Part shown: piece after piece, positions 1 through 64,000 of the stretch | How positions within the stretch are numbered: position 1 is the stretch's first letter | How the letters are laid out: each line of letters opens with the position of its first letter | Source of the DNA: Gemmatimonadales bacterium | GTDB taxonomy: Bacteria; Gemmatimonadota; Gemmatimonadetes; Longimicrobiales; Gaopeijiaceae | NCBI GenBank assembly: GCA_007695225.1 | Contig: REED01000136.1 | Span: 1-64,000 of the forward strand | Direction: 5' to 3' | DNA: 64,000 nucleotides | Position numbers and translations under genes: made by a program | Notes under the pieces: model-generated | Databases searched by the model: none | What the model was told of the DNA's origin: nothing | What the model saw: the letters and a program-made list of their open reading frames with translations, nothing else

Positions 1-77
1 CGCTCCCGGGACCGCTCCCGGGACCGCTCCCAGAGCCGCCGCTCCCAGAGCCGCTCCCCGGGCCGCTCCACGGGCCT
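1..77. repeat. 12-bp tandem repeats encoding a Gly-Ser-Pro linker
   Basis: Degenerate units of the form CGCTCCCGGGAC / CGCTCCCAGAGC follow one another at the left edge. On the minus strand they encode GSGPGSGP-type linker in the NTPase gene. The array may continue beyond the window. Confidence 0.65.
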
Positions 78-412
78 CGCCTGCCAGTTTCCGGACGAAG
101 CCCGGTGGAGCGGAGGAAATCCAGGAGTCGGGTTCGCTGCCCCCATTCTGGGGGCACCTCGGCCACCCATCGCCGCAGGAGTTCGGAGGCGTTCTCCGTG
201 GTTCCCAGGTCGGCTCGCAGGAGGATGCCGCCCCGGTTTCCCACCGGCTGGAAGGCCTGGGTTACCGTTGAGCGCTTTCCCTGGCCCTGGATTCCGGTGA
301 CCAGGAGTCGCCCCCGGCTCCACATGGCCTGCTGGATTCGGGTCAATTCGGACCGTCTACCGGCAAAATCCGGCCCCGAAGCGATCTCCCCGACGCGAAA
401 CGGCATGTCCAT
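1..412 (-). CDS. P-loop NTPase (STAND/AAA-like), 5' part only
   Basis: Reading leftward from the ATG at 412-410, the frame stays open to the window edge for about 137 codons. The N-terminal part reads FAGRRSEL, then LLVTGIQGQGKRSTV, which is the layout of archaeal-type/STAND AAA+ ATPases: an FxGRxxEL box followed by a P-loop. The P-loop GxxGxGK is followed by Arg and then Ser, where Ser/Thr would normally follow the Lys. A Gly-Ser-Pro linker encoded by 12-bp repeats begins about 110 residues in. An in-frame stop at 463-461 (minus) bounds the gene upstream. No clear Shine-Dalgarno precedes the ATG, and a second ATG lies two codons downstream. The gene is divergent from the helicase gene at 764. 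The rest of the protein, and so its function, lies outside the window. Confidence 0.6.
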   Translation of the reverse strand, partial: MDMPFRVGEIASGPDFAGRRSELTRIQQAMWSRGRLLVTGIQGQGKRSTVTQAFQPVGNRGGILLRADLGTTENASELLRRWVAEVPPEWGQRTRLLDFLRSTGLRPETGRRGPWSGPGSGSGSGGSGSGPGSGPGS

Positions 413-763
413 GGTCTCACTATTTGGGGAGTCACCGGGCGGAGATGCAAGGATCTTGATTCAACGAGCAGGCATGGTCGGGGGAGGATGCGTGGAAGTT
501 CTTACCATCTGGAGAGAAAAGCGCTGGCCGGCTGCGAGGTCATTCGGTCGAGCTCATCCGTGTGGACCCGCTCGCCCCAGCCTCCCTCCAATTGCTCCCT
601 GCCCAGGTACCCGCCGTCCGTCCTACTCGGCCGGCAATCGTGTCGTCTCCCCTCGACCCCGCGTCCGGTTCTGGGCATCTTCCATCCTTGTCTGCCCGAG
701 ACCAACAGCGTCCGCGGACAGAACCACAGCCCCTTTCCCACCTCCACTCCCGACCCCCACCCG
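413..763. other. divergent intergenic region
   Basis: These 351 bases separate the minus-strand NTPase start from the plus-strand helicase start. Open frames exist here, but their composition is low-complexity and no protein family is recognisable. I could not pick out a convincing promoter on either strand. Confidence 0.5.
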
Positions 764-3700
764 GTGACCCAGACCCCTTCGTTTTTCCCGCCCTCGTCGG
801 ATCCCAAACCCGACTCGCTCCAGTCCCTGAACCCCGAGCAACGGGAGGCGGTGGAACACCTGGAGGGACCGATCCTGGTTCTGGCGGGCGCCGGATCGGG
901 AAAGACCCGGGTCCTCACGGTCCGGATCGCCCGCCTGGTGCAGGAGCACGGTGTGCCGCCGGACCGGATTCTTGCAGTGACCTTCACCAACAAAGCGGCC
1001 GGGGAGATGCGGGAGCGGATTCGCGCTCTTCTGGGGCGGGAGCCGGTGGGGGCGTGGATGGGGACTTTCCACTCCCTGGGTGCCCGCTTTCTCCGTCGGC
1101 ACGCCGAACTCCTCGGGTGGGACTCCACCTTCACCATCTTCGACGCCGAGGAGAATCTCCGGGAGATCAAGCGGATCATGGACGCCCTCCAGCTCGATCC
1201 CAAGCGCTGGAAGCCCCAGGCCATCCGCTCCGCCATCTCCGACGCCAAGAACCAGCTCGTCCGGCCTGAGGCCTTCGTGGAGCAGCACGGAGACGGCTTC
1301 GACCTCTTCTTGAGGAACGTGGCCAAGGTCTATCCGGCCTATCAGAAGTCCCTCCGGGACCAGAACGCCTTCGACTTCGACGACCTGCTGGTGAAGCCGG
1401 TGGAACTCCTGGACGCCCACCCCGGGGTGGCGGACCGCTACCGGGAGCGCTTCGCCTTCATCCTGGTGGACGAGTACCAGGACACGAACCACGCCCAGTT
1501 CCGCCTCCTGGAGCTCCTGGCGCAGAAGCACCGGAACCTCATGGTGGTGGGAGACGATGACCAGTGTGTTCTTCCGGGAACCCTGATCGCCACCCCGGCG
1601 GGAGCGATCCCGGTGGAGGAGGTCATTCCCGGGGGCCATGTGGTGGGGGCGACAGGGGGAGGGGGGAGCGCACCGGCTCTCGTCACCGCGGCCCCGACCC
1701 GACCGTTCCGGGGTCCGGTGATCCGATTGGTCACCGAAGAGGGGAGGACGCTTCGCGCCACTCCCAACCACCTGGTCTTCGGGCGCCTCCGCCCCGACCC
1801 GGAAACCTGGTACGTGTACCTGATGGAGCGGGACGGGCTGGGGTTCCGCATCGGGATCACCCGTGGGGTCCGGGCCCGGAGAAGCGGAGAGGTGGTCAAC
1901 GGCCTGGCGGTCCGCCTGAACCAGGAGCGAGCCGACCGGGCCTGGGTCCTGGGAACCTTCGCGTCCGAGGCGGATGCCCGCCTCCGGGAGGCGGAGCTCG
2001 CCTTTGGGTTCGGGATCCCCACGGTCGTCTTCCACGCCCAGGGCCGACGGGTGGCCCTGGACGACGACCGGATCCGGATGCTCTACGACGGGATCGACAC
2101 CCGGGAGCGGGCGGAGAGGCTTCTGGAAGCCCTGCATCTGTTCCCGGAGCATCCCCATCACCTCCCCTCCGCCGTCATGAGGGGGGAGAAGGTCCGTCGC
2201 GTGGTGAACCTCACCCTCTTCGGAGATGGGCGCCGGTATCAGGGGCGGCCATGGGCGGACCATCGGGTACAACTCGTGACCCGAGGGGCGGTAGCCCGGA
2301 CCGCGGTGGCGGCCGAGGGCTATCCCGTCCGCGCGGGCAAGGGCGAGGGATGGCGTGTGGAGACCGCCCGGAAGAGCCACGATGAAGGGTGGCGGTACGC
2401 CCGGGAACTGGCGGCCAGGGTGGATGCGGAGTTCAGGGTCCGGGCCCGTCTGGCTCCGGGCCAGGAGGGTCTACGGTCCGCCGGGGTGTTCGAATGCCTC
2501 CCGGTGAGCCATCTCTTCCCGGGGATGGAGGTGGCGGTTCTGGGGGCGGATGGGAGCGTCCAGCCGGCCCGGGTCACCGCCCGGGAAGTGGAGGACTACG
2601 ATGGACCGGTGCACGACCTCTCGGTGGAAGATCTCCGCACCTACTTCGCCGATGGCATCTGCGTCCACAACTCCATCTATGGATGGCGCGGCGCCGACAT
2701 CCGGAACATCCTGGACTTCGAGACGACCTATGAAGGCGCCCGGGTGGTCCGGCTGGAGCGGAACTACCGGTCCACGGGGACCATCCTGGAGGCCGCCAAC
2801 CAGGTGATCCGTCGGAACCTCCATCGGAAAGAGAAGACCCTCCACACCGACCGGGAGGAGGGGGAACGCCTCACCCTGGTGGAGACGGCGGACGAGCGGG
2901 ACGAGGCGGGGTGGATCGCCGAGGAGATCGAGGCCCGCCTCACCGACGGGGCCCTGGGCCGCTACCGGGAGTCGGCCATCCTCTATCGTACCAACGCCCA
3001 GTCCCGGGCGCTGGAGGACGCCTTTCGCCGGAAGGGGATCCCCTACCAGATCGTGGGGGGGGTGCGCTTCTACGAGCGGCGGGAGATCCAAGACGTACTG
3101 GGGTACCTCCGGCTCATCTCCAATCCCCTGGACTCGGCGGCCTTCACCCGGGTGGTGAACACGCCGAAGCGGGGGATCGGAAAGACCTCACAGCAGCGCC
3201 TCATCCGCTTCGCCGACGAAGCCGGCCTCCCCCTCCTGGAGGCGGCGCTGAGGGCCGATGACGCCCCGGACATCCCCACCGGGGCACGGAAGTCCCTGGC
3301 TCGCTTCGCCGCCCTCGTCCAGAAGTACTCGCTCCGGGCCGCGGAGCTATCGGTGGGGGCCCTTCTGGAGGAGCTCATCGACGAGCTGGACTTCCTCACC
3401 CATCTCCGGAACGAGGGGCCCGAGGGCGAGGACCGGGCCGAGAACGTGAAGGAGCTCATCGCCGGGGCGCTGGAATTCGAGGCGGAGCTCACCGAGGAGT
3501 GGGACGAGACCCCTCCGGACCATTTCACCGAACTGGATCTCTTCCTCCAGCAGGTGGCCCTGGTCACCGACCTGGATCGGGCCGACCCGGATGCCGACGC
3601 CGTCACCTTCATGACCCTCCACAACGCCAAGGGGCTGGAATTCCCCCTGGTCTTCCTGGCGGGGCTCGAGGACGGGCTCTTCCCCCTGGGGCGGGCCTAT

Positions 3701-4210
3701 GACGATCCGGCTCAGCTCGAGGAGGAGCGGCGTCTCTTCTACGTGGGAATCACCCGGGCCGAGGACAAGCTCATCCTCACCTGGGCCCGGGAGCGGCGCC
3801 GGGCGGGGGACGTGATGATGGGGACCCTCTCCTCCTTCGTGGAGGACGTCCCCGAACTGCTCCTGGAGACCCGTCGGTCGCCTAGGCTGGAGCGGGAGCA
3901 GGCGGCTTTCCGCCTCCAGGGCGGGGGAGGGAGCCCCTGGACGGGGGGGGGACGCTCCGGCGACTTCGGCGCCTCCTCCAAGCGAAGCCGGGAGGATCAG
4001 GCCCGGGAGGAGCAGGAGTTCGAGGCCGGACTGAACCAGGATCAGCCCCGGATGGTGAAGGGGGAACGGGTATCCCACGCCACCTTCGGGTCGGGCACGG
4101 TGGTGGAGGTCTCCGGCTTCGGCCGGGATGTGCGCATCACGGTGAACTTCGACTCCGTGGGACAAAAGAAGCTCCTGGCCCGGTACGCCGGGCTGGAACG
4201 AGACTACTGA
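764..4210 (+). CDS. pcrA: UvrD/PcrA superfamily 1A DNA helicase, interrupted by an intein
   Basis: ATP-dependent 3'-5' DNA helicase of the UvrD/PcrA/Rep class, acting in nucleotide-excision repair and in removing RecA or stalled transcription complexes. From the GTG at 764 the N-terminus reads SLNPEQREAV (Q motif), then Walker A AGAGSGKT at residues 41-48; the later motifs include VDEYQD, SIYGWRGA, NYRSTG and VTFMTLHNAKGLEF. The precursor is 1148 residues. Removing the intein (residues 268-636) leaves about 779, the usual PcrA length. The C-terminal end (VSHATFGSGTVVEV) matches the PcrA/UvrD tail domain. The open frame runs upstream to 488, but that part is low-complexity, so the GTG just before the Q-motif region is preferred although no good Shine-Dalgarno precedes it. 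gatC follows after 53 bases. Confidence 0.93.
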   Translation: MTQTPSFFPPSSDPKPDSLQSLNPEQREAVEHLEGPILVLAGAGSGKTRVLTVRIARLVQEHGVPPDRILAVTFTNKAAGEMRERIRALLGREPVGAWMGTFHSLGARFLRRHAELLGWDSTFTIFDAEENLREIKRIMDALQLDPKRWKPQAIRSAISDAKNQLVRPEAFVEQHGDGFDLFLRNVAKVYPAYQKSLRDQNAFDFDDLLVKPVELLDAHPGVADRYRERFAFILVDEYQDTNHAQFRLLELLAQKHRNLMVVGDDDQCVLPGTLIATPAGAIPVEEVIPGGHVVGATGGGGSAPALVTAAPTRPFRGPVIRLVTEEGRTLRATPNHLVFGRLRPDPETWYVYLMERDGLGFRIGITRGVRARRSGEVVNGLAVRLNQERADRAWVLGTFASEADARLREAELAFGFGIPTVVFHAQGRRVALDDDRIRMLYDGIDTRERAERLLEALHLFPEHPHHLPSAVMRGEKVRRVVNLTLFGDGRRYQGRPWADHRVQLVTRGAVARTAVAAEGYPVRAGKGEGWRVETARKSHDEGWRYARELAARVDAEFRVRARLAPGQEGLRSAGVFECLPVSHLFPGMEVAVLGADGSVQPARVTAREVEDYDGPVHDLSVEDLRTYFADGICVHNSIYGWRGADIRNILDFETTYEGARVVRLERNYRSTGTILEAANQVIRRNLHRKEKTLHTDREEGERLTLVETADERDEAGWIAEEIEARLTDGALGRYRESAILYRTNAQSRALEDAFRRKGIPYQIVGGVRFYERREIQDVLGYLRLISNPLDSAAFTRVVNTPKRGIGKTSQQRLIRFADEAGLPLLEAALRADDAPDIPTGARKSLARFAALVQKYSLRAAELSVGALLEELIDELDFLTHLRNEGPEGEDRAENVKELIAGALEFEAELTEEWDETPPDHFTELDLFLQQVALVTDLDRADPDADAVTFMTLHNAKGLEFPLVFLAGLEDGLFPLGRAYDDPAQLEEERRLFYVGITRAEDKLILTWARERRRAGDVMMGTLSSFVEDVPELLLETRRSPRLEREQAAFRLQGGGGSPWTGGGRSGDFGASSKRSREDQAREEQEFEAGLNQDQPRMVKGERVSHATFGSGTVVEVSGFGRDVRITVNFDSVGQKKLLARYAGLERDY
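1565..2671 (+). other. intein in helicase, with GIY-YIG-like homing endonuclease insert (369 residues)
   Basis: The insertion lies between Gln and Ser of the helicase motif DDDQ/SIYGWRGA. It starts with Cys (CVLPGTLIATPAG, splicing block A), has a block-B-like TPNH at intein residues 66-69, and ends with a block-F/G sequence closing in VHN before the +1 Ser. These are the residues needed for protein splicing: Cys1, the B-block His, the terminal Asn and Ser+1. No LAGLIDADG motif is visible. Residues 81-156 instead read WYVYLM, FRIGIT, a conserved Arg, then EAEL and FGIPTVVF, which resembles a GIY-YIG nuclease fold. Residues 178-275 form a further linker or DNA-binding part. The insertion keeps the reading frame and has the base composition of its surroundings. 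Splicing competence is inferred; nuclease activity is less certain. Confidence 0.88.
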
Positions 4211-4263
4211 CTGCCCCCGCCGTGCGCCCCCGGGGCCGCGGCGCGGGTGACGAGGAGACGTGG

Positions 4264-4563
4264 ATGAGTGTGACGCCGGACGAGGTTCGTCGGATTGCCG
4301 GGCTGGCCCGACTGCAGCCGGAGGAGGAGGACGTGGAGCGCCTCACCGGCGAGCTCAACGCCATCCTGGGACACATGGACGCCCTGGCCGAGGCCGACAC
4401 CTCCGGGGTGGAGGGCGGGGGAGAGCCCCTTCCCGCGGCCTTCCGCGATCCTGACGCACCCCCCGACCCCCTCACGGAGGGCGGCCCCGGCGCCGCGGCT
4501 CCCGAGTGGAGGGAGGGGTTCTTCCTGGTCCCCCGTCTTCCGGCCCTGGAGGAAGGGGAATGA
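4264..4563 (+). CDS. gatC: Asp-tRNA(Asn)/Glu-tRNA(Gln) amidotransferase subunit C
   Basis: Small stabilising subunit of the GatCAB amidotransferase, which converts misacylated Glu-tRNA(Gln) or Asp-tRNA(Asn) to the amidated form in the cytoplasm. The 99-residue product begins MSVTPDEVRRIAGLARL and continues ERLTGELNAIL, the typical N-terminal helices of GatC. It ends with the acidic, Pro-rich segment that wraps round GatA. The ATG at 4264 is preceded by a GAGGAG-type ribosome site and fits the family length; an upstream ATG at 4222 would add 14 non-conserved residues. The stop overlaps the gatA start by four bases, so the two are translationally coupled. Confidence 0.95.
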   Translation: MSVTPDEVRRIAGLARLQPEEEDVERLTGELNAILGHMDALAEADTSGVEGGGEPLPAAFRDPDAPPDPLTEGGPGAAAPEWREGFFLVPRLPALEEGE

Positions 4564-6092
4564 GCGAGACGCGAGGGCGCGTCACCGAGATGGCCCGGGC
4601 CGTCACCACCGGCGAAGTGGCCCCGGACCACTGGCTCCAGGAGGCCCGAAGCCGCATCCAGGCCGACGAATCCGCCGACCAGCCCCTCCATGCCTTCTTG
4701 AGTCTGGGGGCGGAGGGGGCGGGGGAGGGGGCTCTGGACGGGGCCGTGGCGGGGGAGGGTGCGCCGGACGGGGCGACAGCGGGGGTACTCACCGGGGCGC
4801 TGGCCGGGGCGCTGGCCGGGGTCCCGGTGGCGGTGAAGGACAACCTGGCCACCCTGGAGCTGCCCACCACCTGTGCTTCCCGGATCCTGGAGGGGTACCG
4901 GTCGCCCTTCGAGGCCACCGTGGTTCGGCGCCTCCGGGCCGCCGGGGGGCTCGTGGCCGGGAAGACGAACATGGACGAGTTCGGGATGGGCTCCTCCACC
5001 GAGAACTCGGCCTTCGGGGTCACCCGGAATCCAGCGGATCGGAGTCGGGTCCCCGGGGGGAGCTCGGGAGGGTCCGCTGCCGCCGTGGCCGCGGGCCTGG
5101 TCCCCTGCGCCCTGGGGTCCGACACCGGGGGGTCGGTGCGGCAGCCCGCCGCTCTCTGCGGGGTGGTGGGGATCAAGCCCACCTACGGTCGGGTGAGTCG
5201 CTACGGGCTGGTGGCCTTCGCCTCCTCCCTGGACCAGGTGGGGACCTTCGGCACCACGGTGGAGGACGCGGCCCTCCTCCTCCAGGTCATCGCCGGCCAC
5301 GATCCCTTTGACGCCACCTCGGCCCAGCGACCGGTGGAGGAGTTGGCGGAGGCGGCCCGGGCCGGCAGGGCCGGTAGGGCCGGCCTCGCCGGGAAGGTGG
5401 TGGGCATTCCCCGGGAGTACCTCTCCGACGCCCTGGATCCTGCGGTCCGGGCCCGCTTCGACGAGGCCGTGGAGGCCCTCCAGACCGGCGGCGCCCAGGT
5501 CCGGGAGGTCTCCCTCCCCCATACCCGCTTCGCCGTCCCCACCTACTACATCCTGGCCCCGGCGGAGGCCTCCTCGAACCTGGCCCGCTATGACGGGGTC
5601 CGTTACGGCGTGCGGGCCCCCGGCGCCCGGTCCACCCTGGAGCTCTACCAGGAGACCCGGACCCGGGGGTTCGGCCCCGAAGTGGTGCGGCGCATCATGC
5701 TGGGGACCTACGCCCTCTCTGCAGGCTACTACGAGGCCTACTACGGCCGGGCCCAGAAGGTGCGCACCCTCATCGCCCGGGACTTCCGTCGCGTCTTCGC
5801 CGCCCGGGTGGGCGGCACGGCCCCGGACGGCGTGGACCTCCTCTTCACTCCCACCACCCCCGCCCCCGCCTTCGGGCTGGGGGAGCGGGTCACCGATCCG
5901 GTCTCCATGTATCTCTCAGACATCTACACCGTCACCGCCAACCTGGCCGGGATCCCCGGCCTCTCCCTTCCCATCGGGCGGGTGGACGGCCTCCCGGTGG
6001 GGGGGCAGATCCTGGCTCCCTGGTGGGGAGAGCAGGCCATGGTGGCGGCGGCGGCGGCGCTGGAAGGCGTCCTGGAGGGAGTGGAGGCATGA
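4560..6092 (+). CDS. gatA: Asp-tRNA(Asn)/Glu-tRNA(Gln) amidotransferase subunit A
   Basis: Amidase subunit that hydrolyses glutamine and passes ammonia to GatB. The 510-residue protein has the amidase-signature catalytic triad: Lys93 in AVKDNLAT, cis-Ser168 in PGGSSGGS and nucleophile Ser192 in GSDTGGSVRQP. The spacings (75 and 24 residues) equal those in characterised GatA enzymes. Residues about 50-88 are a Gly/Ala-rich stretch with GAL-A-G repeats just before the Lys loop, not conserved in the family. The start overlaps the gatC stop (ATGA) and the stop overlaps the gatB start, so gatCAB is one operon. Presence of GatCAB implies that at least one of Gln-tRNA or Asn-tRNA is made by the indirect route. 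Confidence 0.96.
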   Translation: MSETRGRVTEMARAVTTGEVAPDHWLQEARSRIQADESADQPLHAFLSLGAEGAGEGALDGAVAGEGAPDGATAGVLTGALAGALAGVPVAVKDNLATLELPTTCASRILEGYRSPFEATVVRRLRAAGGLVAGKTNMDEFGMGSSTENSAFGVTRNPADRSRVPGGSSGGSAAAVAAGLVPCALGSDTGGSVRQPAALCGVVGIKPTYGRVSRYGLVAFASSLDQVGTFGTTVEDAALLLQVIAGHDPFDATSAQRPVEELAEAARAGRAGRAGLAGKVVGIPREYLSDALDPAVRARFDEAVEALQTGGAQVREVSLPHTRFAVPTYYILAPAEASSNLARYDGVRYGVRAPGARSTLELYQETRTRGFGPEVVRRIMLGTYALSAGYYEAYYGRAQKVRTLIARDFRRVFAARVGGTAPDGVDLLFTPTTPAPAFGLGERVTDPVSMYLSDIYTVTANLAGIPGLSLPIGRVDGLPVGGQILAPWWGEQAMVAAAAALEGVLEGVEA

Positions 6093-7531
6093 GCAAGCTC
6101 GAAGCCGTCATCGGCCTGGAGGTCCACATCCAGCTCTCCACCGAGCGGAAGCTGTTCTGCGGCGACCTCACCCGTTTCGGGGACGCCCCCAACACCCACG
6201 TCTGCCCGGTCTGCCTGGGGCTCCCCGGCGCCCTCCCGGTCCTGAATCCCCACGCTGTGGAGCTGGCGGTGAAGGCAGCGCTGGCTCTGGGGTGCACGGT
6301 CCACCCGACCAGCATCTTCGCCCGGAAGAACTACTTCTATCCGGACCTGCCGAAGGGATACCAGATCTCCCAGTTCGACCGGCCCCTGGCCACCGGCGGG
6401 ATCTTCCCGGTGGAGATGGAGGACGGGGTGCGGGAGATCCGCATCCGCCGGATCCACATGGAGGAGGACGCCGGGAAGTCCATCCACGACCGCTTCGAGG
6501 GGGCCACCGCAGTGGACCTGAACCGGACCGGGACGCCCCTGGTGGAGCTCGTCTCGGAGCCCGACTTCCGGACGCCGGCGGAGGTCCGAGCCTACCTGCA
6601 GCAGCTCAAGCAGATCATCGAGTACCTGGAGGTCTCCGACTGCAACATGGAGGAGGGATCCCTCCGGGTGGACGCCAACGTCTCGGTGCGGCCGGCGGGG
6701 AGCCAGGGGCTGGGAACCAAGACAGAGCTCAAGAACCTGAATTCCTTCTCCGGCGTGGAGAAGGCGCTGAAGGTGGAGATCCAGCGACAGAAGGCGCTGG
6801 TGGCGGAAGGGGGACAAGTGGCCCATCAGACCCTCCTCTGGGATGAGGCCCGGGGGCAGGTCCGGACCATGCGCTCCAAGGAGGAGAGCCACGACTACCG
6901 CTACTTCCCCGAGCCCGATCTACCTCCGCTGGTGGTGGGCGACGCCGAGATGGAGCGGATCCGGGGCGCCCTCCCCGAGCTTCCCTCCACCCGCCGCGCC
7001 CGCTTCGAAGGAGACTACGGCCTCCCCGCCTATGACGCCGGAGTCCTCACCGCCACCAGGGCCACCGCCGACTACTACGAGGAGGTGACCCGGGGCGGAG
7101 TGGCTCCCAAGACGGCATCCAACTGGATCATGGGGCCGGTGCTGGCAGCGGTGAAGGAGCGGGGCGGCGACCTGGGCGCCTATCCCGTCCGTCCCCCGGG
7201 GCTGGCGGAACTCATCGCCTTGGTGGAGGAGGGGACCATCAGCCAGAACGTGGGGAAGGAGGTCCTGGCCCGGATGGCCGAGGGCGGCCGCGGGGCCCGG
7301 GAGATCGTGGAGGTGGAGGGTCTGGCCCAGGTCTCCGACGCCGGAGCGTTGGAAGGGTGGATCCAGGAGGTCCTGGAGGCCCACCCCGACGAGCTGGCCA
7401 GATTCCGGGGCGGGGAAGCCCGCCTCCGGGGTTACTTCATGGGGGAGGTCATGAAGCGTTCAGGGGGGAAGGCCGATCCGAAGGAGGTGAACCGGATTCT
7501 GGCTCAACGCCTCCAGTCCCCGGAAGGATGA
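6089..7531 (+). CDS. gatB: Asp-tRNA(Asn)/Glu-tRNA(Gln) amidotransferase subunit B
   Basis: tRNA-binding kinase/transamidase subunit of GatCAB. The 480-residue product begins MSKLEAVIGLEVHIQLSTERKL and has CPVCLGLPGALPVLN, YFYPDLPKGYQISQ, DLNRTGTPLVE and RSKEESHDYRYFPEPDLPP, all hallmark GatB segments. It ends with the YqeY-like C-terminal domain (GGKADPKEVNRIL). The start overlaps the gatA stop. The last 83 bases overlap the 3' end of the convergent phospholipase-like gene. Confidence 0.96.
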   Translation: MSKLEAVIGLEVHIQLSTERKLFCGDLTRFGDAPNTHVCPVCLGLPGALPVLNPHAVELAVKAALALGCTVHPTSIFARKNYFYPDLPKGYQISQFDRPLATGGIFPVEMEDGVREIRIRRIHMEEDAGKSIHDRFEGATAVDLNRTGTPLVELVSEPDFRTPAEVRAYLQQLKQIIEYLEVSDCNMEEGSLRVDANVSVRPAGSQGLGTKTELKNLNSFSGVEKALKVEIQRQKALVAEGGQVAHQTLLWDEARGQVRTMRSKEESHDYRYFPEPDLPPLVVGDAEMERIRGALPELPSTRRARFEGDYGLPAYDAGVLTATRATADYYEEVTRGGVAPKTASNWIMGPVLAAVKERGGDLGAYPVRPPGLAELIALVEEGTISQNVGKEVLARMAEGGRGAREIVEVEGLAQVSDAGALEGWIQEVLEAHPDELARFRGGEARLRGYFMGEVMKRSGGKADPKEVNRILAQRLQSPEG

Positions 7532-8465
7532 GTCCGGGCACCCGGAGGGAGCGGGCCCGGGGGACGTAGAGGAGGGGTTCCCCGGGAAGGGGGAAGAACT
7601 CGTCGGCCCAGGCCTCCAGGATGTCCATCTCCTCCCCTGGCTTCATTCCCCTCCACGGACCCTGGGCCACACCCCGCCGGCGCACCCGCTTGGAGAGCTT
7701 CAGGTTGATCTCGCCCACCGGGTCCAGCGCCGCCGCCCGGGAGCGATGCCGCTCCGAGAGGTACTCCATGACGTAGTCGAAGGCCAGGCGGACGTAGCGG
7801 TCCCGGAGATCCTCCGGAAGGTCGAACCGGGACCGGCGGAGCATCTCGGCGAAGACGTTCCTCCACCGGACATCGTCCTGGAAGGCCACCATCCCCCGGA
7901 AGATCCGCCGGTTGGTCTGGAAGGAGAAGAGGGTCCGGGAGAGGACCCGGTCGAAGAGCTCGTCGGCCTCGGCGTGGTCGTGGTGGAGGACCACCCGGCG
8001 GGCCTTGATGAGGAATCGGTCCCCAAGGTGCATGTCCATCCGGTGTTCCCAGTACGTATGCCCGACCGCGGCGGTGGTACTGGTGAGGAGGAGTCTGCGG
8101 GGAACGAAGAAGTTGTGGGCGATGGTGTCCGCCGCCAGGTGGGCCAGGTAGCCCAGCCCCACCGCCTGCAGCTCCTCGGAGTCCGCGCTTTCGTAGATTT
8201 CCTCCCCGATGTGCCAGTGGTGGGAGTGACGTCCCGTCTCAGCGTACTTCTTGGCGAAGGAGATGTCCGCCGCCACGGATCCGTAGAGGAAGGGGATCCG
8301 GTTCCGCTCCAGGACTCCACGCACCGCGGGGGGAAGGAGGTGAAGGGAGGAGAGGACCGCCTCGCCGATGGCCACGTGGGTGGCCGGCCCCCAGGCCAGC
8401 AGTTCACCGGGGGTGAGGAGGACCCAGAGCCCCGCCCAGATCAGCGACGAAAGTAGGAAGGCCAC
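7449..8465 (-). CDS. secreted zinc-dependent phospholipase C/S1-P1-like protein
   Basis: The 338-residue protein has a signal peptide (hydrophobic residues 2-20) cleavable after GELLA, which would leave Trp25 as the mature N-terminus (WGPATH). In the zinc-dependent phospholipase C family the N-terminal Trp itself binds zinc. Further likely ligands are His30, the HSHHWH cluster and the YLAHLAADTIAHNFF stretch (HxxxD type). I therefore call the family with good confidence, but the substrate (phospholipid or other phosphodiester) cannot be read from the sequence. It is last in a three-gene minus-strand operon and its start lies 25 bases inside the preceding small gene. Its 3' end overlaps gatB in a convergent arrangement, and the overlapping tail is Pro/Gly-rich and probably dispensable. 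Confidence 0.8.
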   Translation of the reverse strand: MAFLLSSLIWAGLWVLLTPGELLAWGPATHVAIGEAVLSSLHLLPPAVRGVLERNRIPFLYGSVAADISFAKKYAETGRHSHHWHIGEEIYESADSEELQAVGLGYLAHLAADTIAHNFFVPRRLLLTSTTAAVGHTYWEHRMDMHLGDRFLIKARRVVLHHDHAEADELFDRVLSRTLFSFQTNRRIFRGMVAFQDDVRWRNVFAEMLRRSRFDLPEDLRDRYVRLAFDYVMEYLSERHRSRAAALDPVGEINLKLSKRVRRRGVAQGPWRGMKPGEEMDILEAWADEFFPLPGEPLLYVPRARSLRVPGLILPGTGGVEPESGSPPSDRPSPLNAS

Positions 8466-8578
8466 GAACGACGACGAGGTGAGGTGGAGCCGTGCAGCGT
8501 AAGGGCGGTGAGGACCCCCACAGCCGCGCCCAGGATGAGGCCGACAGAGAATTCCATTGTGTCCTGATTGAGCCTCAT
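8441..8578 (-). CDS. 45-residue single-pass membrane protein (YtxH-like)
   Basis: A short gene whose ATG shares one base with the stop codon of the upstream gene (TGATG) and whose 3' end overlaps the phospholipase-like gene. The product has one hydrophobic segment, FSVGLILGAAVGVLTALTL, followed by a basic Arg/Ser tail ending in SYFRR. A Gly/Ala-rich transmembrane segment with a charged tail is the look of YtxH-like envelope proteins, often found beside DUF948 proteins. Support comes from the tight coupling on both sides and the clear membrane segment; no catalytic motif is present. Internal ATG codon 8 could be the true start. Confidence 0.6.
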   Translation of the reverse strand: MRLNQDTMEFSVGLILGAAVGVLTALTLHGSTSPRRRSWPSYFRR

Positions 8579-9225
8579 CAGATCTCCATGTCTACAGAGG
8601 GGTGAGGGCCCGGGGACGCATCGGGAGCAGGGGTCCCCGGAGTCGCGCTCGAAGTCGTCCCGGGGCCCTCGCGATCGCCATCCCGACGCCGGTCCCTGCG
8701 CTCCCCGCGTTCCCCGCGGAGGCGTCCGCGGCTGCTCCGGTCCCGCTGGAGTTCGCCTATGCCCCGGCGGACGCCCCGGGCCGTGGCGGCGGTGTCCACG
8801 AAGACATCCTCGGCCTCCTCCTGCATGACCTCCATGAGGGCGTTGAAGTCCTCGATGCGTTCCTCCATCCGGTTCGACGCCTGGGTGAGGCGATCCGAGA
8901 GGTGGCCCACCGACCGGGAGAGTTCCGCGACCTCGTTCCGGAGGGTTTCGGAGATGGCCTCCACGTTGGAGGATGTCTTCCGGAGGCTCTCCACCGCCGG
9001 ATCGGAGGCGATGCGGTCCTTCAGTTCACCCACCGAGCGCATGGCCCGGTGGATCTGGAAGAAGACGAAGAGGAGGCCGGCCAGCGTGACCAGGAAGACC
9101 AGGGCAAAGATTCCGGCGGCCACGGCCAGGAGGAGGTCGAACCCATCCCGGGCGGCGATGGTCACCACCGTGTCGGCGGGGGCCTGGATCGATGCCAGGG
9201 AGGTGAAGACGTAAAGATGGATCAT
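8578..9225 (-). CDS. DUF948-like membrane-anchored coiled-coil protein
   Basis: The 215-residue product has a transmembrane helix at about residues 31-56 (LLLAVAAGIFALVFLVTLAGL). A heptad-rich coiled coil with repeated SV, LSDRL and ISETLRNEV segments runs to about residue 130, and an Arg/Asp/Gly/Pro-rich disordered tail follows. This layout matches DUF948 proteins of Gram-positive and other bacteria, whose role is unknown but envelope-related. It heads the minus-strand operon and is divergent from murA, sharing a 213-base intergenic region, so coordinated expression with peptidoglycan synthesis is possible but unproven. Confidence 0.7.
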   Translation of the reverse strand: MIHLYVFTSLASIQAPADTVVTIAARDGFDLLLAVAAGIFALVFLVTLAGLLFVFFQIHRAMRSVGELKDRIASDPAVESLRKTSSNVEAISETLRNEVAELSRSVGHLSDRLTQASNRMEERIEDFNALMEVMQEEAEDVFVDTAATARGVRRGIGELQRDRSSRGRLRGERGERRDRRRDGDREGPGTTSSATPGTPAPDASPGPHPSVDMEI

Positions 9226-9438
9226 GGATACAGAGTAACGGGTGAGCCCCTGAGTGTTCCAGAGTGACCCCGGGGCGATATGCTGGAGCGGGATGCCGGG
9301 GCGGTTGAATCCCCGGGTAGGGGAGGACTACCTTCCGGAGCCGGCTTTGGACGGTCCATCACTCTTCCCTCCCGCCGCCACCCTCCACCCGACCACGCCC
9401 GACTTCACCAATCCCACTCTGCTACCCCGGCTACATCC

Positions 9439-10752
9439 ATGCCCGTATTCGAGGTCCACGGGGGCACGCCCCTCGCCGGTTCCATCCGGCCCACAGGGAA
9501 CAAGAACGCCGCCCTCCCCTGCCTGGCCGCCACCCTCCTCACTCCGGAGCCGGTGACGCTGGAGAACGTCCCCCGGATCCGGGACGTGGAGACGCTCCTG
9601 GAGATTCTGGTCTCCCTGGGGGCGGAGGTGGAATGGACGGGGGCCGACGTGGTGACGGTGACGGCCGCGGCGGTCACGGCAGGCCGCCCCGACCCGGCCC
9701 TGGCCGAGCGGATCCGGGCCTCCATTCTCCTGGCGGGTCCCCTCCTGGCCCGGTTCGGAATGGTGACCCTGCCTCCTCCCGGTGGGGACGTCATCGGTCG
9801 GCGCCGTCTGGACACCCACTTCCTCGCCTTCCAGGGAATGGGTGCCGAGATCGCTCTCACCGGATCGGACTTCCAGATCCGGGCGAAGGGACTCCAGGGA
9901 AGTGACATCTTCCTGGACGAGCCCTCGGTGACGGCGACGGAGAACGCCGTCATGGCTGCGGTCCGGGCGAAGGGGCGGACCCGCCTCCGCAACGCCGCTG
10001 CCGAGCCCCATGTCCAGGACCTCTGCCGTCTCCTGGTGGCCATGGGGGCCCGGATCCATGGGGTCGGCACCCATACCCTGGATATCGAGGGGGTGGACGA
10101 ACTGGGGGGCGCCACCTATCGCATCGGTGCTGATCATATCGAGACCGGCTCCTTCATCGGCCTGGGAGCCGTCACGGAAAGCGAGATCCGTATCCAGGAT
10201 GCCCCGCTGGAGCACCTGGATTCCACCCTCCTGGGCTTCCGGCGCCTGGGGGTGGAGTGCTCGGTGGACGAGGGCGACCTTGTGGTCCATGGGGATCGGG
10301 ATCGGGAAATCCGGGCCGACGCCTTCGGCCACGTGCCCAAGGTGGACGACGGGCCCTGGCCGGCCTTTCCCGCGGACCTCACATCCATTGCCCTGGTCAC
10401 CGCTACCCGGTCCCGGGGCACGGTCCTCATCCACGAGAAAATGTTCGAGTCCCGGATGTTCTTCACGGACAAGCTGGTGGGAATGGGCGCCCAGATCATC
10501 CTGTGCGACCCCCACCGGGCCGTGGTGGTGGGACCGGCGGAGCTCCGGGGCGCCTCCCTGGAGAGCCCGGACATCCGGGCCGGAATGGCCCTGCTCCTGG
10601 CGGCACTTGCGGCCCGGGGGCGAAGCGTCATCCACAACATCCGCCAGATCGAGCGGGGATACGAGCGGATCGACGAGCGGCTCCGGGGGCTGGGGGCCAG
10701 AATCGAGCGTCATGAGCTGGAATCCGAGGTCGGAGAGGAGGAAGGGCGGTGA
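9439..10752 (+). CDS. murA: UDP-N-acetylglucosamine 1-carboxyvinyltransferase, Asp-type
   Basis: Catalyses the first committed step of peptidoglycan synthesis, transfer of enolpyruvate from phosphoenolpyruvate to UDP-GlcNAc, in the cytoplasm. The 437-residue protein has GNKNAALP (Lys-Asn substrate pair), RASILLAGPLLARFG, PAFPADL (catalytic Asp) and IERGYERIDERLRGLGA. The flexible-loop Cys of E. coli MurA (Cys115 in PGGCTIGARP) is Asp117 here (PGGDVIGRRR). Asp at this place is known in mycobacterial and chlamydial MurA and makes the enzyme insensitive to fosfomycin; that phenotype is inferred for this organism. The start at 9439 matches the family N-terminus; the open frame upstream is not conserved. 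Confidence 0.93.
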   Translation: MPVFEVHGGTPLAGSIRPTGNKNAALPCLAATLLTPEPVTLENVPRIRDVETLLEILVSLGAEVEWTGADVVTVTAAAVTAGRPDPALAERIRASILLAGPLLARFGMVTLPPPGGDVIGRRRLDTHFLAFQGMGAEIALTGSDFQIRAKGLQGSDIFLDEPSVTATENAVMAAVRAKGRTRLRNAAAEPHVQDLCRLLVAMGARIHGVGTHTLDIEGVDELGGATYRIGADHIETGSFIGLGAVTESEIRIQDAPLEHLDSTLLGFRRLGVECSVDEGDLVVHGDRDREIRADAFGHVPKVDDGPWPAFPADLTSIALVTATRSRGTVLIHEKMFESRMFFTDKLVGMGAQIILCDPHRAVVVGPAELRGASLESPDIRAGMALLLAALAARGRSVIHNIRQIERGYERIDERLRGLGARIERHELESEVGEEEGR

Positions 10753-10787
10753 GATGGCACTGAGTGAGAGGGCCCTGAGAGAACCCC

Positions 10788-10816
10788 TTGAAGGGCAACC
10801 GTCATAGGACTATCAT
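10788..10816 (+). promoter_or_regulatory. sigma-70-type promoter of the rimP-nusA-infB operon
   Basis: TTGAAG at 10788-10793 and TATCAT at 10811-10816 are separated by exactly 17 bases, close to the housekeeping consensus. They lie in a conspicuously AT-richer stretch between murA and rimP. Transcription would start near 10823. Confidence 0.7.
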
Positions 10817-10828
10817 TAAAGGCGTAGT

Positions 10829-10855
10829 GGAGGCTGCCCAGGGGGGCATGTCTCC
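10829..10855 (+). promoter_or_regulatory. leader hairpin 1 upstream of rimP
   Basis: TGCCC pairs with GGGCA and is flanked by GGAG pairing with CTCC, giving an interrupted stem followed by TTTTC. It is the first structured element of the predicted leader RNA. Confidence 0.45.
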
Positions 10856-10864
10856 TTTTCCGAA

Positions 10865-10895
10865 GTGGGGGCGCGGGTGGCCCCCGCTTTTTTTT
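10865..10895 (+). terminator. intrinsic terminator/attenuator in the rimP leader
   Basis: An 8-bp GC-rich stem (GTGGGGGC with GCCCCCGC, loop 10873-10879) is followed by eight T residues at 10888-10895. It sits between the predicted promoter and rimP, so it would end either murA read-through or early operon transcripts. A hairpin with T-run just before rimP is a recurring arrangement in bacteria. Confidence 0.75.
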
Positions 10896-10896
10896 A

Positions 10897-10917
10897 CTCC
10901 ACCGATTGCCGGTGGAG
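10897..10917 (+). promoter_or_regulatory. hairpin next to the rimP ribosome-binding region
   Basis: CTCCACC at 10897-10903 pairs perfectly with GGTGGAG at 10911-10917. The 3' arm is part of the purine-rich run (10914-10930) that precedes the rimP ATG, so the stem could affect ribosome access. Confidence 0.5.
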
Positions 10918-10932
10918 GAGGGGAGAAGGGAT

Positions 10933-11469
10933 ATGGCGAGTCCGATTCCGGGGATCGAGGAGGGCATCGAGGACCGGGTTGAGGCACTTTCCATGGAAAT
11001 GGTCGAACTGGAGTGGGCCGGGAGCGCCGCGCGGCCCATCCTCCGGCTGCGGGTGGACCTTCCGGACTCCTCCCCTGGGAAGGGAGTCACCGTGCACGAC
11101 TGCGTGAGGGTCAGCCGGGCGCTCGAGCCATGGTTGGACGAGCATCCGGACGTTCCGGAGCGCTACACGCTGGAGGTGTCGTCGCCGGGGGTGGAGCGGC
11201 CGCTTCGCCGCCGCCGCGATTTTCTCCGGTTCGCCGGTTCGGAGGTGGTGGTGAAGGTGGACAACGTCCTGCCGGGTGCGAAGAGCCGTCGTCTGGAGGG
11301 GGTGTTGGAGGGAGTGGAGGGAGGTGACCCCGCAGGCGACGCAACGGTAGCGGACGAGCAGGGGCCCTACACGGTCCTCGTTCGACTGGGGAAGGGAACA
11401 GAGGTCAGGGTGCCCAGCGAAGAGATCGTTCGTGCCCACCTGGTCTATCGGTGGGACGATGAGTCGTGA
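10933..11469 (+). CDS. rimP: ribosome maturation factor RimP
   Basis: Cytoplasmic factor for late assembly of the 30S subunit. The 178-residue protein shows the RimP pattern: ALSMEMVELEWAG, LRLRVDLPD, VTVHDCVRVSRALEPWLDE, YTLEVSSPGVERPL and FLRFAGSEVVVKV, followed by a C-terminal SH3-like domain. The ATG at 10933 is chosen because a long GGAGGAGGGGAGAAGG run lies just upstream; a TTG at 10906 is in frame but unlikely. First gene of the rimP-nusA-ylxQ-infB operon, expressed from the promoter at 10788 through a leader containing a terminator hairpin. Confidence 0.92.
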   Translation: MASPIPGIEEGIEDRVEALSMEMVELEWAGSAARPILRLRVDLPDSSPGKGVTVHDCVRVSRALEPWLDEHPDVPERYTLEVSSPGVERPLRRRRDFLRFAGSEVVVKVDNVLPGAKSRRLEGVLEGVEGGDPAGDATVADEQGPYTVLVRLGKGTEVRVPSEEIVRAHLVYRWDDES

Positions 11470-11557
11470 GGACTGATAGAAGGGCACCGACACGGGGGGA
11501 TGGGCCGGATGATTTCCGGTGGCCACCCGCCGCGACATTTGACACGAGAAGGTGACC

Positions 11558-13048
11558 ATGGCCAACGCCGGACAGATCGTGGCCGCCATCCGAGAGATGG
11601 CCTCCACGAAAAACCTCTCCCATGAGGAGATGAACGAGCTGATCAGGGATGGTCTCCTGGCCGGTCTCGCTCGAATCTATGGTCCGAACGTTCGGGCGGA
11701 AATCGAGATCGACGAGATCAGTGGCGACATCGAGATGATCGTCCTGAAGCGCGTGGTGGAGGACGTGGAGGACGACGCCGCCGAGATCTCGCTGGAAAAG
11801 GCGCGCTGGGACGATCCCACCTATGAGGTGGGGGATGTGATGGAGATCCCCGTGGACTTCACCGAGTTCGGCTGGAACGCGGTGACCGCCACCAAGCAGC
11901 GGATCATCCAGCGGGTCCGGGAGGGCGAGCGCCAGCGGATCCGGGACGAGTTCGATGACCGCATCGGGGAGCTCCTCTCCGGTGAGGTGCAGCAAGTGGA
12001 GCGGGGCAAGATCGTGGTCATGATGAACCGCGCTCGGGACGCCGAGGCCATCATCCCCTGGAAGGATCAGAATCCCAGGGAGCGGTTCCGGCAGGGAGAT
12101 CCCATCCGGGCAGTCCTGAAGAAGGTGGACGAGACTCCGAAGGGGCCTCGCCTCATCCTCTCCCGGGCGGACCCCCTCTTCGTGGAGGCCCTCTTCAAGC
12201 TGGAGGTTCCGGAGATCTATCAGGGGATCGTGGAGATCCGGGCGCGGGCTCGGGAAGTAGGGGGGAGGACCAAGATCGCCGTCTCCTCCCGGGACGAGTC
12301 CATCGATCCGGTGGGCGCTTGCGTGGGGCTGAAGGGCTCCCGGGTGCAGGCCGTGGTCTCGGAGCTGGGTGGGGAGCGCATCGATATCGTCCCCTGGCAT
12401 CCGGATCCGGAGATCTTCGCCCGCCGCGCCCTGGCGCCGGCCCGGGTCTCCAAGGTGATCTCGGATTCGGAGCGGCAGGTCATCACCGCCATCGTGGACG
12501 AGGATCAGCTCTCCCTTGCCATCGGGCGGAACGGACAGAACGTCCGCCTGGCATCTCAGCTCATCGGTTGGCAGATCGACCTGTACGGCTCCCGGGAGTG
12601 GATGGAACGGGGGGCGGACGCGGCCCTTTTCGGGGCTCCTCAAGAGGAGGAAGTCCTGGAGACCGCCGATTTCGCCCTTTCGGAACTGGATCTGCCGGAA
12701 GGATCTCTGGCGGCCCTGAACAGCGCTGGATATAGTACCTTTCTGGAGATCATCGATTTGAATCGGGATGACTTTTCCAAGGTGGAAGGGCTGAGCGAGG
12801 AGGCCACCAACGAGCTCCTGAGGATTATTGATGAGCTGACGGTGGTGGAGGGTGACGAAGAGGGCGCAGGGGATGCTCCCGAGACGGAAGGCGCCACGCC
12901 GGAGGATTCGGATGGGTCCGAGATCGCTTCCGACGCCGAGGTCTCCGAGGCATCCGAAGCCGCTGGAGCGCCCGAAGCCGCTGGAGCGTCCGAAGAGGCT
13001 TCCGAAGTCGATGAAGGTGCGGAAGTTGGGGAGGGGCGGGAACGCTGA
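11558..13048 (+). CDS. nusA: transcription termination/antitermination factor NusA
   Basis: RNA-polymerase-associated factor controlling pausing, termination and rRNA antitermination. The 496-residue product has the N-terminal polymerase-binding domain, then an S1 domain (LLSGEVQQVERGKIVVMM), KH1 (RTKIAVSSRDESIDPVGACVG) and KH2 (DEDQLSLAIGRNGQNVRLA). A helix-hairpin segment and an acidic tail of about 60 residues follow. The tail contains two near-identical 18-bp units at 12954-12989 (PEAAGA). The ATG at 11558 is preferred to a GTG two codons earlier. The gene lies 88 bases after rimP, and its 3' end overlaps the L7Ae-like gene by 38 bases. Confidence 0.95.
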   Translation: MANAGQIVAAIREMASTKNLSHEEMNELIRDGLLAGLARIYGPNVRAEIEIDEISGDIEMIVLKRVVEDVEDDAAEISLEKARWDDPTYEVGDVMEIPVDFTEFGWNAVTATKQRIIQRVREGERQRIRDEFDDRIGELLSGEVQQVERGKIVVMMNRARDAEAIIPWKDQNPRERFRQGDPIRAVLKKVDETPKGPRLILSRADPLFVEALFKLEVPEIYQGIVEIRARAREVGGRTKIAVSSRDESIDPVGACVGLKGSRVQAVVSELGGERIDIVPWHPDPEIFARRALAPARVSKVISDSERQVITAIVDEDQLSLAIGRNGQNVRLASQLIGWQIDLYGSREWMERGADAALFGAPQEEEVLETADFALSELDLPEGSLAALNSAGYSTFLEIIDLNRDDFSKVEGLSEEATNELLRIIDELTVVEGDEEGAGDAPETEGATPEDSDGSEIASDAEVSEASEAAGAPEAAGASEEASEVDEGAEVGEGRER

Positions 13049-13394
13049 CGCCCTGGGCCTCCTGGGGATCGCGCAGCGGGCAGGTGCGGTGATCCAGGGC
13101 GTCGAGGGTGTCCGCCGTGCCGTGAGGGCAGGAGAGGTGGAGTTGGTGATCCTGGCGGAGGACGCCTCTGAGGGTCAGTTGGGAAAGGTACTGGGTCTGT
13201 TGCGCCACAACCCGATCCCCCAGCGATGGGTGGCGGGACGGGCGCAGCTTGGGCGTGCGGTGGGGACTGCCGCCATGTCCGTGGTGGGAATTACAAATCG
13301 ATCGTTTGCGGAACCGCTGCAACGCGCACTTCCCGCTGGAAGGCGGGGTGCTCTGCAGCCTGAGGAGGAACCTGGATTTGATGCGGGTCGTTGA
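13011..13394 (+). CDS. L7Ae/YlxQ-family RNA-binding protein
   Basis: The 127-residue product contains ALGLLGIAQRAGAVIQGVEGVRRAV, AGEVELVILAEDAS, IPQRWVAGRAQLGRAVGT and MSVVGITNRSFAEPL. This is the compact alpha/beta fold of ribosomal L7Ae/L30e-like proteins (YlxQ type), which bind kink-turn RNA. A gene of this type commonly sits between nusA and infB; the YlxR gene that often accompanies it is not visible here. The ATG at 13011 lies inside the nusA tail and a GTG two codons later is possible. The 3' end overlaps the infB start by 14 bases. Confidence 0.8.
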   Translation: MKVRKLGRGGNADALGLLGIAQRAGAVIQGVEGVRRAVRAGEVELVILAEDASEGQLGKVLGLLRHNPIPQRWVAGRAQLGRAVGTAAMSVVGITNRSFAEPLQRALPAGRRGALQPEEEPGFDAGR

Positions 13395-16239
13395 TTTAGC
13401 GAAGGACCTGAAGGTTTCCCCGGAGATGCTCCTGGCGCTTCTTCGCGCCATGGGAATCTCTGCGAGGGACGCAGATGCCCAGGTTTCCGACGGAGCCGTG
13501 GCCAAGGTGCTCGCCCGTGTGGAGCGGGAGCGCCGGGGCGGCAAGAAGTCTGTCTCCGAGGCCATTGAGGCTGCGATGGAGGACTCCCAGACGCCTACGA
13601 GGCGCCGACGTCGGCGGTCGGTGGAGGAGGAGCCGGCTGAGGAGGCTCCCTCTGAGGAAGTCCCGACGCCTGAAGCTTCCCCCGCCGCGCCAGAAGCCGC
13701 CGTCCCGGCGGAGGCGGGCGCCGGTGCGCCTGCCGAGGCCGAGCGAGAGGCCCTCAGCGAAGACGTTCCGCGTGCCGAGCCCGCTTCGGCCGAGGCTGGT
13801 GAGGCCGGCGGGGAGGCCCCCACAGCCGGGACCGTCGCCGCCGATCCCGGAACGAAGGAAGCAGCGGAGGAGTCCGCCGCACCTCCGGCCGAGGCCACCA
13901 CTCCTGTGGCGAGCGAAGAGTCTCCTGCGGAGGCCGAGCCCGCAGCGGCCCCGGTAGAGGCCCCCGAAACGGAGGCCAGGGAAGAACGTGCCACGGCTTC
14001 AGTCACCCCAGGGAGCGAGCCTGAGGGTGTGTTGCCTGCGGAATCCGAAGACGTGGCAGGCGCGGTGCCTGCGGAAACCCCCTCTTCGGAGGCGGAGCCC
14101 GCCACCGGCACCGAGGAAGCCCGGCCCCGAAAGCGGAAGCTCCAGTCTGCGCGTAAAGATCAGCCCGTGGAGACCGTCCGCCCCACTCCTGCCGCGAGCG
14201 CGGGTCCCGGTGGCCAGGTTCGTATCCAGGCCGATGGCTACACCGCCGACGGCCGGAAGAAGGACCGCAAGAAAGGGAAGAAGCGGGGGGGAGTGGACCA
14301 GGACGCGGTGCAGGACAACATCCAGCGCGTCATGGCCGAACTGAAGGGTGGTGGCGGGAAGAAGCGGCGCAAGAAGGGCGGAAGTGCCGCCCCCTCCCGG
14401 GAGGAACGGGAAGCTCGCGACGAGGTGGAGCGACAGCGCGAGGAGGAGGAGGCCAAGACCGTCCGGGTAAACGAATTCCTGACGGTGGCGGAGCTCTCCG
14501 AACTCATCGACATTCCGTCCAGCCAGCTAGTGGGCGCGGCGTTCAAGAACCTGGGCCTGATGATCACCATCAACCAGCGCCTGGACTTCGATCAGATCGA
14601 ACTGCTATTGGACGAGTTCAACTTCAAGGCCGTTCGGGAGGAGGAGTACGCGGAGGCTGCGGAGCAGGAAGAAGAGGTGGAGGATCCGGAGTCCCTCAAG
14701 CCCCGGCCTCCGGTGGTTACCGTCATGGGTCACGTGGACCACGGGAAGACCCTGCTCCTGGACTCCATACGGAAGACCAACGTGGTGGCTGGCGAGTCTG
14801 GCGGAATCACCCAGCACATCGGCGCCTACCATGTGGAGCTCGATGATGGCCGGGCCATCTCCTTCCTGGACACCCCGGGACATGCCGCCTTTACCGCCAT
14901 GCGGGCGCGGGGAGCGGACATCACCGACATCGTGGTGCTGGTGGTCGCGGCGGATGACTCGATCATGCCCCAGACCATCGAGGCCATCTCCCACGCAAAG
15001 AACGCCGGGGTGCCCCTGGTGGTCGCGGTGAACAAGATGGACCTCCCTGCTGCCAACCCCAACAAGGTGAAGCAGGAGCTGCTCCAGCATGACGTCACCG
15101 TGGAGGACTTCGGGGGCGATGTGCTCCTCACCGAGATCTCGGCGAAGACCGGAAAGGGCATCGACGATCTGCTGGAGAAAATTCTCCTGCAGGCGGAGAT
15201 CCTGGAACTCTCCGCCAACCCGGACCGCGCTGCCCAGGGGACTGTCATCGAGTCCAAGCTGGACGTGGGGAAGGGCCCGGTCTGCACCGTCCTGGTGCAG
15301 AAGGGAACGCTCAAGGTGGGTGACGCGTTCGTGGTGGGTCGCCACGAGGGACGCGTCCGCGCGATGCTGGACGAGCGAGGAAAGGCCGTGAAGTTGGCCA
15401 CTCCGGGAATGCCGGTGCAGATCCTGGGAACGGCGGGTGTGCCCCAGGCCGGGGACACCCTGGCCGTGATGGACGCGGATCGGGCGTCGGAGATTGCCCA
15501 GACCCGACAGAGGCTCGAGCGGGAGAAGCAGCTCCGCATCAAGGACCGGGGCATGAAGCTGGGCGACTTTGCCCACTTCCTCGGGCAGGGCGAGATCGGC
15601 CGACTTCCCCTCATCGTCAAGGCTGACGTGGACGGATCGGTGCAGGCCGTGGCCGACTCCCTTGAGCAGCTTTCCACTGGCGAGGTCGCGGTGGAGATCA
15701 TCCACCGCGGTGTGGGTGCCATCAACGAGTCGGATGTTCTGCTGGCGGAGACCGCAGGCGCGGTGATCGTCGGATTCCGGGTGCGGCCCGATACCAATGC
15801 CCGCCAGCTCGCTGACAGCGTTGGAGTCGACCTTCGTCTCTACGAAGTGATCTACGAGGCGGTGGATGAGATCCGTTCCGCGCTGGAAGGCATGCTCTCC
15901 CCAGAGGAACGGGAGAAGATCCTGGGCACTGCAGAGGTCCGAGAGGTCTTCAAGATCACCCGGGTGGGCACCATCGCCGGGTGCTATGTGACGGAAGGGA
16001 TCATCGAGCGGAAGGCACGTGCTCGGGTGGTCAGGGACGGCATCGTCGTGTACACCGGAGACTTCGCTTCCCTGAAGCGATTCAAGGACGACGTAAAAGA
16101 GGTCCGGGAAGGGTTTGAGTGCGGCATCGGGATCGCCAACTTCAACGATCTGAAGGTGGGAGATCTCATTGAATGCTATCAGGTGGAGGAGTTTGCCCGG
16201 ACTCTGGCCGGTTCGGGATCCCGCTCCGGAGAGAATTGA
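13381..16239 (+). CDS. infB: translation initiation factor IF-2
   Basis: GTPase that places initiator fMet-tRNA in the P site. The 952-residue protein has an IF2_N domain at the start (RVVDLAKDLKVSPEMLLALL) and a very long Ala/Glu/Pro-rich low-complexity linker (about residues 65-260). A basic segment and a second IF2_N domain (VRVNEFLTVAELSEL) follow. The G domain has VTVMGHVDHGKTLLLDSI (P-loop), DTPGHAAFTAMRARG (switch II) and NKMD, and beta-barrel and fMet-tRNA-binding C domains complete the protein. The ATG at 13381 is selected because it starts exactly at the conserved IF2_N domain and has GAGGAGG upstream. Confidence 0.96.
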   Translation: MRVVDLAKDLKVSPEMLLALLRAMGISARDADAQVSDGAVAKVLARVERERRGGKKSVSEAIEAAMEDSQTPTRRRRRRSVEEEPAEEAPSEEVPTPEASPAAPEAAVPAEAGAGAPAEAEREALSEDVPRAEPASAEAGEAGGEAPTAGTVAADPGTKEAAEESAAPPAEATTPVASEESPAEAEPAAAPVEAPETEAREERATASVTPGSEPEGVLPAESEDVAGAVPAETPSSEAEPATGTEEARPRKRKLQSARKDQPVETVRPTPAASAGPGGQVRIQADGYTADGRKKDRKKGKKRGGVDQDAVQDNIQRVMAELKGGGGKKRRKKGGSAAPSREEREARDEVERQREEEEAKTVRVNEFLTVAELSELIDIPSSQLVGAAFKNLGLMITINQRLDFDQIELLLDEFNFKAVREEEYAEAAEQEEEVEDPESLKPRPPVVTVMGHVDHGKTLLLDSIRKTNVVAGESGGITQHIGAYHVELDDGRAISFLDTPGHAAFTAMRARGADITDIVVLVVAADDSIMPQTIEAISHAKNAGVPLVVAVNKMDLPAANPNKVKQELLQHDVTVEDFGGDVLLTEISAKTGKGIDDLLEKILLQAEILELSANPDRAAQGTVIESKLDVGKGPVCTVLVQKGTLKVGDAFVVGRHEGRVRAMLDERGKAVKLATPGMPVQILGTAGVPQAGDTLAVMDADRASEIAQTRQRLEREKQLRIKDRGMKLGDFAHFLGQGEIGRLPLIVKADVDGSVQAVADSLEQLSTGEVAVEIIHRGVGAINESDVLLAETAGAVIVGFRVRPDTNARQLADSVGVDLRLYEVIYEAVDEIRSALEGMLSPEEREKILGTAEVREVFKITRVGTIAGCYVTEGIIERKARARVVRDGIVVYTGDFASLKRFKDDVKEVREGFECGIGIANFNDLKVGDLIECYQVEEFARTLAGSGSRSGEN

Positions 16240-16702
16240 ATCCTGGGGAGGAGTGGGATCCTGAGGGAGAGTGGGATCTTGGGGGAGAGTGGGATCTTGG
16301 GGGGGCTGCCCTCTTGCCCAAGTGGCGTAGGGGGGGGGATTGCGGCAGGGGGGGCGATTGCGGCCGTGACGCTGCCCACCGCTCCACCTGCCGCTCGGCC
16401 TATGACCCTGCTGCTCACCACCCTGCTCACCACCCTGCACGGGACACTGTGCACCACGCGATCTACGACGCGGGCTACGACGATGTCCGAGGTCGGGCGC
16501 TCCACTTGGTCCCGCTTCCTCCAGATCGTGATGCAGCTACGTTCCCCCATCGCCACCCACTGAATCGCCCGGCCCCGGTTGACCCCCTAGCTTCCCCGAA
16601 GTTGTCTCCTATGGCAGCTTCTGGCGTTCGCTCTCCCTCCCCTCCGACTCTCCGACTTTCGTCGGATTCTCCCATGGTCCGTCCTCCCACCGAGCTTCGG
16701 CG
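16240..16702. other. 463-base gap with degenerate tandem repeats
   Basis: Unusually long for this window. At 16246-16303 three near-copies of a 19-base unit (core GAGTGGGATCTTGGGG) follow each other, and CTGCTCACCACC is repeated near 16410-16435. Open frames exist on both strands, but none has a recognisable family or ribosome site. I see no RNA gene. Confidence 0.6.
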
Positions 16703-16990
16703 ATGACGATGCGGGTGATTGTGATGACCTGGGAGTTACGCATTCCCGGATGCAGATCCCTGAAGGAAAAGCGCATGACGGCTCGCTCCCTCAAAGACCG
16801 CCTCCGGAAGAAGTTCAACGTTTCGGTGGCGGAGACCGCTTTCCAGGATGTACACGACCGTCTCGAGTTGACGGCGGTCTTCGTGGCTACCGATGCTCGC
16901 CTGGCCGATTCCATCGCGTCCAGGTTGGACACACTTGTCGCAGAAAACGGAAGGGCGCTGGTGGTTCGAAGCGTCCGGGAGGAGCGGTAG
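16703..16990 (+). CDS. DUF503 (YlxP-like) protein
   Basis: The 95-residue product carries the DUF503 pattern: a short N-terminal strand, RSLKEKR, RLRKKFNVSVAE, DVHDRLELTAVFVA, then LDTLVAENGRALVV. Proteins of this family (YlxP of Bacillus) lie between infB and rbfA in many bacteria and are linked to translation, with no established biochemical role. The gene is four bases upstream of rbfA. A second ATG two codons in (16709) could be the real start. Confidence 0.88.
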   Translation: MTMRVIVMTWELRIPGCRSLKEKRMTARSLKDRLRKKFNVSVAETAFQDVHDRLELTAVFVATDARLADSIASRLDTLVAENGRALVVRSVREER

Positions 16991-16994
16991 TTCC

Positions 16995-17495
16995 ATGGGA
17001 AGCAAGCGCCGTGCTCGTCTCAACGAGCAATTCAAGCGAGAAATCACCGAGATCCTTCGACGCGAAGTACGGGATCCCCGGGTGGGCTCGCCCACCATCA
17101 CCGGGGTGGAGGTGACTCCGGATCTATGGATGGCTCGGATCTACGTTCGTCCCGGTCCCTTGGCCCAGGCAGAGCCGTCTGGAACAGAGGGGCCCTCCAC
17201 CACCAAGGAACTGCTGGAGGGCCTGGATGCATCGGCCCCCTTCGTCCGCCGCGCGCTGGGGAAGGTCCTTTCCCTTCGACGAATCCCAGAGCTCCGTTTT
17301 CAACTCGATCGGTCCATGGAGCATGCGGCGCGGATCGAAGAGCTGCTGAGGGAGGTCCGGCCGGACCCTGAGGACACCGATGCCGAGCTTCCTGCGGATC
17401 CTTCCGAGGAGCCCGGAGCCCGGGGGGCGGACGGTACTGAGGAGCCCGGAGCCCGGGGGGCGGACGGTACTGAGAGGGAGAAGGGCGAAGCGTGA
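16995..17495 (+). CDS. rbfA: 30S ribosome-binding factor RbfA
   Basis: KH-like factor that binds free 30S particles and helps mature the 5' end of 16S rRNA. The start reads RLNEQFKREITEILRREVRDPRVG, followed by ITGVEVTPDLWMARIYV and RIPELRFQLDRSMEHAARIEELL, all typical. The 166-residue length exceeds the usual 110-130 because of a disordered tail containing a perfect duplication of an 11-residue unit (EEPGARGADGT). The stop overlaps the truB GTG start (GTGA). Confidence 0.93.
   Translation: MGSKRRARLNEQFKREITEILRREVRDPRVGSPTITGVEVTPDLWMARIYVRPGPLAQAEPSGTEGPSTTKELLEGLDASAPFVRRALGKVLSLRRIPELRFQLDRSMEHAARIEELLREVRPDPEDTDAELPADPSEEPGARGADGTEEPGARGADGTEREKGEA
17407..17472 (+). repeat. 33-bp tandem duplication in rbfA tail
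   Basis: Two copies of a 33-bp unit follow one another, each encoding EEPGARGADGT. The unit length is a multiple of three, so the frame is kept. Confidence 0.85.
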
Positions 17496-18604
17496 GCCGC
17501 CGTGGGAAGGGGGCGCCTACCTTCGGTTTCCTCGCAGTGGACAAGCCATCGGGCCCCACCTCCCATGACATCGTCGCCGAAGCCAGGCGCGCATTGAGGA
17601 TTCGGAAAGTGGGCCACACGGGAACCCTCGACCCTTTCGCCACGGGTCTCCTTCTCCTGGCCGCGGGCGCCGCCACGAGGCTCATCGAGTACCTGGGGCC
17701 TCTGGAGAAGGAGTACGTGGCTACGGCCCGCCTGGGCGAGACCACGGACACACTCGATCCCGAGGGTGACTCGGTCTTCGTTTCAGACGGATGGCAGAAG
17801 CTGAACTGGGAGCAGGTAGAGGCGGCCCTGAACTCCTTCGTGGGTCAAATGGATCAGATGCCCCCGGTGTTCTCTGCGAAGAAGATTGGGGGAGAGTCGG
17901 CCCACCGACGAGCCCGACGCGGCGAGGACGTGGAACTCCAGCCATCGCCGGTGTCCATCCATGAGATTGAGCTTCTTTCCCTGTCTCTTCCCGAAGTCAC
18001 CTTCCGCCTACGTTGTTCGACGGGAACCTACGTCCGTTCAATAGCCCGCGATCTTGGGGAGCGGTTGGGAGTAGGGGCCTATCTTTCGGCTCTGAGACGC
18101 ACTGCCATCGGATCCTTCCGGGTGGAGGATGCCCTTGCTCCCACGGACCTTGGCGACCCCGAAAGGGTCGCCTCCGGACTGTTGTCCCCGCGCCAGGCCC
18201 TCCAGCATCTGCCCGGATTGGAAATCGGTGAAACGGAATTCCAACGGCTCGGGCAGGGCCAGTCGCTCGCCCATACTGATGTCGTCTCCGACCTGAACCC
18301 TGCAAACCCTGCAACCAGGGCGCCTGGCCCCCTGGTGGTACACTCCCCGGGTTGGAGTAATCGCGTCGTCATCGCGGAGTGGAAGACATCCGAGGGAGCG
18401 GATCCCTATCCCTCGAAGCGGTCCGCCCAGGAGGATGCCCGGGACGACGGGGCGGGTGCAAGGGAAGAGACACACATAGGCGACGAGATCCACAGACGCG
18501 AGGGTACGGACACACCGGACACACCGGACACACCGGACACGCCGGAACGGGGGGGCGAGGCTTCCGTTGCCCTGCGGCCTCTCAAGGTGGTCGGCGATGA
18601 CTGA
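17492..18604 (+). CDS. truB: tRNA pseudouridine-55 synthase TruB
   Basis: Makes pseudouridine-55 in the T loop of tRNAs. The N-terminus reads GFLAVDKPSGPTSHD and the catalytic Asp47 lies in KVGHTGTLDPFATGLL; YLGPLEKEYVATARLG, MPPVFSAKKIGGE and STGTYVRSIARDLG also match. At 370 residues it is longer than usual. The extra C-terminal segment includes a (DTP)n run from four 9-bp repeats, after the PUA-like region. It starts with GTG overlapping the rbfA stop and overlaps ribF by 8 bases. Confidence 0.94.
   Translation: MSRRGKGAPTFGFLAVDKPSGPTSHDIVAEARRALRIRKVGHTGTLDPFATGLLLLAAGAATRLIEYLGPLEKEYVATARLGETTDTLDPEGDSVFVSDGWQKLNWEQVEAALNSFVGQMDQMPPVFSAKKIGGESAHRRARRGEDVELQPSPVSIHEIELLSLSLPEVTFRLRCSTGTYVRSIARDLGERLGVGAYLSALRRTAIGSFRVEDALAPTDLGDPERVASGLLSPRQALQHLPGLEIGETEFQRLGQGQSLAHTDVVSDLNPANPATRAPGPLVVHSPGWSNRVVIAEWKTSEGADPYPSKRSAQEDARDDGAGAREETHIGDEIHRREGTDTPDTPDTPDTPERGGEASVALRPLKVVGDD
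18508..18543 (+). repeat. 9-bp repeats (ACACCGGAC) in truB 3' end
   Basis: Four consecutive units encode TPDTPDTPDTP; the last carries one base change (ACGCCGGAA). In frame and close to the stop codon. Confidence 0.8.
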
Positions 18605-19700
18605 TGCTGGAGACGACCTCGAGGGAAGCCGGGAGCACGGCTTGGATCCGAGTCGCGAGCAGGGTCGTGACCAAGCTCCTGACCTAGGTCGAGAACGAGA
18701 CCATGGACAAACTTCTTCCCGAGACCCTGGGGAGAGGGGAAGGCGAGTTGCCGCCGAAAGCCATCCGGCGATCCCCTTCGACCCGGCCGGAACGGTGGTT
18801 ACGGTGGGAACGTTCGACGGTGTGCATCGAGGGCATTGGGCTGTTCTCGAGGAGATTGCGAGACGGGCGAAGGCGGCCGGTCGCCGGGCGGTCCTGGCGA
18901 CCTTCCACCCCCATCCTCTGCGAATCGTCCGGCCGGAGATCGCTCCTCGACTCCTTACCACTCCCCTGGAGAAGAAGGAGATCCTTGCCGAGACCGGGCT
19001 GGACTACGCCGTCTTTCTCCGGTTCACACCCGAACTCTCCCGCTACACTCCGCGACGGTTCGTCGAGGAGATCCTGGTGGCCGGACTGAACGTCAAGGAA
19101 CTCGTCATAGGGTACGATCATGGCTTTGGCAGGGGGCGTTCCGGGGACGCCTCGACGCTCACCCAGATCGGGCGTGAACTCGGCTTCGCGGTGGATGTGG
19201 TACCGCCCGTGGACATGGAGGGAACTCCCATATCGTCGACCCGGATCCGGAATGCGATTGCCGAAGGGGAGATGGCCCTGGCCCGGGAGGGACTGGGAAG
19301 ACCGTATGCATTCCGTGGCGTCGTCGTCAGAGGAGACGGAAGGGGGAGCGGGCTTGGATTCCCGACGGCCAACCTACTCATCGCCTCCTCTGAAAAGCTT
19401 CTTCCTCCCTCTGGGATCTACGCCGTCCGGGGCGTCTTGCGTCGCGGAACCTTTCAGGGCGCGCTGCACCTGGGTCCCCGACCCACGTTCCAGGGATCTC
19501 CCCCTTCGGTGGAGCTGCACCTCATGGATTTCGAGGGCGATCTGTACGGAGAGGAGATCCGTGTCGACGTAGTGCAGCGCTTGCGCGATGTGCTCCCGTT
19601 CGTCTCAGTGGAGACCTTGGTCGAGCAGATGGGGAAGGATGTGGGCCAGGCCCGGCAGGTTCTCCTTCGTGATGAGGGCTCGTCGGATAGGCTGAGCTAA
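18597..19700 (+). CDS. ribF: bifunctional riboflavin kinase/FAD synthetase
   Basis: Converts riboflavin to FMN and FMN to FAD. The FAD-synthetase half has TVGTFDGVHRGHWAVL (HxGH nucleotidylyl-transferase motif) and ISSTRIRNAI. The flavokinase half has YAFRGVVVRGDGRGSGLGFPTANL, GIYAVRG and VELHLMDFEGDLYGEEIRV. From the ATG at 18597 the first roughly 60 residues are a charged, non-conserved extension with repeated RE-x-G-x-D units, so the functional protein could start later. The gene overlaps truB by 8 bases and is followed by an insertion element instead of rpsO. Confidence 0.93.
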   Translation: MTDAGDDLEGSREHGLDPSREQGRDQAPDLGRERDHGQTSSRDPGERGRRVAAESHPAIPFDPAGTVVTVGTFDGVHRGHWAVLEEIARRAKAAGRRAVLATFHPHPLRIVRPEIAPRLLTTPLEKKEILAETGLDYAVFLRFTPELSRYTPRRFVEEILVAGLNVKELVIGYDHGFGRGRSGDASTLTQIGRELGFAVDVVPPVDMEGTPISSTRIRNAIAEGEMALAREGLGRPYAFRGVVVRGDGRGSGLGFPTANLLIASSEKLLPPSGIYAVRGVLRRGTFQGALHLGPRPTFQGSPPSVELHLMDFEGDLYGEEIRVDVVQRLRDVLPFVSVETLVEQMGKDVGQARQVLLRDEGSSDRLS

Positions 19701-19782
19701 AAGGGGTGAAGAGAAGGAAGGGTAAGGAAGGAAAAATACAGCCCCCTCCCCCGAACACCTGAGCTCTCTTGGGGCTTTTGAT

Positions 19783-19805
19783 GTTCTGTCAGCGGAGGCT
19801 GTTGG
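19783..19805. repeat. left terminal inverted repeat of the IS
   Basis: Reads GTTCTGTCAGC, then GGAGG, then CTGTTGG. It matches the reverse complement of 21447-21469 at 21 of 23 bases. Confidence 0.75.
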
Positions 19806-20015
19806 TCCCGGATTCGTTCAGACTCCAGGGGCACCAGGGCGTCGTGTGATTTCAGCATCGATACCGATGCTCGTCCCGCTCAACGCCCGACAGTTCAAGA
19901 CATGCCCCCGTCGCCGCGGACCCTCAGAGCCCTTCTCCCGGATCCCCTCCCCTCCCATCACGTCCCTCTCTGGCAGGGTTCCCTGCGGTGCCTAAGGGCG
20001 TTGGGATCGTTGAGG

Positions 20016-20072
20016 GGTATCGAGAGCCTCAGGGGTGTTGGAGGTGTCGAACCCCTTGAGGGTCTCGATACC
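20016..20072. other. long imperfect hairpin inside the IS
   Basis: GGTATCGAGA at 20016-20025 pairs with TCTCGATACC at 20063-20072. Inside it, CCTCAGGGGT pairs with ACCCCTTGAGG with one bulge; the loop is 20037-20050. It lies about 80 bases beyond the transposase stop and could be a terminator-like or transposition-related structure. Confidence 0.6.
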
Positions 20073-20151
20073 GTGGGGGTCGTCGAACATCCGCCACCCC
20101 TGGTTAGGTCCGGATCCATGCTGGACATGGGGACCGCGGGGAGGGGAAGGG

Positions 20152-21186
20152 CTAGATGGCGGAGCGGGCCAGAGACTCGGGGCGGAGGACTTCTTCCGCG
20201 AACGAGGTCGATCGTTCAAGGGCGCGGTACCAGTGGAGGTAGTGGGCGAGATAGCGGGAGGCGACTCCCCGAAAGCGGGTCAGCCACTTCAGGAACCGGC
20301 TCCAAAACGAACGCATACCATGGGCCCACTTTGCGGGGACCCTGCCGACTGAGAAGGCAGAGCGCCGGACTCGCGTCCAGCGGAGTCCCTTTGTCGTTGG
20401 CCCCCCGAGAACGACGGATGCCTGCTTAAGGCGACAGATCTCTTGGCGCTCCGCTAAGAAACGGGTTCGAGGGTGCACGAAGGGAGCCAAGGCCGAAGCC
20501 AGTTCCGGAGGGGAGAGTTGAGTCCGGGGGCACCCGGACGAAACGACGGCGATGGGAGAACTGACGTGGGGTAGAGGAGGACGAGGACTCTGGGGTGACT
20601 TATCCGTCCCAGTGGTCCGTCTGGCTCCGCCGCCTCGATGGCCAACTGCTGGCGCGGCTAGATCCAGGAGAATGACGGCAATCCTCTGATGACGGTGGCG
20701 CTGTCCATGCGGGATGCCGTGGGACCTGGCAGGTCTGGCGGGTGCCTCCCCAGATCGTTGTCCCTTCCGAGAATGGGGTACCCGGAGTTCAAGGAAGGCC
20801 GATACAGGCCCGGAATCTCCGGGTGTGGGCCGGGTCTGTGACTCCAGGTCCCGGGTTTTCAACAGACCCAGGATCGCATGTCTCCAGCGGAAGACGGTTT
20901 CGCGATGGACTCCGATCCTATGGGCCGTTTCCCGCAGGGGTCGGGCCTGATGAAACTCGTGGATGAAGGCCATCCAAGCGTCCGGTCGCTTCGAGCCGGC
21001 CAGCAGCGTCCCGGTTAGATCCGAGAAGGTCCGGTCACATGGAACGCAACGGTAGCGCTGTCGTCCGGAGAACGTGCCCCATCGCTGGATCCTCTTCCTC
21101 GCCCTGCAGTGAGGACATGCGCGGGGTGTCCGAGCAAAGCGGATTGCGCGAACCCGGGCGAAGAGATGTGTATTGTCCACGTCCAT
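20152..21186 (-). CDS. IS1595-like transposase, probably inactive
   Basis: The 344-residue product begins MDVDNTHLFARVRAIRFA. It has a zinc ribbon (CPHC and CVPC knuckles flanking RWGTFSGRQRYR), then RTFSDLTGTLLAGSKRPDAW and HRIGVHRETVFRWRHAILGLL, the N-terminal layout of IS1595-family transposases. The C-terminus (FLKWLTRFRGVASRYLAHYLHWYRALE) also matches. In between, the usual EADE(T/F) catalytic box before the KGQR motif is not recognisable: the sequence before RKGQR reads VSAFLELRVPHS. The central acidic residues are also unclear. I therefore think the reading frame is kept but the enzyme is degenerate or highly divergent. The ATG at 21186 gives the family length; the frame remains open upstream to 21687 through IS and rpsO-leader sequence. 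Confidence 0.65.
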   Translation of the reverse strand: MDVDNTHLFARVRAIRFARTPRACPHCRARKRIQRWGTFSGRQRYRCVPCDRTFSDLTGTLLAGSKRPDAWMAFIHEFHQARPLRETAHRIGVHRETVFRWRHAILGLLKTRDLESQTRPTPGDSGPVSAFLELRVPHSRKGQRSGEAPARPARSHGIPHGQRHRHQRIAVILLDLAAPAVGHRGGGARRTTGTDKSPQSPRPPLPHVSSPIAVVSSGCPRTQLSPPELASALAPFVHPRTRFLAERQEICRLKQASVVLGGPTTKGLRWTRVRRSAFSVGRVPAKWAHGMRSFWSRFLKWLTRFRGVASRYLAHYLHWYRALERSTSFAEEVLRPESLARSAI

Positions 21187-21276
21187 AACGGCGACTCTGA
21201 GCTGTGGGTGGTCACGGAGGCACATGGTTCTCCGAGCTGGAGACCATGAGGAGGCCTCGGCCGGATGGGGTATCTT

Positions 21277-21306
21277 GAGGGATTCAGGGGCGAGGGATTC
21301 AGGGGC
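21277..21306. repeat. 15-bp perfect tandem duplication in the IS
   Basis: GAGGGATTCAGGGGC occurs twice in a row. The preceding GGGGTATC also occurs at the hairpin at 20014, suggesting related subterminal sequences. Confidence 0.7.
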
Positions 21307-21446
21307 CGCGTCATGGGGGATCCTTTGAGTCCGCCGTTGGAGGGGCAGGCATGTGATGAGTTGCGGGTGCAGGATGGGCAGAGCGTGCGAGTCGAGGTGG
21401 GATATAAACGCAGCTGCGCCGGGGCTGGGGCATGGCGGATTGGGTC

Positions 21447-21469
21447 CCAACAGGCTCTGCTGACAGAAC
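21447..21469. repeat. right terminal inverted repeat of the IS
   Basis: The reverse complement reads GTTCTGTCAGC, then AGAGC, then CTGTTGG, pairing with the left end at 19783-19805 with two mismatches. Confidence 0.75.
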
Positions 21470-21652
21470 GACAGAGCCGCCAGATCATCCGGTCGCAGGA
21501 AGGCGCTTTCAGTGGACGAACAAACTCCCCAAAGGGGTTGTTTCCTTCCTTGGGTCCCTATAGCTTCTAAGGCTAGATCTTCAGTGGGACGAAACACAGA
21601 CCGTGTAGGCTTCCCCTGCAGCGCAGACTCTTGCGGAGGCAACGGTGGTTCA

Positions 21653-21922
21653 ATGGCCATCCTGAAGGATGCGAAACAAGACATCATCCAGAAGTACCAG
21701 CTTCATGACAGCGACCGGGGGAGTGCTCCCGTCCAGGTCGCGGTCCTGACGCACCGGATCAACGATCTTCGGTCACACTTCGAGAAGCACAAGGGCGATC
21801 ATCACAGTCGTCGAGGGCTGCTCAAGATGGTGGGGCGCAGGAGGAGACTCCTGGAGTATCTGAAGACGACGGATCTGAAGCAGTACAGGTCGCTCATCGA
21901 GGCCCTGGGACTGCGGAAGTAA
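21653..21922 (+). CDS. rpsO: 30S ribosomal protein S15
   Basis: The 89-residue product begins [16 protein letters not shown] and contains [35 protein letters not shown], the characteristic S15 sequence that binds 16S rRNA helices 20-22. It ends with [12 protein letters not shown]. The ATG at 21653 fits the family N-terminus and follows a GCGGAGGCAACGG stretch. A strong hairpin follows the stop. S15 often represses its own mRNA through its leader; the leader here (21470-21652) contains AACTCCCC/GGGG-type pairing near 21525-21540, but I cannot assign an S15 site. Confidence 0.97.
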
Positions 21923-21929
21923 TCCCACC

Positions 21930-21969
21930 GACACGGCGGCCCGAAAGGCCGCCGTGTCTCGTTTGTGTT
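21930..21969 (+). terminator. rho-independent terminator after rpsO
   Basis: GACACGGCGGCC pairs perfectly with GGCCGCCGTGTC over 12 bp around a CGAAA loop and is followed by the T-rich TCGTTTGTGTT. Eight bases after the rpsO stop. Confidence 0.85.
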
Positions 21970-22043
21970 CCTGGAACGGCGACGGTCGGCCGGAATCTGT
22001 GCAGCTGGACCGACGGCGGCCCCGATGGGTTCCCCGGCGGGAC

Positions 22044-22058
22044 GGCGGTCGAACCGCC
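22044..22058 (+). promoter_or_regulatory. small hairpin in the pnp leader
   Basis: GGCGGT pairs with ACCGCC round a CGA loop, about 90 bases before the pnp start. PNPase leaders are often processed at hairpins; no direct evidence for this one. Confidence 0.35.
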
Positions 22059-22148
22059 TCCGGATCCACGGGACACAAGCACTTTTCATGCGCGGCAGGG
22101 TGAATCGCTCTCCCTCCCGTGCTGCACGTCTCAGCGGTGAAGGAACAA

Positions 22149-24287
22149 ATGATGCAGAGAATCGAACGCGAGTTTGCCGGGCGCACCCTGACTCTAGAGA
22201 CGGGGCGACTGGCGAAGCTGGCCCAGGGATCCTGTCTGGTTCAGTTCGGGGAAACGGTGGTGCTGTGCACCGCCACGGTGCGAGACCGCCCCACCCACCT
22301 CCCCTTCTTCCCCCTTACGGTGGAATACCGGGAGAAGTCCTACGCCGCCGGGAAGATCCCCGGTGGATTCTTCAAGCGGGAAGGCCGTCCCGGCGAGAAG
22401 GAGATTCTTTCGGCGCGACAGATCGACCGCCCTCTGCGGCCGCTCTTCCCCGAAGGTTTCATGCACGAGACGCAGATCTTCTGCAGCATCCTCTCCGCGG
22501 ACCAGGAGAATGATGCAGACGTACTGGCGCTCATCGGTGCTTCTGTCGCCCTGAACATCTCGAAGGTCCCCTTCGACACGGCGGTGGCGGCGGTGCGGAT
22601 GGGCCGGATCCGGGGAACCTGGATCCTCAACCCCACCTTCCAGCAGCTCGAATACTCTGACGTCGACATCGTCGTGGCGGGCTCCCGCGACGCCATCACC
22701 ATGGTGGAAGGTGGAGCTGTAGAGGTGCCCGAGGCGGAGATCGTGGAGGGCCTCGAGATGGCCCACGAGGGAATCCGGCAGCTCATCGACATCCAGGAGG
22801 AGCTCATCGAGGGGCTCCGGCAGCCAACCATGGAGTGGGTGCCCCAGCTTCCGGATTCGACGCTGCGGACCCGGGTGGAGCGGATGGCGCGCTCCCGGGT
22901 GGCCGAGGCCATGACCATCTCTGACAAGGCGCAGAGGAACACGGCCCTGGGGACAGTCCGCGAGGACGTGACTTCGCAGCTCAAGGAAGAGCTTTCCGCC
23001 GAGGAGTGGGATGCCGCCCAGGACCAGATCGGCGATATCCTTCGGGGGATTGAAAAGGAGGCCATGCGCTCGCAGATCCTCAATGAGGGGACCCGCGCCG
23101 ATGGCCGGGACCTGGACACCGTCCGAGACATTTCCTGCGAGGTGGGCGTACTTCCCCGGACTCACGGCTCCGCTCTCTTCACGCGGGGACAGACCCAGGC
23201 GCTGGCTGTGGCCACGCTGGGGACCTCCCGGGACGAGCAGCGCATCGACTCCATCGATGTAGCGGAGGAAGTCACCAAATCCTTCATGCTCCACTACAAT
23301 TTCCCGCCGTTCTGCACCGGAGAGGCGAAGCCCATCCGGGGCACGTCCCGTCGGGAGATCGGACACGGAGCCCTGGCGGAGCGGGCCATTCAGCCGCTCC
23401 TTCCGGCCTACGAGGACTTCCCCTACACGATCCGGGTCGTTTCCGACATCCTGGAATCCAACGGATCGTCGTCCATGGCCACCGTCTGCGGGACCTCCAT
23501 GGCCCTCATGGCCGCGGGTGTGCCCATTACGGCACCCTGCGCCGGGATTGCCATGGGGCTCATCAAGGAAGGCGACAAGGTGGCGGTTCTCACCGACATC
23601 CTCGGGATGGAGGATGCGCTGGGAGACATGGATTTCAAGGTGGCCGGCACCCGGAAGGGGATCACGTCCATCCAGATGGACATGAAGGTGGAAGGGCTGA
23701 ACCGGGACCTTCTGCAGGAGGCGCTTGAGCGGGCACATCGGGCGCGGATCCACATCCTGGACATCATGGACGGGACCATCGAAAGCCCCAGGGAGGAACT
23801 CTCGCCCTGGGCACCCCGGATCACCACCATGCAGGTCAACCCCTCCAAGCTCGGTGAGATCATCGGGCCGAAGGGGAAGACGATCCGCGCCATCCAGGAT
23901 GAGACCGGCGCCACCATCGAGGTGGATGACTCCGGGCTGGTTAAGATTGCCTCCGTCTCCGGTGAGGGCGCAGCCCGCGCTCGGGAGATGATCGAGGCCA
24001 TCACCCAGGAGCCGGAGGTGGGTCGGGTTTACGAGGGTCCGGTGAAGAATACCACCACCTTCGGAGCCTTCATCGAGATCCTCCCCGGTACCGAGGGTCT
24101 CTGCCATATCTCGGAGCTTGCCGAGGGTCGGGTCGATAACACCGAGGATGTCCTCAAGCGTGGTGACATCACGCGGGTGAAGCTCCTGGCCATTGATGAA
24201 CGTGGCCGGCTCAAGCTCTCCCGCCGGGCTGCGCTGGAGGAAGAAGGGGCAAAGGTGGAAGAGGTGGAGGCCGCGAGCCGCGGATGA
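22149..24287 (+). CDS. pnp: polyribonucleotide nucleotidyltransferase (PNPase)
   Basis: Phosphorolytic 3'-5' exoribonuclease of mRNA decay. The 712-residue protein has two RNase PH domains: the first contains [13 protein letters not shown] and [14 protein letters not shown]; the second contains [15 protein letters not shown] and [20 protein letters not shown]. An alpha-helical linker joins them. A KH domain ([20 protein letters not shown]) and an S1 domain ([20 protein letters not shown]) follow. The start at 22149 ([11 protein letters not shown]) has AAGGA at the right distance. The gene follows rpsO, as in most bacteria, and is followed by a strong hairpin. Confidence 0.97.
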
Positions 24288-24310
24288 TCCTCAGACGCCA
24301 TCGAAGCGAC

Positions 24311-24349
24311 CGCCGGGGCGGGGGCCATGTGCCTCCCGCCCCGGCGTTT
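24311..24349 (+). terminator. terminator hairpin after pnp
   Basis: CGCCGGGGCGGG at 24311-24322 pairs with CCCGCCCCGGCG at 24335-24346 and is followed by TTTG. The T-run is short, so efficiency is uncertain. Confidence 0.7.
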
Positions 24350-24382
24350 GCCGTTCCCGGTAGGGATGGTGTGCGGTCAGGG

Positions 24383-24457
24383 GATCTACAGTGAAGAGAT
24401 CTACAGTGAAGAGATCTACAGTGAAGGGATCCAGAGTGAAGCGATTCGCAGTGGGAG
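24383..24457 (+). repeat. five 15-bp tandem units before the M16 peptidase gene
   Basis: GATCTACAGTGAAGA occurs twice exactly, once with one change, then in two more degenerate units. The array contains several in-frame GTG codons, which blurs the start of the following gene. Confidence 0.85.
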
Positions 24458-24483
24458 GAGGATTGGCAGGGGAGGCGTCGGCG

Positions 24484-25767
24484 GTGCTGGAGTCCTCTCC
24501 GCAGCGGGGACGGACGCTGGAAACCCTCCTTCCCAACGGAATCAGGGTCCTCACCGAGGCCATCCCCGGGGTCCGTTCGGTTTCCGCCGGGGTGTGGGTC
24601 CGCCAGGGGTCCGCCCACGAGTCTGCCGAGGATACCGGGGCGAGCCATCTCCTGGAACACATGGTATTCAAGGGGACCCGAAATCGGAGCCCCCGGGAAA
24701 TCGCCATGGAACTGGAGCGGCTGGGGGGATCGCTGGATGCGTTCACCTCCCGGGAGCATACGTCCTACCAGGCCCGGGTGCTCTCGGAGCACCTCCCCCA
24801 GGCGCTTGACGTTCTGGCCGACCTCGTCCTGGAGCCCCTCCTCCGCAAGGAGGACCTGGACCTGGAACGGGAGGTGGTCCTGGAGGAGATCGCCACCGTG
24901 GAGGACACCCCTGACGACCAGGTCTTCGAGCTCCACGGGGAGGCACTCTGGAAGGATCATCCCTACGGGCGCTCCATCCTGGGCTCGCGGACGTCCGTGG
25001 AGGGAATGGGGATCGAGACCCTCCAGGGGATCCATGAGCGTCGCTACCGCAGGGGGGGGCTCATCATTGCGGCGGCGGGGCATCTGGAGCATCAGCGCAT
25101 CGTGGACATCGTGTTCGAGCGATTCGGCCACCTGCCGGCCGCGGAGCCGAACGGGGCGAGACTCTCCACCGTCGAGGGGGATCCTCCGGTATCTGATCTG
25201 TGGGTTCCCCGGGACTCGGCGCAGACGCATGTGGTCTTCGGGACCCGGACGCCGCCCCGCTCTGCCCCGGAACGGTTCCCCCTGATCCTTCTCTCGGCGG
25301 CCTTTGGGGGTGGGATGAGCTCCCGGTTATTCCAGCGCGTCCGGGAGGAGTTGGCGCTGGCCTACACGGTCTTCTCTTTCCAGTCCTTCTACTCCATGGG
25401 GGGGGTCTCGGGGGTCTATGTGGGGACTCGACCCGAATGGGGGGACCGAGCCGTGACCGCCATCCAGGAGGAGTTTGGACGGTTGGCGTCGGAGGGGCTA
25501 CCCGCCGATGAACTGCGGGCGGTCAAGGACCAGGTCAAGGGGCAGTTGATGCTTTCCCTGGAATCCACCGCCTCCCGGCTCTTCCGTCTGGCGGGATTCG
25601 CTCTCTACGACCAGCCCCATCTCTCCCTGGACCAGCTCCTGCAGCGGATCGAAGGGGTGACCCTGGAGGAGGTGGCCGAGGTGGCGGCCCGATGGTTTGC
25701 CCCCCACCGCCAAGTGATCCTCCGGCTGGGGCCTGAGGGTGTCTCGGGCGGCGCGGGCGGAGACTGA
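24484..25767 (+). CDS. M16-family zinc peptidase (insulinase-like)
   Basis: The product resembles the processing-peptidase/PqqF-like M16B family that commonly follows pnp. It has the inverted zinc motif HLLEH (His55, Glu58, His59) in ASHLLEHMVFKGT, a downstream Glu in LEEIATVEDTPDDQVFE, and the C-terminal signature FGGGMSSRLFQRVREELALAY. From the GTG at 24484 it has 427 residues, close to the family norm, and GGGGAGG lies 8 bases upstream. Earlier in-frame starts at 24391 and within the 15-bp repeat array would add a repetitive peptide, which I consider less likely. No signal peptide is evident, so it probably acts in the cytoplasm. Confidence 0.87.
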   Translation: MLESSPQRGRTLETLLPNGIRVLTEAIPGVRSVSAGVWVRQGSAHESAEDTGASHLLEHMVFKGTRNRSPREIAMELERLGGSLDAFTSREHTSYQARVLSEHLPQALDVLADLVLEPLLRKEDLDLEREVVLEEIATVEDTPDDQVFELHGEALWKDHPYGRSILGSRTSVEGMGIETLQGIHERRYRRGGLIIAAAGHLEHQRIVDIVFERFGHLPAAEPNGARLSTVEGDPPVSDLWVPRDSAQTHVVFGTRTPPRSAPERFPLILLSAAFGGGMSSRLFQRVREELALAYTVFSFQSFYSMGGVSGVYVGTRPEWGDRAVTAIQEEFGRLASEGLPADELRAVKDQVKGQLMLSLESTASRLFRLAGFALYDQPHLSLDQLLQRIEGVTLEEVAEVAARWFAPHRQVILRLGPEGVSGGAGGD

Positions 25768-25851
25768 TCGTTCGCTCCTGCACCTTCCATGCGGCAAGAT
25801 GTCCGCGCGGGGGAGGCACTGCATGAAGACTCAATCGAGGTGAATCGGGCC

Positions 25852-26970
25852 ATGATCATCGGGGTTCCCAAGGAAATCAAGGCCAACGAGTACCGGGTGG
25901 CTCTGGTTCCAGCCGGCGCGGAGGCGCTGGTCCAGGCCGGACACCAGGTGGTGATGGAGCGGGGAGCAGGGGAGGGGAGTGGCTTTCCCGACGACGTCTA
26001 CGCCCATGCGGGCGTGCGAATCGTGGAGTCCGCCGAGGATGTCTGGGCCCAGGCGGAGATGATCGTGAAGGTGAAGGAGCCCATTGAACCCGAATGGCCC
26101 CTCATCCGGGAGGGCCAGCTCCTCTTCACCTATTTCCACTTCGCGGCTTCGGAGCCCCTCACCCGGGCCCTCATGGCATCTCGGAGCGTGGCGGTGGCCT
26201 ACGAGACGGTCCAGCTCGCCAACGGTGAGCTACCCCTCCTCACCCCCATGTCCGAAGTGGCGGGTCGCCTCTCCATTCTGGAGGGAGCCAAGTACCTGGA
26301 GCGATTCTACGGCGGTCGAGGCATCCTCCTTGGCGGCGTGCCCGGCGTCCTGCCGGCCAAGGTGGTGATCCTGGGTGGGGGCGTCGTGGGGACCCATGCC
26401 GCCCGGATGGCAGCCGGGTTCGGGGCCCGGGTCACCATCCTGGACGTGTCCCTTCCCCGGCTGCGCTACCTGTCGGACGTCATGCCGGCCAACGTCAGTC
26501 TGCTCTACTCCAATCGATATAACATCCGGGAGCAGATCCGGGACTGCGATCTCCTCATCGGAGGCGTTCTCCTACCGGGGAAGAAGGCCCCGTCCCTGGT
26601 GAAGCGGGAAGACCTGGCCACCATGCTCCCCGGTTCCGTCATCGTGGACGTGGCCGTGGACCAGGGCGGGTGTGTGGAGACCATCCATCCCACCACCCAT
26701 GAGGACCCGATCTACGTAGTGGATGGGGTCATCCACTACGCTGTGGCCAACATGCCAGGGGCCGTGGCCCGGACCAGCACCCTGGCCCTCACGAACGCGA
26801 CCCTCCCCTACGCCATCACCCTGGCCAACCGGGGATGGCGGGAGGCCTGCCGGCAGGATCCGGCGCTCCGCCTGGGGATCAACATGGTGGAGGGCGAAAT
26901 CGTCTACCCCGGTGTGGCCGAGGCCTTTGGACTTCCCCACGTGGAGGCGGACGAGGTGCTGGCCCGATGA
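25852..26970 (+). CDS. ald: alanine dehydrogenase
   Basis: NAD-dependent interconversion of L-alanine and pyruvate plus ammonia. The 372-residue product starts [20 protein letters not shown] and has the substrate-binding Lys in IVKVKEP and the catalytic His in [11 protein letters not shown]. The nucleotide-binding segment is [22 protein letters not shown], and [18 protein letters not shown] completes the family pattern. The length is that of characterised Ald. The stop overlaps the dut start by four bases. Confidence 0.96.
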
Positions 26971-27431
26971 ACGGCCCTCTCCCCGCTCTCCCACCCGTCC
27001 GCTTTCGGAGGTTGCCCCACAACCCCGACCTTCCCCTGCCCCAGAGGGCGAGCGCGGAGGCGGCGGGGTACGACGTGCGGTCTGCGGAGGCGGACCTTGT
27101 CCTGGAGCCGGGGGAAATCCGGATGGTGGCCACCGGCCTGGAGATGGAGCTCCCGAAGGGGGTGGAGTGCCAGGTCCGGCCCCGGTCCGGATTGGCGCTC
27201 CGTCACGGGATCACCCTCCCCAACAGTCCCGGCACCATCGACCCCGACTACCGGGGGGAACTGAAGGTCATCCTCCAGAACCTGGGCCCCCGTCCCGTCC
27301 CTCTCCAGCGAGGCGAGAGGATCGCCCAGCTCGTCTTCGCCCGTTTCCTGTCTCCCGAGGTCACCGAGGTGGATTCCCTCAGCCCCAGCGTTCGAGGTTC
27401 GGGAGGATTCGGAAGCACGGGAACGGAGTGA
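26967..27431 (+). CDS. dut: deoxyuridine 5'-triphosphate nucleotidohydrolase
   Basis: Hydrolyses dUTP to dUMP, keeping uracil out of DNA. All five trimeric dUTPase motifs are visible in the 154-residue protein: [39 protein letters not shown] and [10 protein letters not shown]. The start (ATGA overlap with the ald stop) fits; the longer open frame upstream lies entirely within ald in another phase. Confidence 0.96.
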
Positions 27432-27489
27432 TTCCGTGGCGGGAACAATCTGCCTACCCCGGGAAGGTTCTTCCACTCGGGAATGCGTC

Positions 27490-27518
27490 TTGCTATCGGT
27501 GGTCCCCGTCTTTACAAT
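27490..27518 (+). promoter_or_regulatory. sigma-70-type promoter of the mre cluster
   Basis: TTGCTA at 27490-27495 and TACAAT at 27513-27518 with exactly 17 bases between. It lies in the 189-base gap before mreB. Confidence 0.65.
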
Positions 27519-27620
27519 CCGTGACGCTTTTCCCCCGGCGCCCAAAGGCTTTCCGGGCGGGGAGCCTTTCGATTCTCCGGCGAACGCCGCCATTCCCAAC
27601 GGCCCCCACGGGTTTCAGCC

Positions 27621-28667
27621 TTGGCCTCGTTTTCGAAGTGGTTCAGTTCCGGTTCCCTGATTCCCGTAAACGACATCGCGGTCGATCTGGGGACCGCCAA
27701 CACACTCGTCTATGTGAAGGGTGAGGGGATCGTCCTCAACGAGCCCTCGGTGGTGGCTGTCGAGAAGGGGTCCAGGCGGATCCTGGGGATCGGCCTGGAA
27801 GCCAAGCGGATGCTTGGGCGGACTCCCGAGAACATCGAGGCGGTCCGGCCGCTGAAGGACGGCGTAATTGCCGACGTGGACGTGACGGAGATGATGCTCC
27901 GCCATTTCCTGAAGCAGGTGACCTCGAAGCGGATCTTCCGGATCAAGCCCCGGGTGGTGGTGGGCGTACCCTCCGGGATCACCGAACTGGAACGGCGGGC
28001 GGTCCGGTCTTCCGCCATGGCGGCCGGGGCCAAGGCCGTCTACATGGTGGCCGAGCCGACTGCGGCGGCCATCGGGGTGGGCCTCCCCATCGAGACCCCC
28101 ACCGGGAACATGGTCATCGACATCGGAGGGGGTACCACAGAGATCGCCGTCATCGCCCTTTCCGGGATCGTTTCCAACACCTCCATCCGGGTGGGGGGTG
28201 ATGAACTCGATGCGGCCATCGTCACCTTCCTCCGGAAGAACTACAATCTGCTCATCGGAGAGCCCACCGCTGAGGCGGTGAAGATCCAGATCGGATCCGC
28301 CTGGGGGGAGGAAGCGGACGAGCGGACCATGGAGGTGAAGGGGCGGGACCTGGTGAGCGGCATCCCCAAGACGGTGACGGTCCACTCCCAGGAGATCCGG
28401 GAATGCACCCAGGAGCCCATCCAGGCCATCGTGGAAGCGGTCCGCCGGGCACTGGAGATCACGCCGCCGGAGCTCTCCTCCGACATCGTGGATCGGGGGA
28501 TCGTGATGACGGGCGGCGGAGCCATGATCCGGGGGCTGGACCGGCTCCTTACCGAGGAGACCCACCTCCCCATCCATGTGGACGAGGAGCCCCTGACCTG
28601 CGTCGTGCGGGGAGCGGGGCGGATCCTGGACGATGTGCACAAGTACCGCGGAGTGCTGGTCACCTGA
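27621..28667 (+). CDS. mreB: rod-shape actin homologue MreB
   Basis: Actin-like ATPase that forms filaments under the inner membrane and guides the elongasome. The 348-residue product shows NDIAVDLGTANTLVYVKG (phosphate 1), IDIGGGTTEIAVIALSGIV (phosphate 2), AEPTAAAIGVGLPI and TGGGAMIRGLDRLL (adenosine motif). It starts at a TTG (27621), because the MreB N-terminus SFSKWF before NDIAVDLG is encoded there and no ATG or GTG is placed better. First of mreB-mreC-mreD-mrdA-rodA. Confidence 0.95.
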   Translation: MASFSKWFSSGSLIPVNDIAVDLGTANTLVYVKGEGIVLNEPSVVAVEKGSRRILGIGLEAKRMLGRTPENIEAVRPLKDGVIADVDVTEMMLRHFLKQVTSKRIFRIKPRVVVGVPSGITELERRAVRSSAMAAGAKAVYMVAEPTAAAIGVGLPIETPTGNMVIDIGGGTTEIAVIALSGIVSNTSIRVGGDELDAAIVTFLRKNYNLLIGEPTAEAVKIQIGSAWGEEADERTMEVKGRDLVSGIPKTVTVHSQEIRECTQEPIQAIVEAVRRALEITPPELSSDIVDRGIVMTGGGAMIRGLDRLLTEETHLPIHVDEEPLTCVVRGAGRILDDVHKYRGVLVT

Positions 28668-28708
28668 TTTTCCTTCCAGCCCGGAACTGATCTGGAATCC
28701 CTCTGGGC

Positions 28709-29659
28709 ATGTCTTCCTTCGACGATGAAGTAGCCGGGGCGCGGCGCCGCCGAGAAGTCTGGGTGTCGTTGAGTTGCATCCTCATGGCTACCGTGCTGAA
28801 TGTCCTCCCACTGCCGGCACAGCAGTGGGTTTCCACGGCGCTCCGGGCTTCGGTCCTCTCTCCCTTCATTGTCACCCAGGAATCCCTCCGGCAGGCCCGG
28901 GTGAGGGCGGCGGAGATCTCTGAACTCCAGGCCCGACTGGATTCCACCATCGCCGTCCTGGCCTCGCAGGAGCCCCTTCGGGAGGAGAACAACCGGCTCC
29001 GGGACCTTCTGGAACTCCGGGAGCGGGCGGGTCCAGCCTTCGTTTCCGCCAGCGCGCTGCGCCCGGGGACCCGGGGGTCGGAGAGCATGTTCCTCCTGGA
29101 TGTGGGCTCGGAGGACGGGGTGGAAGTGAACGACCCGGTGGTGGTCGCGGAGGGACTCGTGGGGATCATCCGGGAGGTGGGGCCACGGACCTCTCTGGCC
29201 ATGGACTGGACCCACCCCGATTTCCGGGTCAGCGTCATGACGCTGGACGGGGAGCATTACGGAATCGTGGAGCCACGGACCGGAGCCTTCCGGGAGGAAG
29301 ACCGGCTCCTTCTCAACGGGATCCCCTTCCACACCCCGCTGGAGGAGGGAGCCGAGGTGGTGACCTCGGGGCGAGGCACGGTCTACCCCAGGGGAGTGAG
29401 AATCGGGACGGTGCTTTCCCTGGCCGAGGCCGAGGCAGGGTGGCGGCGGGCCTACTGGATCCAGCCCGCGGTCCGCCCGGCCAGCGTGACCCATGCCCTG
29501 GTCATCACCGGCGAGGAGGGCCGGCCCGTGTCGGAACTCACCCACCTCTGGCACGTGCCGGAGGAGGAGTTGGAGGAGGAGTGGGAGGGTGGGGACTCGG
29601 CGGGTGACAGAGAGGACGGCAGCACCGGCGGCGCGGCGCCTGGGTCGGGGCAACCGTGA
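28709..29659 (+). CDS. mreC: rod-shape-determining protein MreC
   Basis: Periplasmic scaffold that links MreB to PBP2. The 316-residue product has one N-terminal membrane helix (VWVSLSCILMATVLNVLPL) and a coiled coil (residues about 55-110, ending in REENNRLRDLLELRE). Two beta-barrel domains follow, with MFLLDVGSEDGVEVNDPVVV, GLVGIIREVGP and VVTSGRGTVYPRGVRIGTV. The C-terminal 40 residues are acidic and disordered. The stop overlaps the mreD GTG start. Confidence 0.93.
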   Translation: MSSFDDEVAGARRRREVWVSLSCILMATVLNVLPLPAQQWVSTALRASVLSPFIVTQESLRQARVRAAEISELQARLDSTIAVLASQEPLREENNRLRDLLELRERAGPAFVSASALRPGTRGSESMFLLDVGSEDGVEVNDPVVVAEGLVGIIREVGPRTSLAMDWTHPDFRVSVMTLDGEHYGIVEPRTGAFREEDRLLLNGIPFHTPLEEGAEVVTSGRGTVYPRGVRIGTVLSLAEAEAGWRRAYWIQPAVRPASVTHALVITGEEGRPVSELTHLWHVPEEELEEEWEGGDSAGDREDGSTGGAAPGSGQP

Positions 29660-30138
29660 GACGGAGCCTCCTCTTCTGGGTGGTGGTCCTCCTTCTTCCG
29701 GTGGCCCATTTCTTTCTGCATGTGGGATTCGGGCTCGGGGGATGGGCACCGGATCTCCTCACGGTGGGACTCCTCCTCCTGGCCCGGGAGGTCCGAACGG
29801 GGACGGCGGCGGGGATCGGCTTCGGCTTCGGACTGCTGGAGGACGCGTTTTCCATCCTCGCCTTCGGCGCCAATACCCTGGCCCTTACCCTGGTGGGGAT
29901 CGCCGGGGCCCGGTCCAGGGATCTGTTCGTGGGGGAATCCCTCCTCTTCCTGGTCTCGTACCTGGCCCTGGGGACCTGGCTCCGGTTCACCCTCCACTGG
30001 CTCTTCGCCGGGGAGGGCGTCCGGGGACCCGCCATGGAGGTCCTGGTTCTCCGGGCTCCGGTGGCCGCCCTCTACGCCGCAGGGGTGGGAGTGCTTATTC
30101 TCCTCATGACCGGCGCGTGGCGGGAACCGAAGCAATAG
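29656..30138 (+). CDS. mreD: rod-shape-determining protein MreD
   Basis: Integral membrane protein of the elongation complex. The 160-residue product has about five hydrophobic helices, including LLFWVVVLLLPVAHFFLHV, DLLTVGLLLLA, GIGFGFGLLEDAF and YAAGVGVLILLMTG. The segment FGLLEDAFS is typical of MreD. It starts at GTG 29656, overlapping mreC, and is followed by a 12-bp repeat array before mrdA. Confidence 0.9.
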   Translation: MRRSLLFWVVVLLLPVAHFFLHVGFGLGGWAPDLLTVGLLLLAREVRTGTAAGIGFGFGLLEDAFSILAFGANTLALTLVGIAGARSRDLFVGESLLFLVSYLALGTWLRFTLHWLFAGEGVRGPAMEVLVLRAPVAALYAAGVGVLILLMTGAWREPKQ

Positions 30139-30144
30139 GGCCCA

Positions 30145-30192
30145 CCGGTCGCTGGACCGGTCGCTGGACCGGTCGCTGGACCGGTCGCTGGA
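30145..30192 (+). repeat. four exact 12-bp tandem repeats between mreD and mrdA
   Basis: CCGGTCGCTGGA occurs four times without a mismatch. It fills most of the 90-base spacer, so copy number would change the distance between the two genes. Confidence 0.95.
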
Positions 30193-30228
30193 CACATGGA
30201 TGCACACCCTGTCGCACCTTGAGGGGAA

Positions 30229-32184
30229 ATGAAGACAGCCCATCCCAATCAGCGACGGACCCGGGCCCGGGGGGCGGTGGTGATCCTCCTGGTCCTCATG
30301 GGCGTCCTGGTCCTCTCCTTCTTCCGGGCCCAGGTGGTCCGGGGAACGGCATGGGCACTCCAGTCCGACTCCAACCGCCTCCGGGTCCTTCCCCTGGCGG
30401 CCCCCCGGGGAACCCTCTTCGACCGCAACGGACGGATCATCGCGGATAACGTCCCCGCCTACTCCGTCTCCCTCTTCCCGGCCCCGGTGGACTCGGTGGC
30501 GGTGACCCTGGGGCGGCTCCAGCCGATCCTGAACCTCACCGATGAGCGGGTGGCGTCCCTGGTGGAGGCCTTCCGGATGAATCGGCGCCTCCCCCTCCTG
30601 GTGAAGATGAACCTGGACTTCGAGGAAGTGGCTGCCCTGGAGGAGCTTCGTCCATCCTTCCCCGGTCTCTTCCTGGAGACCCGCCCCCGACGTCGGTACA
30701 TCGGAGGCGAGTCCCTGGGGCATGTCCTGGGCTATGTGGGGGAGATCTCCGGCCCGGAGCTGGAAAATCCCCGCTTCACCGGGTACGAACAGGGGATGAT
30801 CGTGGGGAAGGACGGGTTGGAGCGGCAGTACGAGGAGATCCTGCAGGGATCACAGGGCATCCGCTACGTGGAGGTGGATGCGGTGGGACGGGTGGTGGGC
30901 TCCTTCGAGGGGTATGCCGCCGCCTCGGCCCTCCCGGGAGAGGACCTGGAACTCCACCTGGACCTGGAGCTCCAGCACTACATCCACGACATCTTTCCCC
31001 AGGGTCGTCGGGGGGCGGTGGTGGCGCTGAACGTGGAGGATGGAGGAATCCTGGCCCTCTATTCGGCGCCCTCCTTCAATCCGTCGGACTTCGTGGGGGG
31101 GATCTCCCGGGACCTCTGGGAGGGGCTCAACACCGATCCGGATCGGCCCCTCTTCAACCGTGCCGCAGTGGGTCGCTACCCGCCGGCTTCCACCTGGAAG
31201 CTGGCCACCGCCGCCATCGGGCTGGAGATGGGAGTGGTGGGTCCTGACGAGCGGATGCCCACCCCCTGCTACGGCTCATACCAGTACGGGAACGTGGTGC
31301 GGCGGTGCTGGAACCCCAGTGGCCATGGCCACCAGGACCTGGCCGGGGCCATCGCCCATTCGTGCAACGTCTATTTCTACCAGTTGGGGCTGCGCATCGG
31401 CCTGGAGCGGCTGGTGGAGGAGGGGACCCGCCTGGGGTTCGGCGAGGACTGTGGCGTGGACCTCCCGCGGGAGTCCCCGGGGGTCTTTCCCGAGAGCCTG
31501 GCGTTCTGGGAGCGGCGCTTCGGCTATCGTCCCTTCGAGAACGAGGTCATGGCCCTCTCCATCGGGCAGGGGCCCAACGACCAGACGCCGCTGAAGATGG
31601 CCCAGTTCTACCTGGGGCTTGCCCGGGGAGGCGATGCGCCGGCCCCCCGCCTCCTCCGGGGTGAGGCCGCAGACCGCCTGCCGGCGGCGTGGTCCATGGA
31701 CCTTACCCCGGCCTCCACCCAGGCCCTCCTCCAGGGGCTGCGCCAGGTCACGTCGGCGGGAGGGACGGCCTTCCTGTCCTCCCTGGAACACTGGGACCTC
31801 ATCGGGAAGACGGGGACCGCCCAGAACGACCCCACCGGCGAACGCCGTCCCCACGCGTGGTTCACGGGAATGGCGGGGTCCTGGGGGGGAGAGCCGGAGA
31901 TCGTCATCGTGGTCCTGGTGGAGGAGGGGGAGTCGGGTTCCTCCATGGCCGCGCCCATCGCCGCCAAGGCCGCGGACTTCCACCTCCGACGCAAGTATGG
32001 CATCGAGGTGGATACCATCCAGACCCTGGGCGAGCACCTCCGGTCGGGCACCCCGGCGCCCTGGGCGCGATGGGCCCCGGTTCGGGAGGCCCCGGCCCAG
32101 GATCCCGTCCAGGGCGCGGCGGAGCGCGCGGGGGTGGGGGCGGCGGTACAGGGCCCCGCCACCGAGGGCCCCGATTCGGAATGA
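30229..32184 (+). CDS. mrdA: penicillin-binding protein 2 (elongation transpeptidase)
   Basis: Class B PBP that cross-links peptidoglycan during side-wall growth. It has an N-terminal membrane anchor (VVILLVLMGVLVLSFF), the dimerisation domain with APRGTLFDRNGRIIADN, and a transpeptidase domain. The active-site serine is Ser321 in PASTWK, followed by SCN in AHSCNVYFYQLG and Lys527 in IGKTGTAQ. The C-terminal 50 residues after RRKYGIEVDT are Pro/Ala-rich and not conserved. The stop overlaps the rodA start (ATGA), which fits the obligate PBP2-RodA partnership. Confidence 0.95.
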   Translation: MKTAHPNQRRTRARGAVVILLVLMGVLVLSFFRAQVVRGTAWALQSDSNRLRVLPLAAPRGTLFDRNGRIIADNVPAYSVSLFPAPVDSVAVTLGRLQPILNLTDERVASLVEAFRMNRRLPLLVKMNLDFEEVAALEELRPSFPGLFLETRPRRRYIGGESLGHVLGYVGEISGPELENPRFTGYEQGMIVGKDGLERQYEEILQGSQGIRYVEVDAVGRVVGSFEGYAAASALPGEDLELHLDLELQHYIHDIFPQGRRGAVVALNVEDGGILALYSAPSFNPSDFVGGISRDLWEGLNTDPDRPLFNRAAVGRYPPASTWKLATAAIGLEMGVVGPDERMPTPCYGSYQYGNVVRRCWNPSGHGHQDLAGAIAHSCNVYFYQLGLRIGLERLVEEGTRLGFGEDCGVDLPRESPGVFPESLAFWERRFGYRPFENEVMALSIGQGPNDQTPLKMAQFYLGLARGGDAPAPRLLRGEAADRLPAAWSMDLTPASTQALLQGLRQVTSAGGTAFLSSLEHWDLIGKTGTAQNDPTGERRPHAWFTGMAGSWGGEPEIVIVVLVEEGESGSSMAAPIAAKAADFHLRRKYGIEVDTIQTLGEHLRSGTPAPWARWAPVREAPAQDPVQGAAERAGVGAAVQGPATEGPDSE

Positions 32185-33413
32185 CCTTGTTCCGACGCTG
32201 GGCGGGGGACCCGGTCCTGGTGGGGCTGGCCCTGGGGCTTTCCTTCTTCGGGATCGCCATGATCTATTCCGCGGGGGTCCTGAACGTCCCCAGCGCGGTG
32301 GTACAGGGGGCATGGCGGCGTCAACTCCTCTGGCTCGCCCTCTCCCTTGTGGCGTTCACGGTGGTCTCCCGGGTTCCGGTCCGGTGGGTGGAGTGGGGAG
32401 CGGCACCCGCCTACATCATGGGCATCCTCCTGTTGGGTGCGGCCCTGGCGGTGGGGACGGGGGCGGGTCCCGCCGAAAGCGTGGGGCGCTGGATCCAGGT
32501 GGGTCCCATCCGTTTCCAGCCCTCTGAATTCGCCAAGATCGCGGCGATCCTGGGGTTGGCCCGCCTCGTCGCCAGCCGGCCCGACCCGCCGTCAAAGCTC
32601 ATGGACTTCATCCCGCCGGGGATCCTGGTGGCGGTGCCCCTTGGACTGGTGGTATTGCAGCCCGACCTGGGCACGGCGCTGGCCTTCGTGGGGATCCTCT
32701 TCGCCGCCCTCTTCTGGTCCGGCGCGCCCATCCTCCGTCTCTTTCTCCTGGCCAGCCCGGGAGTGGCGCTCATCCTCTCCTTCGACACCCGGGTCTGGTC
32801 CATCTATTTCGTGGGGCTGGGCGTGGCCGTCTACCTCCTACGCTACCGACTCTACCTGACGGAATCGGTGGCGGTGGTGCTGGCCAACCTGGCGGCGGGG
32901 ACGGTGGCCCTTCCGGTCTGGAACTCCCTTGCGGACTACCAGCGGAACCGCCTCCTGGTCTTCCTGGACCCGGGGATGGATCCCCGGGGCGCGGGGTGGA
33001 ACCTGATCCAGTCCAAGGTGGCCATCGGGAGTGGCGGTTTCCTGGGGAAGGGATTCACCCAGGGGACCCAGAAGCGGCTGGACTTCCTTCCTGAGCAGCA
33101 CACCGACTTCATCTTCAGCGTCATCGGGGAGGAACTTGGATTCGTGGGATCCACCTTCACGGTGCTCCTCTTCGCAGCCCTCCTCTACAGGGTGGTCCGG
33201 ATGGCGGAGCAGACCTCGGATCCCTTTGCCGGACTGGTCCTCTTTGGTATCTTCGGGGCTTGGCTCGTCCACGTCTTCATCAATGTGGGGATGACCATAG
33301 GGATCGTCCCCATCACCGGTATTCCCCTTCCGTTCGTGAGCTACGGGGGGACGTTCCTCCTGACCTGCTGGGTCATGACGGGGCTGGCGGTTCGCATGGC
33401 CCAGGAAGACTAG
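32181..33413 (+). CDS. rodA: peptidoglycan glycosyltransferase RodA
   Basis: SEDS-family polymerase of lipid II, partner of PBP2. The 410-residue protein is almost entirely hydrophobic, with about ten membrane helices. Family segments are [64 protein letters not shown] and [11 protein letters not shown]. The Asp of QPDLGTAL and the Glu in FSVIGEELG are the residues expected to matter. The start at 32181 overlaps mrdA; the frame is open further upstream within mrdA but lacks any membrane character. Confidence 0.95.
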
Positions 33414-33447
33414 CGCGGAGAATCCGGGAGAATCCGAGGGGAGATCC

Positions 33448-34320
33448 ATGGTCTGGTTCCGAAAACAGAAGAAGCCCCTCACCTCTGAGGACAAGCGGGA
33501 CCTCGCCACCGACGTCTTCGTCAAGTGCGATGGCTGCGGCGAGATCCTCTACCAGGAGAAGCTGGCCCAGAACCTCCATGTGTGTCCCCAGTGCGGACAT
33601 CATATGCGGATCGGGGTTGAGGAGTACATCGGGCTACTCAGCGACGAGGGGGGCTTCCAGGAGACTGAGATGGGGATCCGAAGCACCGACCCCCTGGAGT
33701 TCACGGACCTGAAGCCCTACCGGGACCGGCTCGCCGCAGCGGAGCGGAAGACGGGCCGGGGAGACGCGGTGGTCACCGGGCGGGCCACCATGGAGGGCAT
33801 CCCCGTGGCTCTGGGGGTCATGGACTTCTCCTTCATCGGAGGGTCCATGGGTTCGGTGGTGGGGGAGAAGATCGCCCGCCTGGGCCGCCTGGCCCTGGAG
33901 GAGAACCGGCCCCTCATCCTGGTGAGCGCCTCCGGCGGGGCTCGCATGATGGAGGGGATCTATTCCCTCATGCAGATGGCCAAGACCTCGGTGGTCCTGG
34001 CCCGCCTCCACGAGGCAGGGATCCCCTTCGTCTCGATCCTTTCCGATCCCACCACCGGCGGAGTTACCGCCTCCTTCGCCATGCTGGGTGACGTGAATCT
34101 GGCAGAGCCGGGGGCGCTGGTGGGCTTCGCCGGTCCCCGGGTCATCGAGGAGACCATCAAGCAGGAGTTGCCCGAGGGATTCCAGCGCGCGGAGTTCCTC
34201 CTGGACCATGGAATGGTGGATCGGGTGGTGGATCGCCGGGAACTCCAGGCCACCGTGGCCCGCCTCCTGCGGCACATGCTGGCCGCTCCGCAGGGCGCTT
34301 CAGGGGAACGGGAGGGGTGA
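33448..34320 (+). CDS. accD: acetyl-CoA carboxylase carboxyltransferase subunit beta
   Basis: Beta part of the carboxyltransferase that makes malonyl-CoA for fatty-acid synthesis. The 290-residue protein has the N-terminal zinc ribbon (CDGCG and CPQCGHH), then the crotonase-like core with [54 protein letters not shown] and [22 protein letters not shown]-type ribosome site precedes the ATG. The stop overlaps the folC GTG start, so lipid and folate genes are coupled here. Confidence 0.96.
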
Positions 34321-35723
34321 GCTCCGCCGGGGCCGGGGGGCTTCCCTGGACCGGGTTGAGGGGGCCGCTGACGGGAGATCCGCTGGCGGCCCAACTCTTT
34401 CCCCTGCTTCCCGACCAGGTCCGATGGGGGTTGGACCGGACCGAGCGGCTGCTGGCCCGGGTGGGGAGTCCCCACAAGGGTCTTCCCACCCTCCATGTGG
34501 CGGGCACCAACGGTAAGGGATCGGTGGCCCGGATCTGGGCCGCCATCCTGGAGGAAGCCGGGTTCCGCGTTGGGCTCTATACCTCTCCTCCCCTCCTCTC
34601 CTTCCGGGAACGGATCCTGGTGGACGGCGTTCCCCTCACCGATGAGGAACTGGGGGAGATGGCCGGGGAGCTGCGGTCCCACCTGGTGAAGCTGGCACCG
34701 TCGCCCTTCGAGGCCTTCACCGTCCTCTCCCTGATGGCGTTCCGCCGGATGGAGGTGGACCTGGCGGTGATGGAGGTGGGAATGGGGGGACGCCTGGACG
34801 CCACCAACGTGGTGGAGCCCGTCCTCACCGCCGTCACCAACGTCACCCTGGAGCACCAGGCCATGCTGGGCTCCTCCATCCAGGCCATTGCCAAGGAGAA
34901 GGCGGGGATCCTGAAGTCCGGGGTTCCGGCCTACACCGCAGCCGAGAACCCCGAGGTCCTGCGGGTGCTGACGGAAGAGGCCGCCTCCCATGGCGTGCCC
35001 CTGACCCGTGTCTCCCCCGTGGCGGGGCAGGTGTCGCTGGAGGGGCTCCGATGCGTGGTTCGCACGCGCCGCTGGGGCGACCTCCACCTCGACTCTCCCC
35101 TCCTGGGCCGGCATCAGTTGATGAACATCGCCCTGGCGGTTCGCTCTCTCGAAGCCCTCCCGCCCCGGTTCCTCCCCTCCCGGCGGGCGGTGGAGTCCGG
35201 TGTGGCTCGGGCCCAGGTCCCCGGGCGCCTTCAGTTGGAGGCGGAGCCCCCCCGGACATGGCTTCTGGATGTCGCCCACAACCCTGCCGGAGCCAGCGCC
35301 CTGGTCGAAGCCGTCCGGAGCTTTCCGCTGGCCGAGCCCCGGGTGGGCGTGGTGGGGATCCTGGCGGACAAGGAGTGGCCCCTGATGCTGGAGGTCCTGG
35401 CCGGGGTCATGGACCGGATCCTCCTGGTGGTCCCCCCCTCTGCCCCCGTGGGGCGCCGATGGGATCCCGCCGCCGTCGTCCAGACCCTCCCCGAGGCCGT
35501 GAGGGAACGGGTGGAGCTGTTCGGGGATGGAGTGGGGGAGGTCCCCGCATTGGATCCGGCACTGGAGGCAGCCATGGCCCGGGCGCTGGAGCGGGCCCGA
35601 GCCTTCACCTCCGAGGGCGGAACGGTGGTGGTCACCGGCTCCTTTCCGGTGGTGGGAGACGTTCTCCGGGCGCTGGACCGGATCCCCGCCGAAGCCTTGC
35701 CCCCGTCCGCGGATTCCGGGTAG
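34317..35723 (+). CDS. folC: folylpolyglutamate/dihydrofolate synthase
   Basis: Adds glutamate to (dihydro)folates. The 468-residue product has a Mur-ligase-like P-loop ([15 protein letters not shown]), [53 protein letters not shown] and GILADKEW. It starts at GTG 34317 within the accD stop. The first 25 residues are non-conserved, but the remaining protein has the normal family length. hisS follows after 8 bases. Confidence 0.93.
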
Positions 35724-35731
35724 ATTCGCCT

Positions 35732-37051
35732 ATGTCGAAAGCTCAGAAATTCAAGGCGTTACGGGGATTTCGGGACTTCCCGCCCGAGGACCTCGGACTC
35801 CGGGAGCACCTCTTCACCGTGTGGCGCCGGGTGGCCCGGCGATACGGATTCCAGGAGTACGATGGCCCCCCTCTGGAGGAACTCGCCCTCTATACCGAGA
35901 AGAGTGGGGACGAGATCGTGGGGCAGCTCTACAACTTCCAGGACAAAGGGGGTAGGGAGGTGGCCCTGCGGCCCGAGATGACGCCCTCGCTGGCCCGGAT
36001 CCTGTCGCACCGGAGCCGCTCCCTGCCGAAGCCCATCCGGTGGTACTCCATCCCCCAACTCTTCCGGTACGAGCGGGCCCAGCGGGGCCGACTCCGGGAA
36101 CACTTCCAGTGGAACGTGGACCTGATGGGTGAAGAGGGCGTGGAGGCCGACGCCGAGGTCCTGGCGGTGGCGCTTGACGCCCTCCGGGAACTGGGGCTGG
36201 AGGCCGAGGACATCCGGGCCAGGGTCTCGGATCGGAGGCTCCTGGCCGCACTTCTCCGGAGCGCCGGCGTTCCCGAGGATCGCCTGGTCACTGCCTACAC
36301 CATCGTGGACAAGGTGGAACGGGAGGGACGGGACCGGATCCTGGATCGCCTGGAGAAGGAGGTGGGGCTGGATCGGGAGGCGGGGGAGCAGATCCTCTCC
36401 CTCTTCGATTCCCCGGGGCTGGACGGTGTCCGCGCAGCCTATGGGAGCGACCCCGAGGTTCAGGGGGCCCTCCGGGAGGTGGAGGCCTTCATGACCGTGA
36501 TGGAGGAGCTGGGGCTCGGGGACTTCCTGGAGTTCGATCTCACCATTGTCCGGGGGCTGGCCTACTATACCGGGATCGTCTTCGAGATCTTCGACAGGAA
36601 GGGGGAGTTTCGGGCCATCTGCGGCGGCGGCCGGTATGATGCCCTCCTGGAGCGGGTGGGAGGCGATCCCCTCCCGGCGGTGGGGTTCGGCATGGGGGAT
36701 GTGGTGGTGGGCGAGATCCTCAAGGAGCGGAAGCTGGCTCCGGAATACGCCCGGGAGGTGGACGTCTTCATTGTGTCCATCGGTGACGAACTCCGCCCCC
36801 TGGCCCGACGCCTGGCCCGGAGTCTCCGGGACAGAGGCCGCTCCGTGACCACCCCCCTTCGCTCCCTCTCGGTGAGGAAGCAGTTCCAGGCCGCCTCTGC
36901 CGAAGGGGCCCGGGAGGTCCTGGTCCTGGGACCGGAAGAGCTCGCCCGGGGCGCGGTGGTGGTCCGGACCATGACGGATGGAACGGAGCGGGAGGTCCCC
37001 CTCAGGGAGTTGGCCCCGGAACTCCAGGTCCCCGACCTGGCCGGGGCCTGA
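35732..37051 (+). CDS. hisS: histidine-tRNA ligase
   Basis: Class II aminoacyl-tRNA synthetase. The 439-residue product has the class II motifs and HisRS boxes: LRGFRDFPPED, QLFRYERAQRGRLREHFQWNVD (motif 2), GLAYYTGIVFEIFD (histidine box), GGGRYDALLERVGG and AVGFGMGDV (motif 3). The C-terminal anticodon domain contains TPLRSLSVRKQFQAA. The ATG at 35732 gives the standard N-terminus; the long upstream frame lies in folC in another phase. Confidence 0.95.
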   Translation: MSKAQKFKALRGFRDFPPEDLGLREHLFTVWRRVARRYGFQEYDGPPLEELALYTEKSGDEIVGQLYNFQDKGGREVALRPEMTPSLARILSHRSRSLPKPIRWYSIPQLFRYERAQRGRLREHFQWNVDLMGEEGVEADAEVLAVALDALRELGLEAEDIRARVSDRRLLAALLRSAGVPEDRLVTAYTIVDKVEREGRDRILDRLEKEVGLDREAGEQILSLFDSPGLDGVRAAYGSDPEVQGALREVEAFMTVMEELGLGDFLEFDLTIVRGLAYYTGIVFEIFDRKGEFRAICGGGRYDALLERVGGDPLPAVGFGMGDVVVGEILKERKLAPEYAREVDVFIVSIGDELRPLARRLARSLRDRGRSVTTPLRSLSVRKQFQAASAEGAREVLVLGPEELARGAVVVRTMTDGTEREVPLRELAPELQVPDLAGA

Positions 37052-37055
37052 GACG

Positions 37056-37439
37056 ATGGGTTGGAGGGGGGACGACGCCAATGGTGGAGCCAATGGTGGA
37101 GCCGGGGGTGGAGCCGGAGGCGAGGGGGGTGGTGGGAGGCCCGGGAACGGACCCGAGGACGATCCGTTCAAGGGGACCCGGGAGGAGATGGACAAGGTCA
37201 TCCGCAACCTGGACATGTTGGAGTGGGTGATCCTCTTCCTGGCCACGGGACTGGCCCTGGGGGGAGGCGCGCTGGTGGCCTGGATTCTCAGCGTGGGAAC
37301 CCGGCTCCCCTTCCGCCTGACCTGGGCGGTCCTCTCCGTCCTCCTCCTGGTCATTCCCGCCTTCGTGGTCTTCGGGCGGGAGGCCCGGGAGCGAGGCCGG
37401 GAGCGGAGGAGCCTGCGCTCCCGGGACGACACCACCTGA
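37056..37439 (+). CDS. small two-helix membrane protein, unknown function
   Basis: The 127-residue product starts four bases after hisS. It has a Gly-rich N-terminus (residues 10-30, partly from a 12-bp duplication of AATGGTGGAGCC) and two hydrophobic helices at about 57-79 (WVILFLATGLALGGGALVAWI) and 87-106 (LTWAVLSVLLLVIPAFVVFG). An Arg-rich tail follows. No family is recognised. Tight spacing after hisS and clear membrane topology support it as a real gene. Confidence 0.6.
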   Translation: MGWRGDDANGGANGGAGGGAGGEGGGGRPGNGPEDDPFKGTREEMDKVIRNLDMLEWVILFLATGLALGGGALVAWILSVGTRLPFRLTWAVLSVLLLVIPAFVVFGREARERGRERRSLRSRDDTT

Positions 37440-37547
37440 CGCCTGAGCCTGACCCCCGAACCTGAGCCCCGAGCCCCGGGTCCCTCGAATCCGGAGCCCC
37501 GCGAAGGGGCTCCCCACTCGAATTCAACGAACCGGAAACGGAACCGC

Positions 37548-39008
37548 ATGGCCGACGACAAGGCATTGACCCCCCGCGCCGAAGACTTCAGCGCCTGGTA
37601 CAACGAGGTGGTGCAGCGAGCGGAGCTGGCCGACCACTCCCCCGTCCGGGGAAGCATGGTGATCCGCCCCTGGGGCTACGGGATCTGGGAGCACATGCAG
37701 CGGGCCCTGGACGACATGTTCAAGGCCACGGGACACGAGAACGCCTACTTCCCTCTCCTCATCCCCATGAGCTTCATCGAGAAGGAGAAGGAGCACGTGG
37801 CGGGCTTCAAGCCCGAACTGGCGGTGGTGACCCACGCCGGGGGGAAGGAGCTGGAGGAGCCGCTGGTGATCCGGCCCACCTCGGAGACCATCATCTACTC
37901 CATGTACGCCAAGTGGGTGCAGTCCTACCGGGACCTCCCCGTGCTCATGAACCAGTGGGCCAACGTCATGCGCTGGGAACTCCGGACCCGTCTCTTCCTC
38001 CGGACTTCCGAGTTCCTCTGGCAGGAGGGGCACACGGCCCACGCCACCGACGCCGAGGCCGAGGAGGAGACCCTCCGGATGCTGGGCGTCTACCGGACCT
38101 TCATGGAGGAGTGGATCGCCATGCCGGTGGTGACGGGGCTCAAGTCCGACTCGGAGAAGTTCGCCGGAGCGGTGCGGACCTACACCTGCGAGGCCCTCAT
38201 GCAGGACAACCGGGCCCTGCAGGCCGGGACCTCCCACAACCTGGGCCAGAACTTCTCGAAGCAGTTCGACCTCACCTTCCAGAGTGAGGCGGGGGCGGAG
38301 GAATACGCATGGAATACCTCCTGGGGGGTCTCCACCCGGCTCGTGGGGGGGATGGTCATGACCCACGGCGACGACACCGGGATCGTGGTGCCTCCCCGGC
38401 TGGCCCCCACCCAGGTGGTCATCGTGCCCATCTACCGGAAGGAGCACGAGCGGACCGCGGTGGTGGAGAAGGCCCATGAACTCCGGGCCCGGCTCGCGGA
38501 CGCAGGGGTCCGGGTGAAGGTCGACGACCGGGATCACCTGAATCCCGGCGCCAAGTTCTGGGAGTGGGAGCGAAAGGGGGTGCCCTTCCGCCTGGAGATC
38601 GGCCCGAAGGACCTGGCCAAGGAGCAGGTGGTCCTGGTGAAGCGGGTCACGGGCGAGGGGGAGGACCGTAAGGCCTTCCTCCCCGAGGCCCAGGCGCTGG
38701 CGGAGCTGCCCCAGCGCCTCGAGGACTTCCAGGCCCAGCTCCTGGAGCGGGCCCGGGCCCGGCGGGAGGCCAATTCCCACCGGGGGGTGAAGACCCTCGA
38801 GGAACTGAAGGAGATCCTGGACGGCCCCGGCGGCTTCGTCTATACCGGGTGGAGCGGCGACCCGGCGGTGGAGGAGCGGGTCAAAGAGGAGACGAAGGCG
38901 ACCCTTCGCTGCATTCCCGGCCCCGATTTCCGCTCTCCCAACGCCCCGGAGCGGTGCATTGGTGGAGGGGACAGCACGATGGAGGTGGTGTGGGCGAAGG
39001 CGTACTGA
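37548..39008 (+). CDS. proS: proline-tRNA ligase, type without editing domain
   Basis: Class II synthetase for prolyl-tRNA. The 486-residue product begins with DFSAWYNEVVQRAELADHSP and has GSMVIRPWGYGIWE, LLIPMSFIEKEKEHVAGF, VIRPTSETIIYSMYAKWVQSYRDLP, RWELRTRLFLRTSEFLWQEGHTAHA and GTSHNLGQNFSKQFD. It ends in EVVWAKAY. This is the archaeal/eukaryote-type ProRS (type 3), which lacks the large insertion domain that hydrolyses Ala-tRNA(Pro) in the E. coli enzyme. Mischarged Ala-tRNA(Pro) would have to be cleared by a separate protein, not seen in this window. lysA starts two bases after the stop. Confidence 0.95.
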   Translation: MADDKALTPRAEDFSAWYNEVVQRAELADHSPVRGSMVIRPWGYGIWEHMQRALDDMFKATGHENAYFPLLIPMSFIEKEKEHVAGFKPELAVVTHAGGKELEEPLVIRPTSETIIYSMYAKWVQSYRDLPVLMNQWANVMRWELRTRLFLRTSEFLWQEGHTAHATDAEAEEETLRMLGVYRTFMEEWIAMPVVTGLKSDSEKFAGAVRTYTCEALMQDNRALQAGTSHNLGQNFSKQFDLTFQSEAGAEEYAWNTSWGVSTRLVGGMVMTHGDDTGIVVPPRLAPTQVVIVPIYRKEHERTAVVEKAHELRARLADAGVRVKVDDRDHLNPGAKFWEWERKGVPFRLEIGPKDLAKEQVVLVKRVTGEGEDRKAFLPEAQALAELPQRLEDFQAQLLERARARREANSHRGVKTLEELKEILDGPGGFVYTGWSGDPAVEERVKEETKATLRCIPGPDFRSPNAPERCIGGGDSTMEVVWAKAY

Positions 39009-39010
39009 GG

Positions 39011-40354
39011 ATGGCGGTGGCCCCTGCGCCCCCTTCGGGGGATCCGGTCCTAACCCCTGGGGGCGCCCCTGGGGGCGACGAGGGTCGGCCCCCGGGTTTC
39101 CCCCGCCGCCACGGGGTTCTCCACTGTCGAACCCACGACCTGGAGGAGCTGGCGGAGCGCTTCGGCACGCCCCTGTACGTCTATGACGGCGACGGCATCC
39201 GGGAGCGGGTTCAGGCTTTCCAGGCGGCCTTCCGGGAGTTGGACTTCCTCCTGGCCTACTCGGTGAAGGCCAACGGAAACCTGGCAGTGCTGAACCGGAT
39301 CGGCGCCCTGGGTGGAGGCGCCGATATCGTCTCCCTGGGCGAGCTTCACCGGGCCCTCCAGGCGGGGATCCCGGCCGAGCGGATCGTCTTCGCCGGGGTG
39401 GGGAAGACGGTGGAGGAGATGGAGGGTGCCCTCCGAGCGGGGATCCTGGCCTTCCACGTGGAGAGCGAGGGGGAGCTGGACTCCCTGGAGCGGGTGGCGG
39501 CGGAGGAGGGACGTCCGGCCCCGGTGGGGATCCGGGTGAACCCCGACATCCTGGTGAACACGCCCCACGAGTACACCCGGACGGGCCATGCCGCCTCCAA
39601 GTTCGGAGTGGCGGTGGAAGATGCGATTCGCCTCTACCGCCGGGCCCACGCCTCCCCCCACCTGGAGGTCCGGGGGGTGGATGTCCACATCGGCTCCCAG
39701 ATCCTGGACGTGGAGCCCTACCTTGAGGCGCTGGACGCCGTCCTTGCCATGGTGGACCGCCTGGCCTCCGAGGGGATCGGGATGGGCTACCTGGACCTGG
39801 GAGGCGGGTTCGGTGTGGCGTACGGGGGAGAGGAGGGACTTCCCCTGCAGGAGCTGGCCAGGGAGGTGGTGGGGCGGCTCCGGGGCCGGGGCCTGCGCCT
39901 CCTGGTGGAACCGGGACGTTCGGTGGTGGGTGAGGCCGGGGTCCTCCTCACCCGCGTCCTCCACACCAAGGTGGCCGGGGGGAAGACCTTCGTCATCACC
40001 GATGGGGGGATGACCGAACTCCTCCGTCCCTCCCATTATGGGGGATGGCACTTCATCACCCCGGTGCGCACCAGGGAAGGGGCGCCGGTGGGTCCGGTGG
40101 ACGTGGTGGGACCGGTCTGCGAGAGCGGGGACTTCCTGGCCCTGAACCGGGAGCTCCCCCTTCCCCTGAGCGGCGACCTCCTGGCGGTGGCCACTGCCGG
40201 CGCGTACGGCTTCAGCATGGCCTCCAACTACAACGCCCGCCGCCGTCCCGCCGAGGTGCTGGTGGAGGGGGACGCGGTCCACCTGGTGCGACACCGGGAG
40301 ACGCTGGACGACCTGATCCGGGGCGAGGAGATTCCTCCCCCGGCCACCCTGTGA
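39011..40354 (+). CDS. lysA: diaminopimelate decarboxylase
   Basis: PLP enzyme making L-lysine from meso-diaminopimelate, the last step of the pathway that also supplies peptidoglycan. The 447-residue protein contains the PLP lysine in [49 protein letters not shown] and the substrate-binding [11 protein letters not shown]. The first 30 residues are Pro/Gly-rich and not conserved. The start is fixed by being two bases after proS. The product is close enough to the family that other PLP decarboxylases are unlikely. Confidence 0.94.
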
Positions 40355-40364
40355 CCCCGTCATC

Positions 40365-41921
40365 ATGACCGATACCCAGATCCACGACCGCATCCTCATC
40401 CTGGACTACGGCTCCCAGTACACCCAGCTCATTGCCCGGCGCATCCGGGAGGAGCGGGTCTTCTGCGAGATCCATCCCCCGACCCGTTCCCTGGAATGGA
40501 TCCGGGAGTGGAAGCCCCGGGGGATCGTCCTGTCGGGAGGTCCCGCCTCGGTCTACGACGCCGACGTCCCGTCCCTGGATCCGGCGCTCCTGGCCGAGGG
40601 GATCCCCATCCTGGGGATCTGCTACGGGATGCAGCTCATCGCCCGCCTGGAGGGTGGCGCCGTACAGAACGGCCAGCGGGAGTATGGGAGGGCGGAACTC
40701 AGGGTGGCTGCGCCGGGGAAGCTCTTCGAGGGCTTCGATCCCGCCGAGCCCACCCGGGTCTGGTGCTCCCATGGCGACCACGTGGACGAGCCTCCCCCCG
40801 GATACCGGGCCCTGGCCTCGACCGCCACCCTGCCGGTGGCCGCCTTCGGTGCGGAGGACCGGGAGATCTACGGGGTCCAGTTCCACCCCGAAGTGGCCCA
40901 CACCGTCCGTGGAGAGGAAATTCTTTCCAACTTCCTCTTCAGAATTGCCGGGTGCCATCCCACCTGGACCCCCGGCGCCTTCGTGGATGAGTCGGTGGAA
41001 CGGATCCGGGAGACGGCGGGCGAGGCCCAGGTGATCTGCGGTCTCTCCGGCGGGGTGGACTCCTCGGTGGCGGCGGTCCTGGTCCACCGGGCCATCGGGG
41101 ATCGCCTCACCTGCATCTTCGTGGACAACGGCCTCCTCCGGAAGAACGAGCGGGAGAGCGTGGAGCGGACCTTCCGTCGGCACCTGGGAATCAAGCTGGT
41201 GGTGGTGGACGCCCGGGCGGAGTTCCTGAAGGCCCTGGAGGGGATCGTGGACCCGGAGCTCAAGCGAAAGGCCATCGGCAACACCTTCATCCGGGTCTTC
41301 GAGCAGACGGCGAAGGACGAGGGGACCGACGCCCGCTTCCTGGTCCAGGGGACGCTCTACCCGGACGTCATCGAGTCCGTCTCCACCGGAGGGCCGTCGG
41401 TGACCATCAAGACCCACCACAACGTGGGTGGGCTTCCCGAGGACATGCCTTTCGCCCTCATCGAGCCCCTCCGGGAGCTCTTCAAGGACGAGGTTCGGAA
41501 TGTGGGGCGGGAGCTGGGCCTTCCCGAGGAATTCGTGGGACGGCATCCCTTCCCCGGTCCGGGACTGGGGATCCGGGTTCTGGGAGAGGTGAACGAGGAA
41601 CGGCTCGCCGTGCTCCGGGAGGCCGACGCCATCTACCTGGAGGAGATCCGGGAGGCCGGGCTCTACGACGAGATCTGGCAGGCCTTCGCCGTCCTCCTTC
41701 CGGTGCGGTCCGTGGGGGTGATGGGGGACGGAAGGACCTACGAGAACGTTGTGGCGCTCCGGGCGGTGACCTCAAGGGACGGGATGACCGCCGACTGGTA
41801 TCCCTTCCCCCATGACATTCTGGGCCGAATTTCCACCCGGATCATCAACGAGGTGAAGGGGGTCAACCGGGTAACGTACGATATTTCCTCCAAACCGCCC
41901 GCCACCATCGAGTGGGAGTAG
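40365..41921 (+). CDS. guaA: GMP synthase (glutamine-hydrolysing)
   Basis: Converts XMP to GMP with glutamine and ATP. The 518-residue protein has an N-terminal class I amidotransferase domain with nucleophile Cys in [11 protein letters not shown] and the catalytic His-x-Glu in [11 protein letters not shown]. The ATP-pyrophosphatase domain has the P-loop [14 protein letters not shown], and the dimerisation domain contains [11 protein letters not shown] and ends in TIEWE. It follows lysA by 10 bases and closes the proS-lysA-guaA unit. Confidence 0.97.
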
Positions 41922-41934
41922 GCCGGAGGGTAGA

Positions 41935-41950
41935 GGCGCGACGTCGCGCC
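41935..41950. other. 16-bp perfect palindrome after guaA
   Basis: GGCGCGACGTCGCGCC is self-complementary. It could form a 6-bp stem with an ACGT loop in RNA or be a dimeric protein site; no T-run follows, so a classical terminator is not supported. Confidence 0.5.
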
Positions 41951-42057
41951 GCGAGGAGACTGGCACTTTGTTTGCAAGAACGGGTGAGTCTGCGGGCCCC
42001 GCTTGGGCCGGCGAGACCGAATCCCGACCACAGGTCACAGCCAAGGAGAGGTGCGGC

Positions 42058-42693
42058 ATGAAGAAGGTGATGATGGGACTGATGGCGGGCATTCTGCTCT
42101 TTTCCGTCTCGACCCAGGAGGCCCGGGCCCAGGTGGCCTGGGACAGTCCGTTCTTCGTGGCACCCGCCTCCCCGGCAGGATGGGGCATCTACCTGGTCGA
42201 CGCGGCCAAACGGGGTGGGATCGGAGTCATGACCACCTGGCGGCCATCCGACGCCCCGGGAGGGCTGGGGTTCCGGATCGGACTGGCGGAGGACCGGGGG
42301 GATGATCTATCGGTGTTCGGGGGCCTGGATATCTCAGGCTACCTCCTCCGGACCTCCAACGAGGTCCCGGTGAACGTGGCGTGGGTCGCGGGAGCTGGAT
42401 TGGGGATCGGAAACGCCGCCCTTCTCTCCTTCCCCTTCGGGGTCTCGGTGGGGAGGGACTTCCAGGCCGACGGTGTCTGGTTCAATCCCTACATCACTCC
42501 CCGGGTGGTCCTGGATGCCTGGATGGGGAGCGATCGTCCCGGGCGAAGGGATGGTGGCAGCAGCCTGGACCTGGGGCTCGCCGTGGATCTGGGAATGGAC
42601 GTCTCCTTCGATCCGGGGTGGGCCATTCGGTTCGCCGGGACCCTGGGGGATCGGGGAGCGCTGGGGATCGGGGTGAGCTTCCGGGTCTTCTGA
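42058..42693 (+). CDS. probable outer-membrane beta-barrel protein
   Basis: The 211-residue product has a signal peptide (KKVMMGLMAGILLFSVSTQEARA, cut after ARA). The mature part alternates short Gly/aromatic strands (WGIYLVDAA, GGLGFRIGLAE, GYLLRTS, NVAWVAGAGLGIG, GVSVGRDF, WFNPYITPRVVL, SSLDLGLAVDLGMDV, AIRFAGTLG). It ends in GIGVSFRVF, a terminal Phe as in barrels folded by the BAM complex. AAGGAGAG lies a few bases before the ATG. It stands alone between guaA and convergent genes. The function (porin, adhesin or other) cannot be told. Confidence 0.7.
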   Translation: MKKVMMGLMAGILLFSVSTQEARAQVAWDSPFFVAPASPAGWGIYLVDAAKRGGIGVMTTWRPSDAPGGLGFRIGLAEDRGDDLSVFGGLDISGYLLRTSNEVPVNVAWVAGAGLGIGNAALLSFPFGVSVGRDFQADGVWFNPYITPRVVLDAWMGSDRPGRRDGGSSLDLGLAVDLGMDVSFDPGWAIRFAGTLGDRGALGIGVSFRVF

Positions 42694-42751
42694 GCCCGGG
42701 GGCGACGGGGGCGACCCGGCGGTTCGAAGGCGGCGCTGGGGTCCGGGGCGA

Positions 42752-43954
42752 CTACTCCGCTTCGAGGATGAGGCACTTGAGGTAGGCGGTCTCCGGACAG
42801 CTCGGGTCCACCGGGTGGTCCGGGGGCTGCCCCCGGCTTTCCAGGAGGCGAAGCCGCCGTCCGGTCCGCTCCGACACCCCGGCCAGGACCTGGAGGAACT
42901 CGTCCCGGCTCACCCGCCCAGTGCAGGAACAGGTCACCAGGATCCCTCCCGGCTCCAGGATGCGGAGGGCCCCCTCGTTCAGCCGAGCGTATCCCCGGAG
43001 GGCCCCTGCCACCCCACGCCGCGAACGGGCGAAGCGGGGTGGATCCAGCACCACCAGGTCGTAGCGCCGTCCGGCCTCCGCCTCTCCCTCCAACCACCGG
43101 AAGGCGTCGGACTTCGCCCAGCTGACCCGGTCCTCCACCTCGTTGAGGCGGGCGTTCTCCCGGGCCAGTTCCAGGGTCGAGGCGGAGACATCCACCCCCA
43201 CCACCGACCGGGCCCCGGCCCGGGCCAGGTGGAGGCCGAAGCCTCCGGTGTAGCAGCAGACGTCGGCCACCCGCCGCCCTTCTCCCCACGCGGCCACGCG
43301 CCGCCGGTTCTCCCGCTGGTCCAGGTAGAAGCCCGTCTTCTGTCCGGTCCGGAGATCCGCCTGGAACCGGAGATCCCCGTCGGGAAGCAGCACCGGGCCC
43401 TCCGGCGCCTTCCCCCGGAGGAGGTGGTCCCGGATCTCCAGTCCCTCCTCTTCCCCGATTCCCTTCTCCGTCCGGAGGAGGATCCCCTCCGGGCGTTCCG
43501 CCTCCTCCAGGAGGTCCAGGAGGTGGGGGAGGCGGCGATGGAGGGCTAGGCTCGTGACCTGCACCACCAGCCATCGGTCGTACCGGTCGACGGTGAGGCC
43601 GGAGAGGCCGTCGGCCTCGGAGAAGACCAGGCGGGCGGGGAGGGGGCGGGCAAGGCCGGGGATCCGGTCTCGGACCGCCAGCGCGCGCTCCACCCGTTCG
43701 GACCAGAAGCTCTCATCCAGAGACGTCCCCGGGTCCCAGGCATAGAGGCGGACCCGGATCTGGCTTCGCCCGTTGAACAATCCCCGGGCGAGAGGGGTTC
43801 CGCCGGCATCCACCACCAGCACCTCGTCCCCGTCGGAGACCGATCCCTCCACCCGATGGATGGAGCCGGAGAAGAGCCAGGGGTGCCGCCCCTCCAGGGG
43901 GCGGGCGCGCCCCTTCCGGAGGATCACCCGGGGAAGGGGATGGGCCCCGCTCAT
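42752..43954 (-). CDS. rlmI: RlmI-like 23S rRNA cytosine methyltransferase with PUA domain
   Basis: SAM-dependent RNA methyltransferase. The 400-residue protein has an N-terminal PUA domain (VILRKGRARPLEGRHPWLFSG and PLARGLFNGRSQIRVRL), the EEHD-like middle segment (LVFSEADGLSGLTVDRY) and a Rossmann domain. The last contains VADVCCYTGGFGLHLARAGA (SAM loop), LDPPRFARSR (motif IV) and VTCSCTGRVS. This is the RlmI/YccW family, which makes m5C in 23S rRNA; the exact target site is inferred from the family. The ATG at 43954 overlaps the preceding lipoprotein gene stop by four bases. Confidence 0.87.
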   Translation of the reverse strand: MSGAHPLPRVILRKGRARPLEGRHPWLFSGSIHRVEGSVSDGDEVLVVDAGGTPLARGLFNGRSQIRVRLYAWDPGTSLDESFWSERVERALAVRDRIPGLARPLPARLVFSEADGLSGLTVDRYDRWLVVQVTSLALHRRLPHLLDLLEEAERPEGILLRTEKGIGEEEGLEIRDHLLRGKAPEGPVLLPDGDLRFQADLRTGQKTGFYLDQRENRRRVAAWGEGRRVADVCCYTGGFGLHLARAGARSVVGVDVSASTLELARENARLNEVEDRVSWAKSDAFRWLEGEAEAGRRYDLVVLDPPRFARSRRGVAGALRGYARLNEGALRILEPGGILVTCSCTGRVSRDEFLQVLAGVSERTGRRLRLLESRGQPPDHPVDPSCPETAYLKCLILEAE

Positions 43955-44466
43955 TCCTCCGGGCCCGGGTCCGGGGGAATCCCCGGGCCTGATCCCGGCT
44001 CGGGAGCGGGGAGGTCCGGAACCGCGTCCCGGGGAAGGATTCCCTCCTCCACCAGATCCTCCGCCTCCGGGGCGTCGTCCTGGAGTGACTCCACGTCCCG
44101 ACCGGTGAGTCGAGCCTCCACCCGGGTCCAGACCCGGTTCATGTAGGGGACGTCGGTGCCGTGGACCTCCACGAATTCCAGAAGGTCCTCCGGGGTCCGG
44201 CTCCGGATCGCCAGGATGGAGTCCCGCTCCTCTACCGGAAGCCGACGCATCTCCCAGTGGGCGGCCGCCCGGCGGAGTTCCACCATGGTCTCCACGAAGG
44301 CTTCCTCGGAGATGGTCTCCCCCTCGCCGGGGCCTGGAAACCCGGGGTCGCACGCCACAGGCGCCAGGACCAGGAGGGCCAGGCCCCAGGCGAACCCGGT
44401 CCGGCTCCGGAGCCGGGACGTGGGGGAGCCTGGGGCGGGAAAGGTCCGAAGGCGGGGTGCGGGCAT
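43951..44466 (-). CDS. DUF4296-like putative lipoprotein
   Basis: The 171-residue product has a hydrophobic segment ending in LALLVLAPVACDP, a possible lipobox with Cys39 as lipidation site, although the -3 residue is Pro. The mature part reads ISEEAFVETMVELRRAA and then LLEFVEVHGTDVPYMNRVWTRVEARL, which follows the pattern of DUF4296 lipoproteins of Bacteroidota, of unknown role. The tail is Pro/Glu-rich. It is translationally coupled to the rlmI-like gene and divergent from the M14 peptidase gene. Confidence 0.6.
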   Translation of the reverse strand: MPAPRLRTFPAPGSPTSRLRSRTGFAWGLALLVLAPVACDPGFPGPGEGETISEEAFVETMVELRRAAAHWEMRRLPVEERDSILAIRSRTPEDLLEFVEVHGTDVPYMNRVWTRVEARLTGRDVESLQDDAPEAEDLVEEGILPRDAVPDLPAPEPGSGPGIPPDPGPEE

Positions 44467-44694
44467 GGATGCGACACGTGGGATGAGGATGGAATCGGCC
44501 GGAAGCTGGAATCGGCGGAGGAAGGGGTCAAGGGCCGGGCCGGAGCTGGGGCCGGCTTCAAGCCAGATTCGGACGGACCACCGGCCAACTTCCGGCCAAC
44601 CTCGAAAAAGGCGCCCGGATGGTTGCTCCCTCTCGCAGGCTGCAGGTACCTTTTTTCCCTACTTCGTTTCACCCCCTCGGCTCCCGACAGATCC

Positions 44695-47295
44695 ATGATC
44701 CCCTCCCCCCGCCACTTCCGCGGCAGCCGCTCCCCCGTGCTTCCGGTGCTCTTCCTCCTCTCCATGGCCGTCGGGTGGGCCGGGGGCTTCGGCGCCCCTG
44801 GCCTCTCCGCCCAGGCGTCCCAGGTTCCGTCCCCTGCGGAGGTGCTGGGGTACGAGATCGGGGACCGGTTCACCGACGTGGCCGGGGTGGAGCGCTATTT
44901 CCAGGCACTGGCGGAGGCCTCCCCCCTGGTCTCCATGGACAGCTACGGGGAGACGGTGGAGGGCCGCCCCCTCCTCCAGGTGGTCATCGCCACCCCGGAA
45001 CATCGGAACCGGATGGACGAGATCCTGAGGCTGAACCGGGAACTCATGGAGCCCGGCACCTCCGAGGCCCGGGCCCGGGAGATCGCCGCCGCCAATCCCG
45101 CCATCCTCTACTTCACCTACGGGATCCACGGGAACGAGAGCTCCTCACCTGAGGCGGCCATCTGGACCGCCTGGGACCTGGCGTCGGGCGCTCCCGAGGT
45201 GGCCGGGGTCCTGGACTCGGTGGTGGTGGTCATGGACCCCGCGGCGAATCCCGATGGACGGGACCGGTACGTGAACTTCTACCGCTCGGCGGCCCAGGCG
45301 CGCCCCAACACCGCGTTGGAGATCCGGGAGCGGCGGGAGCCCTGGCCCGGTGGGCGCCCCAATCACTACCTCTTCGACCTGAACCGGGACTGGGCATGGC
45401 TCAGCCAGCCCGAGACCCGGATGCGGCTGGATCGCTACCTGAGGTACAACCCCCAGGTCCACGTGGATTTCCACGAGATGGGGTATGACTCCAACTACTT
45501 CTTCTTCCCCGCCGCCCGCCCCATCAACCCCATCTTCCCCGGGCACATCCTGGAGTGGGGGGAACGCTTCGGCGAGGGGAACGCCCGGGCCATGGACCGG
45601 GAGGGCCTCCTCTACTACACCGGGCAGGACTTCGACCTCTTCTACCCCTCCTACGGTGATTCATGGCCCTCACTCCTGGGGGCCATCGGGATGACGTACG
45701 AGCAGGCGGGAGGCGGATTCGGAGGGCGGCAGATCGAACGGGCGGACGGCACGGTCCTGACCCTCCGGGACCGGGCCTTCGGCCATCGCACCACCGGCAA
45801 CGCCACCCTACGTACCGCCATGGAGGGGAAGACCGAACTCCTTTTGGGCTTCGCCGCCTTCCACCGGAACGTGGACCAGGGGCTGGATCCGGCCTACCTC
45901 CTGGTGCCGGGAGCGGACCGACATCGGACGGAGCGGCTGGTGGGGCTCCTCCTGCAGCAGGAGATCGAGGTGGAGCGGCTGGCGGATGCTGACGTGGGGG
46001 TCTCCAGCGTTCCCCACCCCGGCTTCGAGGCCCGGTCCTCCTTCCCCGAGGGCACCTACCGGGTGCGGACCCGTCAGCCCCGGGGACGCCTGGCCGGCGC
46101 CCTCCTCCGGCCCGAGAACATCCTGGACGCCACCTTCTCGTACGACATCAGCGCCTGGGCCCTCCCCTTCGCCTATGGGGTGGAGGCCCACTCCGCCACC
46201 GGTTCGGTGGGGGGGAGCTGGACCTCGGTGGAGACGGTGCCCGACGCCCTGGGCGCCCCTCTGACCTCCACGGGTAGCTTTGGATACCTCCTGGCGCCCT
46301 CCTTCGGCCATGCCCGGGGCCTCCTTCGCTTCCTGGAGGACGAGGGGGTGGTCTACGCCATGGCCGATACCTTCTCCCTGGGGGAGCGCTCCTGGCCCCG
46401 GGGGACCCTCTTCTTCCCCCAGGGCCGCAACCAGGAGTTGGACCGGAGGATCGGGGAGGCGGGGCTCGGGGGGCTGGTGACCCCCATCGCCACCGGCCGC
46501 GCGGAAGGGGGGATCGACCTGGGGAGCCGGGACGCCGCCCCGCTTCGTCTACCACGCCTGGCCCTCCTGGGTGGAGAGGGGACGGCGTCCACTTCGTTCG
46601 GAGCCCACTGGTTTTTCCTGGAGCAGGAGTTGGACATCCCCTTCGACATCGTGAATGTGGAGACGGTGCGGTCCATCGATCTCTCCCGGTATGACGTGGT
46701 GGTGGTTCCAGGCGGCAACCCCATGGGGGAGCTGGGAGAGAGCGGAATGGAGGGACTCCGGAACTGGATTCGAGCCGGAGGCACCCTTGTGGCGGTCTCG
46801 TCATCGGCCCAGCGGCTGGCCGAACCCCTGGCGGAGATCGAGGAGCGGACCGAACTGGATGAAGGGGAGCTCGACCGGGATGAGCGGCTGGCCCGGGCCC
46901 TTCGGACCCGGGAGGAGCGGGACCTGGAGAGCTGGGAAGAACGGGTCCCCGGAACCGTCCTTCCAGTCACCCTGGATCAGGGCCATCCCCTGGCGTTCGG
47001 CGCCGGCGCCCCGGGGGGTAGCCCCGACCGCCGCTTAGTCCAGTGCTCCCGCGGGGGGGTTGGGCCCACCACCCACTTCGAGACGGTGGGATACTTCCCC
47101 CAGGGCGTGGACCGGATCTCCGGAGTGATCTCCGAGGCGAACCTGGACCGGCTGGATCGGAGCGCCTGGCTGGCCCAGCGGCGCGTGGGCCAGGGGAAGG
47201 TCATTCTCTTCGCCGACGATCCGGCCTTCCGGATGTTCTGGTACTCCAGCTGGCTCCTCTACCTGAACGCGCTCCTCCTGGCGCCGGCCTTCTGA
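44695..47295 (+). CDS. secreted M14 carboxypeptidase-like protein with amidotransferase-like C-terminal domain
   Basis: The 866-residue product has a signal peptide (hydrophobic to about residue 35, cut near SAQA). The zinc carboxypeptidase domain has His145 and Glu148 in YGIHGNESSSPEA, the DLNRDWAWLSQPETR segment, and HVDFHEMGYDSNYFF with the third ligand His (256 or 260). Around residues 615-690 a second domain shows LALLGGEGTAS, then SRYDVVVVPGGNP and LRNWIRAGGTLVAVSSSA, like a class I glutamine-amidotransferase fold used as an accessory domain in such peptidases. Likely periplasmic; the substrate (peptide or peptidoglycan) is unknown. The start at 44695 is the only one giving a signal peptide. 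Confidence 0.85.
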   Translation: MIPSPRHFRGSRSPVLPVLFLLSMAVGWAGGFGAPGLSAQASQVPSPAEVLGYEIGDRFTDVAGVERYFQALAEASPLVSMDSYGETVEGRPLLQVVIATPEHRNRMDEILRLNRELMEPGTSEARAREIAAANPAILYFTYGIHGNESSSPEAAIWTAWDLASGAPEVAGVLDSVVVVMDPAANPDGRDRYVNFYRSAAQARPNTALEIRERREPWPGGRPNHYLFDLNRDWAWLSQPETRMRLDRYLRYNPQVHVDFHEMGYDSNYFFFPAARPINPIFPGHILEWGERFGEGNARAMDREGLLYYTGQDFDLFYPSYGDSWPSLLGAIGMTYEQAGGGFGGRQIERADGTVLTLRDRAFGHRTTGNATLRTAMEGKTELLLGFAAFHRNVDQGLDPAYLLVPGADRHRTERLVGLLLQQEIEVERLADADVGVSSVPHPGFEARSSFPEGTYRVRTRQPRGRLAGALLRPENILDATFSYDISAWALPFAYGVEAHSATGSVGGSWTSVETVPDALGAPLTSTGSFGYLLAPSFGHARGLLRFLEDEGVVYAMADTFSLGERSWPRGTLFFPQGRNQELDRRIGEAGLGGLVTPIATGRAEGGIDLGSRDAAPLRLPRLALLGGEGTASTSFGAHWFFLEQELDIPFDIVNVETVRSIDLSRYDVVVVPGGNPMGELGESGMEGLRNWIRAGGTLVAVSSSAQRLAEPLAEIEERTELDEGELDRDERLARALRTREERDLESWEERVPGTVLPVTLDQGHPLAFGAGAPGGSPDRRLVQCSRGGVGPTTHFETVGYFPQGVDRISGVISEANLDRLDRSAWLAQRRVGQGKVILFADDPAFRMFWYSSWLLYLNALLLAPAF

Positions 47296-47467
47296 GGGCG
47301 CAGGGACCAACGGGAGTCTGGGGAGGGATGGGATCAGGGTGCCGGGGTTGAACCCCCAGCGCCGCGACGTGTACATGAGAGCACAGCAAGGAGGCGAACC
47401 CGGATGCGCGGTAGCGCGCGCCGTGGCGCCCCGAGCATCCCATCCCGAAGTCACGGAGACCGCTCCC

Positions 47468-49012
47468 ATGCCCCTCTCCCTACGATCGGTCCTGCGCCCG
47501 GTTGTGCGCCCGGTCCTGCGCCCGGTCCTGCGCCTGGCCCCGCGCCTGGCCCCGCGCCCGGGGCTCCCGGGGCTGAGGTCCCTTCTCGCCCCCTTCCTGG
47601 TCACCGTCCTCCTTCTGGGCGGCGTGGCCGGCTGCGCGGTGAACCCCGTCACGGGACAGCGGGAGTTCACCCTCATCACCGAGAGCCAGGAGATCCAGAT
47701 CGGCCGGGACGCCGACGGGGACATCACCGCCGCCATGGGGCTGGTGGACGACCCTGGGCTCCAGCGCTACGTACAGGAGTTGGGACAGCGGATGGCGGAG
47801 CGCTCCGAGCGCCCGGATCTCCCCTGGACCTTCCGGGTCCTGGACGACCCCCTGGTGAACGCCTTCGCCCTCCCCGGCGGCTACATCTACGTCACCCGGG
47901 GGATCCTGGCCCACTTCGCCACCGAGGCGGAGCTGGCGGGGGTCCTGGGGCACGAGATCGGACACGTCACGGCCCGTCACGGGGTGCGCCAGGTGAGCCG
48001 GGCCCAGCTGGCCCAGGTGACGCTGGGCGTGGGGACCGTCCTCTTCCCCGAGATGGAGGCCTTCGAGGGGCTCCTGAGCGGGGGGATGAGCCTCCTTCTC
48101 CTGCGCTACGGCCGGGAGGCGGAGCGGCAGGCCGATGACCTGGGGCTCGCCTACATGACCGGGCAGAGCTACGATCCCCGGGAGATGGCCGCCACCTTCG
48201 AGATGCTCTATCACGCTTCCGGTGGCGAGGAGGCGGACCGCCTCCCCGGGTGGCTCTCCTCCCATCCCGATCCCCTGGAGCGCCGGGACCGGATCCTCCA
48301 GCGGGTGGCCCAGGAGGGGATCTCCGGGGAGCGGGTGGAGCGGGACAGCTACCTCCAGCGCCTGGACGGGCTGGTTTTCGGCCCGAACCCCCGGGAGGGC
48401 TACTTCCGGAACGGGACCTTCCTCCACCCGGATATGGCCTTCCGCCTGGAATTCCCTGCGGGATGGCGGACGGTGAACCAGCGACAGGTGGTCCAGGGGG
48501 TGAGCCCGGAGCAGGACGCCCTCCTGGCCCTCACCCTGGCTTCCGAGGATTCCCCCGAAGCGGCCCGGAGCGCCTTTCTGGGCTCCCAGGGCATCACCGG
48601 GGGGAACCTCCGGAGCCGGACCATCCATGGTCTACAGGCCGCCACCGCCGACTTCCGGGCCTCCACCCCACAGGGCAATCTGCTGGGAACCGTGGCCTTC
48701 ATTGCCCACCAGGGGCAGGTGTTCCGGATCCTGGGGTACGCCCCGGAGGCCCGGTGGGACGCCCGCTCCGGAGTGGTCCGGGGAGCGGTGGACAGCTTCC
48801 AGCCCGTCACCGACCGGACGATCCTGGACGTGCAGCCCCGGCGGATCCAACTGGTCCGCACCGACGACGCCATGACCCTCGAGGCCTTCCATGAGCGCTT
48901 TCCCTCCACGGTACCGGTGGAGACGGTGGGCCTCATCAATCGGGTGCGGCCGGGGGAGACCATTCCCTCGGGCACCCTCATGAAGCGGGTCACCGGGCAG
49001 GGGGCGCCCTGA
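47468..49012 (+). CDS. M48-family metalloprotease lipoprotein
   Basis: The 514-residue product resembles BepA/YfgC- and LoiP-type periplasmic proteases that service outer-membrane proteins. It has a lipobox (LLLGGVAGC, Cys56), the M48 motif HEIGH at residues 162-166 in VLGHEIGHVTARHG, and the downstream Glu in YGREAERQADDLGLAYM. About 250 further residues form a C-terminal domain with LysM-like residues near the end (INRVRPGETIPSG). The N-terminus before the lipobox is an Arg/Pro/Leu run from 12-bp repeats. The ATG at 47468 is preceded by GGAG; a stronger ribosome site before 47404 points to a different frame. Confidence 0.88.
   Translation: MPLSLRSVLRPVVRPVLRPVLRLAPRLAPRPGLPGLRSLLAPFLVTVLLLGGVAGCAVNPVTGQREFTLITESQEIQIGRDADGDITAAMGLVDDPGLQRYVQELGQRMAERSERPDLPWTFRVLDDPLVNAFALPGGYIYVTRGILAHFATEAELAGVLGHEIGHVTARHGVRQVSRAQLAQVTLGVGTVLFPEMEAFEGLLSGGMSLLLLRYGREAERQADDLGLAYMTGQSYDPREMAATFEMLYHASGGEEADRLPGWLSSHPDPLERRDRILQRVAQEGISGERVERDSYLQRLDGLVFGPNPREGYFRNGTFLHPDMAFRLEFPAGWRTVNQRQVVQGVSPEQDALLALTLASEDSPEAARSAFLGSQGITGGNLRSRTIHGLQAATADFRASTPQGNLLGTVAFIAHQGQVFRILGYAPEARWDARSGVVRGAVDSFQPVTDRTILDVQPRRIQLVRTDDAMTLEAFHERFPSTVPVETVGLINRVRPGETIPSGTLMKRVTGQGAP
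47487..47563 (+). repeat. 12-bp repeats in the start of the M48 gene
   Basis: Units of the type CGCCCGGTCCTG / CGCCTGGCCCCG recur six times and encode RPVLRPVLRLAPRLAP before the lipoprotein signal. Confidence 0.75.
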
Positions 49013-49078
49013 ATCCGGGTGCCTGAGATGGCTCCGGCTCCAGAGTGACGGGGGGATCCCGGGGGGAGTGGTCCGGAA

Positions 49079-49105
49079 CTTGAATCATAGGGAGGGAACC
49101 CCCGG
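49079..49105 (+). promoter_or_regulatory. possible heat-shock sigma (sigma-32-like) promoter of clpB
   Basis: CTTGAA at 49079-49084 and CCCCCGG at 49099-49105 are 14 bases apart, which resembles the sigma-32 pattern (CTTGAA, 13-15 bases, CCCCAT). The -10 match is partial. It lies about 80 bases before clpB. Confidence 0.4.
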
Positions 49106-49125
49106 CGAACCCCCGGATTCGCCGG
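49102..49125 (+). promoter_or_regulatory. 8-bp inverted repeat upstream of clpB
   Basis: CCGGCGAA at 49102-49109 is perfectly complementary to TTCGCCGG at 49118-49125 round an 8-base loop. It overlaps the putative -10 region and could be an operator or a leader hairpin. It does not resemble CIRCE. Confidence 0.5.
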
Positions 49126-49185
49126 CGCGTCCATGCCAGATTGGCAGGGCCGCGAGCATCCGGAGCAGACCCAGGACAGCGACGA

Positions 49186-51819
49186 ATGGCGAATTTCGAA
49201 CGATTCACGGTGAAGGCGGGAGAAGCCCTGCAGGCTGCGGCCCGGGCCGCTCGTGAGGCCCGGCATCCGGAGGTGGCGGGCGCGCACCTCCTCCTGGCGC
49301 TCCTGGACCAGGAGGAAGGGATCGTTCGACCGGTCCTGCAGAAGGCGGGGCTTCGTGTCCCTCTTCTCAGGGACAGGGTGACCGAGGCCCTGGGGCGTTA
49401 TGCCCGGGTGGAGGGGGGAGGCGATCCCACCCTTTCCCGCGACCTCCGGCGGGCCCTGGAGGCCGCCGAGGCGGAGGCGCAAACCCTTGGGGACGAGTAC
49501 GTCTCCACCGAGCACCTCCTCCTGGGGCTCACCCGGGAGAAGGACGACGCCGGCCGGATCCTCACCGAGGCGGGGGCCACGCCGAAGGTGATGACGGAGG
49601 CGCTGGAGGGGATCCGGGGCTCCCATCGGGTCACGGACCAGACCCCGGAGGAGAAGTACCAGGCGCTGGAGCGTTATTCCCGGGACCTCACCGACCTGGC
49701 CCGTAAGGGGAAGCTGGATCCAGTGATCGGCCGGGACGAGGAGATCCGCCGGGTCATCAAGGTCCTGGGTCGACGGACGAAGAACAACCCGGTCCTCATC
49801 GGGGAGCCGGGGGTGGGGAAGACCGCCATCGTGGAGGGGCTGGCCCAGCGCGTGGTGGCGGGGGATGTCCCCACCTCCCTGGCGGAGAAGCGCCTGGTGG
49901 CGCTGGACATCTCCGCCATGCTGGCCGGGGCCAAATACCGGGGTGAGTTCGAGGAACGGATGAAGGCGGTGCTGAAGGAGATCACCGAGTCCGATGGGCT
50001 CTACATCGTCTTCATCGACGAGCTCCACACCATCGTGGGGGCCGGGGCCGCCGAAGGGGCGGTGGACGCCGGGAACATGCTGAAGCCCATGCTGGCCCGG
50101 GGGGAGCTCCGTCTGGTTGGAGCCACCACCCTGGACGAGTACCGGAAGCACATCGAGAAGGACCCGGCGCTGGAACGGCGCTTCCAGCCCGTCTTCGTGG
50201 CCCCGCCCTCGGTGGAGGACGCCATCGCCATCCTCCGGGGGCTGAAGGAGCGCTACGAGGTGCACCACGGGGTCCGGATCCGGGACGAGGCCCTCATCGC
50301 CGCCGCCCGCCTCTCGGACCGCTACATCGGTGGCCGATTCCTGCCGGACAAGGCCATCGACCTCATGGACGAGGCGGCCAGCCGCCTCCGCATGGAGATC
50401 GACTCCCTCCCCCAGGAGATCGACGAGGTGGAGCGGCGCGTCACCCAGTTGGAGATCGAGCGTCAAGCCCTCCAGGTGGAGACGGACCGTTCCGCGGTGG
50501 AACGGAGGGAGGCCATCGAGGCGGAGCTGGCGGAGCTCCGGGAGAAGAGCTCGGGGATGAAGGCGGAGTGGCAGTCGGAGAAGGACGCCATCACCCGGAT
50601 CCAGGGGCTGAAGGAGCGCATCGACGAACTCCGTTCCGAGATGGAGCGGGCCACCCGCACCGGAGACCTTCAGCGGGCCGCGGAGGTCCAGTACGGGGAG
50701 ATCCCCCGGGCCCAGAAGGAGGCCGAGGAGGCGGAGGCCCACCTCATGGAACTCCAGGCCGACGGGAAGTTCCTGAAGGAGGAGGTGGACGCCGACGACA
50801 TCGCCATGGTGGTGGGGGAGTGGACCGGGATCCCCGTATCCCGACTCCTGGCCTCGGAGCGGGAGCGCCTCACCCACCTGGAGGCCCTCCTGGGGGAGCG
50901 GGTGGTGGGGCAGTCCGAGGCCATCGAGGCGGTGGCCAACGCCGTCCGCCGGGCCCGGGCGGGGCTCCAGGACCCCAACCGCCCGGTGGGCTCGTTCATC
51001 TTCCTCGGCCCTACCGGGGTGGGGAAGACGGAGACGGCCCGGGCCCTCTCCGAGTTCCTCTTCGACGACGAGCGGGCCATGGTCCGCATCGACATGTCGG
51101 AATACATGGAAAAACACGCCGTGGCCCGCCTCATCGGGGCGCCTCCCGGCTACGTGGGGTACGAAGAGGGGGGACAGCTCACCGAGGCGGTGCGCCGTCG
51201 GCCCCATGCCGTGATCCTCTTCGACGAGATCGAGAAGGCCCACAGCGAGGTCTTCAACATCCTCCTGCAGATCCTGGACGACGGGAGGCTCACCGACTCC
51301 CATGGGCGCACCGTGGACTTCCGGAACGCGGTCATCATCATGACCTCCAACATCGGGAGCCAGTACATCCTGGAGGAGACGGGAAGCCAGGACTGGGAGA
51401 CCATCGAGGAGCGGGTTCGTAAGGAGATGCACCGCCACTTCCGTCCCGAGTTCCTGAACCGGATCGACGACATCGTCCTCTTCCGGCCCCTCACCCGGAT
51501 CGACCTGAGGCGGATCGTGGATCTGCAGCTGGACCGGGTGCGGGCCCTGGCCACGGAGCTGGGGGTGGGCCTCCAGGTCAGCGACGAGGTGAAGGATCGG
51601 CTGGCGGAGGAGGGGTTCGACCCGGTGTTCGGCGCCCGACCCCTGAAGCGGGTCATCCAGCAGCGCATCCAGAACCCCCTGGCGCTTCGCCTCCTGGAGG
51701 AGGAGGTAGAAGAGGGGACGGTGGTGGAGGTGGTCGGGGGCGGGGAAGGGGAGTCGGAGCTGGCCTTCCGCTTCCGATCGCCCACGGGGGCCGGGGATCC
51801 CGATGCGGGGGCGGGTTGA
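49186..51819 (+). CDS. clpB: ATP-dependent protein disaggregase ClpB
   Basis: Hexameric AAA+ chaperone that extracts proteins from aggregates together with DnaK. The 877-residue protein has the N domain (two repeated helical motifs), nucleotide domain 1 with Walker A GEPGVGKT from residue 206 and [14 protein letters not shown], and the long coiled-coil M domain (about residues 405-530, needed for DnaK interaction). Nucleotide domain 2 has GPTGVGKT from residue 608 and [16 protein letters not shown]. The M domain separates it from ClpA/ClpC. A ClpP-binding loop is not evident. The ATG at 49186 gives the normal [15 protein letters not shown] start. Confidence 0.96.
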
Positions 51820-51850
51820 CTGGGGTTCGGGCCGGGTCTACCCTCCGGCC

Positions 51851-52363
51851 ATGAAGCGGGTCATCCTCCTCCTCGTCGCCATCGGGCTTCCGGTGCTCTC
51901 CGCCTGTGCCTCGGCGCCCCCCACCCGTAATGCCGGGATGGCGGGGCTGGCGCCCATGCTATCGGTGGAACGGTTCCTCCAGGCGTCCAATGCCCGGGAC
52001 CTGGACGCCATGGCCCGGATCTTCGGGACGGAACGGGGGGCGTTGGCGGAGCGGACCGGAAACCCCCTGGCTTGTGGATTCCGGCGGGTTGGGTCCTGGG
52101 TGGGCCTGGCCCGGAGCTGCGCCTCCTGGCAGGAGATCGAGATCCGGATGAACACCATCGCGGTGATCCTCGCCCACGATGACTTCCAGGTCCGGTCTGA
52201 GGCCACGGTCCCGGGACGTACGAGCCCCACCACCCGCATCGGGGTGGACCTGGTTCAGCGTGGAACGACCGTCACCGACGTACCCTTCGTTTTGGTCCGG
52301 GCGGGAGACGGCCGCTGGTTGGTGGAGGAAATCGGGCTGGACCGGGCGATGTCGGGTCGGTGA
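51851..52363 (+). CDS. putative lipoprotein, possibly NTF2-like
   Basis: The 170-residue product has a short signal peptide and lipobox (MKRVILLLVAIGLPVLSAC, Cys19). The mature part includes VERFLQASNARDLDAMARIFGTERG and ends with FVLVRAGDGRWLVEEIGLDRAM. An N-terminal helix with a catalytic-like Asp/Arg run and a C-terminal strand before VEEI is the usual outline of SnoaL/NTF2-like domains, but no specific family is certain. It lies 31 bases after clpB and is convergent with the epimerase gene. Confidence 0.6.
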   Translation: MKRVILLLVAIGLPVLSACASAPPTRNAGMAGLAPMLSVERFLQASNARDLDAMARIFGTERGALAERTGNPLACGFRRVGSWVGLARSCASWQEIEIRMNTIAVILAHDDFQVRSEATVPGRTSPTTRIGVDLVQRGTTVTDVPFVLVRAGDGRWLVEEIGLDRAMSGR

Positions 52364-52366
52364 ACC

Positions 52367-52406
52367 GGCCACCGGGGCTCAGCCCTGGCCACTGGGGCTC
52401 AGCCCT
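52367..52406. repeat. two 20-bp direct repeats in the convergent gap
   Basis: GGCCACCGGGGCTCAGCCCT and a copy with one change stand head to tail just after the lipoprotein stop. The second copy overlaps the 3' end of the epimerase gene. Confidence 0.85.
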
Positions 52407-52809
52407 CGTGGGTGCCGTCGTGGTCGTCCACCAACTCGATGAGGATCCCCCCGGTGCTCCGGGGATGGAGAAAGGCCACCCGATGTCCGCCGGCCCCGGC
52501 ACGGGGCTCTCGGTCGATGAGTTCCATCCCGTCGGCGGCGAGGCGGGCCAGTTCTTTCGGTAGATCCACTACGCGGTAGGCGATGTGATGGAGGCCAGGA
52601 CCTCGTTTCGCGAGAAAGCGTCCTACGGGGGTATCCGGGTGGGTGGGCTCCAGGAGCTCCACCTCGCCCACAAAGACCACCTTCACTCCTTGCGAGGCGA
52701 TTTCCTCCACGGGGGAACAACGCCCCCCACTCAGGAGTTCGTAAAGGGGTGCCGAGTCGGAGATGGACTCCACGGCGATCCCGATGTGGTGAATGGGAAA
52801 GGGTGGCAT
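52399..52809 (-). CDS. mce: methylmalonyl-CoA epimerase
   Basis: Vicinal-oxygen-chelate metalloenzyme that interconverts R- and S-methylmalonyl-CoA in propionate metabolism. The 136-residue product starts MPPFPIHHIGIAVESI (first metal His) and has VELLEPTHPDTPVGRFLAKRG, GLHHIAYRVVDL (second His) and GGILIELVDDHD (Glu ligand), typical of this enzyme rather than glyoxalase I. The gene is divergent from trxA. No mutase gene is present in this window. Confidence 0.88.
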   Translation of the reverse strand: MPPFPIHHIGIAVESISDSAPLYELLSGGRCSPVEEIASQGVKVVFVGEVELLEPTHPDTPVGRFLAKRGPGLHHIAYRVVDLPKELARLAADGMELIDREPRAGAGGHRVAFLHPRSTGGILIELVDDHDGTHEG

Positions 52810-52908
52810 CCGGATGGATTCCTCGGGAGTTGACGGGGGATCGGGTCCCGGGCGAAGCCCTCGGACCATGGAACCGATACATTCGAATGAACGACCCGGC
52901 TCCGGGTA

Positions 52909-52929
52909 CCGGATCCTAAGGGGATCCGG
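52909..52929 (+). promoter_or_regulatory. 8-bp inverted repeat before trxA
   Basis: CCGGATCC at 52909-52916 is perfectly complementary to GGATCCGG at 52922-52929, loop TAAGG. It lies just upstream of the AAAGGAGA ribosome site of trxA. Confidence 0.5.
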
Positions 52930-52950
52930 AGAGCCGCAAAAGGAGAAGAG

Positions 52951-53289
52951 ATGACCGACACAACGAAGAAGACCATCCAGGTCACCGATGACACCTTCAC
53001 TTCCTCCATCGAGGACGCCGAGGGACTGGCCATTGTGGACTTCTGGGCGGCGTGGTGCGGGCCGTGCCGGATCGTGGGCCCCATCGTGGACCAGCTTGCC
53101 GTGGACTACGCCGACAAGGGCGTGACGGTGGGGAAGCTGGACGTGGACCAGAATCCGCGGGTGACCAGCCGTTTCGGCGTCCGGTCCATCCCTTCCATCC
53201 TCTTCTTCAAGGATGGAAAGCTGGTGGACACCGTGGTGGGAGCGCTTCCACGGGCCCAGCTGGAAAAGAAGATCGAGCAGCACATCTGA
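52951..53289 (+). CDS. trxA: thioredoxin
   Basis: Cytoplasmic disulfide reductase. The 112-residue product has WCGPC at residues 35-39 in VDFWAAWCGPCRIVGP, the cis-Pro in RSIPSILFFKDG, and the usual C-terminal helix. AAAGGAGAAGAG lies directly before the ATG. A strong hairpin follows the stop. Confidence 0.95.
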   Translation: MTDTTKKTIQVTDDTFTSSIEDAEGLAIVDFWAAWCGPCRIVGPIVDQLAVDYADKGVTVGKLDVDQNPRVTSRFGVRSIPSILFFKDGKLVDTVVGALPRAQLEKKIEQHI

Positions 53290-53324
53290 CCGTTTCCGGG
53301 ACCGAACCCGGGAAAGGGAAAGGG

Positions 53325-53354
53325 GAGGGCGGGGCCTGCATGGGCCCCGCCCTT
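53325..53354 (+). terminator. hairpin after trxA
   Basis: GGGCGGGGCC at 53327-53336 pairs with GGCCCCGCCC at 53343-53352, extended by A-T and G-T pairs, loop TGCATG. The T-run is weak (CCTTCC), so it may end trxA transcripts only partly and also forms the start of the rsmI leader. Confidence 0.65.
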
Positions 53355-53390
53355 CCGCATTCCAGTCCCCGGCGTCTATGTTCCCGCCCC

Positions 53391-54257
53391 ATGGGAAGCC
53401 TCTACGTTATCAGTACCCCTATCGGGAACCTCGAGGACATCACCCTCCGGGCCATCCGGATCCTGGGAGATGTCGCGGCGGTCCTGGCAGAGGACACCCG
53501 GAGGACAGGAATCCTGCTTCGGCACCTCGGCCTCACCACGCCGCTCCTCTCCTATCATCAGCACAACGAGGAGGCCCGGTCGCGGGAGGCGCTGGGCCGG
53601 CTGGGAGCAGGAGAGGATCTGGCGCTGGTTTCCGACGCGGGTACTCCCCTGGTGTCGGACCCGGGAGAACGGCTGACCGCTCGGGTGCTGGACGCCGGGC
53701 ACCGGGTAGTGCCCATACCGGGACCGTCGGCAGTCCTGGCAGCCCTCGTGGCTTCAGGGCTCCCGGCCCTTCCCTTCACCTTCCTGGGTTTTCCACCTCG
53801 GAAGGGCCGCCAGCGGGAGGCGTTCCTGGAGCGGGTGGTGGACGCCCCGGAGACCACGGTCTTCTTCGAGTCCCCGGAGCGGACATCGGTCCTCCTGGGG
53901 GAGCTGGCGTCCAAGGCGGATCCGGAGCGAAGGGGCGTCGTGACCCGGGAGCTCACGAAGCTCCATGAAGAGGTCCGAAGGGGAACCCTCGGGGAGCTGG
54001 CCCGCTACTATGGAGAGAATCCCCCTCGAGGCGAGGTGACCCTTGTGGTGGCTCCCGCCGAACCGCCTTCACCCGGGGAGACGGCCCAGGTGGACGATGC
54101 CGCGGCCCGCTCCCTGGGGGCCGCTCTCCTGGGGGAGGGTCATCGCCCCAGCCGGGCGGCCCGGGAAGTGTCGCGGCGACTGGGGATTCCCCGGAACCAG
54201 GCCTACGAGATCCTCCAGTCCCTCTCCTCACCCTCCAGACCGGAAGGCGCCGAGTGA
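53391..54257 (+). CDS. rsmI: 16S rRNA (cytidine-1402 2'-O)-methyltransferase
   Basis: Tetrapyrrole-methylase-fold enzyme that 2'-O-methylates C1402 of 16S rRNA. The 288-residue product begins GSLYVISTPIGNLEDITLRAIRIL and has LAEDTRRTGILL, LALVSDAGTPLVSDPG, VPIPGPSAVLAAL, FLGFPPRKG, TVFFESPERT and the Glu/Leu-rich KLHEEVRRG. The C-terminal helical extension (SRAAREVSRRLGIPRNQAYEI) is typical. Its stop overlaps the start of the DUF4159 gene. Confidence 0.93.
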   Translation: MGSLYVISTPIGNLEDITLRAIRILGDVAAVLAEDTRRTGILLRHLGLTTPLLSYHQHNEEARSREALGRLGAGEDLALVSDAGTPLVSDPGERLTARVLDAGHRVVPIPGPSAVLAALVASGLPALPFTFLGFPPRKGRQREAFLERVVDAPETTVFFESPERTSVLLGELASKADPERRGVVTRELTKLHEEVRRGTLGELARYYGENPPRGEVTLVVAPAEPPSPGETAQVDDAAARSLGAALLGEGHRPSRAAREVSRRLGIPRNQAYEILQSLSSPSRPEGAE

Positions 54258-55114
54258 GTCCCACGCCACGCCCGCGACGGCACAGACGTCCGCTGCCCAC
54301 GCGGGCGATCCCCAACGGGAGGCTTCTCTTGTGGGTACTGGGTCTCTGCCTCCCTGCGGTCCTGCTCGCAGGGGCCGGCGGAGCCCTGGCCGCGTCCGGA
54401 GCCGGGGTGGCAGGAGTGGCCGGCATCACCGGCGTGGCCGGCGCCGGAATGGGATCCGGATTCGATCCCGGCGCCCGGGTGGCGGAGGGAGTGCCGATGC
54501 CCCTTTCCCATGCCAGCCTCACCGTGGGACGCCTCCAGTACGGGGGCGGGGGTGACTGGTACGCCAACCCCTCCTCCCTGCCCAACCTCCTGGCGGCCAT
54601 TCGGGAGCGGACCGGGGTGCCGGTGGCGGAACGGGAGGTGGTGGTCTCCCCCCTGGATCCGGGTCTCCGGGACGTGCCCTTCCTCCACATGACGGGGCAC
54701 GGGAATGTGGTCTTCACCCCGGAAGAGCGTCGGGCTTTGCGGAGCTACCTGGAGGGCGGTGGGTTCCTCCATGCCGACGACAACTACGGGATGGACGAGG
54801 CTTTCCGCCGGGAAATCGCGCTCCTCTTTCCTGATCGGGAGATGGTGGAGCTTCCTCCGGAACACCCCGTCTTCCACGTGGTCTATTCCTTTCCCGAGGG
54901 GATTCCCAAGATCCATGAGCATGACGGCCATCCCCCCCAGGCCTTCGGGGTCTTCCATGAGGGTCGTCTCATGGTCCTCTATTCCTACGAGACGGATCTG
55001 GGGAACGGGTGGGAGGATCCCGAGGTTCATGGAAACCCGCCGGAAATCCGGGAGGCGGCACTGCGCATGGGGGTGAACCTCTTCATCTACGCCCTCAGCC
55101 AGAGGAGCCCGTGA
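54254..55114 (+). CDS. DUF4159 protein, exported, amidotransferase-like fold
   Basis: The 286-residue product starts at GTG (GTGA overlap with rsmI). It has a membrane/signal segment (RLLLWVLGLCLPAVLLAGAGG) and then a Gly/Ala/Val-rich repeat (GVAGVAGITGVAGAG). The DUF4159 domain contains RLQYGGGGDWYANPSSLPNLL, FLHMTGHGNVVFTPEERRALRSYLEGGGFLHADDNYGMDEAF and a C-terminal segment with IPKIHEHDGHPPQAFGV. The GHG and GGGFLHADD elements resemble class I amidotransferase folds but lack a clear nucleophile Cys. Function unknown; likely periplasmic. First gene after rsmI of a coupled run with DUF4175. Confidence 0.75.
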   Translation: MSPTPRPRRHRRPLPTRAIPNGRLLLWVLGLCLPAVLLAGAGGALAASGAGVAGVAGITGVAGAGMGSGFDPGARVAEGVPMPLSHASLTVGRLQYGGGGDWYANPSSLPNLLAAIRERTGVPVAEREVVVSPLDPGLRDVPFLHMTGHGNVVFTPEERRALRSYLEGGGFLHADDNYGMDEAFRREIALLFPDREMVELPPEHPVFHVVYSFPEGIPKIHEHDGHPPQAFGVFHEGRLMVLYSYETDLGNGWEDPEVHGNPPEIREAALRMGVNLFIYALSQRSP

Positions 55115-58100
55115 CTCCCCTGGACCGGAGGACCGTGGCGGGAATCCTGGCCGGGGTCCGGGCCCGGGTGCGCAGAGCCGGCATCCTGGCTTCCATCCTC
55201 CTGGGGGTAGGCGCGGCGGCATCCGTCCTCCCCCTGGGGTGGGTCCTGGGCGGGACGGACGGATGGCGGGCGGGGTCGCCCCTCCCCCTGATCCTGGTCC
55301 TGTCCGGCCTCATCGCCGCCGCGGTCGTGGCCGGGTGGTCGGTGCTCCGGATCCGGGACCGCACCGATGAAGCCAATCTGGCCTCGGATCTGGAGCGGAG
55401 CACGGGGCTTCCGTCGGGGGCGCTCCGGGCCCAGTTGGAGCTGGGTCGGGGGATTCCCGGAGGCGTGTCGGGGGGGCTGGCCCAGGCGGGGGAATCGGCG
55501 CTGGTGCATCGCCTGGGCCAGGGTCCGCTCCACCCCCGAGCAGCAGAGGCCGAGACCCGCCGTCTGCTCCGGACCGGAGCCCTCCTCACCGGCGGCGTGG
55601 CCATTCTGGCCCTGGCGCTTCTGGCCCTGGCTCCCGAACGGACCCGGGCAACATGGGCGGGGCTGGCAAGCCCCATGGCGGTCCTTCTCCCCGATCCGCT
55701 CCCGCCCCTGCAGGTCCACCCCGGCGACGCCCAGCTTCCCCGGGGGGACCTGGTCTCCATCCAGGTGCAGGCTCCGGGGCGGGCGACGGTGACCCTGCAC
55801 TGGGAGTCGGCGGGAGAGGTGCCCCGCTCCGCCGAGCTTCCCGTGATCGAGGGGGGAGCCGAGGGGGAGATCCCCGAACTCCGAGGCGTCACCCGATATC
55901 GCGTCACCGCCCCCGATGGCGCCCGTTCCCCGGAGTTCACCCTCCGGGCCCTGGATCCCCTCCTCCTGGCGGGGCTGGCTCTGGAGCTCCGGTTTCCCCC
56001 CCACACCGGCCTTCCCCCGGAGATCATCCGAGGGGAGCCCGGGCTCCTCCGCATTCCCCAGGGGACGCGGATCGGGATTTCCGGAGCCTTCCTGGGGGAG
56101 GGAGAGGCGGTGCTCCTCCGGGACCCGGAGGGGCGGCGACTGGCGGCCTTTCCAGTGGAGGGCGAGGCATTCCAGGGGGAGTGGCGTCCCGGGTCCTCGG
56201 TGACGGCCGACTGGGAGATCGTGGGAGACGCTCCAGCGGGCCTTCGGCTTCCGGTCCCACTGGAGGTGGAGCTCATCCCCGACGCCCCCCCCTCCGTTTC
56301 CCTGGACACGGAGTCCGGGACTCGACAGGTCCCGGCGAACCTGAGGGTGGCCCTTCGAATGGAGGCTTCCGACGACTGGGGACTGGACTGGGTGGAGCTG
56401 GAGGTGGCCGTGGAGGATCCCAGGGGCCGGCGCGGGGAGCCGGCGCTGGACCGGTCCGAGGCGGGGAACCGCCGCTCCGTGGTGCTCCGCCCGGTGCTGG
56501 ACATCTCGGGGTGGGGGTTGGAGCCGGGATCCCGGCTCCGCCTCCGGGCGCGGGCGGCGGACCGGGCTCCGGTGCCCGGGGTCACCGTGGGGTCGGAGCT
56601 CGTCCTGGAGCTTCCCGGGGCGAACCAGCTCCGGGATGAGGCCCGGGACCAGGTGGAGCGGAGCGCCGGAGAGGTGGAGGAACTGGCGGAGCGGGCGGCC
56701 CGGGGGGAGAGTGACCTCCGCGACCGGGCCCGGGAGCTGGCAGGGGAGGAGGCCCGTGCCGGCGGCCAGCGCTCCGGGGGCGACGGGTTTGAGGAGCGGG
56801 AGGAGACCCGGCGACTCCTGGAGGAACAGGCCGCGGTGATGGACGAGCTGGAGCGGATCCGGGAAGAGATGTCCCGTGCCCGGGAATCCCTGGGCGGCGA
56901 CCAATCGGACTCGGAGCTCTCCCGCCGGCTCGGTGAGCTGGAGCGCCTCCTGGAGGAACTGGAGGCCGGCGAGAGTCGGGAGCGGGTAGGTGAGATCCTG
57001 GAACGTCTCACGGAGGGGGGAAGTCCCCCGGCGGCCCAGGAGCTGGAGGACGCCGCCGCTCGGCAGGAAGCCCTTCGGGAGCGGCTCGAAGAGGCCCTGG
57101 AGCGGTTCAAGCAGGCGGCGCTGGAGAACGCCTTCGAGGGTGCCGAGGACGCAGCCCGGGAGCTCACCCAGGCCCAGGAGGAGATGGCCGATCAGCTCCG
57201 GGACGGTGGGGACCCGGAGGCCCAGGAGGCGCTTCAGGCCGACGCCGAAGGGCTGAGGGAGCGGATCGAGGCGCTGGAGGAGCGGCTCCGGGCGGCCGGT
57301 GAGATGGAGGCGGGAGATCGGGCGGCCCAGGCCGGCCGGGAGATGGAGGAGGCCGCTCGGTCCATGGAAGCCGCGGCAGAGGCGGCCCGGGACGGGAACG
57401 CAGGGGAGGCCGGGGAGCGAGGCGACGAGGCGGGGGAGGCGGCCCGTTCCGCCATGGAGGAGCTGGAGCAGGCCCGGATGGACTGGATGGAGGAGTGGGA
57501 GGAACGGATCCGGGAGGCGCTTCGTCGGGCGGCCCAGGACGCGGTGGCCCTGGCCCGTCGACAGGGGGAAATCCGCGACGAACTCCAGTTCGCCGGGGCG
57601 CTGCGGCGGGGAGCGCTCCTGGCGGAGGAGGCGGTCCTCCTGGAAGGGCTCCGGAATCTGGGGACCGCGGTGGGGCTCGCCACGCGCCAGGCCGCTTCGG
57701 TGGGCCGGGAGCTGTCGGGGGCCCTGGGCGAAGCCATGGAAGCGGTGGACCGGACCGCCGTGGGACTTCGGAACGCGGCTCCCCGGGCCGGTCCCTACGC
57801 ATCCGCCGGGCAGGCCCAGGCGGCCATGAACCGGGTGGCCATCCTGGCCCTCCAGGGGATGGAGCAGGTCGGCCAGCGAGGAGCGGCGGATGCCAGCCAG
57901 GAACTCCTGGACGCCCTGGAGGAGATGGCGGGGCAGCAGGAGGCGCTGAACCAGGAGACGGGGCAGCTCTCCCAGGACCCGGGGCAGGACGGGGCAGCCC
58001 AGCAGTTGGAGGAGCTGGCGGGGACCCAGGAGGCCATGGCGGGTGCCATGGGGGAACTGGCCGATCACCCCGATGGAGAGAGTGTGGCCGGGGACCTGGA

Positions 58101-58437
58101 AGCCATGGCCCAGGAGGCCCGGGAGATCGCCGAGAGCCTGCAGGGTGGCCGCATCGAGGAGGAGACCCTGCGGCGCCAGGAGGAACTTCTGGAGCGCCTT
58201 CTTACCGCGGGTCGGACCCTGGAGCGGGACGGTCCCACCGAACGCCGGGAGGGGACCACCGCCGGTCCGGTGGACCGTCCTCCCGTGGGGGCCCTCCCCC
58301 CGGACCTCCTCCGGGGGAGCGAGGTGCCCCTCCCATCCACCCAGGCGCTGGAGGCCCTTTCTCCCGCCGAGCGGCGGCTGGTCCTGGACTACTTCGACCG
58401 CCTGAACCGGGGCCTGACCCCGGGAGGGGGAAGATGA
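55111..58437 (+). CDS. DUF4175-like giant membrane-anchored coiled-coil protein
   Basis: The 1108-residue protein starts at GTG 55111 (overlap with the DUF4159 stop). It has about three N-terminal membrane helices (residues about 24-46, 58-79 and 155-177) and a beta-rich region (about 180-500). A very long Glu/Arg/Ala-rich coiled coil follows (about 510-960), with repeated MEEAARSMEAAAEAARD-type units. A helical tail ends with STQALEALSPAERRLVLDYF. This matches DUF4175-type proteins. The coiled region is probably periplasmic and could span or brace the envelope; that is inference. The minus-strand frame over the same bases is only a shadow of the repetitive code. Confidence 0.75.
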   Translation: MTPLDRRTVAGILAGVRARVRRAGILASILLGVGAAASVLPLGWVLGGTDGWRAGSPLPLILVLSGLIAAAVVAGWSVLRIRDRTDEANLASDLERSTGLPSGALRAQLELGRGIPGGVSGGLAQAGESALVHRLGQGPLHPRAAEAETRRLLRTGALLTGGVAILALALLALAPERTRATWAGLASPMAVLLPDPLPPLQVHPGDAQLPRGDLVSIQVQAPGRATVTLHWESAGEVPRSAELPVIEGGAEGEIPELRGVTRYRVTAPDGARSPEFTLRALDPLLLAGLALELRFPPHTGLPPEIIRGEPGLLRIPQGTRIGISGAFLGEGEAVLLRDPEGRRLAAFPVEGEAFQGEWRPGSSVTADWEIVGDAPAGLRLPVPLEVELIPDAPPSVSLDTESGTRQVPANLRVALRMEASDDWGLDWVELEVAVEDPRGRRGEPALDRSEAGNRRSVVLRPVLDISGWGLEPGSRLRLRARAADRAPVPGVTVGSELVLELPGANQLRDEARDQVERSAGEVEELAERAARGESDLRDRARELAGEEARAGGQRSGGDGFEEREETRRLLEEQAAVMDELERIREEMSRARESLGGDQSDSELSRRLGELERLLEELEAGESRERVGEILERLTEGGSPPAAQELEDAAARQEALRERLEEALERFKQAALENAFEGAEDAARELTQAQEEMADQLRDGGDPEAQEALQADAEGLRERIEALEERLRAAGEMEAGDRAAQAGREMEEAARSMEAAAEAARDGNAGEAGERGDEAGEAARSAMEELEQARMDWMEEWEERIREALRRAAQDAVALARRQGEIRDELQFAGALRRGALLAEEAVLLEGLRNLGTAVGLATRQAASVGRELSGALGEAMEAVDRTAVGLRNAAPRAGPYASAGQAQAAMNRVAILALQGMEQVGQRGAADASQELLDALEEMAGQQEALNQETGQLSQDPGQDGAAQQLEELAGTQEAMAGAMGELADHPDGESVAGDLEAMAQEAREIAESLQGGRIEEETLRRQEELLERLLTAGRTLERDGPTERREGTTAGPVDRPPVGALPPDLLRGSEVPLPSTQALEALSPAERRLVLDYFDRLNRGLTPGGGR

Positions 58438-59171
58438 GCGCCTCTCCGGGTCCGGGTTGTTCCGTTACGGTCCCCGTGTGGTCGGCGGCCCTGCAGACGG
58501 CCCTGCTGACCGCGACCTGCCTGCTTCTGGCCCCGCCGGTCCCGGGCCACGCCCTGACGCCGGAAGCGGCCGTCCGCTCCCTGTCCGGCCCGGGCCCCAT
58601 CTCTCCGGAGTTCCTCTCCGGCGACACCATCCCCTCGGCGGAGGAGGTGGCCCGTCTCCTGGGCGCCCAGGACTCCCGGGACCAGGGGCTCCAGGCCATC
58701 ATCCTACGGGCCTCCTCCCTCCCCACCGACCGGGCCACCCTCTGGATCCAGCTCCTGGCCACTGCGGAGCGAACGGGGGTGGAGGCGGGAGGGCTGGCCG
58801 CCCGGGCCGTGGCCCGGGCCGATGAGCGGGATGCACCCGGGGGCGTGGCCCTCCTCCTCCAGGGGGTGGAGGGAGGGCTCCCGGAAGAGGACCGGGCGGC
58901 CCTATTGGCCCTGGCTTCCCATCTTCTCACGGATCCGGAGCCGGTTCGGGCCGCCGAGCTTCGCCGACGCCTCATCCGGGAATGGCCCGACGCCCTGGAG
59001 ATACCGGAGGCCCAGGTCCAGCTTGCTCGCCACCTTCTGGGCCAGGGGGGCGAGGCGGCCCGGGAGGAGGCGGTGGAGATCCTGGAAGCGCTGCTCCTCC
59101 GGCGACCCAGCCATCCCCTGGCCCCCGAAGCTCGTCGGCTGCGCCAGGGTGCGCTCCGCCCCGGTTCCTGA
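58434..59171 (+). CDS. secreted helical-repeat (TPR-like) protein
   Basis: The 245-residue product overlaps the DUF4175 stop by four bases. It has a signal peptide (LLTATCLLLAPPVPGHA) and then a series of antiparallel helices: LATAERTGVEAGGLAARAVARA, ALLALASHLLTDPEPVRAAELRRRLI and AREEAVEILEALLLRRPSHPLAPEARRL. The spacing and the conserved Ala/Leu/Pro pattern resemble TPR-type repeats, so a scaffold role is likely. No enzyme motif. Its stop shares a base with the next start (TGATG). Confidence 0.6.
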   Translation: MSASPGPGCSVTVPVWSAALQTALLTATCLLLAPPVPGHALTPEAAVRSLSGPGPISPEFLSGDTIPSAEEVARLLGAQDSRDQGLQAIILRASSLPTDRATLWIQLLATAERTGVEAGGLAARAVARADERDAPGGVALLLQGVEGGLPEEDRAALLALASHLLTDPEPVRAAELRRRLIREWPDALEIPEAQVQLARHLLGQGGEAAREEAVEILEALLLRRPSHPLAPEARRLRQGALRPGS

Positions 59172-60466
59172 TGTCGAAAGGTGCTCAGATGAAGATCCGA
59201 CCCATCCCAGGTCTCCTCCCAGGCCTCGTCCTGGCCGTCCTCCTGGTCTTCCTCCCCGGAACGGCGGCGGCCCAGTACCTCCTGGTGCCCATGGATCGGT
59301 CCCAGTCGAACCACCTCCGAGCCTATGGACTCACCTATTCGGTGCTGGAGGATGCGGGAGAGGCGGAGTGGCTCCTCAACTATCGGGGAGGGAGCTTCCT
59401 CCTTCCGGATCAGGATCGGGTCCGTCGCGAGGCGGCCCTCCGAGGGGTCTCCTTCCAGGCGGTGGATGGCGGGGAGGTGGCCCGGATCCGGGGGATCATC
59501 CAGAACGGGAACATGGACGCCGTTCCCCTGGAGACCGCCCCCCGCATCGCGGTCTACACCCCTCCGAACACCCCGCCCTGGGACGATGCGGTGACCCTGG
59601 CCCTGGAGTATGCCGGAATTCCCTACGAAACGGTGTGGGACGGGGATGTCCTGGAGGGGCGCCTTGCCGACTTCGACTGGCTCCACCTCCACCATGAGGA
59701 CTTCACCGGGCAGTATTCCAAGTTCTTCCTCACCTACGCTGGGACGTCGTGGCTCCAGGAGGAGGTGGCCCGGAACCAGGAGATGGCCCGGCGCTTCGGA
59801 TACCCCCATGTGCCGGCGCTGAAGCGAGCGGTGGCGGAGACCATCCGCTCCTACGTCCTGGAAGGGGGATTCCTCTTCGCCATGTGCTCCGCCACGGAGA
59901 CGCTGGACCTGGCCCTTGCCTCCCACGCCACCGACATCACCGCCTCCTTCGCCAACGGACGTCCCCCGGACCGGGACGCGTCGGCCCGGATGGACTGGTC
60001 CCGGGCCCTGGCCTTCCAGGGGGCAGAGGTCCAGACCTCTCCCTCGGTGAGCGCCTTTTCGGACATCGACACCCACCAGGTGAACACTCCCTGGCGCCAG
60101 GCCCTCTCGTCTTTCACCCTCTTCGAGTTCTCCGCCAAGATCGATCCGGTGGCCTCCATGCTGGTGCAGAACCACGAGGCGGTTCTCCGGGACTTCTATG
60201 GCCTCACCACGGCCTTCTCGGAAGATCGTCTGAAGCCCGGTGCCACCATCCTGGCCCGGGACCGGGACCGGGTGAAGTACGTCCATGGGACGGCAGGAGA
60301 GGGGACGTGGACCTTCTTCGGCGGCCACGACCCCGAGGACCCGGAGCACAAGATCGGCGACGCCCCCACCAATCTGGACCTGCATCCCGACTCCCCGGGA
60401 TACCGTCTGATCCTCAACAACGTCCTCTTCCCGGCCGCTCGCCCCCGGCCCCTCAAGACCCAATGA
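59171..60466 (+). CDS. exported protein of a family often labelled 'asparagine synthetase B', function unknown
   Basis: The 431-residue product has a signal peptide (LVLAVLLVFLPGTAAAQ) and begins YLLVPMDRSQSNHLRAYGLTYSVLEDAGEAEWLLNYRGGSFLL. I recall similar proteins in Bacteroidota and Gemmatimonadota carrying the automatic label asparagine synthetase B, but no such domain is visible. The centre has APRIAVYTPPNTPPWDDAVTLALEYAGIPYETVWDGDVL, FDWLHLHHEDFTGQYSKFF, and SYVLEGGFLFAMCSATETLDLAL, an outline like class I amidotransferase folds with Cys in FAMCSA. The C-terminus contains TFFGGHDPEDPEHKIGDAPTN. It is likely periplasmic and partner to the DUF4159/DUF4175 proteins. Confidence 0.65.
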   Translation: MSKGAQMKIRPIPGLLPGLVLAVLLVFLPGTAAAQYLLVPMDRSQSNHLRAYGLTYSVLEDAGEAEWLLNYRGGSFLLPDQDRVRREAALRGVSFQAVDGGEVARIRGIIQNGNMDAVPLETAPRIAVYTPPNTPPWDDAVTLALEYAGIPYETVWDGDVLEGRLADFDWLHLHHEDFTGQYSKFFLTYAGTSWLQEEVARNQEMARRFGYPHVPALKRAVAETIRSYVLEGGFLFAMCSATETLDLALASHATDITASFANGRPPDRDASARMDWSRALAFQGAEVQTSPSVSAFSDIDTHQVNTPWRQALSSFTLFEFSAKIDPVASMLVQNHEAVLRDFYGLTTAFSEDRLKPGATILARDRDRVKYVHGTAGEGTWTFFGGHDPEDPEHKIGDAPTNLDLHPDSPGYRLILNNVLFPAARPRPLKTQ

Positions 60467-60479
60467 GGGGCGTGACGGG

Positions 60480-63356
60480 ATGAGGGAACCTGGAGGGCCC
60501 GTCGAGGCGGGTCCCGCCACGGGGCCGGGGGCTGGGGCGGGGACGGGGGCGGGGCGGGTGGCACGCCCGGGACTGCGCCCGGATCTCCGCCCAGATCTGC
60601 GCCCAGATCTGCGCCTGGATCCGGAGGCGGCGGAACGGATTCGGACCGAGATCCAGCGGGCCGGAGGCCGGGAGATCTGCTTCCTGGCCCAGGTGACCGA
60701 GGATCGGCGCATCGTCCACCCCAGGGCCGTGGCCCGGGGGAACCACCAGGCCGTGCTGGCCGCCTCCCGGGACGCCGAGGCGGGGGAGATCCTCCTCCAC
60801 AACCATCCCTCGGGGGTCCTGGAGCCCTCGGAGCCGGATCTCCTCCTGGCCGCCCGGGTCTACGAGGCGGGGCTCGGAACGGCCATCACCGACAACCACG
60901 CCCAGGCGCTCTACGTGGTGGTGGAGCCGCCGGAGCCCCGGACCCGAGCCCTCCTGGACCTGGCCCTCCTGGAAGGGCTCCTGGCGCCGGAGGGGGCGCT
61001 GAGCCGGATGGCCCCGGGGTATGAGGACCGCCCGGGCCAGCGTGAGATGCTCCGGATGGTGGCCAACCGCTACAACGAGGGTGGGGTGGCGGTGGTGGAG
61101 GCGGGGACCGGGACGGGGAAGTCCCTGGCCTATCTCATCCCCGCCGCGCGGTGGGCGCTGGAGAACGGGGAGCGGACCGTGGTCTCCACCAACACCATCA
61201 ACCTGCAGGAGCAATTGGTGGCAAAAGACCTCCCCCTGGTCCGTCGGCTGGTGGGAAAGGAACTCACCTGGGCCATGGTGAAGGGGCGGGGGAACTACAT
61301 CTCCATCCGGCGACTCTTCCTGGCGGCGGAATCGGCGCCCACCCTCTTCGAGGACGACCGCAGCCAGGAGCTGGAGGCGCTGGGGGAGTGGATCCGCACC
61401 TCCCCTGATGGATCCCTCTCCGACCTTTCCGCCCCCCCCTCCGACGAGGTCTGGGAAGAGGTCCGCTCCGACGGGGACATCTGCCTGAAGGCCCGCTGCC
61501 CCCACTTCCAGGAGTGCTTCTACCAACAGTCCCGCCGGAGGGCCGCTGCTGCCGACATCCTGGTGGCGAACCACGCTCTCCTCTTCTCCGATGTCCAACT
61601 CCGCCGGGCCCTGGAGAACTGGACCCAGTCGGCGGTTCTCCCGCCGTATTCCCACGTGATCCTGGACGAGGGCCACAACGCCGAGGACGCCGCCACCTCC
61701 CACCTGGGGGCGGAGGTGACCCGGACCGGGCTCTTCCGACTCTTCTCCCGGCTGGACCGGAACGGAAAGGGGGTCCTGGCGGCGGTGGAGCAGATCCTGG
61801 CCGCGTCCCCGTCCAGCGTGGAACGGGACGACCTCCTGAGGCGCATCGAGACCCGGCTCCGTCCCGCCGCCCTGGAGGCCCGGGAGGAACTCCACCGGTT
61901 CTTCGACGCCCTGGAGCCCGGGGTCCCGGGGCCGGAAGAGGAACCCCTCCGCCTGGGACGGGGGGACGCCCGGGATCCCGCCGAGGACGCGGCACTCCTG
62001 GAGCGCCTGGACCGGTTGGTGGGGGGACTCCTACGGGTGGGACGGGAGGTGGAGGAGGTCCGGATCCGGGTGGAGTCCGATGAAACCCTCCGGGACCGAC
62101 TGGAAGCCCGCCTTCTGGACCTCCGCTCCATGGAGCGTCGATTGGAGAGTGCCCGGAACGCCCTCCGCCTGGTCCTGGACCCCCGGGAGGAGGGGGACCG
62201 TTTCGTGCGCTGGATCGAGGGGCGGGGACGCCGGGGTGATGCCCTCCGGAACGTAGTGTTGGCGGCGGCACCGGTGGAGCCCGGTTTCCTCCTTCGGGAA
62301 TCCCTGTTCCGGAAGGTGGAGACGGCAGTGGTGACCTCGGCTACCCTGACCGTGGGGGAAGGGGATTTCCGCTTCATCCGGGGCCGGCTTGGCCTGGATG
62401 AGTCTCCGGAGGAGCCCGAGCTGCCGCTGCCGCGGGCGGGCGAGACCTTCGCAGACGGATCCCTGGTCCTGGATCCGGGGGAGGGGTGGGGGATGGGGCC
62501 CAAGGAGCCATGGGAGGAAGGGGGCAGCGGGGATGGGGTCGGCGGTGGGGCCGGGCCCGAGGGTGACCACGGTGGGAACGGAGAGATGGAGGCGCCCCTC
62601 TCGGTGACCGAGGCGCGGGTGCCGTCTCCCTTCGACTACACGACCCAGACCCTCCTGGCCGTTCCCACGGACCTTCCCGGTCCCCGGGACGGCGAGGCCT
62701 TCCACCACGCTACGGCGGCGGTGGCCGCCGAGCTGGCGGAGATGACCGGGGGCGGGATCTTCCTCCTCTTCACGTCGTACCGGGCCCTCCAGGCCACGGC
62801 GGCACGGCTCCGCCGGGACGGGGTGGACAAGCGGTTCCCCCTCCTGGTCCACGGTGAGGGGCCCCGTTCCCAGCTCCTCTCCCGCTTCACCGCCGCCGGA
62901 AACGGAATCCTCCTGGGGACCTCCTCCTTCTGGGAGGGGGTGGACGTCCCCGGCGATCCCCTCCGGGGGCTCATCCTCCAGAAGATCCCCTTCCGGGTCC
63001 CCACCGAGCCCATCACCCAGGCCCGTACCGAGGCCATCCAGCGTCGGGGCGGCAACGGATTCATGGGATACCAGGTTCCCCTGGCGGCCCTCCGCCTCCG
63101 GCAGGGATTTGGTCGGCTGATCCGCTCCCGAACCGACCGGGGGGCGGTCCTTCTCCTGGACCGGCGGATCCTCCACGCCCGCTACGGTCCCCGGCTTCGG
63201 GCGGGGCTCCCCGATGCTCCCCTGGTGAAGGGGCCCTGGAGAGAGCTCACGGTTGGGCTACGGCGTTTCTACCGGGCGGGAGGTGACCCTGGAGACGCGG
63301 GAGAAGAGGCCCCGAGGGCCTCCCGGTTGCCGCGGCGCCGGACCGGGGTAGATTAG
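60480..63356 (+). CDS. DinG/XPD-class helicase with N-terminal JAMM (RadC-like) domain
   Basis: A 958-residue fusion. Residues about 50-150 form a JAMM/MPN metalloprotein domain: Glu65, His107 and His109 in LLHNHPSG and Asp120 in EPSEPD, the same HxHP-x6-SxxD spacing as RadC. Residues 180 onward are an SF2 helicase of the DinG/XPD class: Walker A AGTGTGKS (208-215), DEGH (396-399), then ATLTVGE, LLFTSYRALQ, LGTSSFWEGVDVPG and LRQGFGRLIRS. Fe-S ligands Cys335, Cys340 and Cys346 are present, but the first ligand (NYLC in DinG) is Ser275 (NYISIRRL). The N-terminal 48 residues carry 12-bp repeats. Start 14 bases after the previous gene. DNA repair or R-loop processing is likely; the JAMM role is unknown. 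Confidence 0.85.
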   Translation: MREPGGPVEAGPATGPGAGAGTGAGRVARPGLRPDLRPDLRPDLRLDPEAAERIRTEIQRAGGREICFLAQVTEDRRIVHPRAVARGNHQAVLAASRDAEAGEILLHNHPSGVLEPSEPDLLLAARVYEAGLGTAITDNHAQALYVVVEPPEPRTRALLDLALLEGLLAPEGALSRMAPGYEDRPGQREMLRMVANRYNEGGVAVVEAGTGTGKSLAYLIPAARWALENGERTVVSTNTINLQEQLVAKDLPLVRRLVGKELTWAMVKGRGNYISIRRLFLAAESAPTLFEDDRSQELEALGEWIRTSPDGSLSDLSAPPSDEVWEEVRSDGDICLKARCPHFQECFYQQSRRRAAAADILVANHALLFSDVQLRRALENWTQSAVLPPYSHVILDEGHNAEDAATSHLGAEVTRTGLFRLFSRLDRNGKGVLAAVEQILAASPSSVERDDLLRRIETRLRPAALEAREELHRFFDALEPGVPGPEEEPLRLGRGDARDPAEDAALLERLDRLVGGLLRVGREVEEVRIRVESDETLRDRLEARLLDLRSMERRLESARNALRLVLDPREEGDRFVRWIEGRGRRGDALRNVVLAAAPVEPGFLLRESLFRKVETAVVTSATLTVGEGDFRFIRGRLGLDESPEEPELPLPRAGETFADGSLVLDPGEGWGMGPKEPWEEGGSGDGVGGGAGPEGDHGGNGEMEAPLSVTEARVPSPFDYTTQTLLAVPTDLPGPRDGEAFHHATAAVAAELAEMTGGGIFLLFTSYRALQATAARLRRDGVDKRFPLLVHGEGPRSQLLSRFTAAGNGILLGTSSFWEGVDVPGDPLRGLILQKIPFRVPTEPITQARTEAIQRRGGNGFMGYQVPLAALRLRQGFGRLIRSRTDRGAVLLLDRRILHARYGPRLRAGLPDAPLVKGPWRELTVGLRRFYRAGGDPGDAGEEAPRASRLPRRRTGVD
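60573..60620 (+). repeat. four 12-bp repeats at the start of the helicase gene
   Basis: Units of the form CTGCGCCCAGAT, with one to two changes each, encode LRPDLRPDLRPDLRLD. Confidence 0.85.
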
Positions 63357-63363
63357 GGGCGGG

Positions 63364-63385
63364 CCGGAACCCGGCTCCGTTCCGG
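63364..63385 (+). terminator. possible terminator hairpin after the helicase gene
   Basis: CCGGAAC pairs with GTTCCGG over 7 bp round an 8-base loop (63371-63378), a few bases after the stop codon. No T-run follows, so a factor-independent terminator is uncertain. Confidence 0.35.
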
Positions 63386-63426
63386 GGAGGGGCCCCGGGA
63401 CTTCGACTCCACCTGGATCCGTCTTC

Positions 63427-63630
63427 ATGTCCCGCATCTTTGGATTCGCCGTCGGCGCCCTCTGGATCATCTTCACCCTCATGGCCCTCCGGGCGGCGTC
63501 CGCCGGGGCCGCGGCCGGGCAGCCGGATACCCAGCTCTGGTACTCGGTCATCGCCTTCTTCCTGGGCACGGCCGCCCTGGTGGCCATCGTGGGGACCCTC
63601 CGTCACCGTCCCTCGGGACCGCGGAAGTAG
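63427..63630 (+). CDS. small two-helix membrane protein, unknown
   Basis: The 67-residue product has two hydrophobic helices (FAVGALWIIFTLMALRAAS and YSVIAFFLGTAALVAIVG) and a short basic tail (RHRPSGPRK). No known family. It stands between the helicase and the FAA-hydrolase-like gene with its own start ATG. No strong ribosome site is visible, so it is supported only by topology and composition. Confidence 0.5.
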   Translation: MSRIFGFAVGALWIIFTLMALRAASAGAAAGQPDTQLWYSVIAFFLGTAALVAIVGTLRHRPSGPRK

Positions 63631-63716
63631 GCTCCCTCCGGAGCCGGCGTTCCGCCCGGAACCCGCGTTCCGGCCCGGAAGCCGTTTCTCCCCATTCCAT
63701 CCCGAACGAGGGCCCC

Positions 63717-64000
63717 ATGACCATCGAACCCATGCCCTCCAAGATCCTCTGCGTGGGGAAGAACTACCTGGACCACGCCCGGGAGATGGGGAGCGAGCCT
63801 CCCGAAGAACCCCTGGTCTTCCTGAAGGCCCCCTCCGCTCTCCTCCTGGACGGGGCACCCATCGTGATCCCCGAGGGAGTGGGCCGGGTGGACTTCGAGG
63901 GGGAGATCGCCTTCCAGGTGGGACGCAAGGCCCGATTCGTCCCCGAGTCCGAGGCCCTCTCGGTTCTCTCCCACGTCTTTCCCCTGAACGACGTCACCGC
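63717..64000 (+). CDS. fumarylacetoacetate hydrolase family protein, 5' part
   Basis: The reading frame is open to the window edge (94 codons). It begins MTIEPMPSKILCVGKNYLDHAREMG, then PLVFLKAPSALLLDGAPIVIP and VDFEGEIAFQVG, which is the start of the FAH family (metal-dependent hydrolysis or decarboxylation of beta-diketo acids). The metal-binding Glu is expected in FEGE. A GAGGG site precedes the ATG. The rest lies outside the window. Confidence 0.8.
   Translation, partial: MTIEPMPSKILCVGKNYLDHAREMGSEPPEEPLVFLKAPSALLLDGAPIVIPEGVGRVDFEGEIAFQVGRKARFVPESEALSVLSHVFPLNDVT

Follow-up and report, generated by a model that had tools for sequence, protein, structure and literature searches.

Do neighboring genes whose stop and start codons overlap encode the parts of one device, or do they only share a promoter? 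The question is raised by a run of genes in the window, i.e., the whole stretch of 64,000 nucleotides that was analyzed (contig REED01000136.1 of a Gemmatimonadales bacterium). As shown in Table 1, rsmI is followed by the genes for a DUF4159 protein (gene 2), a DUF4175-type protein (gene 3), a TPR-type protein (gene 4), and a protein that we call AsnBl (gene 5), for which neither Pfam nor NCBIfam has a family.

Table 1. Genes, junctions, and selected codons of the locus (window positions)
Feature	Position	Strand	Description
rsmI	53391..54257	+	16S rRNA (cytidine-1402-2'-O)-methyltransferase; TIGR00096, E = 3.9e-61
DUF4159 gene	54254..55114	+	286 aa, exported; PF13709, 224.8 bits
DUF4175-type gene	55111..58437	+	1108 aa; PF13779, 23.1 bits, under the cut-off
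TPR-type gene	58434..59171	+	245 aa, exported helical-repeat protein; firm TPR matches in relatives
AsnBl gene	59171..60466	+	431 aa, exported; no Pfam/NCBIfam family
dinG-type helicase	60480..63356	+	Helicase_C_2 and DEAD matches; downstream bystander
rsmI/DUF4159 stop/start overlap	54254..54257	+	4 bases, GTGA
DUF4159/DUF4175 stop/start overlap	55111..55114	+	4 bases, GTGA
DUF4175/TPR stop/start overlap	58434..58437	+	4 bases, ATGA
TPR/AsnBl junction	59169..59173	+	TGATG, 1-base overlap
Cys239 codon of AsnBl	59885..59887	+	putative nucleophile elbow, predicted β-strand to helix
His386-Asp-Pro-Glu389-Asp390 codons of AsnBl	60326..60340	+	candidate remainder of the catalytic triad

Gene junctions and conservation in Gemmatimonadota

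The gene overlaps exceed chance, and the junctions recur among Gemmatimonadota loci: the 4-base overlap of the DUF4159 and DUF4175 genes is present in 29 of 34 loci, and rsmI overlaps the DUF4159 gene in 22 of 29. The first-pass annotation had described the five genes at 53391-60466 as joined by overlaps, which is correct (4, 4, 4, and 1 bases). Its placing of the end of the run at 60466 does not stand, because the AsnBl and dinG genes, which are 13 bases apart in the window, overlap in 17 of the 30 relatives; overlap by itself therefore cannot mark the limits of a unit.

AsnBl is encoded in 218 of 249 Gemmatimonadota genomes (87.6%), and the order trx-rsmI-DUF4159-DUF4175-TPR-AsnBl-dinG is kept in most families of the class-level Gemmatimonadota. 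The DUF4159 gene is placed elsewhere in the genome in one family (f7), and a sister class (f10) has a DUF4159-DUF4175 pair apart from AsnBl. With thresholds of E < 1e-40 for operon-type DUF4159 and E < 1e-20 for DUF4175, operon-type DUF4159 was found in 212/218 AsnBl-positive versus 2/31 AsnBl-negative genomes, and DUF4175 in 216/218 versus 3/31; these cross-tables were compiled by hand from listings, with 11 unlisted negatives obtained by subtraction. The contigs of the two genomes that have DUF4159 and lack AsnBl (G131 and G231) break off inside the cassette. Because the TPR sequence is weakly conserved, its co-inheritance was left unscored, and the three scorable proteins are AsnBl, DUF4159, and DUF4175.

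The genomes that lack AsnBl also show what stays behind. rsmI is retained in 29 of the 31, and in nine of them, which belong to three families (f1 g18, f1 g20, f3 g33, and three genomes each of f5 g47 and f5 g39), rsmI directly abuts dinG. This arrangement, together with the lack of operon-type DUF4159 in 29 of the 31 genomes, shows that the four-gene block was lost whole from between rsmI and dinG. Family f3 and the f5 genera g39, g47, and g61 are among the lineages without the block.

Distribution in other phyla

A search of 84,980 species genomes placed nearly all of the best 80 AsnBl relatives in the FCB group; those outside Gemmatimonadota are approximately 48 to 56% identical. The four-gene order is kept over several phyla without rsmI, i.e., in Neomarinimicrobiota (L116, L121, and L122), KSB1 (L123 and L127), Krumholzibacteriia (L129), and other FCB bacteria (L112 and L160), and the three scored genes are in the same order in Eisenbacteria (L110). 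Partial cassettes were found in Latescibacterota and on one Bacteroidota contig, TPR-AsnBl pairs without adjoining DUF4159 or DUF4175 genes on Balneolia and Calditrichota contigs, and a DUF4175-TPR pair in Cloacimonadota. Operon-type DUF4159 is encoded somewhere in 26 of the 27 genomes of this non-Gemmatimonadota set.

In an even sample of Bacteroidota (n = 118), AsnBl, DUF4159, and DUF4175 occur in the identical 83 genomes (70%) and are absent from the same 35; these 35 absences may stem from few losses, to which Gemmatimonadota contribute several more. AsnBl is more than 5 kb from DUF4159 and DUF4175 in every Bacteroidota carrier, so tight co-expression is not required. The DUF4159 and DUF4175 genes are adjacent in 32 Bacteroidota genomes, and their order is constant.

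DUF4159, DUF4175, and AsnBl thus match in presence and absence, and the four genes are coupled. The first-pass annotation had read the run as an undescribed multigene envelope system with amidotransferase-like exported proteins, and the conserved order and the co-inheritance support that reading. It had regarded scattering of the genes in most relatives as evidence against a system; gene order is kept beyond Gemmatimonadota, and even the scattered Bacteroidota genes are inherited together. Its inclusion of rsmI has to be withdrawn, since rsmI persists in 29 of the 31 AsnBl-negative genomes and is not adjacent to the cassette in the further phyla that have one. Like dinG, rsmI is a bystander outside the functional unit. 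Our literature search found no paper describing the four-gene set.

DUF4175-type protein

Against PF13779, the window copy scores 23.1 bits, below the cut-off of 27.3, and so fails it. The same model matches 17 of 18 FCB relatives at E ≤ 0.01 (best, 5.7e-31) and 10 of 27 in another set of relatives. The DUF4175 group of the window matches the FCB group over its full length in a profile comparison (E = 1.9e-94, 1001 columns), and by these matches, the orthologous group as a whole is homologous to recognized DUF4175 proteins. Hydropathy gives three hydrophobic segments (residues 22-48, 54-81, and 152-176), which are followed by a β-rich region, a long Ala/Glu/Arg-rich helical region, and a conserved C terminus.

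A membrane-anchored N terminus and a homologous central region, as in gene 3, are also found in PF13779 proteins, TIGR02302 proteins, and AdvA of Acinetobacter baumannii; we take TIGR02302 and DUF4175 to be one family. Gene 3 differs from these relatives in its length of approximately 1100 residues, its long helical part, and its FCB-specific set of partners, and AdvA carries only part of the DUF4175 domain. AdvA is critical for cell division in A. baumannii (PMC7481262), and RSP_0730, a TIGR02302 protein of Rhodobacter sphaeroides, is in a table of binding sites of the envelope regulator CenR (PMC9275681). In Azorhizobium, deletion of a DUF4175 relative reportedly led to overproduction of exopolysaccharide.

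DUF4159 and TPR-type proteins

The product of gene 2 belongs to PF13709 (E = 9.7e-67; 224.8 bits against a curated cut-off of 25.9) and has a single N-terminal hydrophobic region by hydropathy. Its AlphaFold2 model matches PDB 4i66 and has a class-I-amidotransferase-like fold. Conservation analysis identified an invariant Gly-His-Gly motif, an Asp-Asp pair, and a His-x-His-Asp motif; no cysteine is present in the mature part of the protein. The protein in 4i66, Hoch_4089, is a structural-genomics protein without known function that shares both family and fold with gene 2; unlike Hoch_4089, gene 2 encodes a small stand-alone exported form that is linked to DUF4175. The literature search turned up no text naming DUF4159 and a single paper naming DUF4175.

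The TPR-type protein of the window matches TPR models only at E = 0.79, whereas its full-length relatives reach 6.9e-27. It is 245 residues long, compared with 565 to 629 residues in most Gemmatimonadota, and appears to be a shortened form of this longer TPR protein. It also has a single N-terminal hydrophobic region by hydropathy.

AsnBl

None of 32 AsnBl members matched a Pfam or NCBIfam family above noise, including the ThuA-like family PF06283, and no sequence relatives were found in the PDB. Hydropathy indicates one N-terminal hydrophobic region; the leaders are mostly of the Sec type, and 7 of the 32 have a Tat-type motif (RRxF/W-L). The AlphaFold2 model (pLDDT = 86.8) matches 2gk3, 3fij, 3soz, PdxT, and TrpG with E values of 1e-5 to 2e-3, and the best PDB matches span part of the chain (TM of approximately 0.3 on the query). 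The top Foldseek match, 8aa2_G of a utilisome, was discarded (RMSD = 9.1, TM = 0.36). We predict that AsnBl is exported and class-I-amidotransferase-like; the fold predicted for both AsnBl and DUF4159 is that of class-I glutamine amidotransferase-like proteins, which include ThuA-like proteins, Peptidase C26, and the amidotransferase-like domain of GH42. Direct homology of AsnBl and DUF4159 was examined by profile-profile comparison, in which 15 columns aligned at a probability of 15.7%, and we do not claim common descent.

Across 88 AsnBl sequences drawn from many phyla, approximately 80 positions show conservation of at least 98.5%. One of these positions is Cys239, between the strand at 234-238 and the helix at 240-250, and in the model this residue is the putative nucleophile at the strand-to-helix turn. 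The sequence His386-Asp387-Pro-Glu389-Asp390, which follows the strand at 378-383, belongs to the same set, as do His172, His175, Glu176, and Asp177. On the basis of secondary structure and conservation, His386 and an acidic residue are candidates for the rest of the catalytic triad. AsnBl thus resembles class-I amidotransferases in having a cysteine at the predicted nucleophile elbow and differs from them in being exported, in its extra N-terminal α/β domain, in having no Pfam match, and in its own invariant motifs. An "asparagine synthetase B" of a Bizionia iron regulon in the literature could not be linked to AsnBl.

Proposed function and alternatives

We hold, with moderate confidence, that genes 2 to 5 form one functional unit, an envelope complex of the FCB superphylum, with the roles given here for its parts. 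Four findings point to such a unit: the conserved gene order, the matching presence and absence of three of the proteins, the loss of the block as a whole, and the fusion of DUF4175-like and DUF4159 domains in one protein of the window's own genome. A physical complex is likely. The DUF4175 protein would be the inner-membrane anchor and periplasmic scaffold, with three membrane segments, β domains, and a helical arm of approximately 500 residues. The DUF4159 protein may dock on it as a noncatalytic amidotransferase-like domain that binds a ligand or metal, and the TPR protein would bridge to AsnBl. AsnBl could act on an envelope substrate, either as a Cys-dependent hydrolase of amides or peptides or as an amidotransferase-like enzyme, and the complex would serve the upkeep or assembly of the envelope rather than asparagine synthesis. 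We infer this biochemical function; the envelope role is drawn from the predicted location of the proteins and from the distant DUF4175 relatives (AdvA, RSP_0730, and the protein deleted in Azorhizobium), which provide the link to the envelope beyond the FCB group. More tentatively, and with considerable doubt, the complex may be an ancestral, FCB-defining periplasmic machine that combines an inner-membrane DUF4175 arm, two amidotransferase-like proteins (an enzymatic and a receptor-like one), and a TPR adaptor in an envelope reaction without counterpart among the cell-wall, Lol, Bam, Lpt, and Tol systems known so far. AsnBl is approximately 50% identical between Gemmatimonadota and Bacteroidota and is present in 87.6% and 70% of the sampled genomes, respectively, yet it has no family model. 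If the proposal is true, an entire superphylum shares a further component of its envelope biology. The exact co-inheritance predicts the same phenotype on deletion of any single part.

The cassette might instead serve a MoxR/Bat-type system as its periplasmic output arm; during envelope or oxidative stress, a MoxR ATPase with DUF58/BatA proteins would act on it in trans. Contig C17 of the window's own genome encodes MoxR, DUF58, and BatA and, right behind them, a 1090-residue protein in which residues 204-435 match the β region of DUF4175 (E = 2.5e-11) and the C terminus is DUF4159. This MoxR-DUF58-BatA ("Bacteroides aerotolerance") cluster therefore also has DUF4159 and a DUF4175-β homologue, fused there; in the window locus, each of the two has a gene of its own, and TPR and AsnBl are further members. 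In five Bacteroidota genomes, a second DUF4159 match and a DUF4175 match, both weak, lie within approximately 5 kb of each other. MoxR and DUF58 are near AsnBl in Latescibacterota (L136), and MoxR is on a Saprospiraceae contig (L159); apart from these two neighborhoods, no MoxR, DUF58, or BatA gene was found in the cassette of the window or in the other cassette loci searched. MoxR and DUF58 were considered as cassette members and rejected, as near-neighbor cases in two genomes (L136 and L212 being the same place, and L159) are too few. Moreover, in genomes that have lost the cassette, the weaker kind of DUF4159 match that characterizes the MoxR-linked copy frequently persists; cassette and MoxR-linked copy accordingly behave like two distinct systems. 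We regard an output arm of this kind as rather unlikely.

Somewhat less probable still is a pair of periplasmic small-molecule or sugar enzymes (ThuA/amidotransferase-like hydrolases) for which DUF4175 and TPR form a docking platform in nutrient use. In favor of such a pair, the structural matches include ThuA-like and GH42/amidotransferase-like folds, His, Asp, and Glu are densely conserved in AsnBl and DUF4159, and the Tat-type signals suggest folded export; however, no transporter, SusCD, or glycosidase neighbors were noticed, by cluster or Pfam, in the neighborhoods examined, and a niche catabolic enzyme would not usually show the cross-phylum identity of AsnBl.

That the operon is translationally coupled and functionally mixed, with a shared promoter and no common function, is improbable as an account of the whole run. 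rsmI and dinG have no obvious envelope role and are overlapped just as tightly, and parts of the cassette adjoin RsmE or YbeY in Bacteroidota. Against this stand the co-occurrence in the same 83 of 118 Bacteroidota genomes without linkage, the block loss that leaves rsmI abutting dinG, the fusion of the DUF4175-like and DUF4159 families in one protein, and the cassettes without rsmI in other phyla, which largely refute a mixed operon for the four genes. An ordinary coupled operon is accordingly rejected for those four and accepted for rsmI and dinG.

The first label of gene 5, "AsnB-like", presumably resembles the name that public annotation gives to AsnBl-type proteins, and asparagine synthetase B shares only that name with AsnBl. 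The idea of a metabolic run with AsnBl as a genuine asparagine synthetase or glutaminase has this label alone in its favor and can practically be dismissed, given that no member matched a family above noise, that AsnBl has no class-II (Ntn) amidotransferase or synthetase domain, and that it has a signal peptide and a predicted fold of the class-I rather than the Ntn type.

The genome that carries the cassette holds a second, paralogous system on another contig (C17), where genes in the order MoxR-DUF58-BatA, the "Bacteroides aerotolerance" type, precede a 1090-aa fusion protein with a DUF4175-like region and a C-terminal DUF4159 in a single chain. In one Latescibacterota and one Saprospiraceae genome, MoxR lies no more than approximately 2-5 kb from the gene of AsnBl, a cassette protein with a predicted amidotransferase-like fold, accompanied by DUF58 in the Latescibacterota genome.

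Coordinates of the loci discussed
Feature	Locus	Positions
TPR protein	window	58434-59171
dinG-type helicase	window	60480-63356
MoxR-DUF58-BatA-fusion	L003 (C17)	3733-10674
MoxR, DUF58	L136 (Latescibacterota)	12667-14680
MoxR	L159 (Saprospiraceae)	4574-5533

In several Bacteroidota loci (L178-L182, L190), the rRNA methyltransferase RsmE is immediately 5' of DUF4159, which resembles the RsmI-DUF4159 placement in Gemmatimonadota, with DUF4159 downstream in both; at further loci from several Bacteroidota (L198, L199, L203), a HATPase_c_2 (anti-sigma-like) gene and YbeY are downstream of DUF4175.

Among Gemmatimonadota, the N-terminal sequences of AsnBl from some lineages (loci L040, L043, L044, L048, L073, L083, and L084) carry a Tat-type RRxF/W-L signal instead of the Sec leader, which suggests that these proteins are exported in the folded form. 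The TPR protein is shortened to 216-274 aa in the window and its nearest relatives (L034, L081, L088), whereas it has 565-629 aa elsewhere. A weak match of the RadC-like JAB type lies close to the N-terminus of the flanking dinG-type helicase, at residues 76-131.
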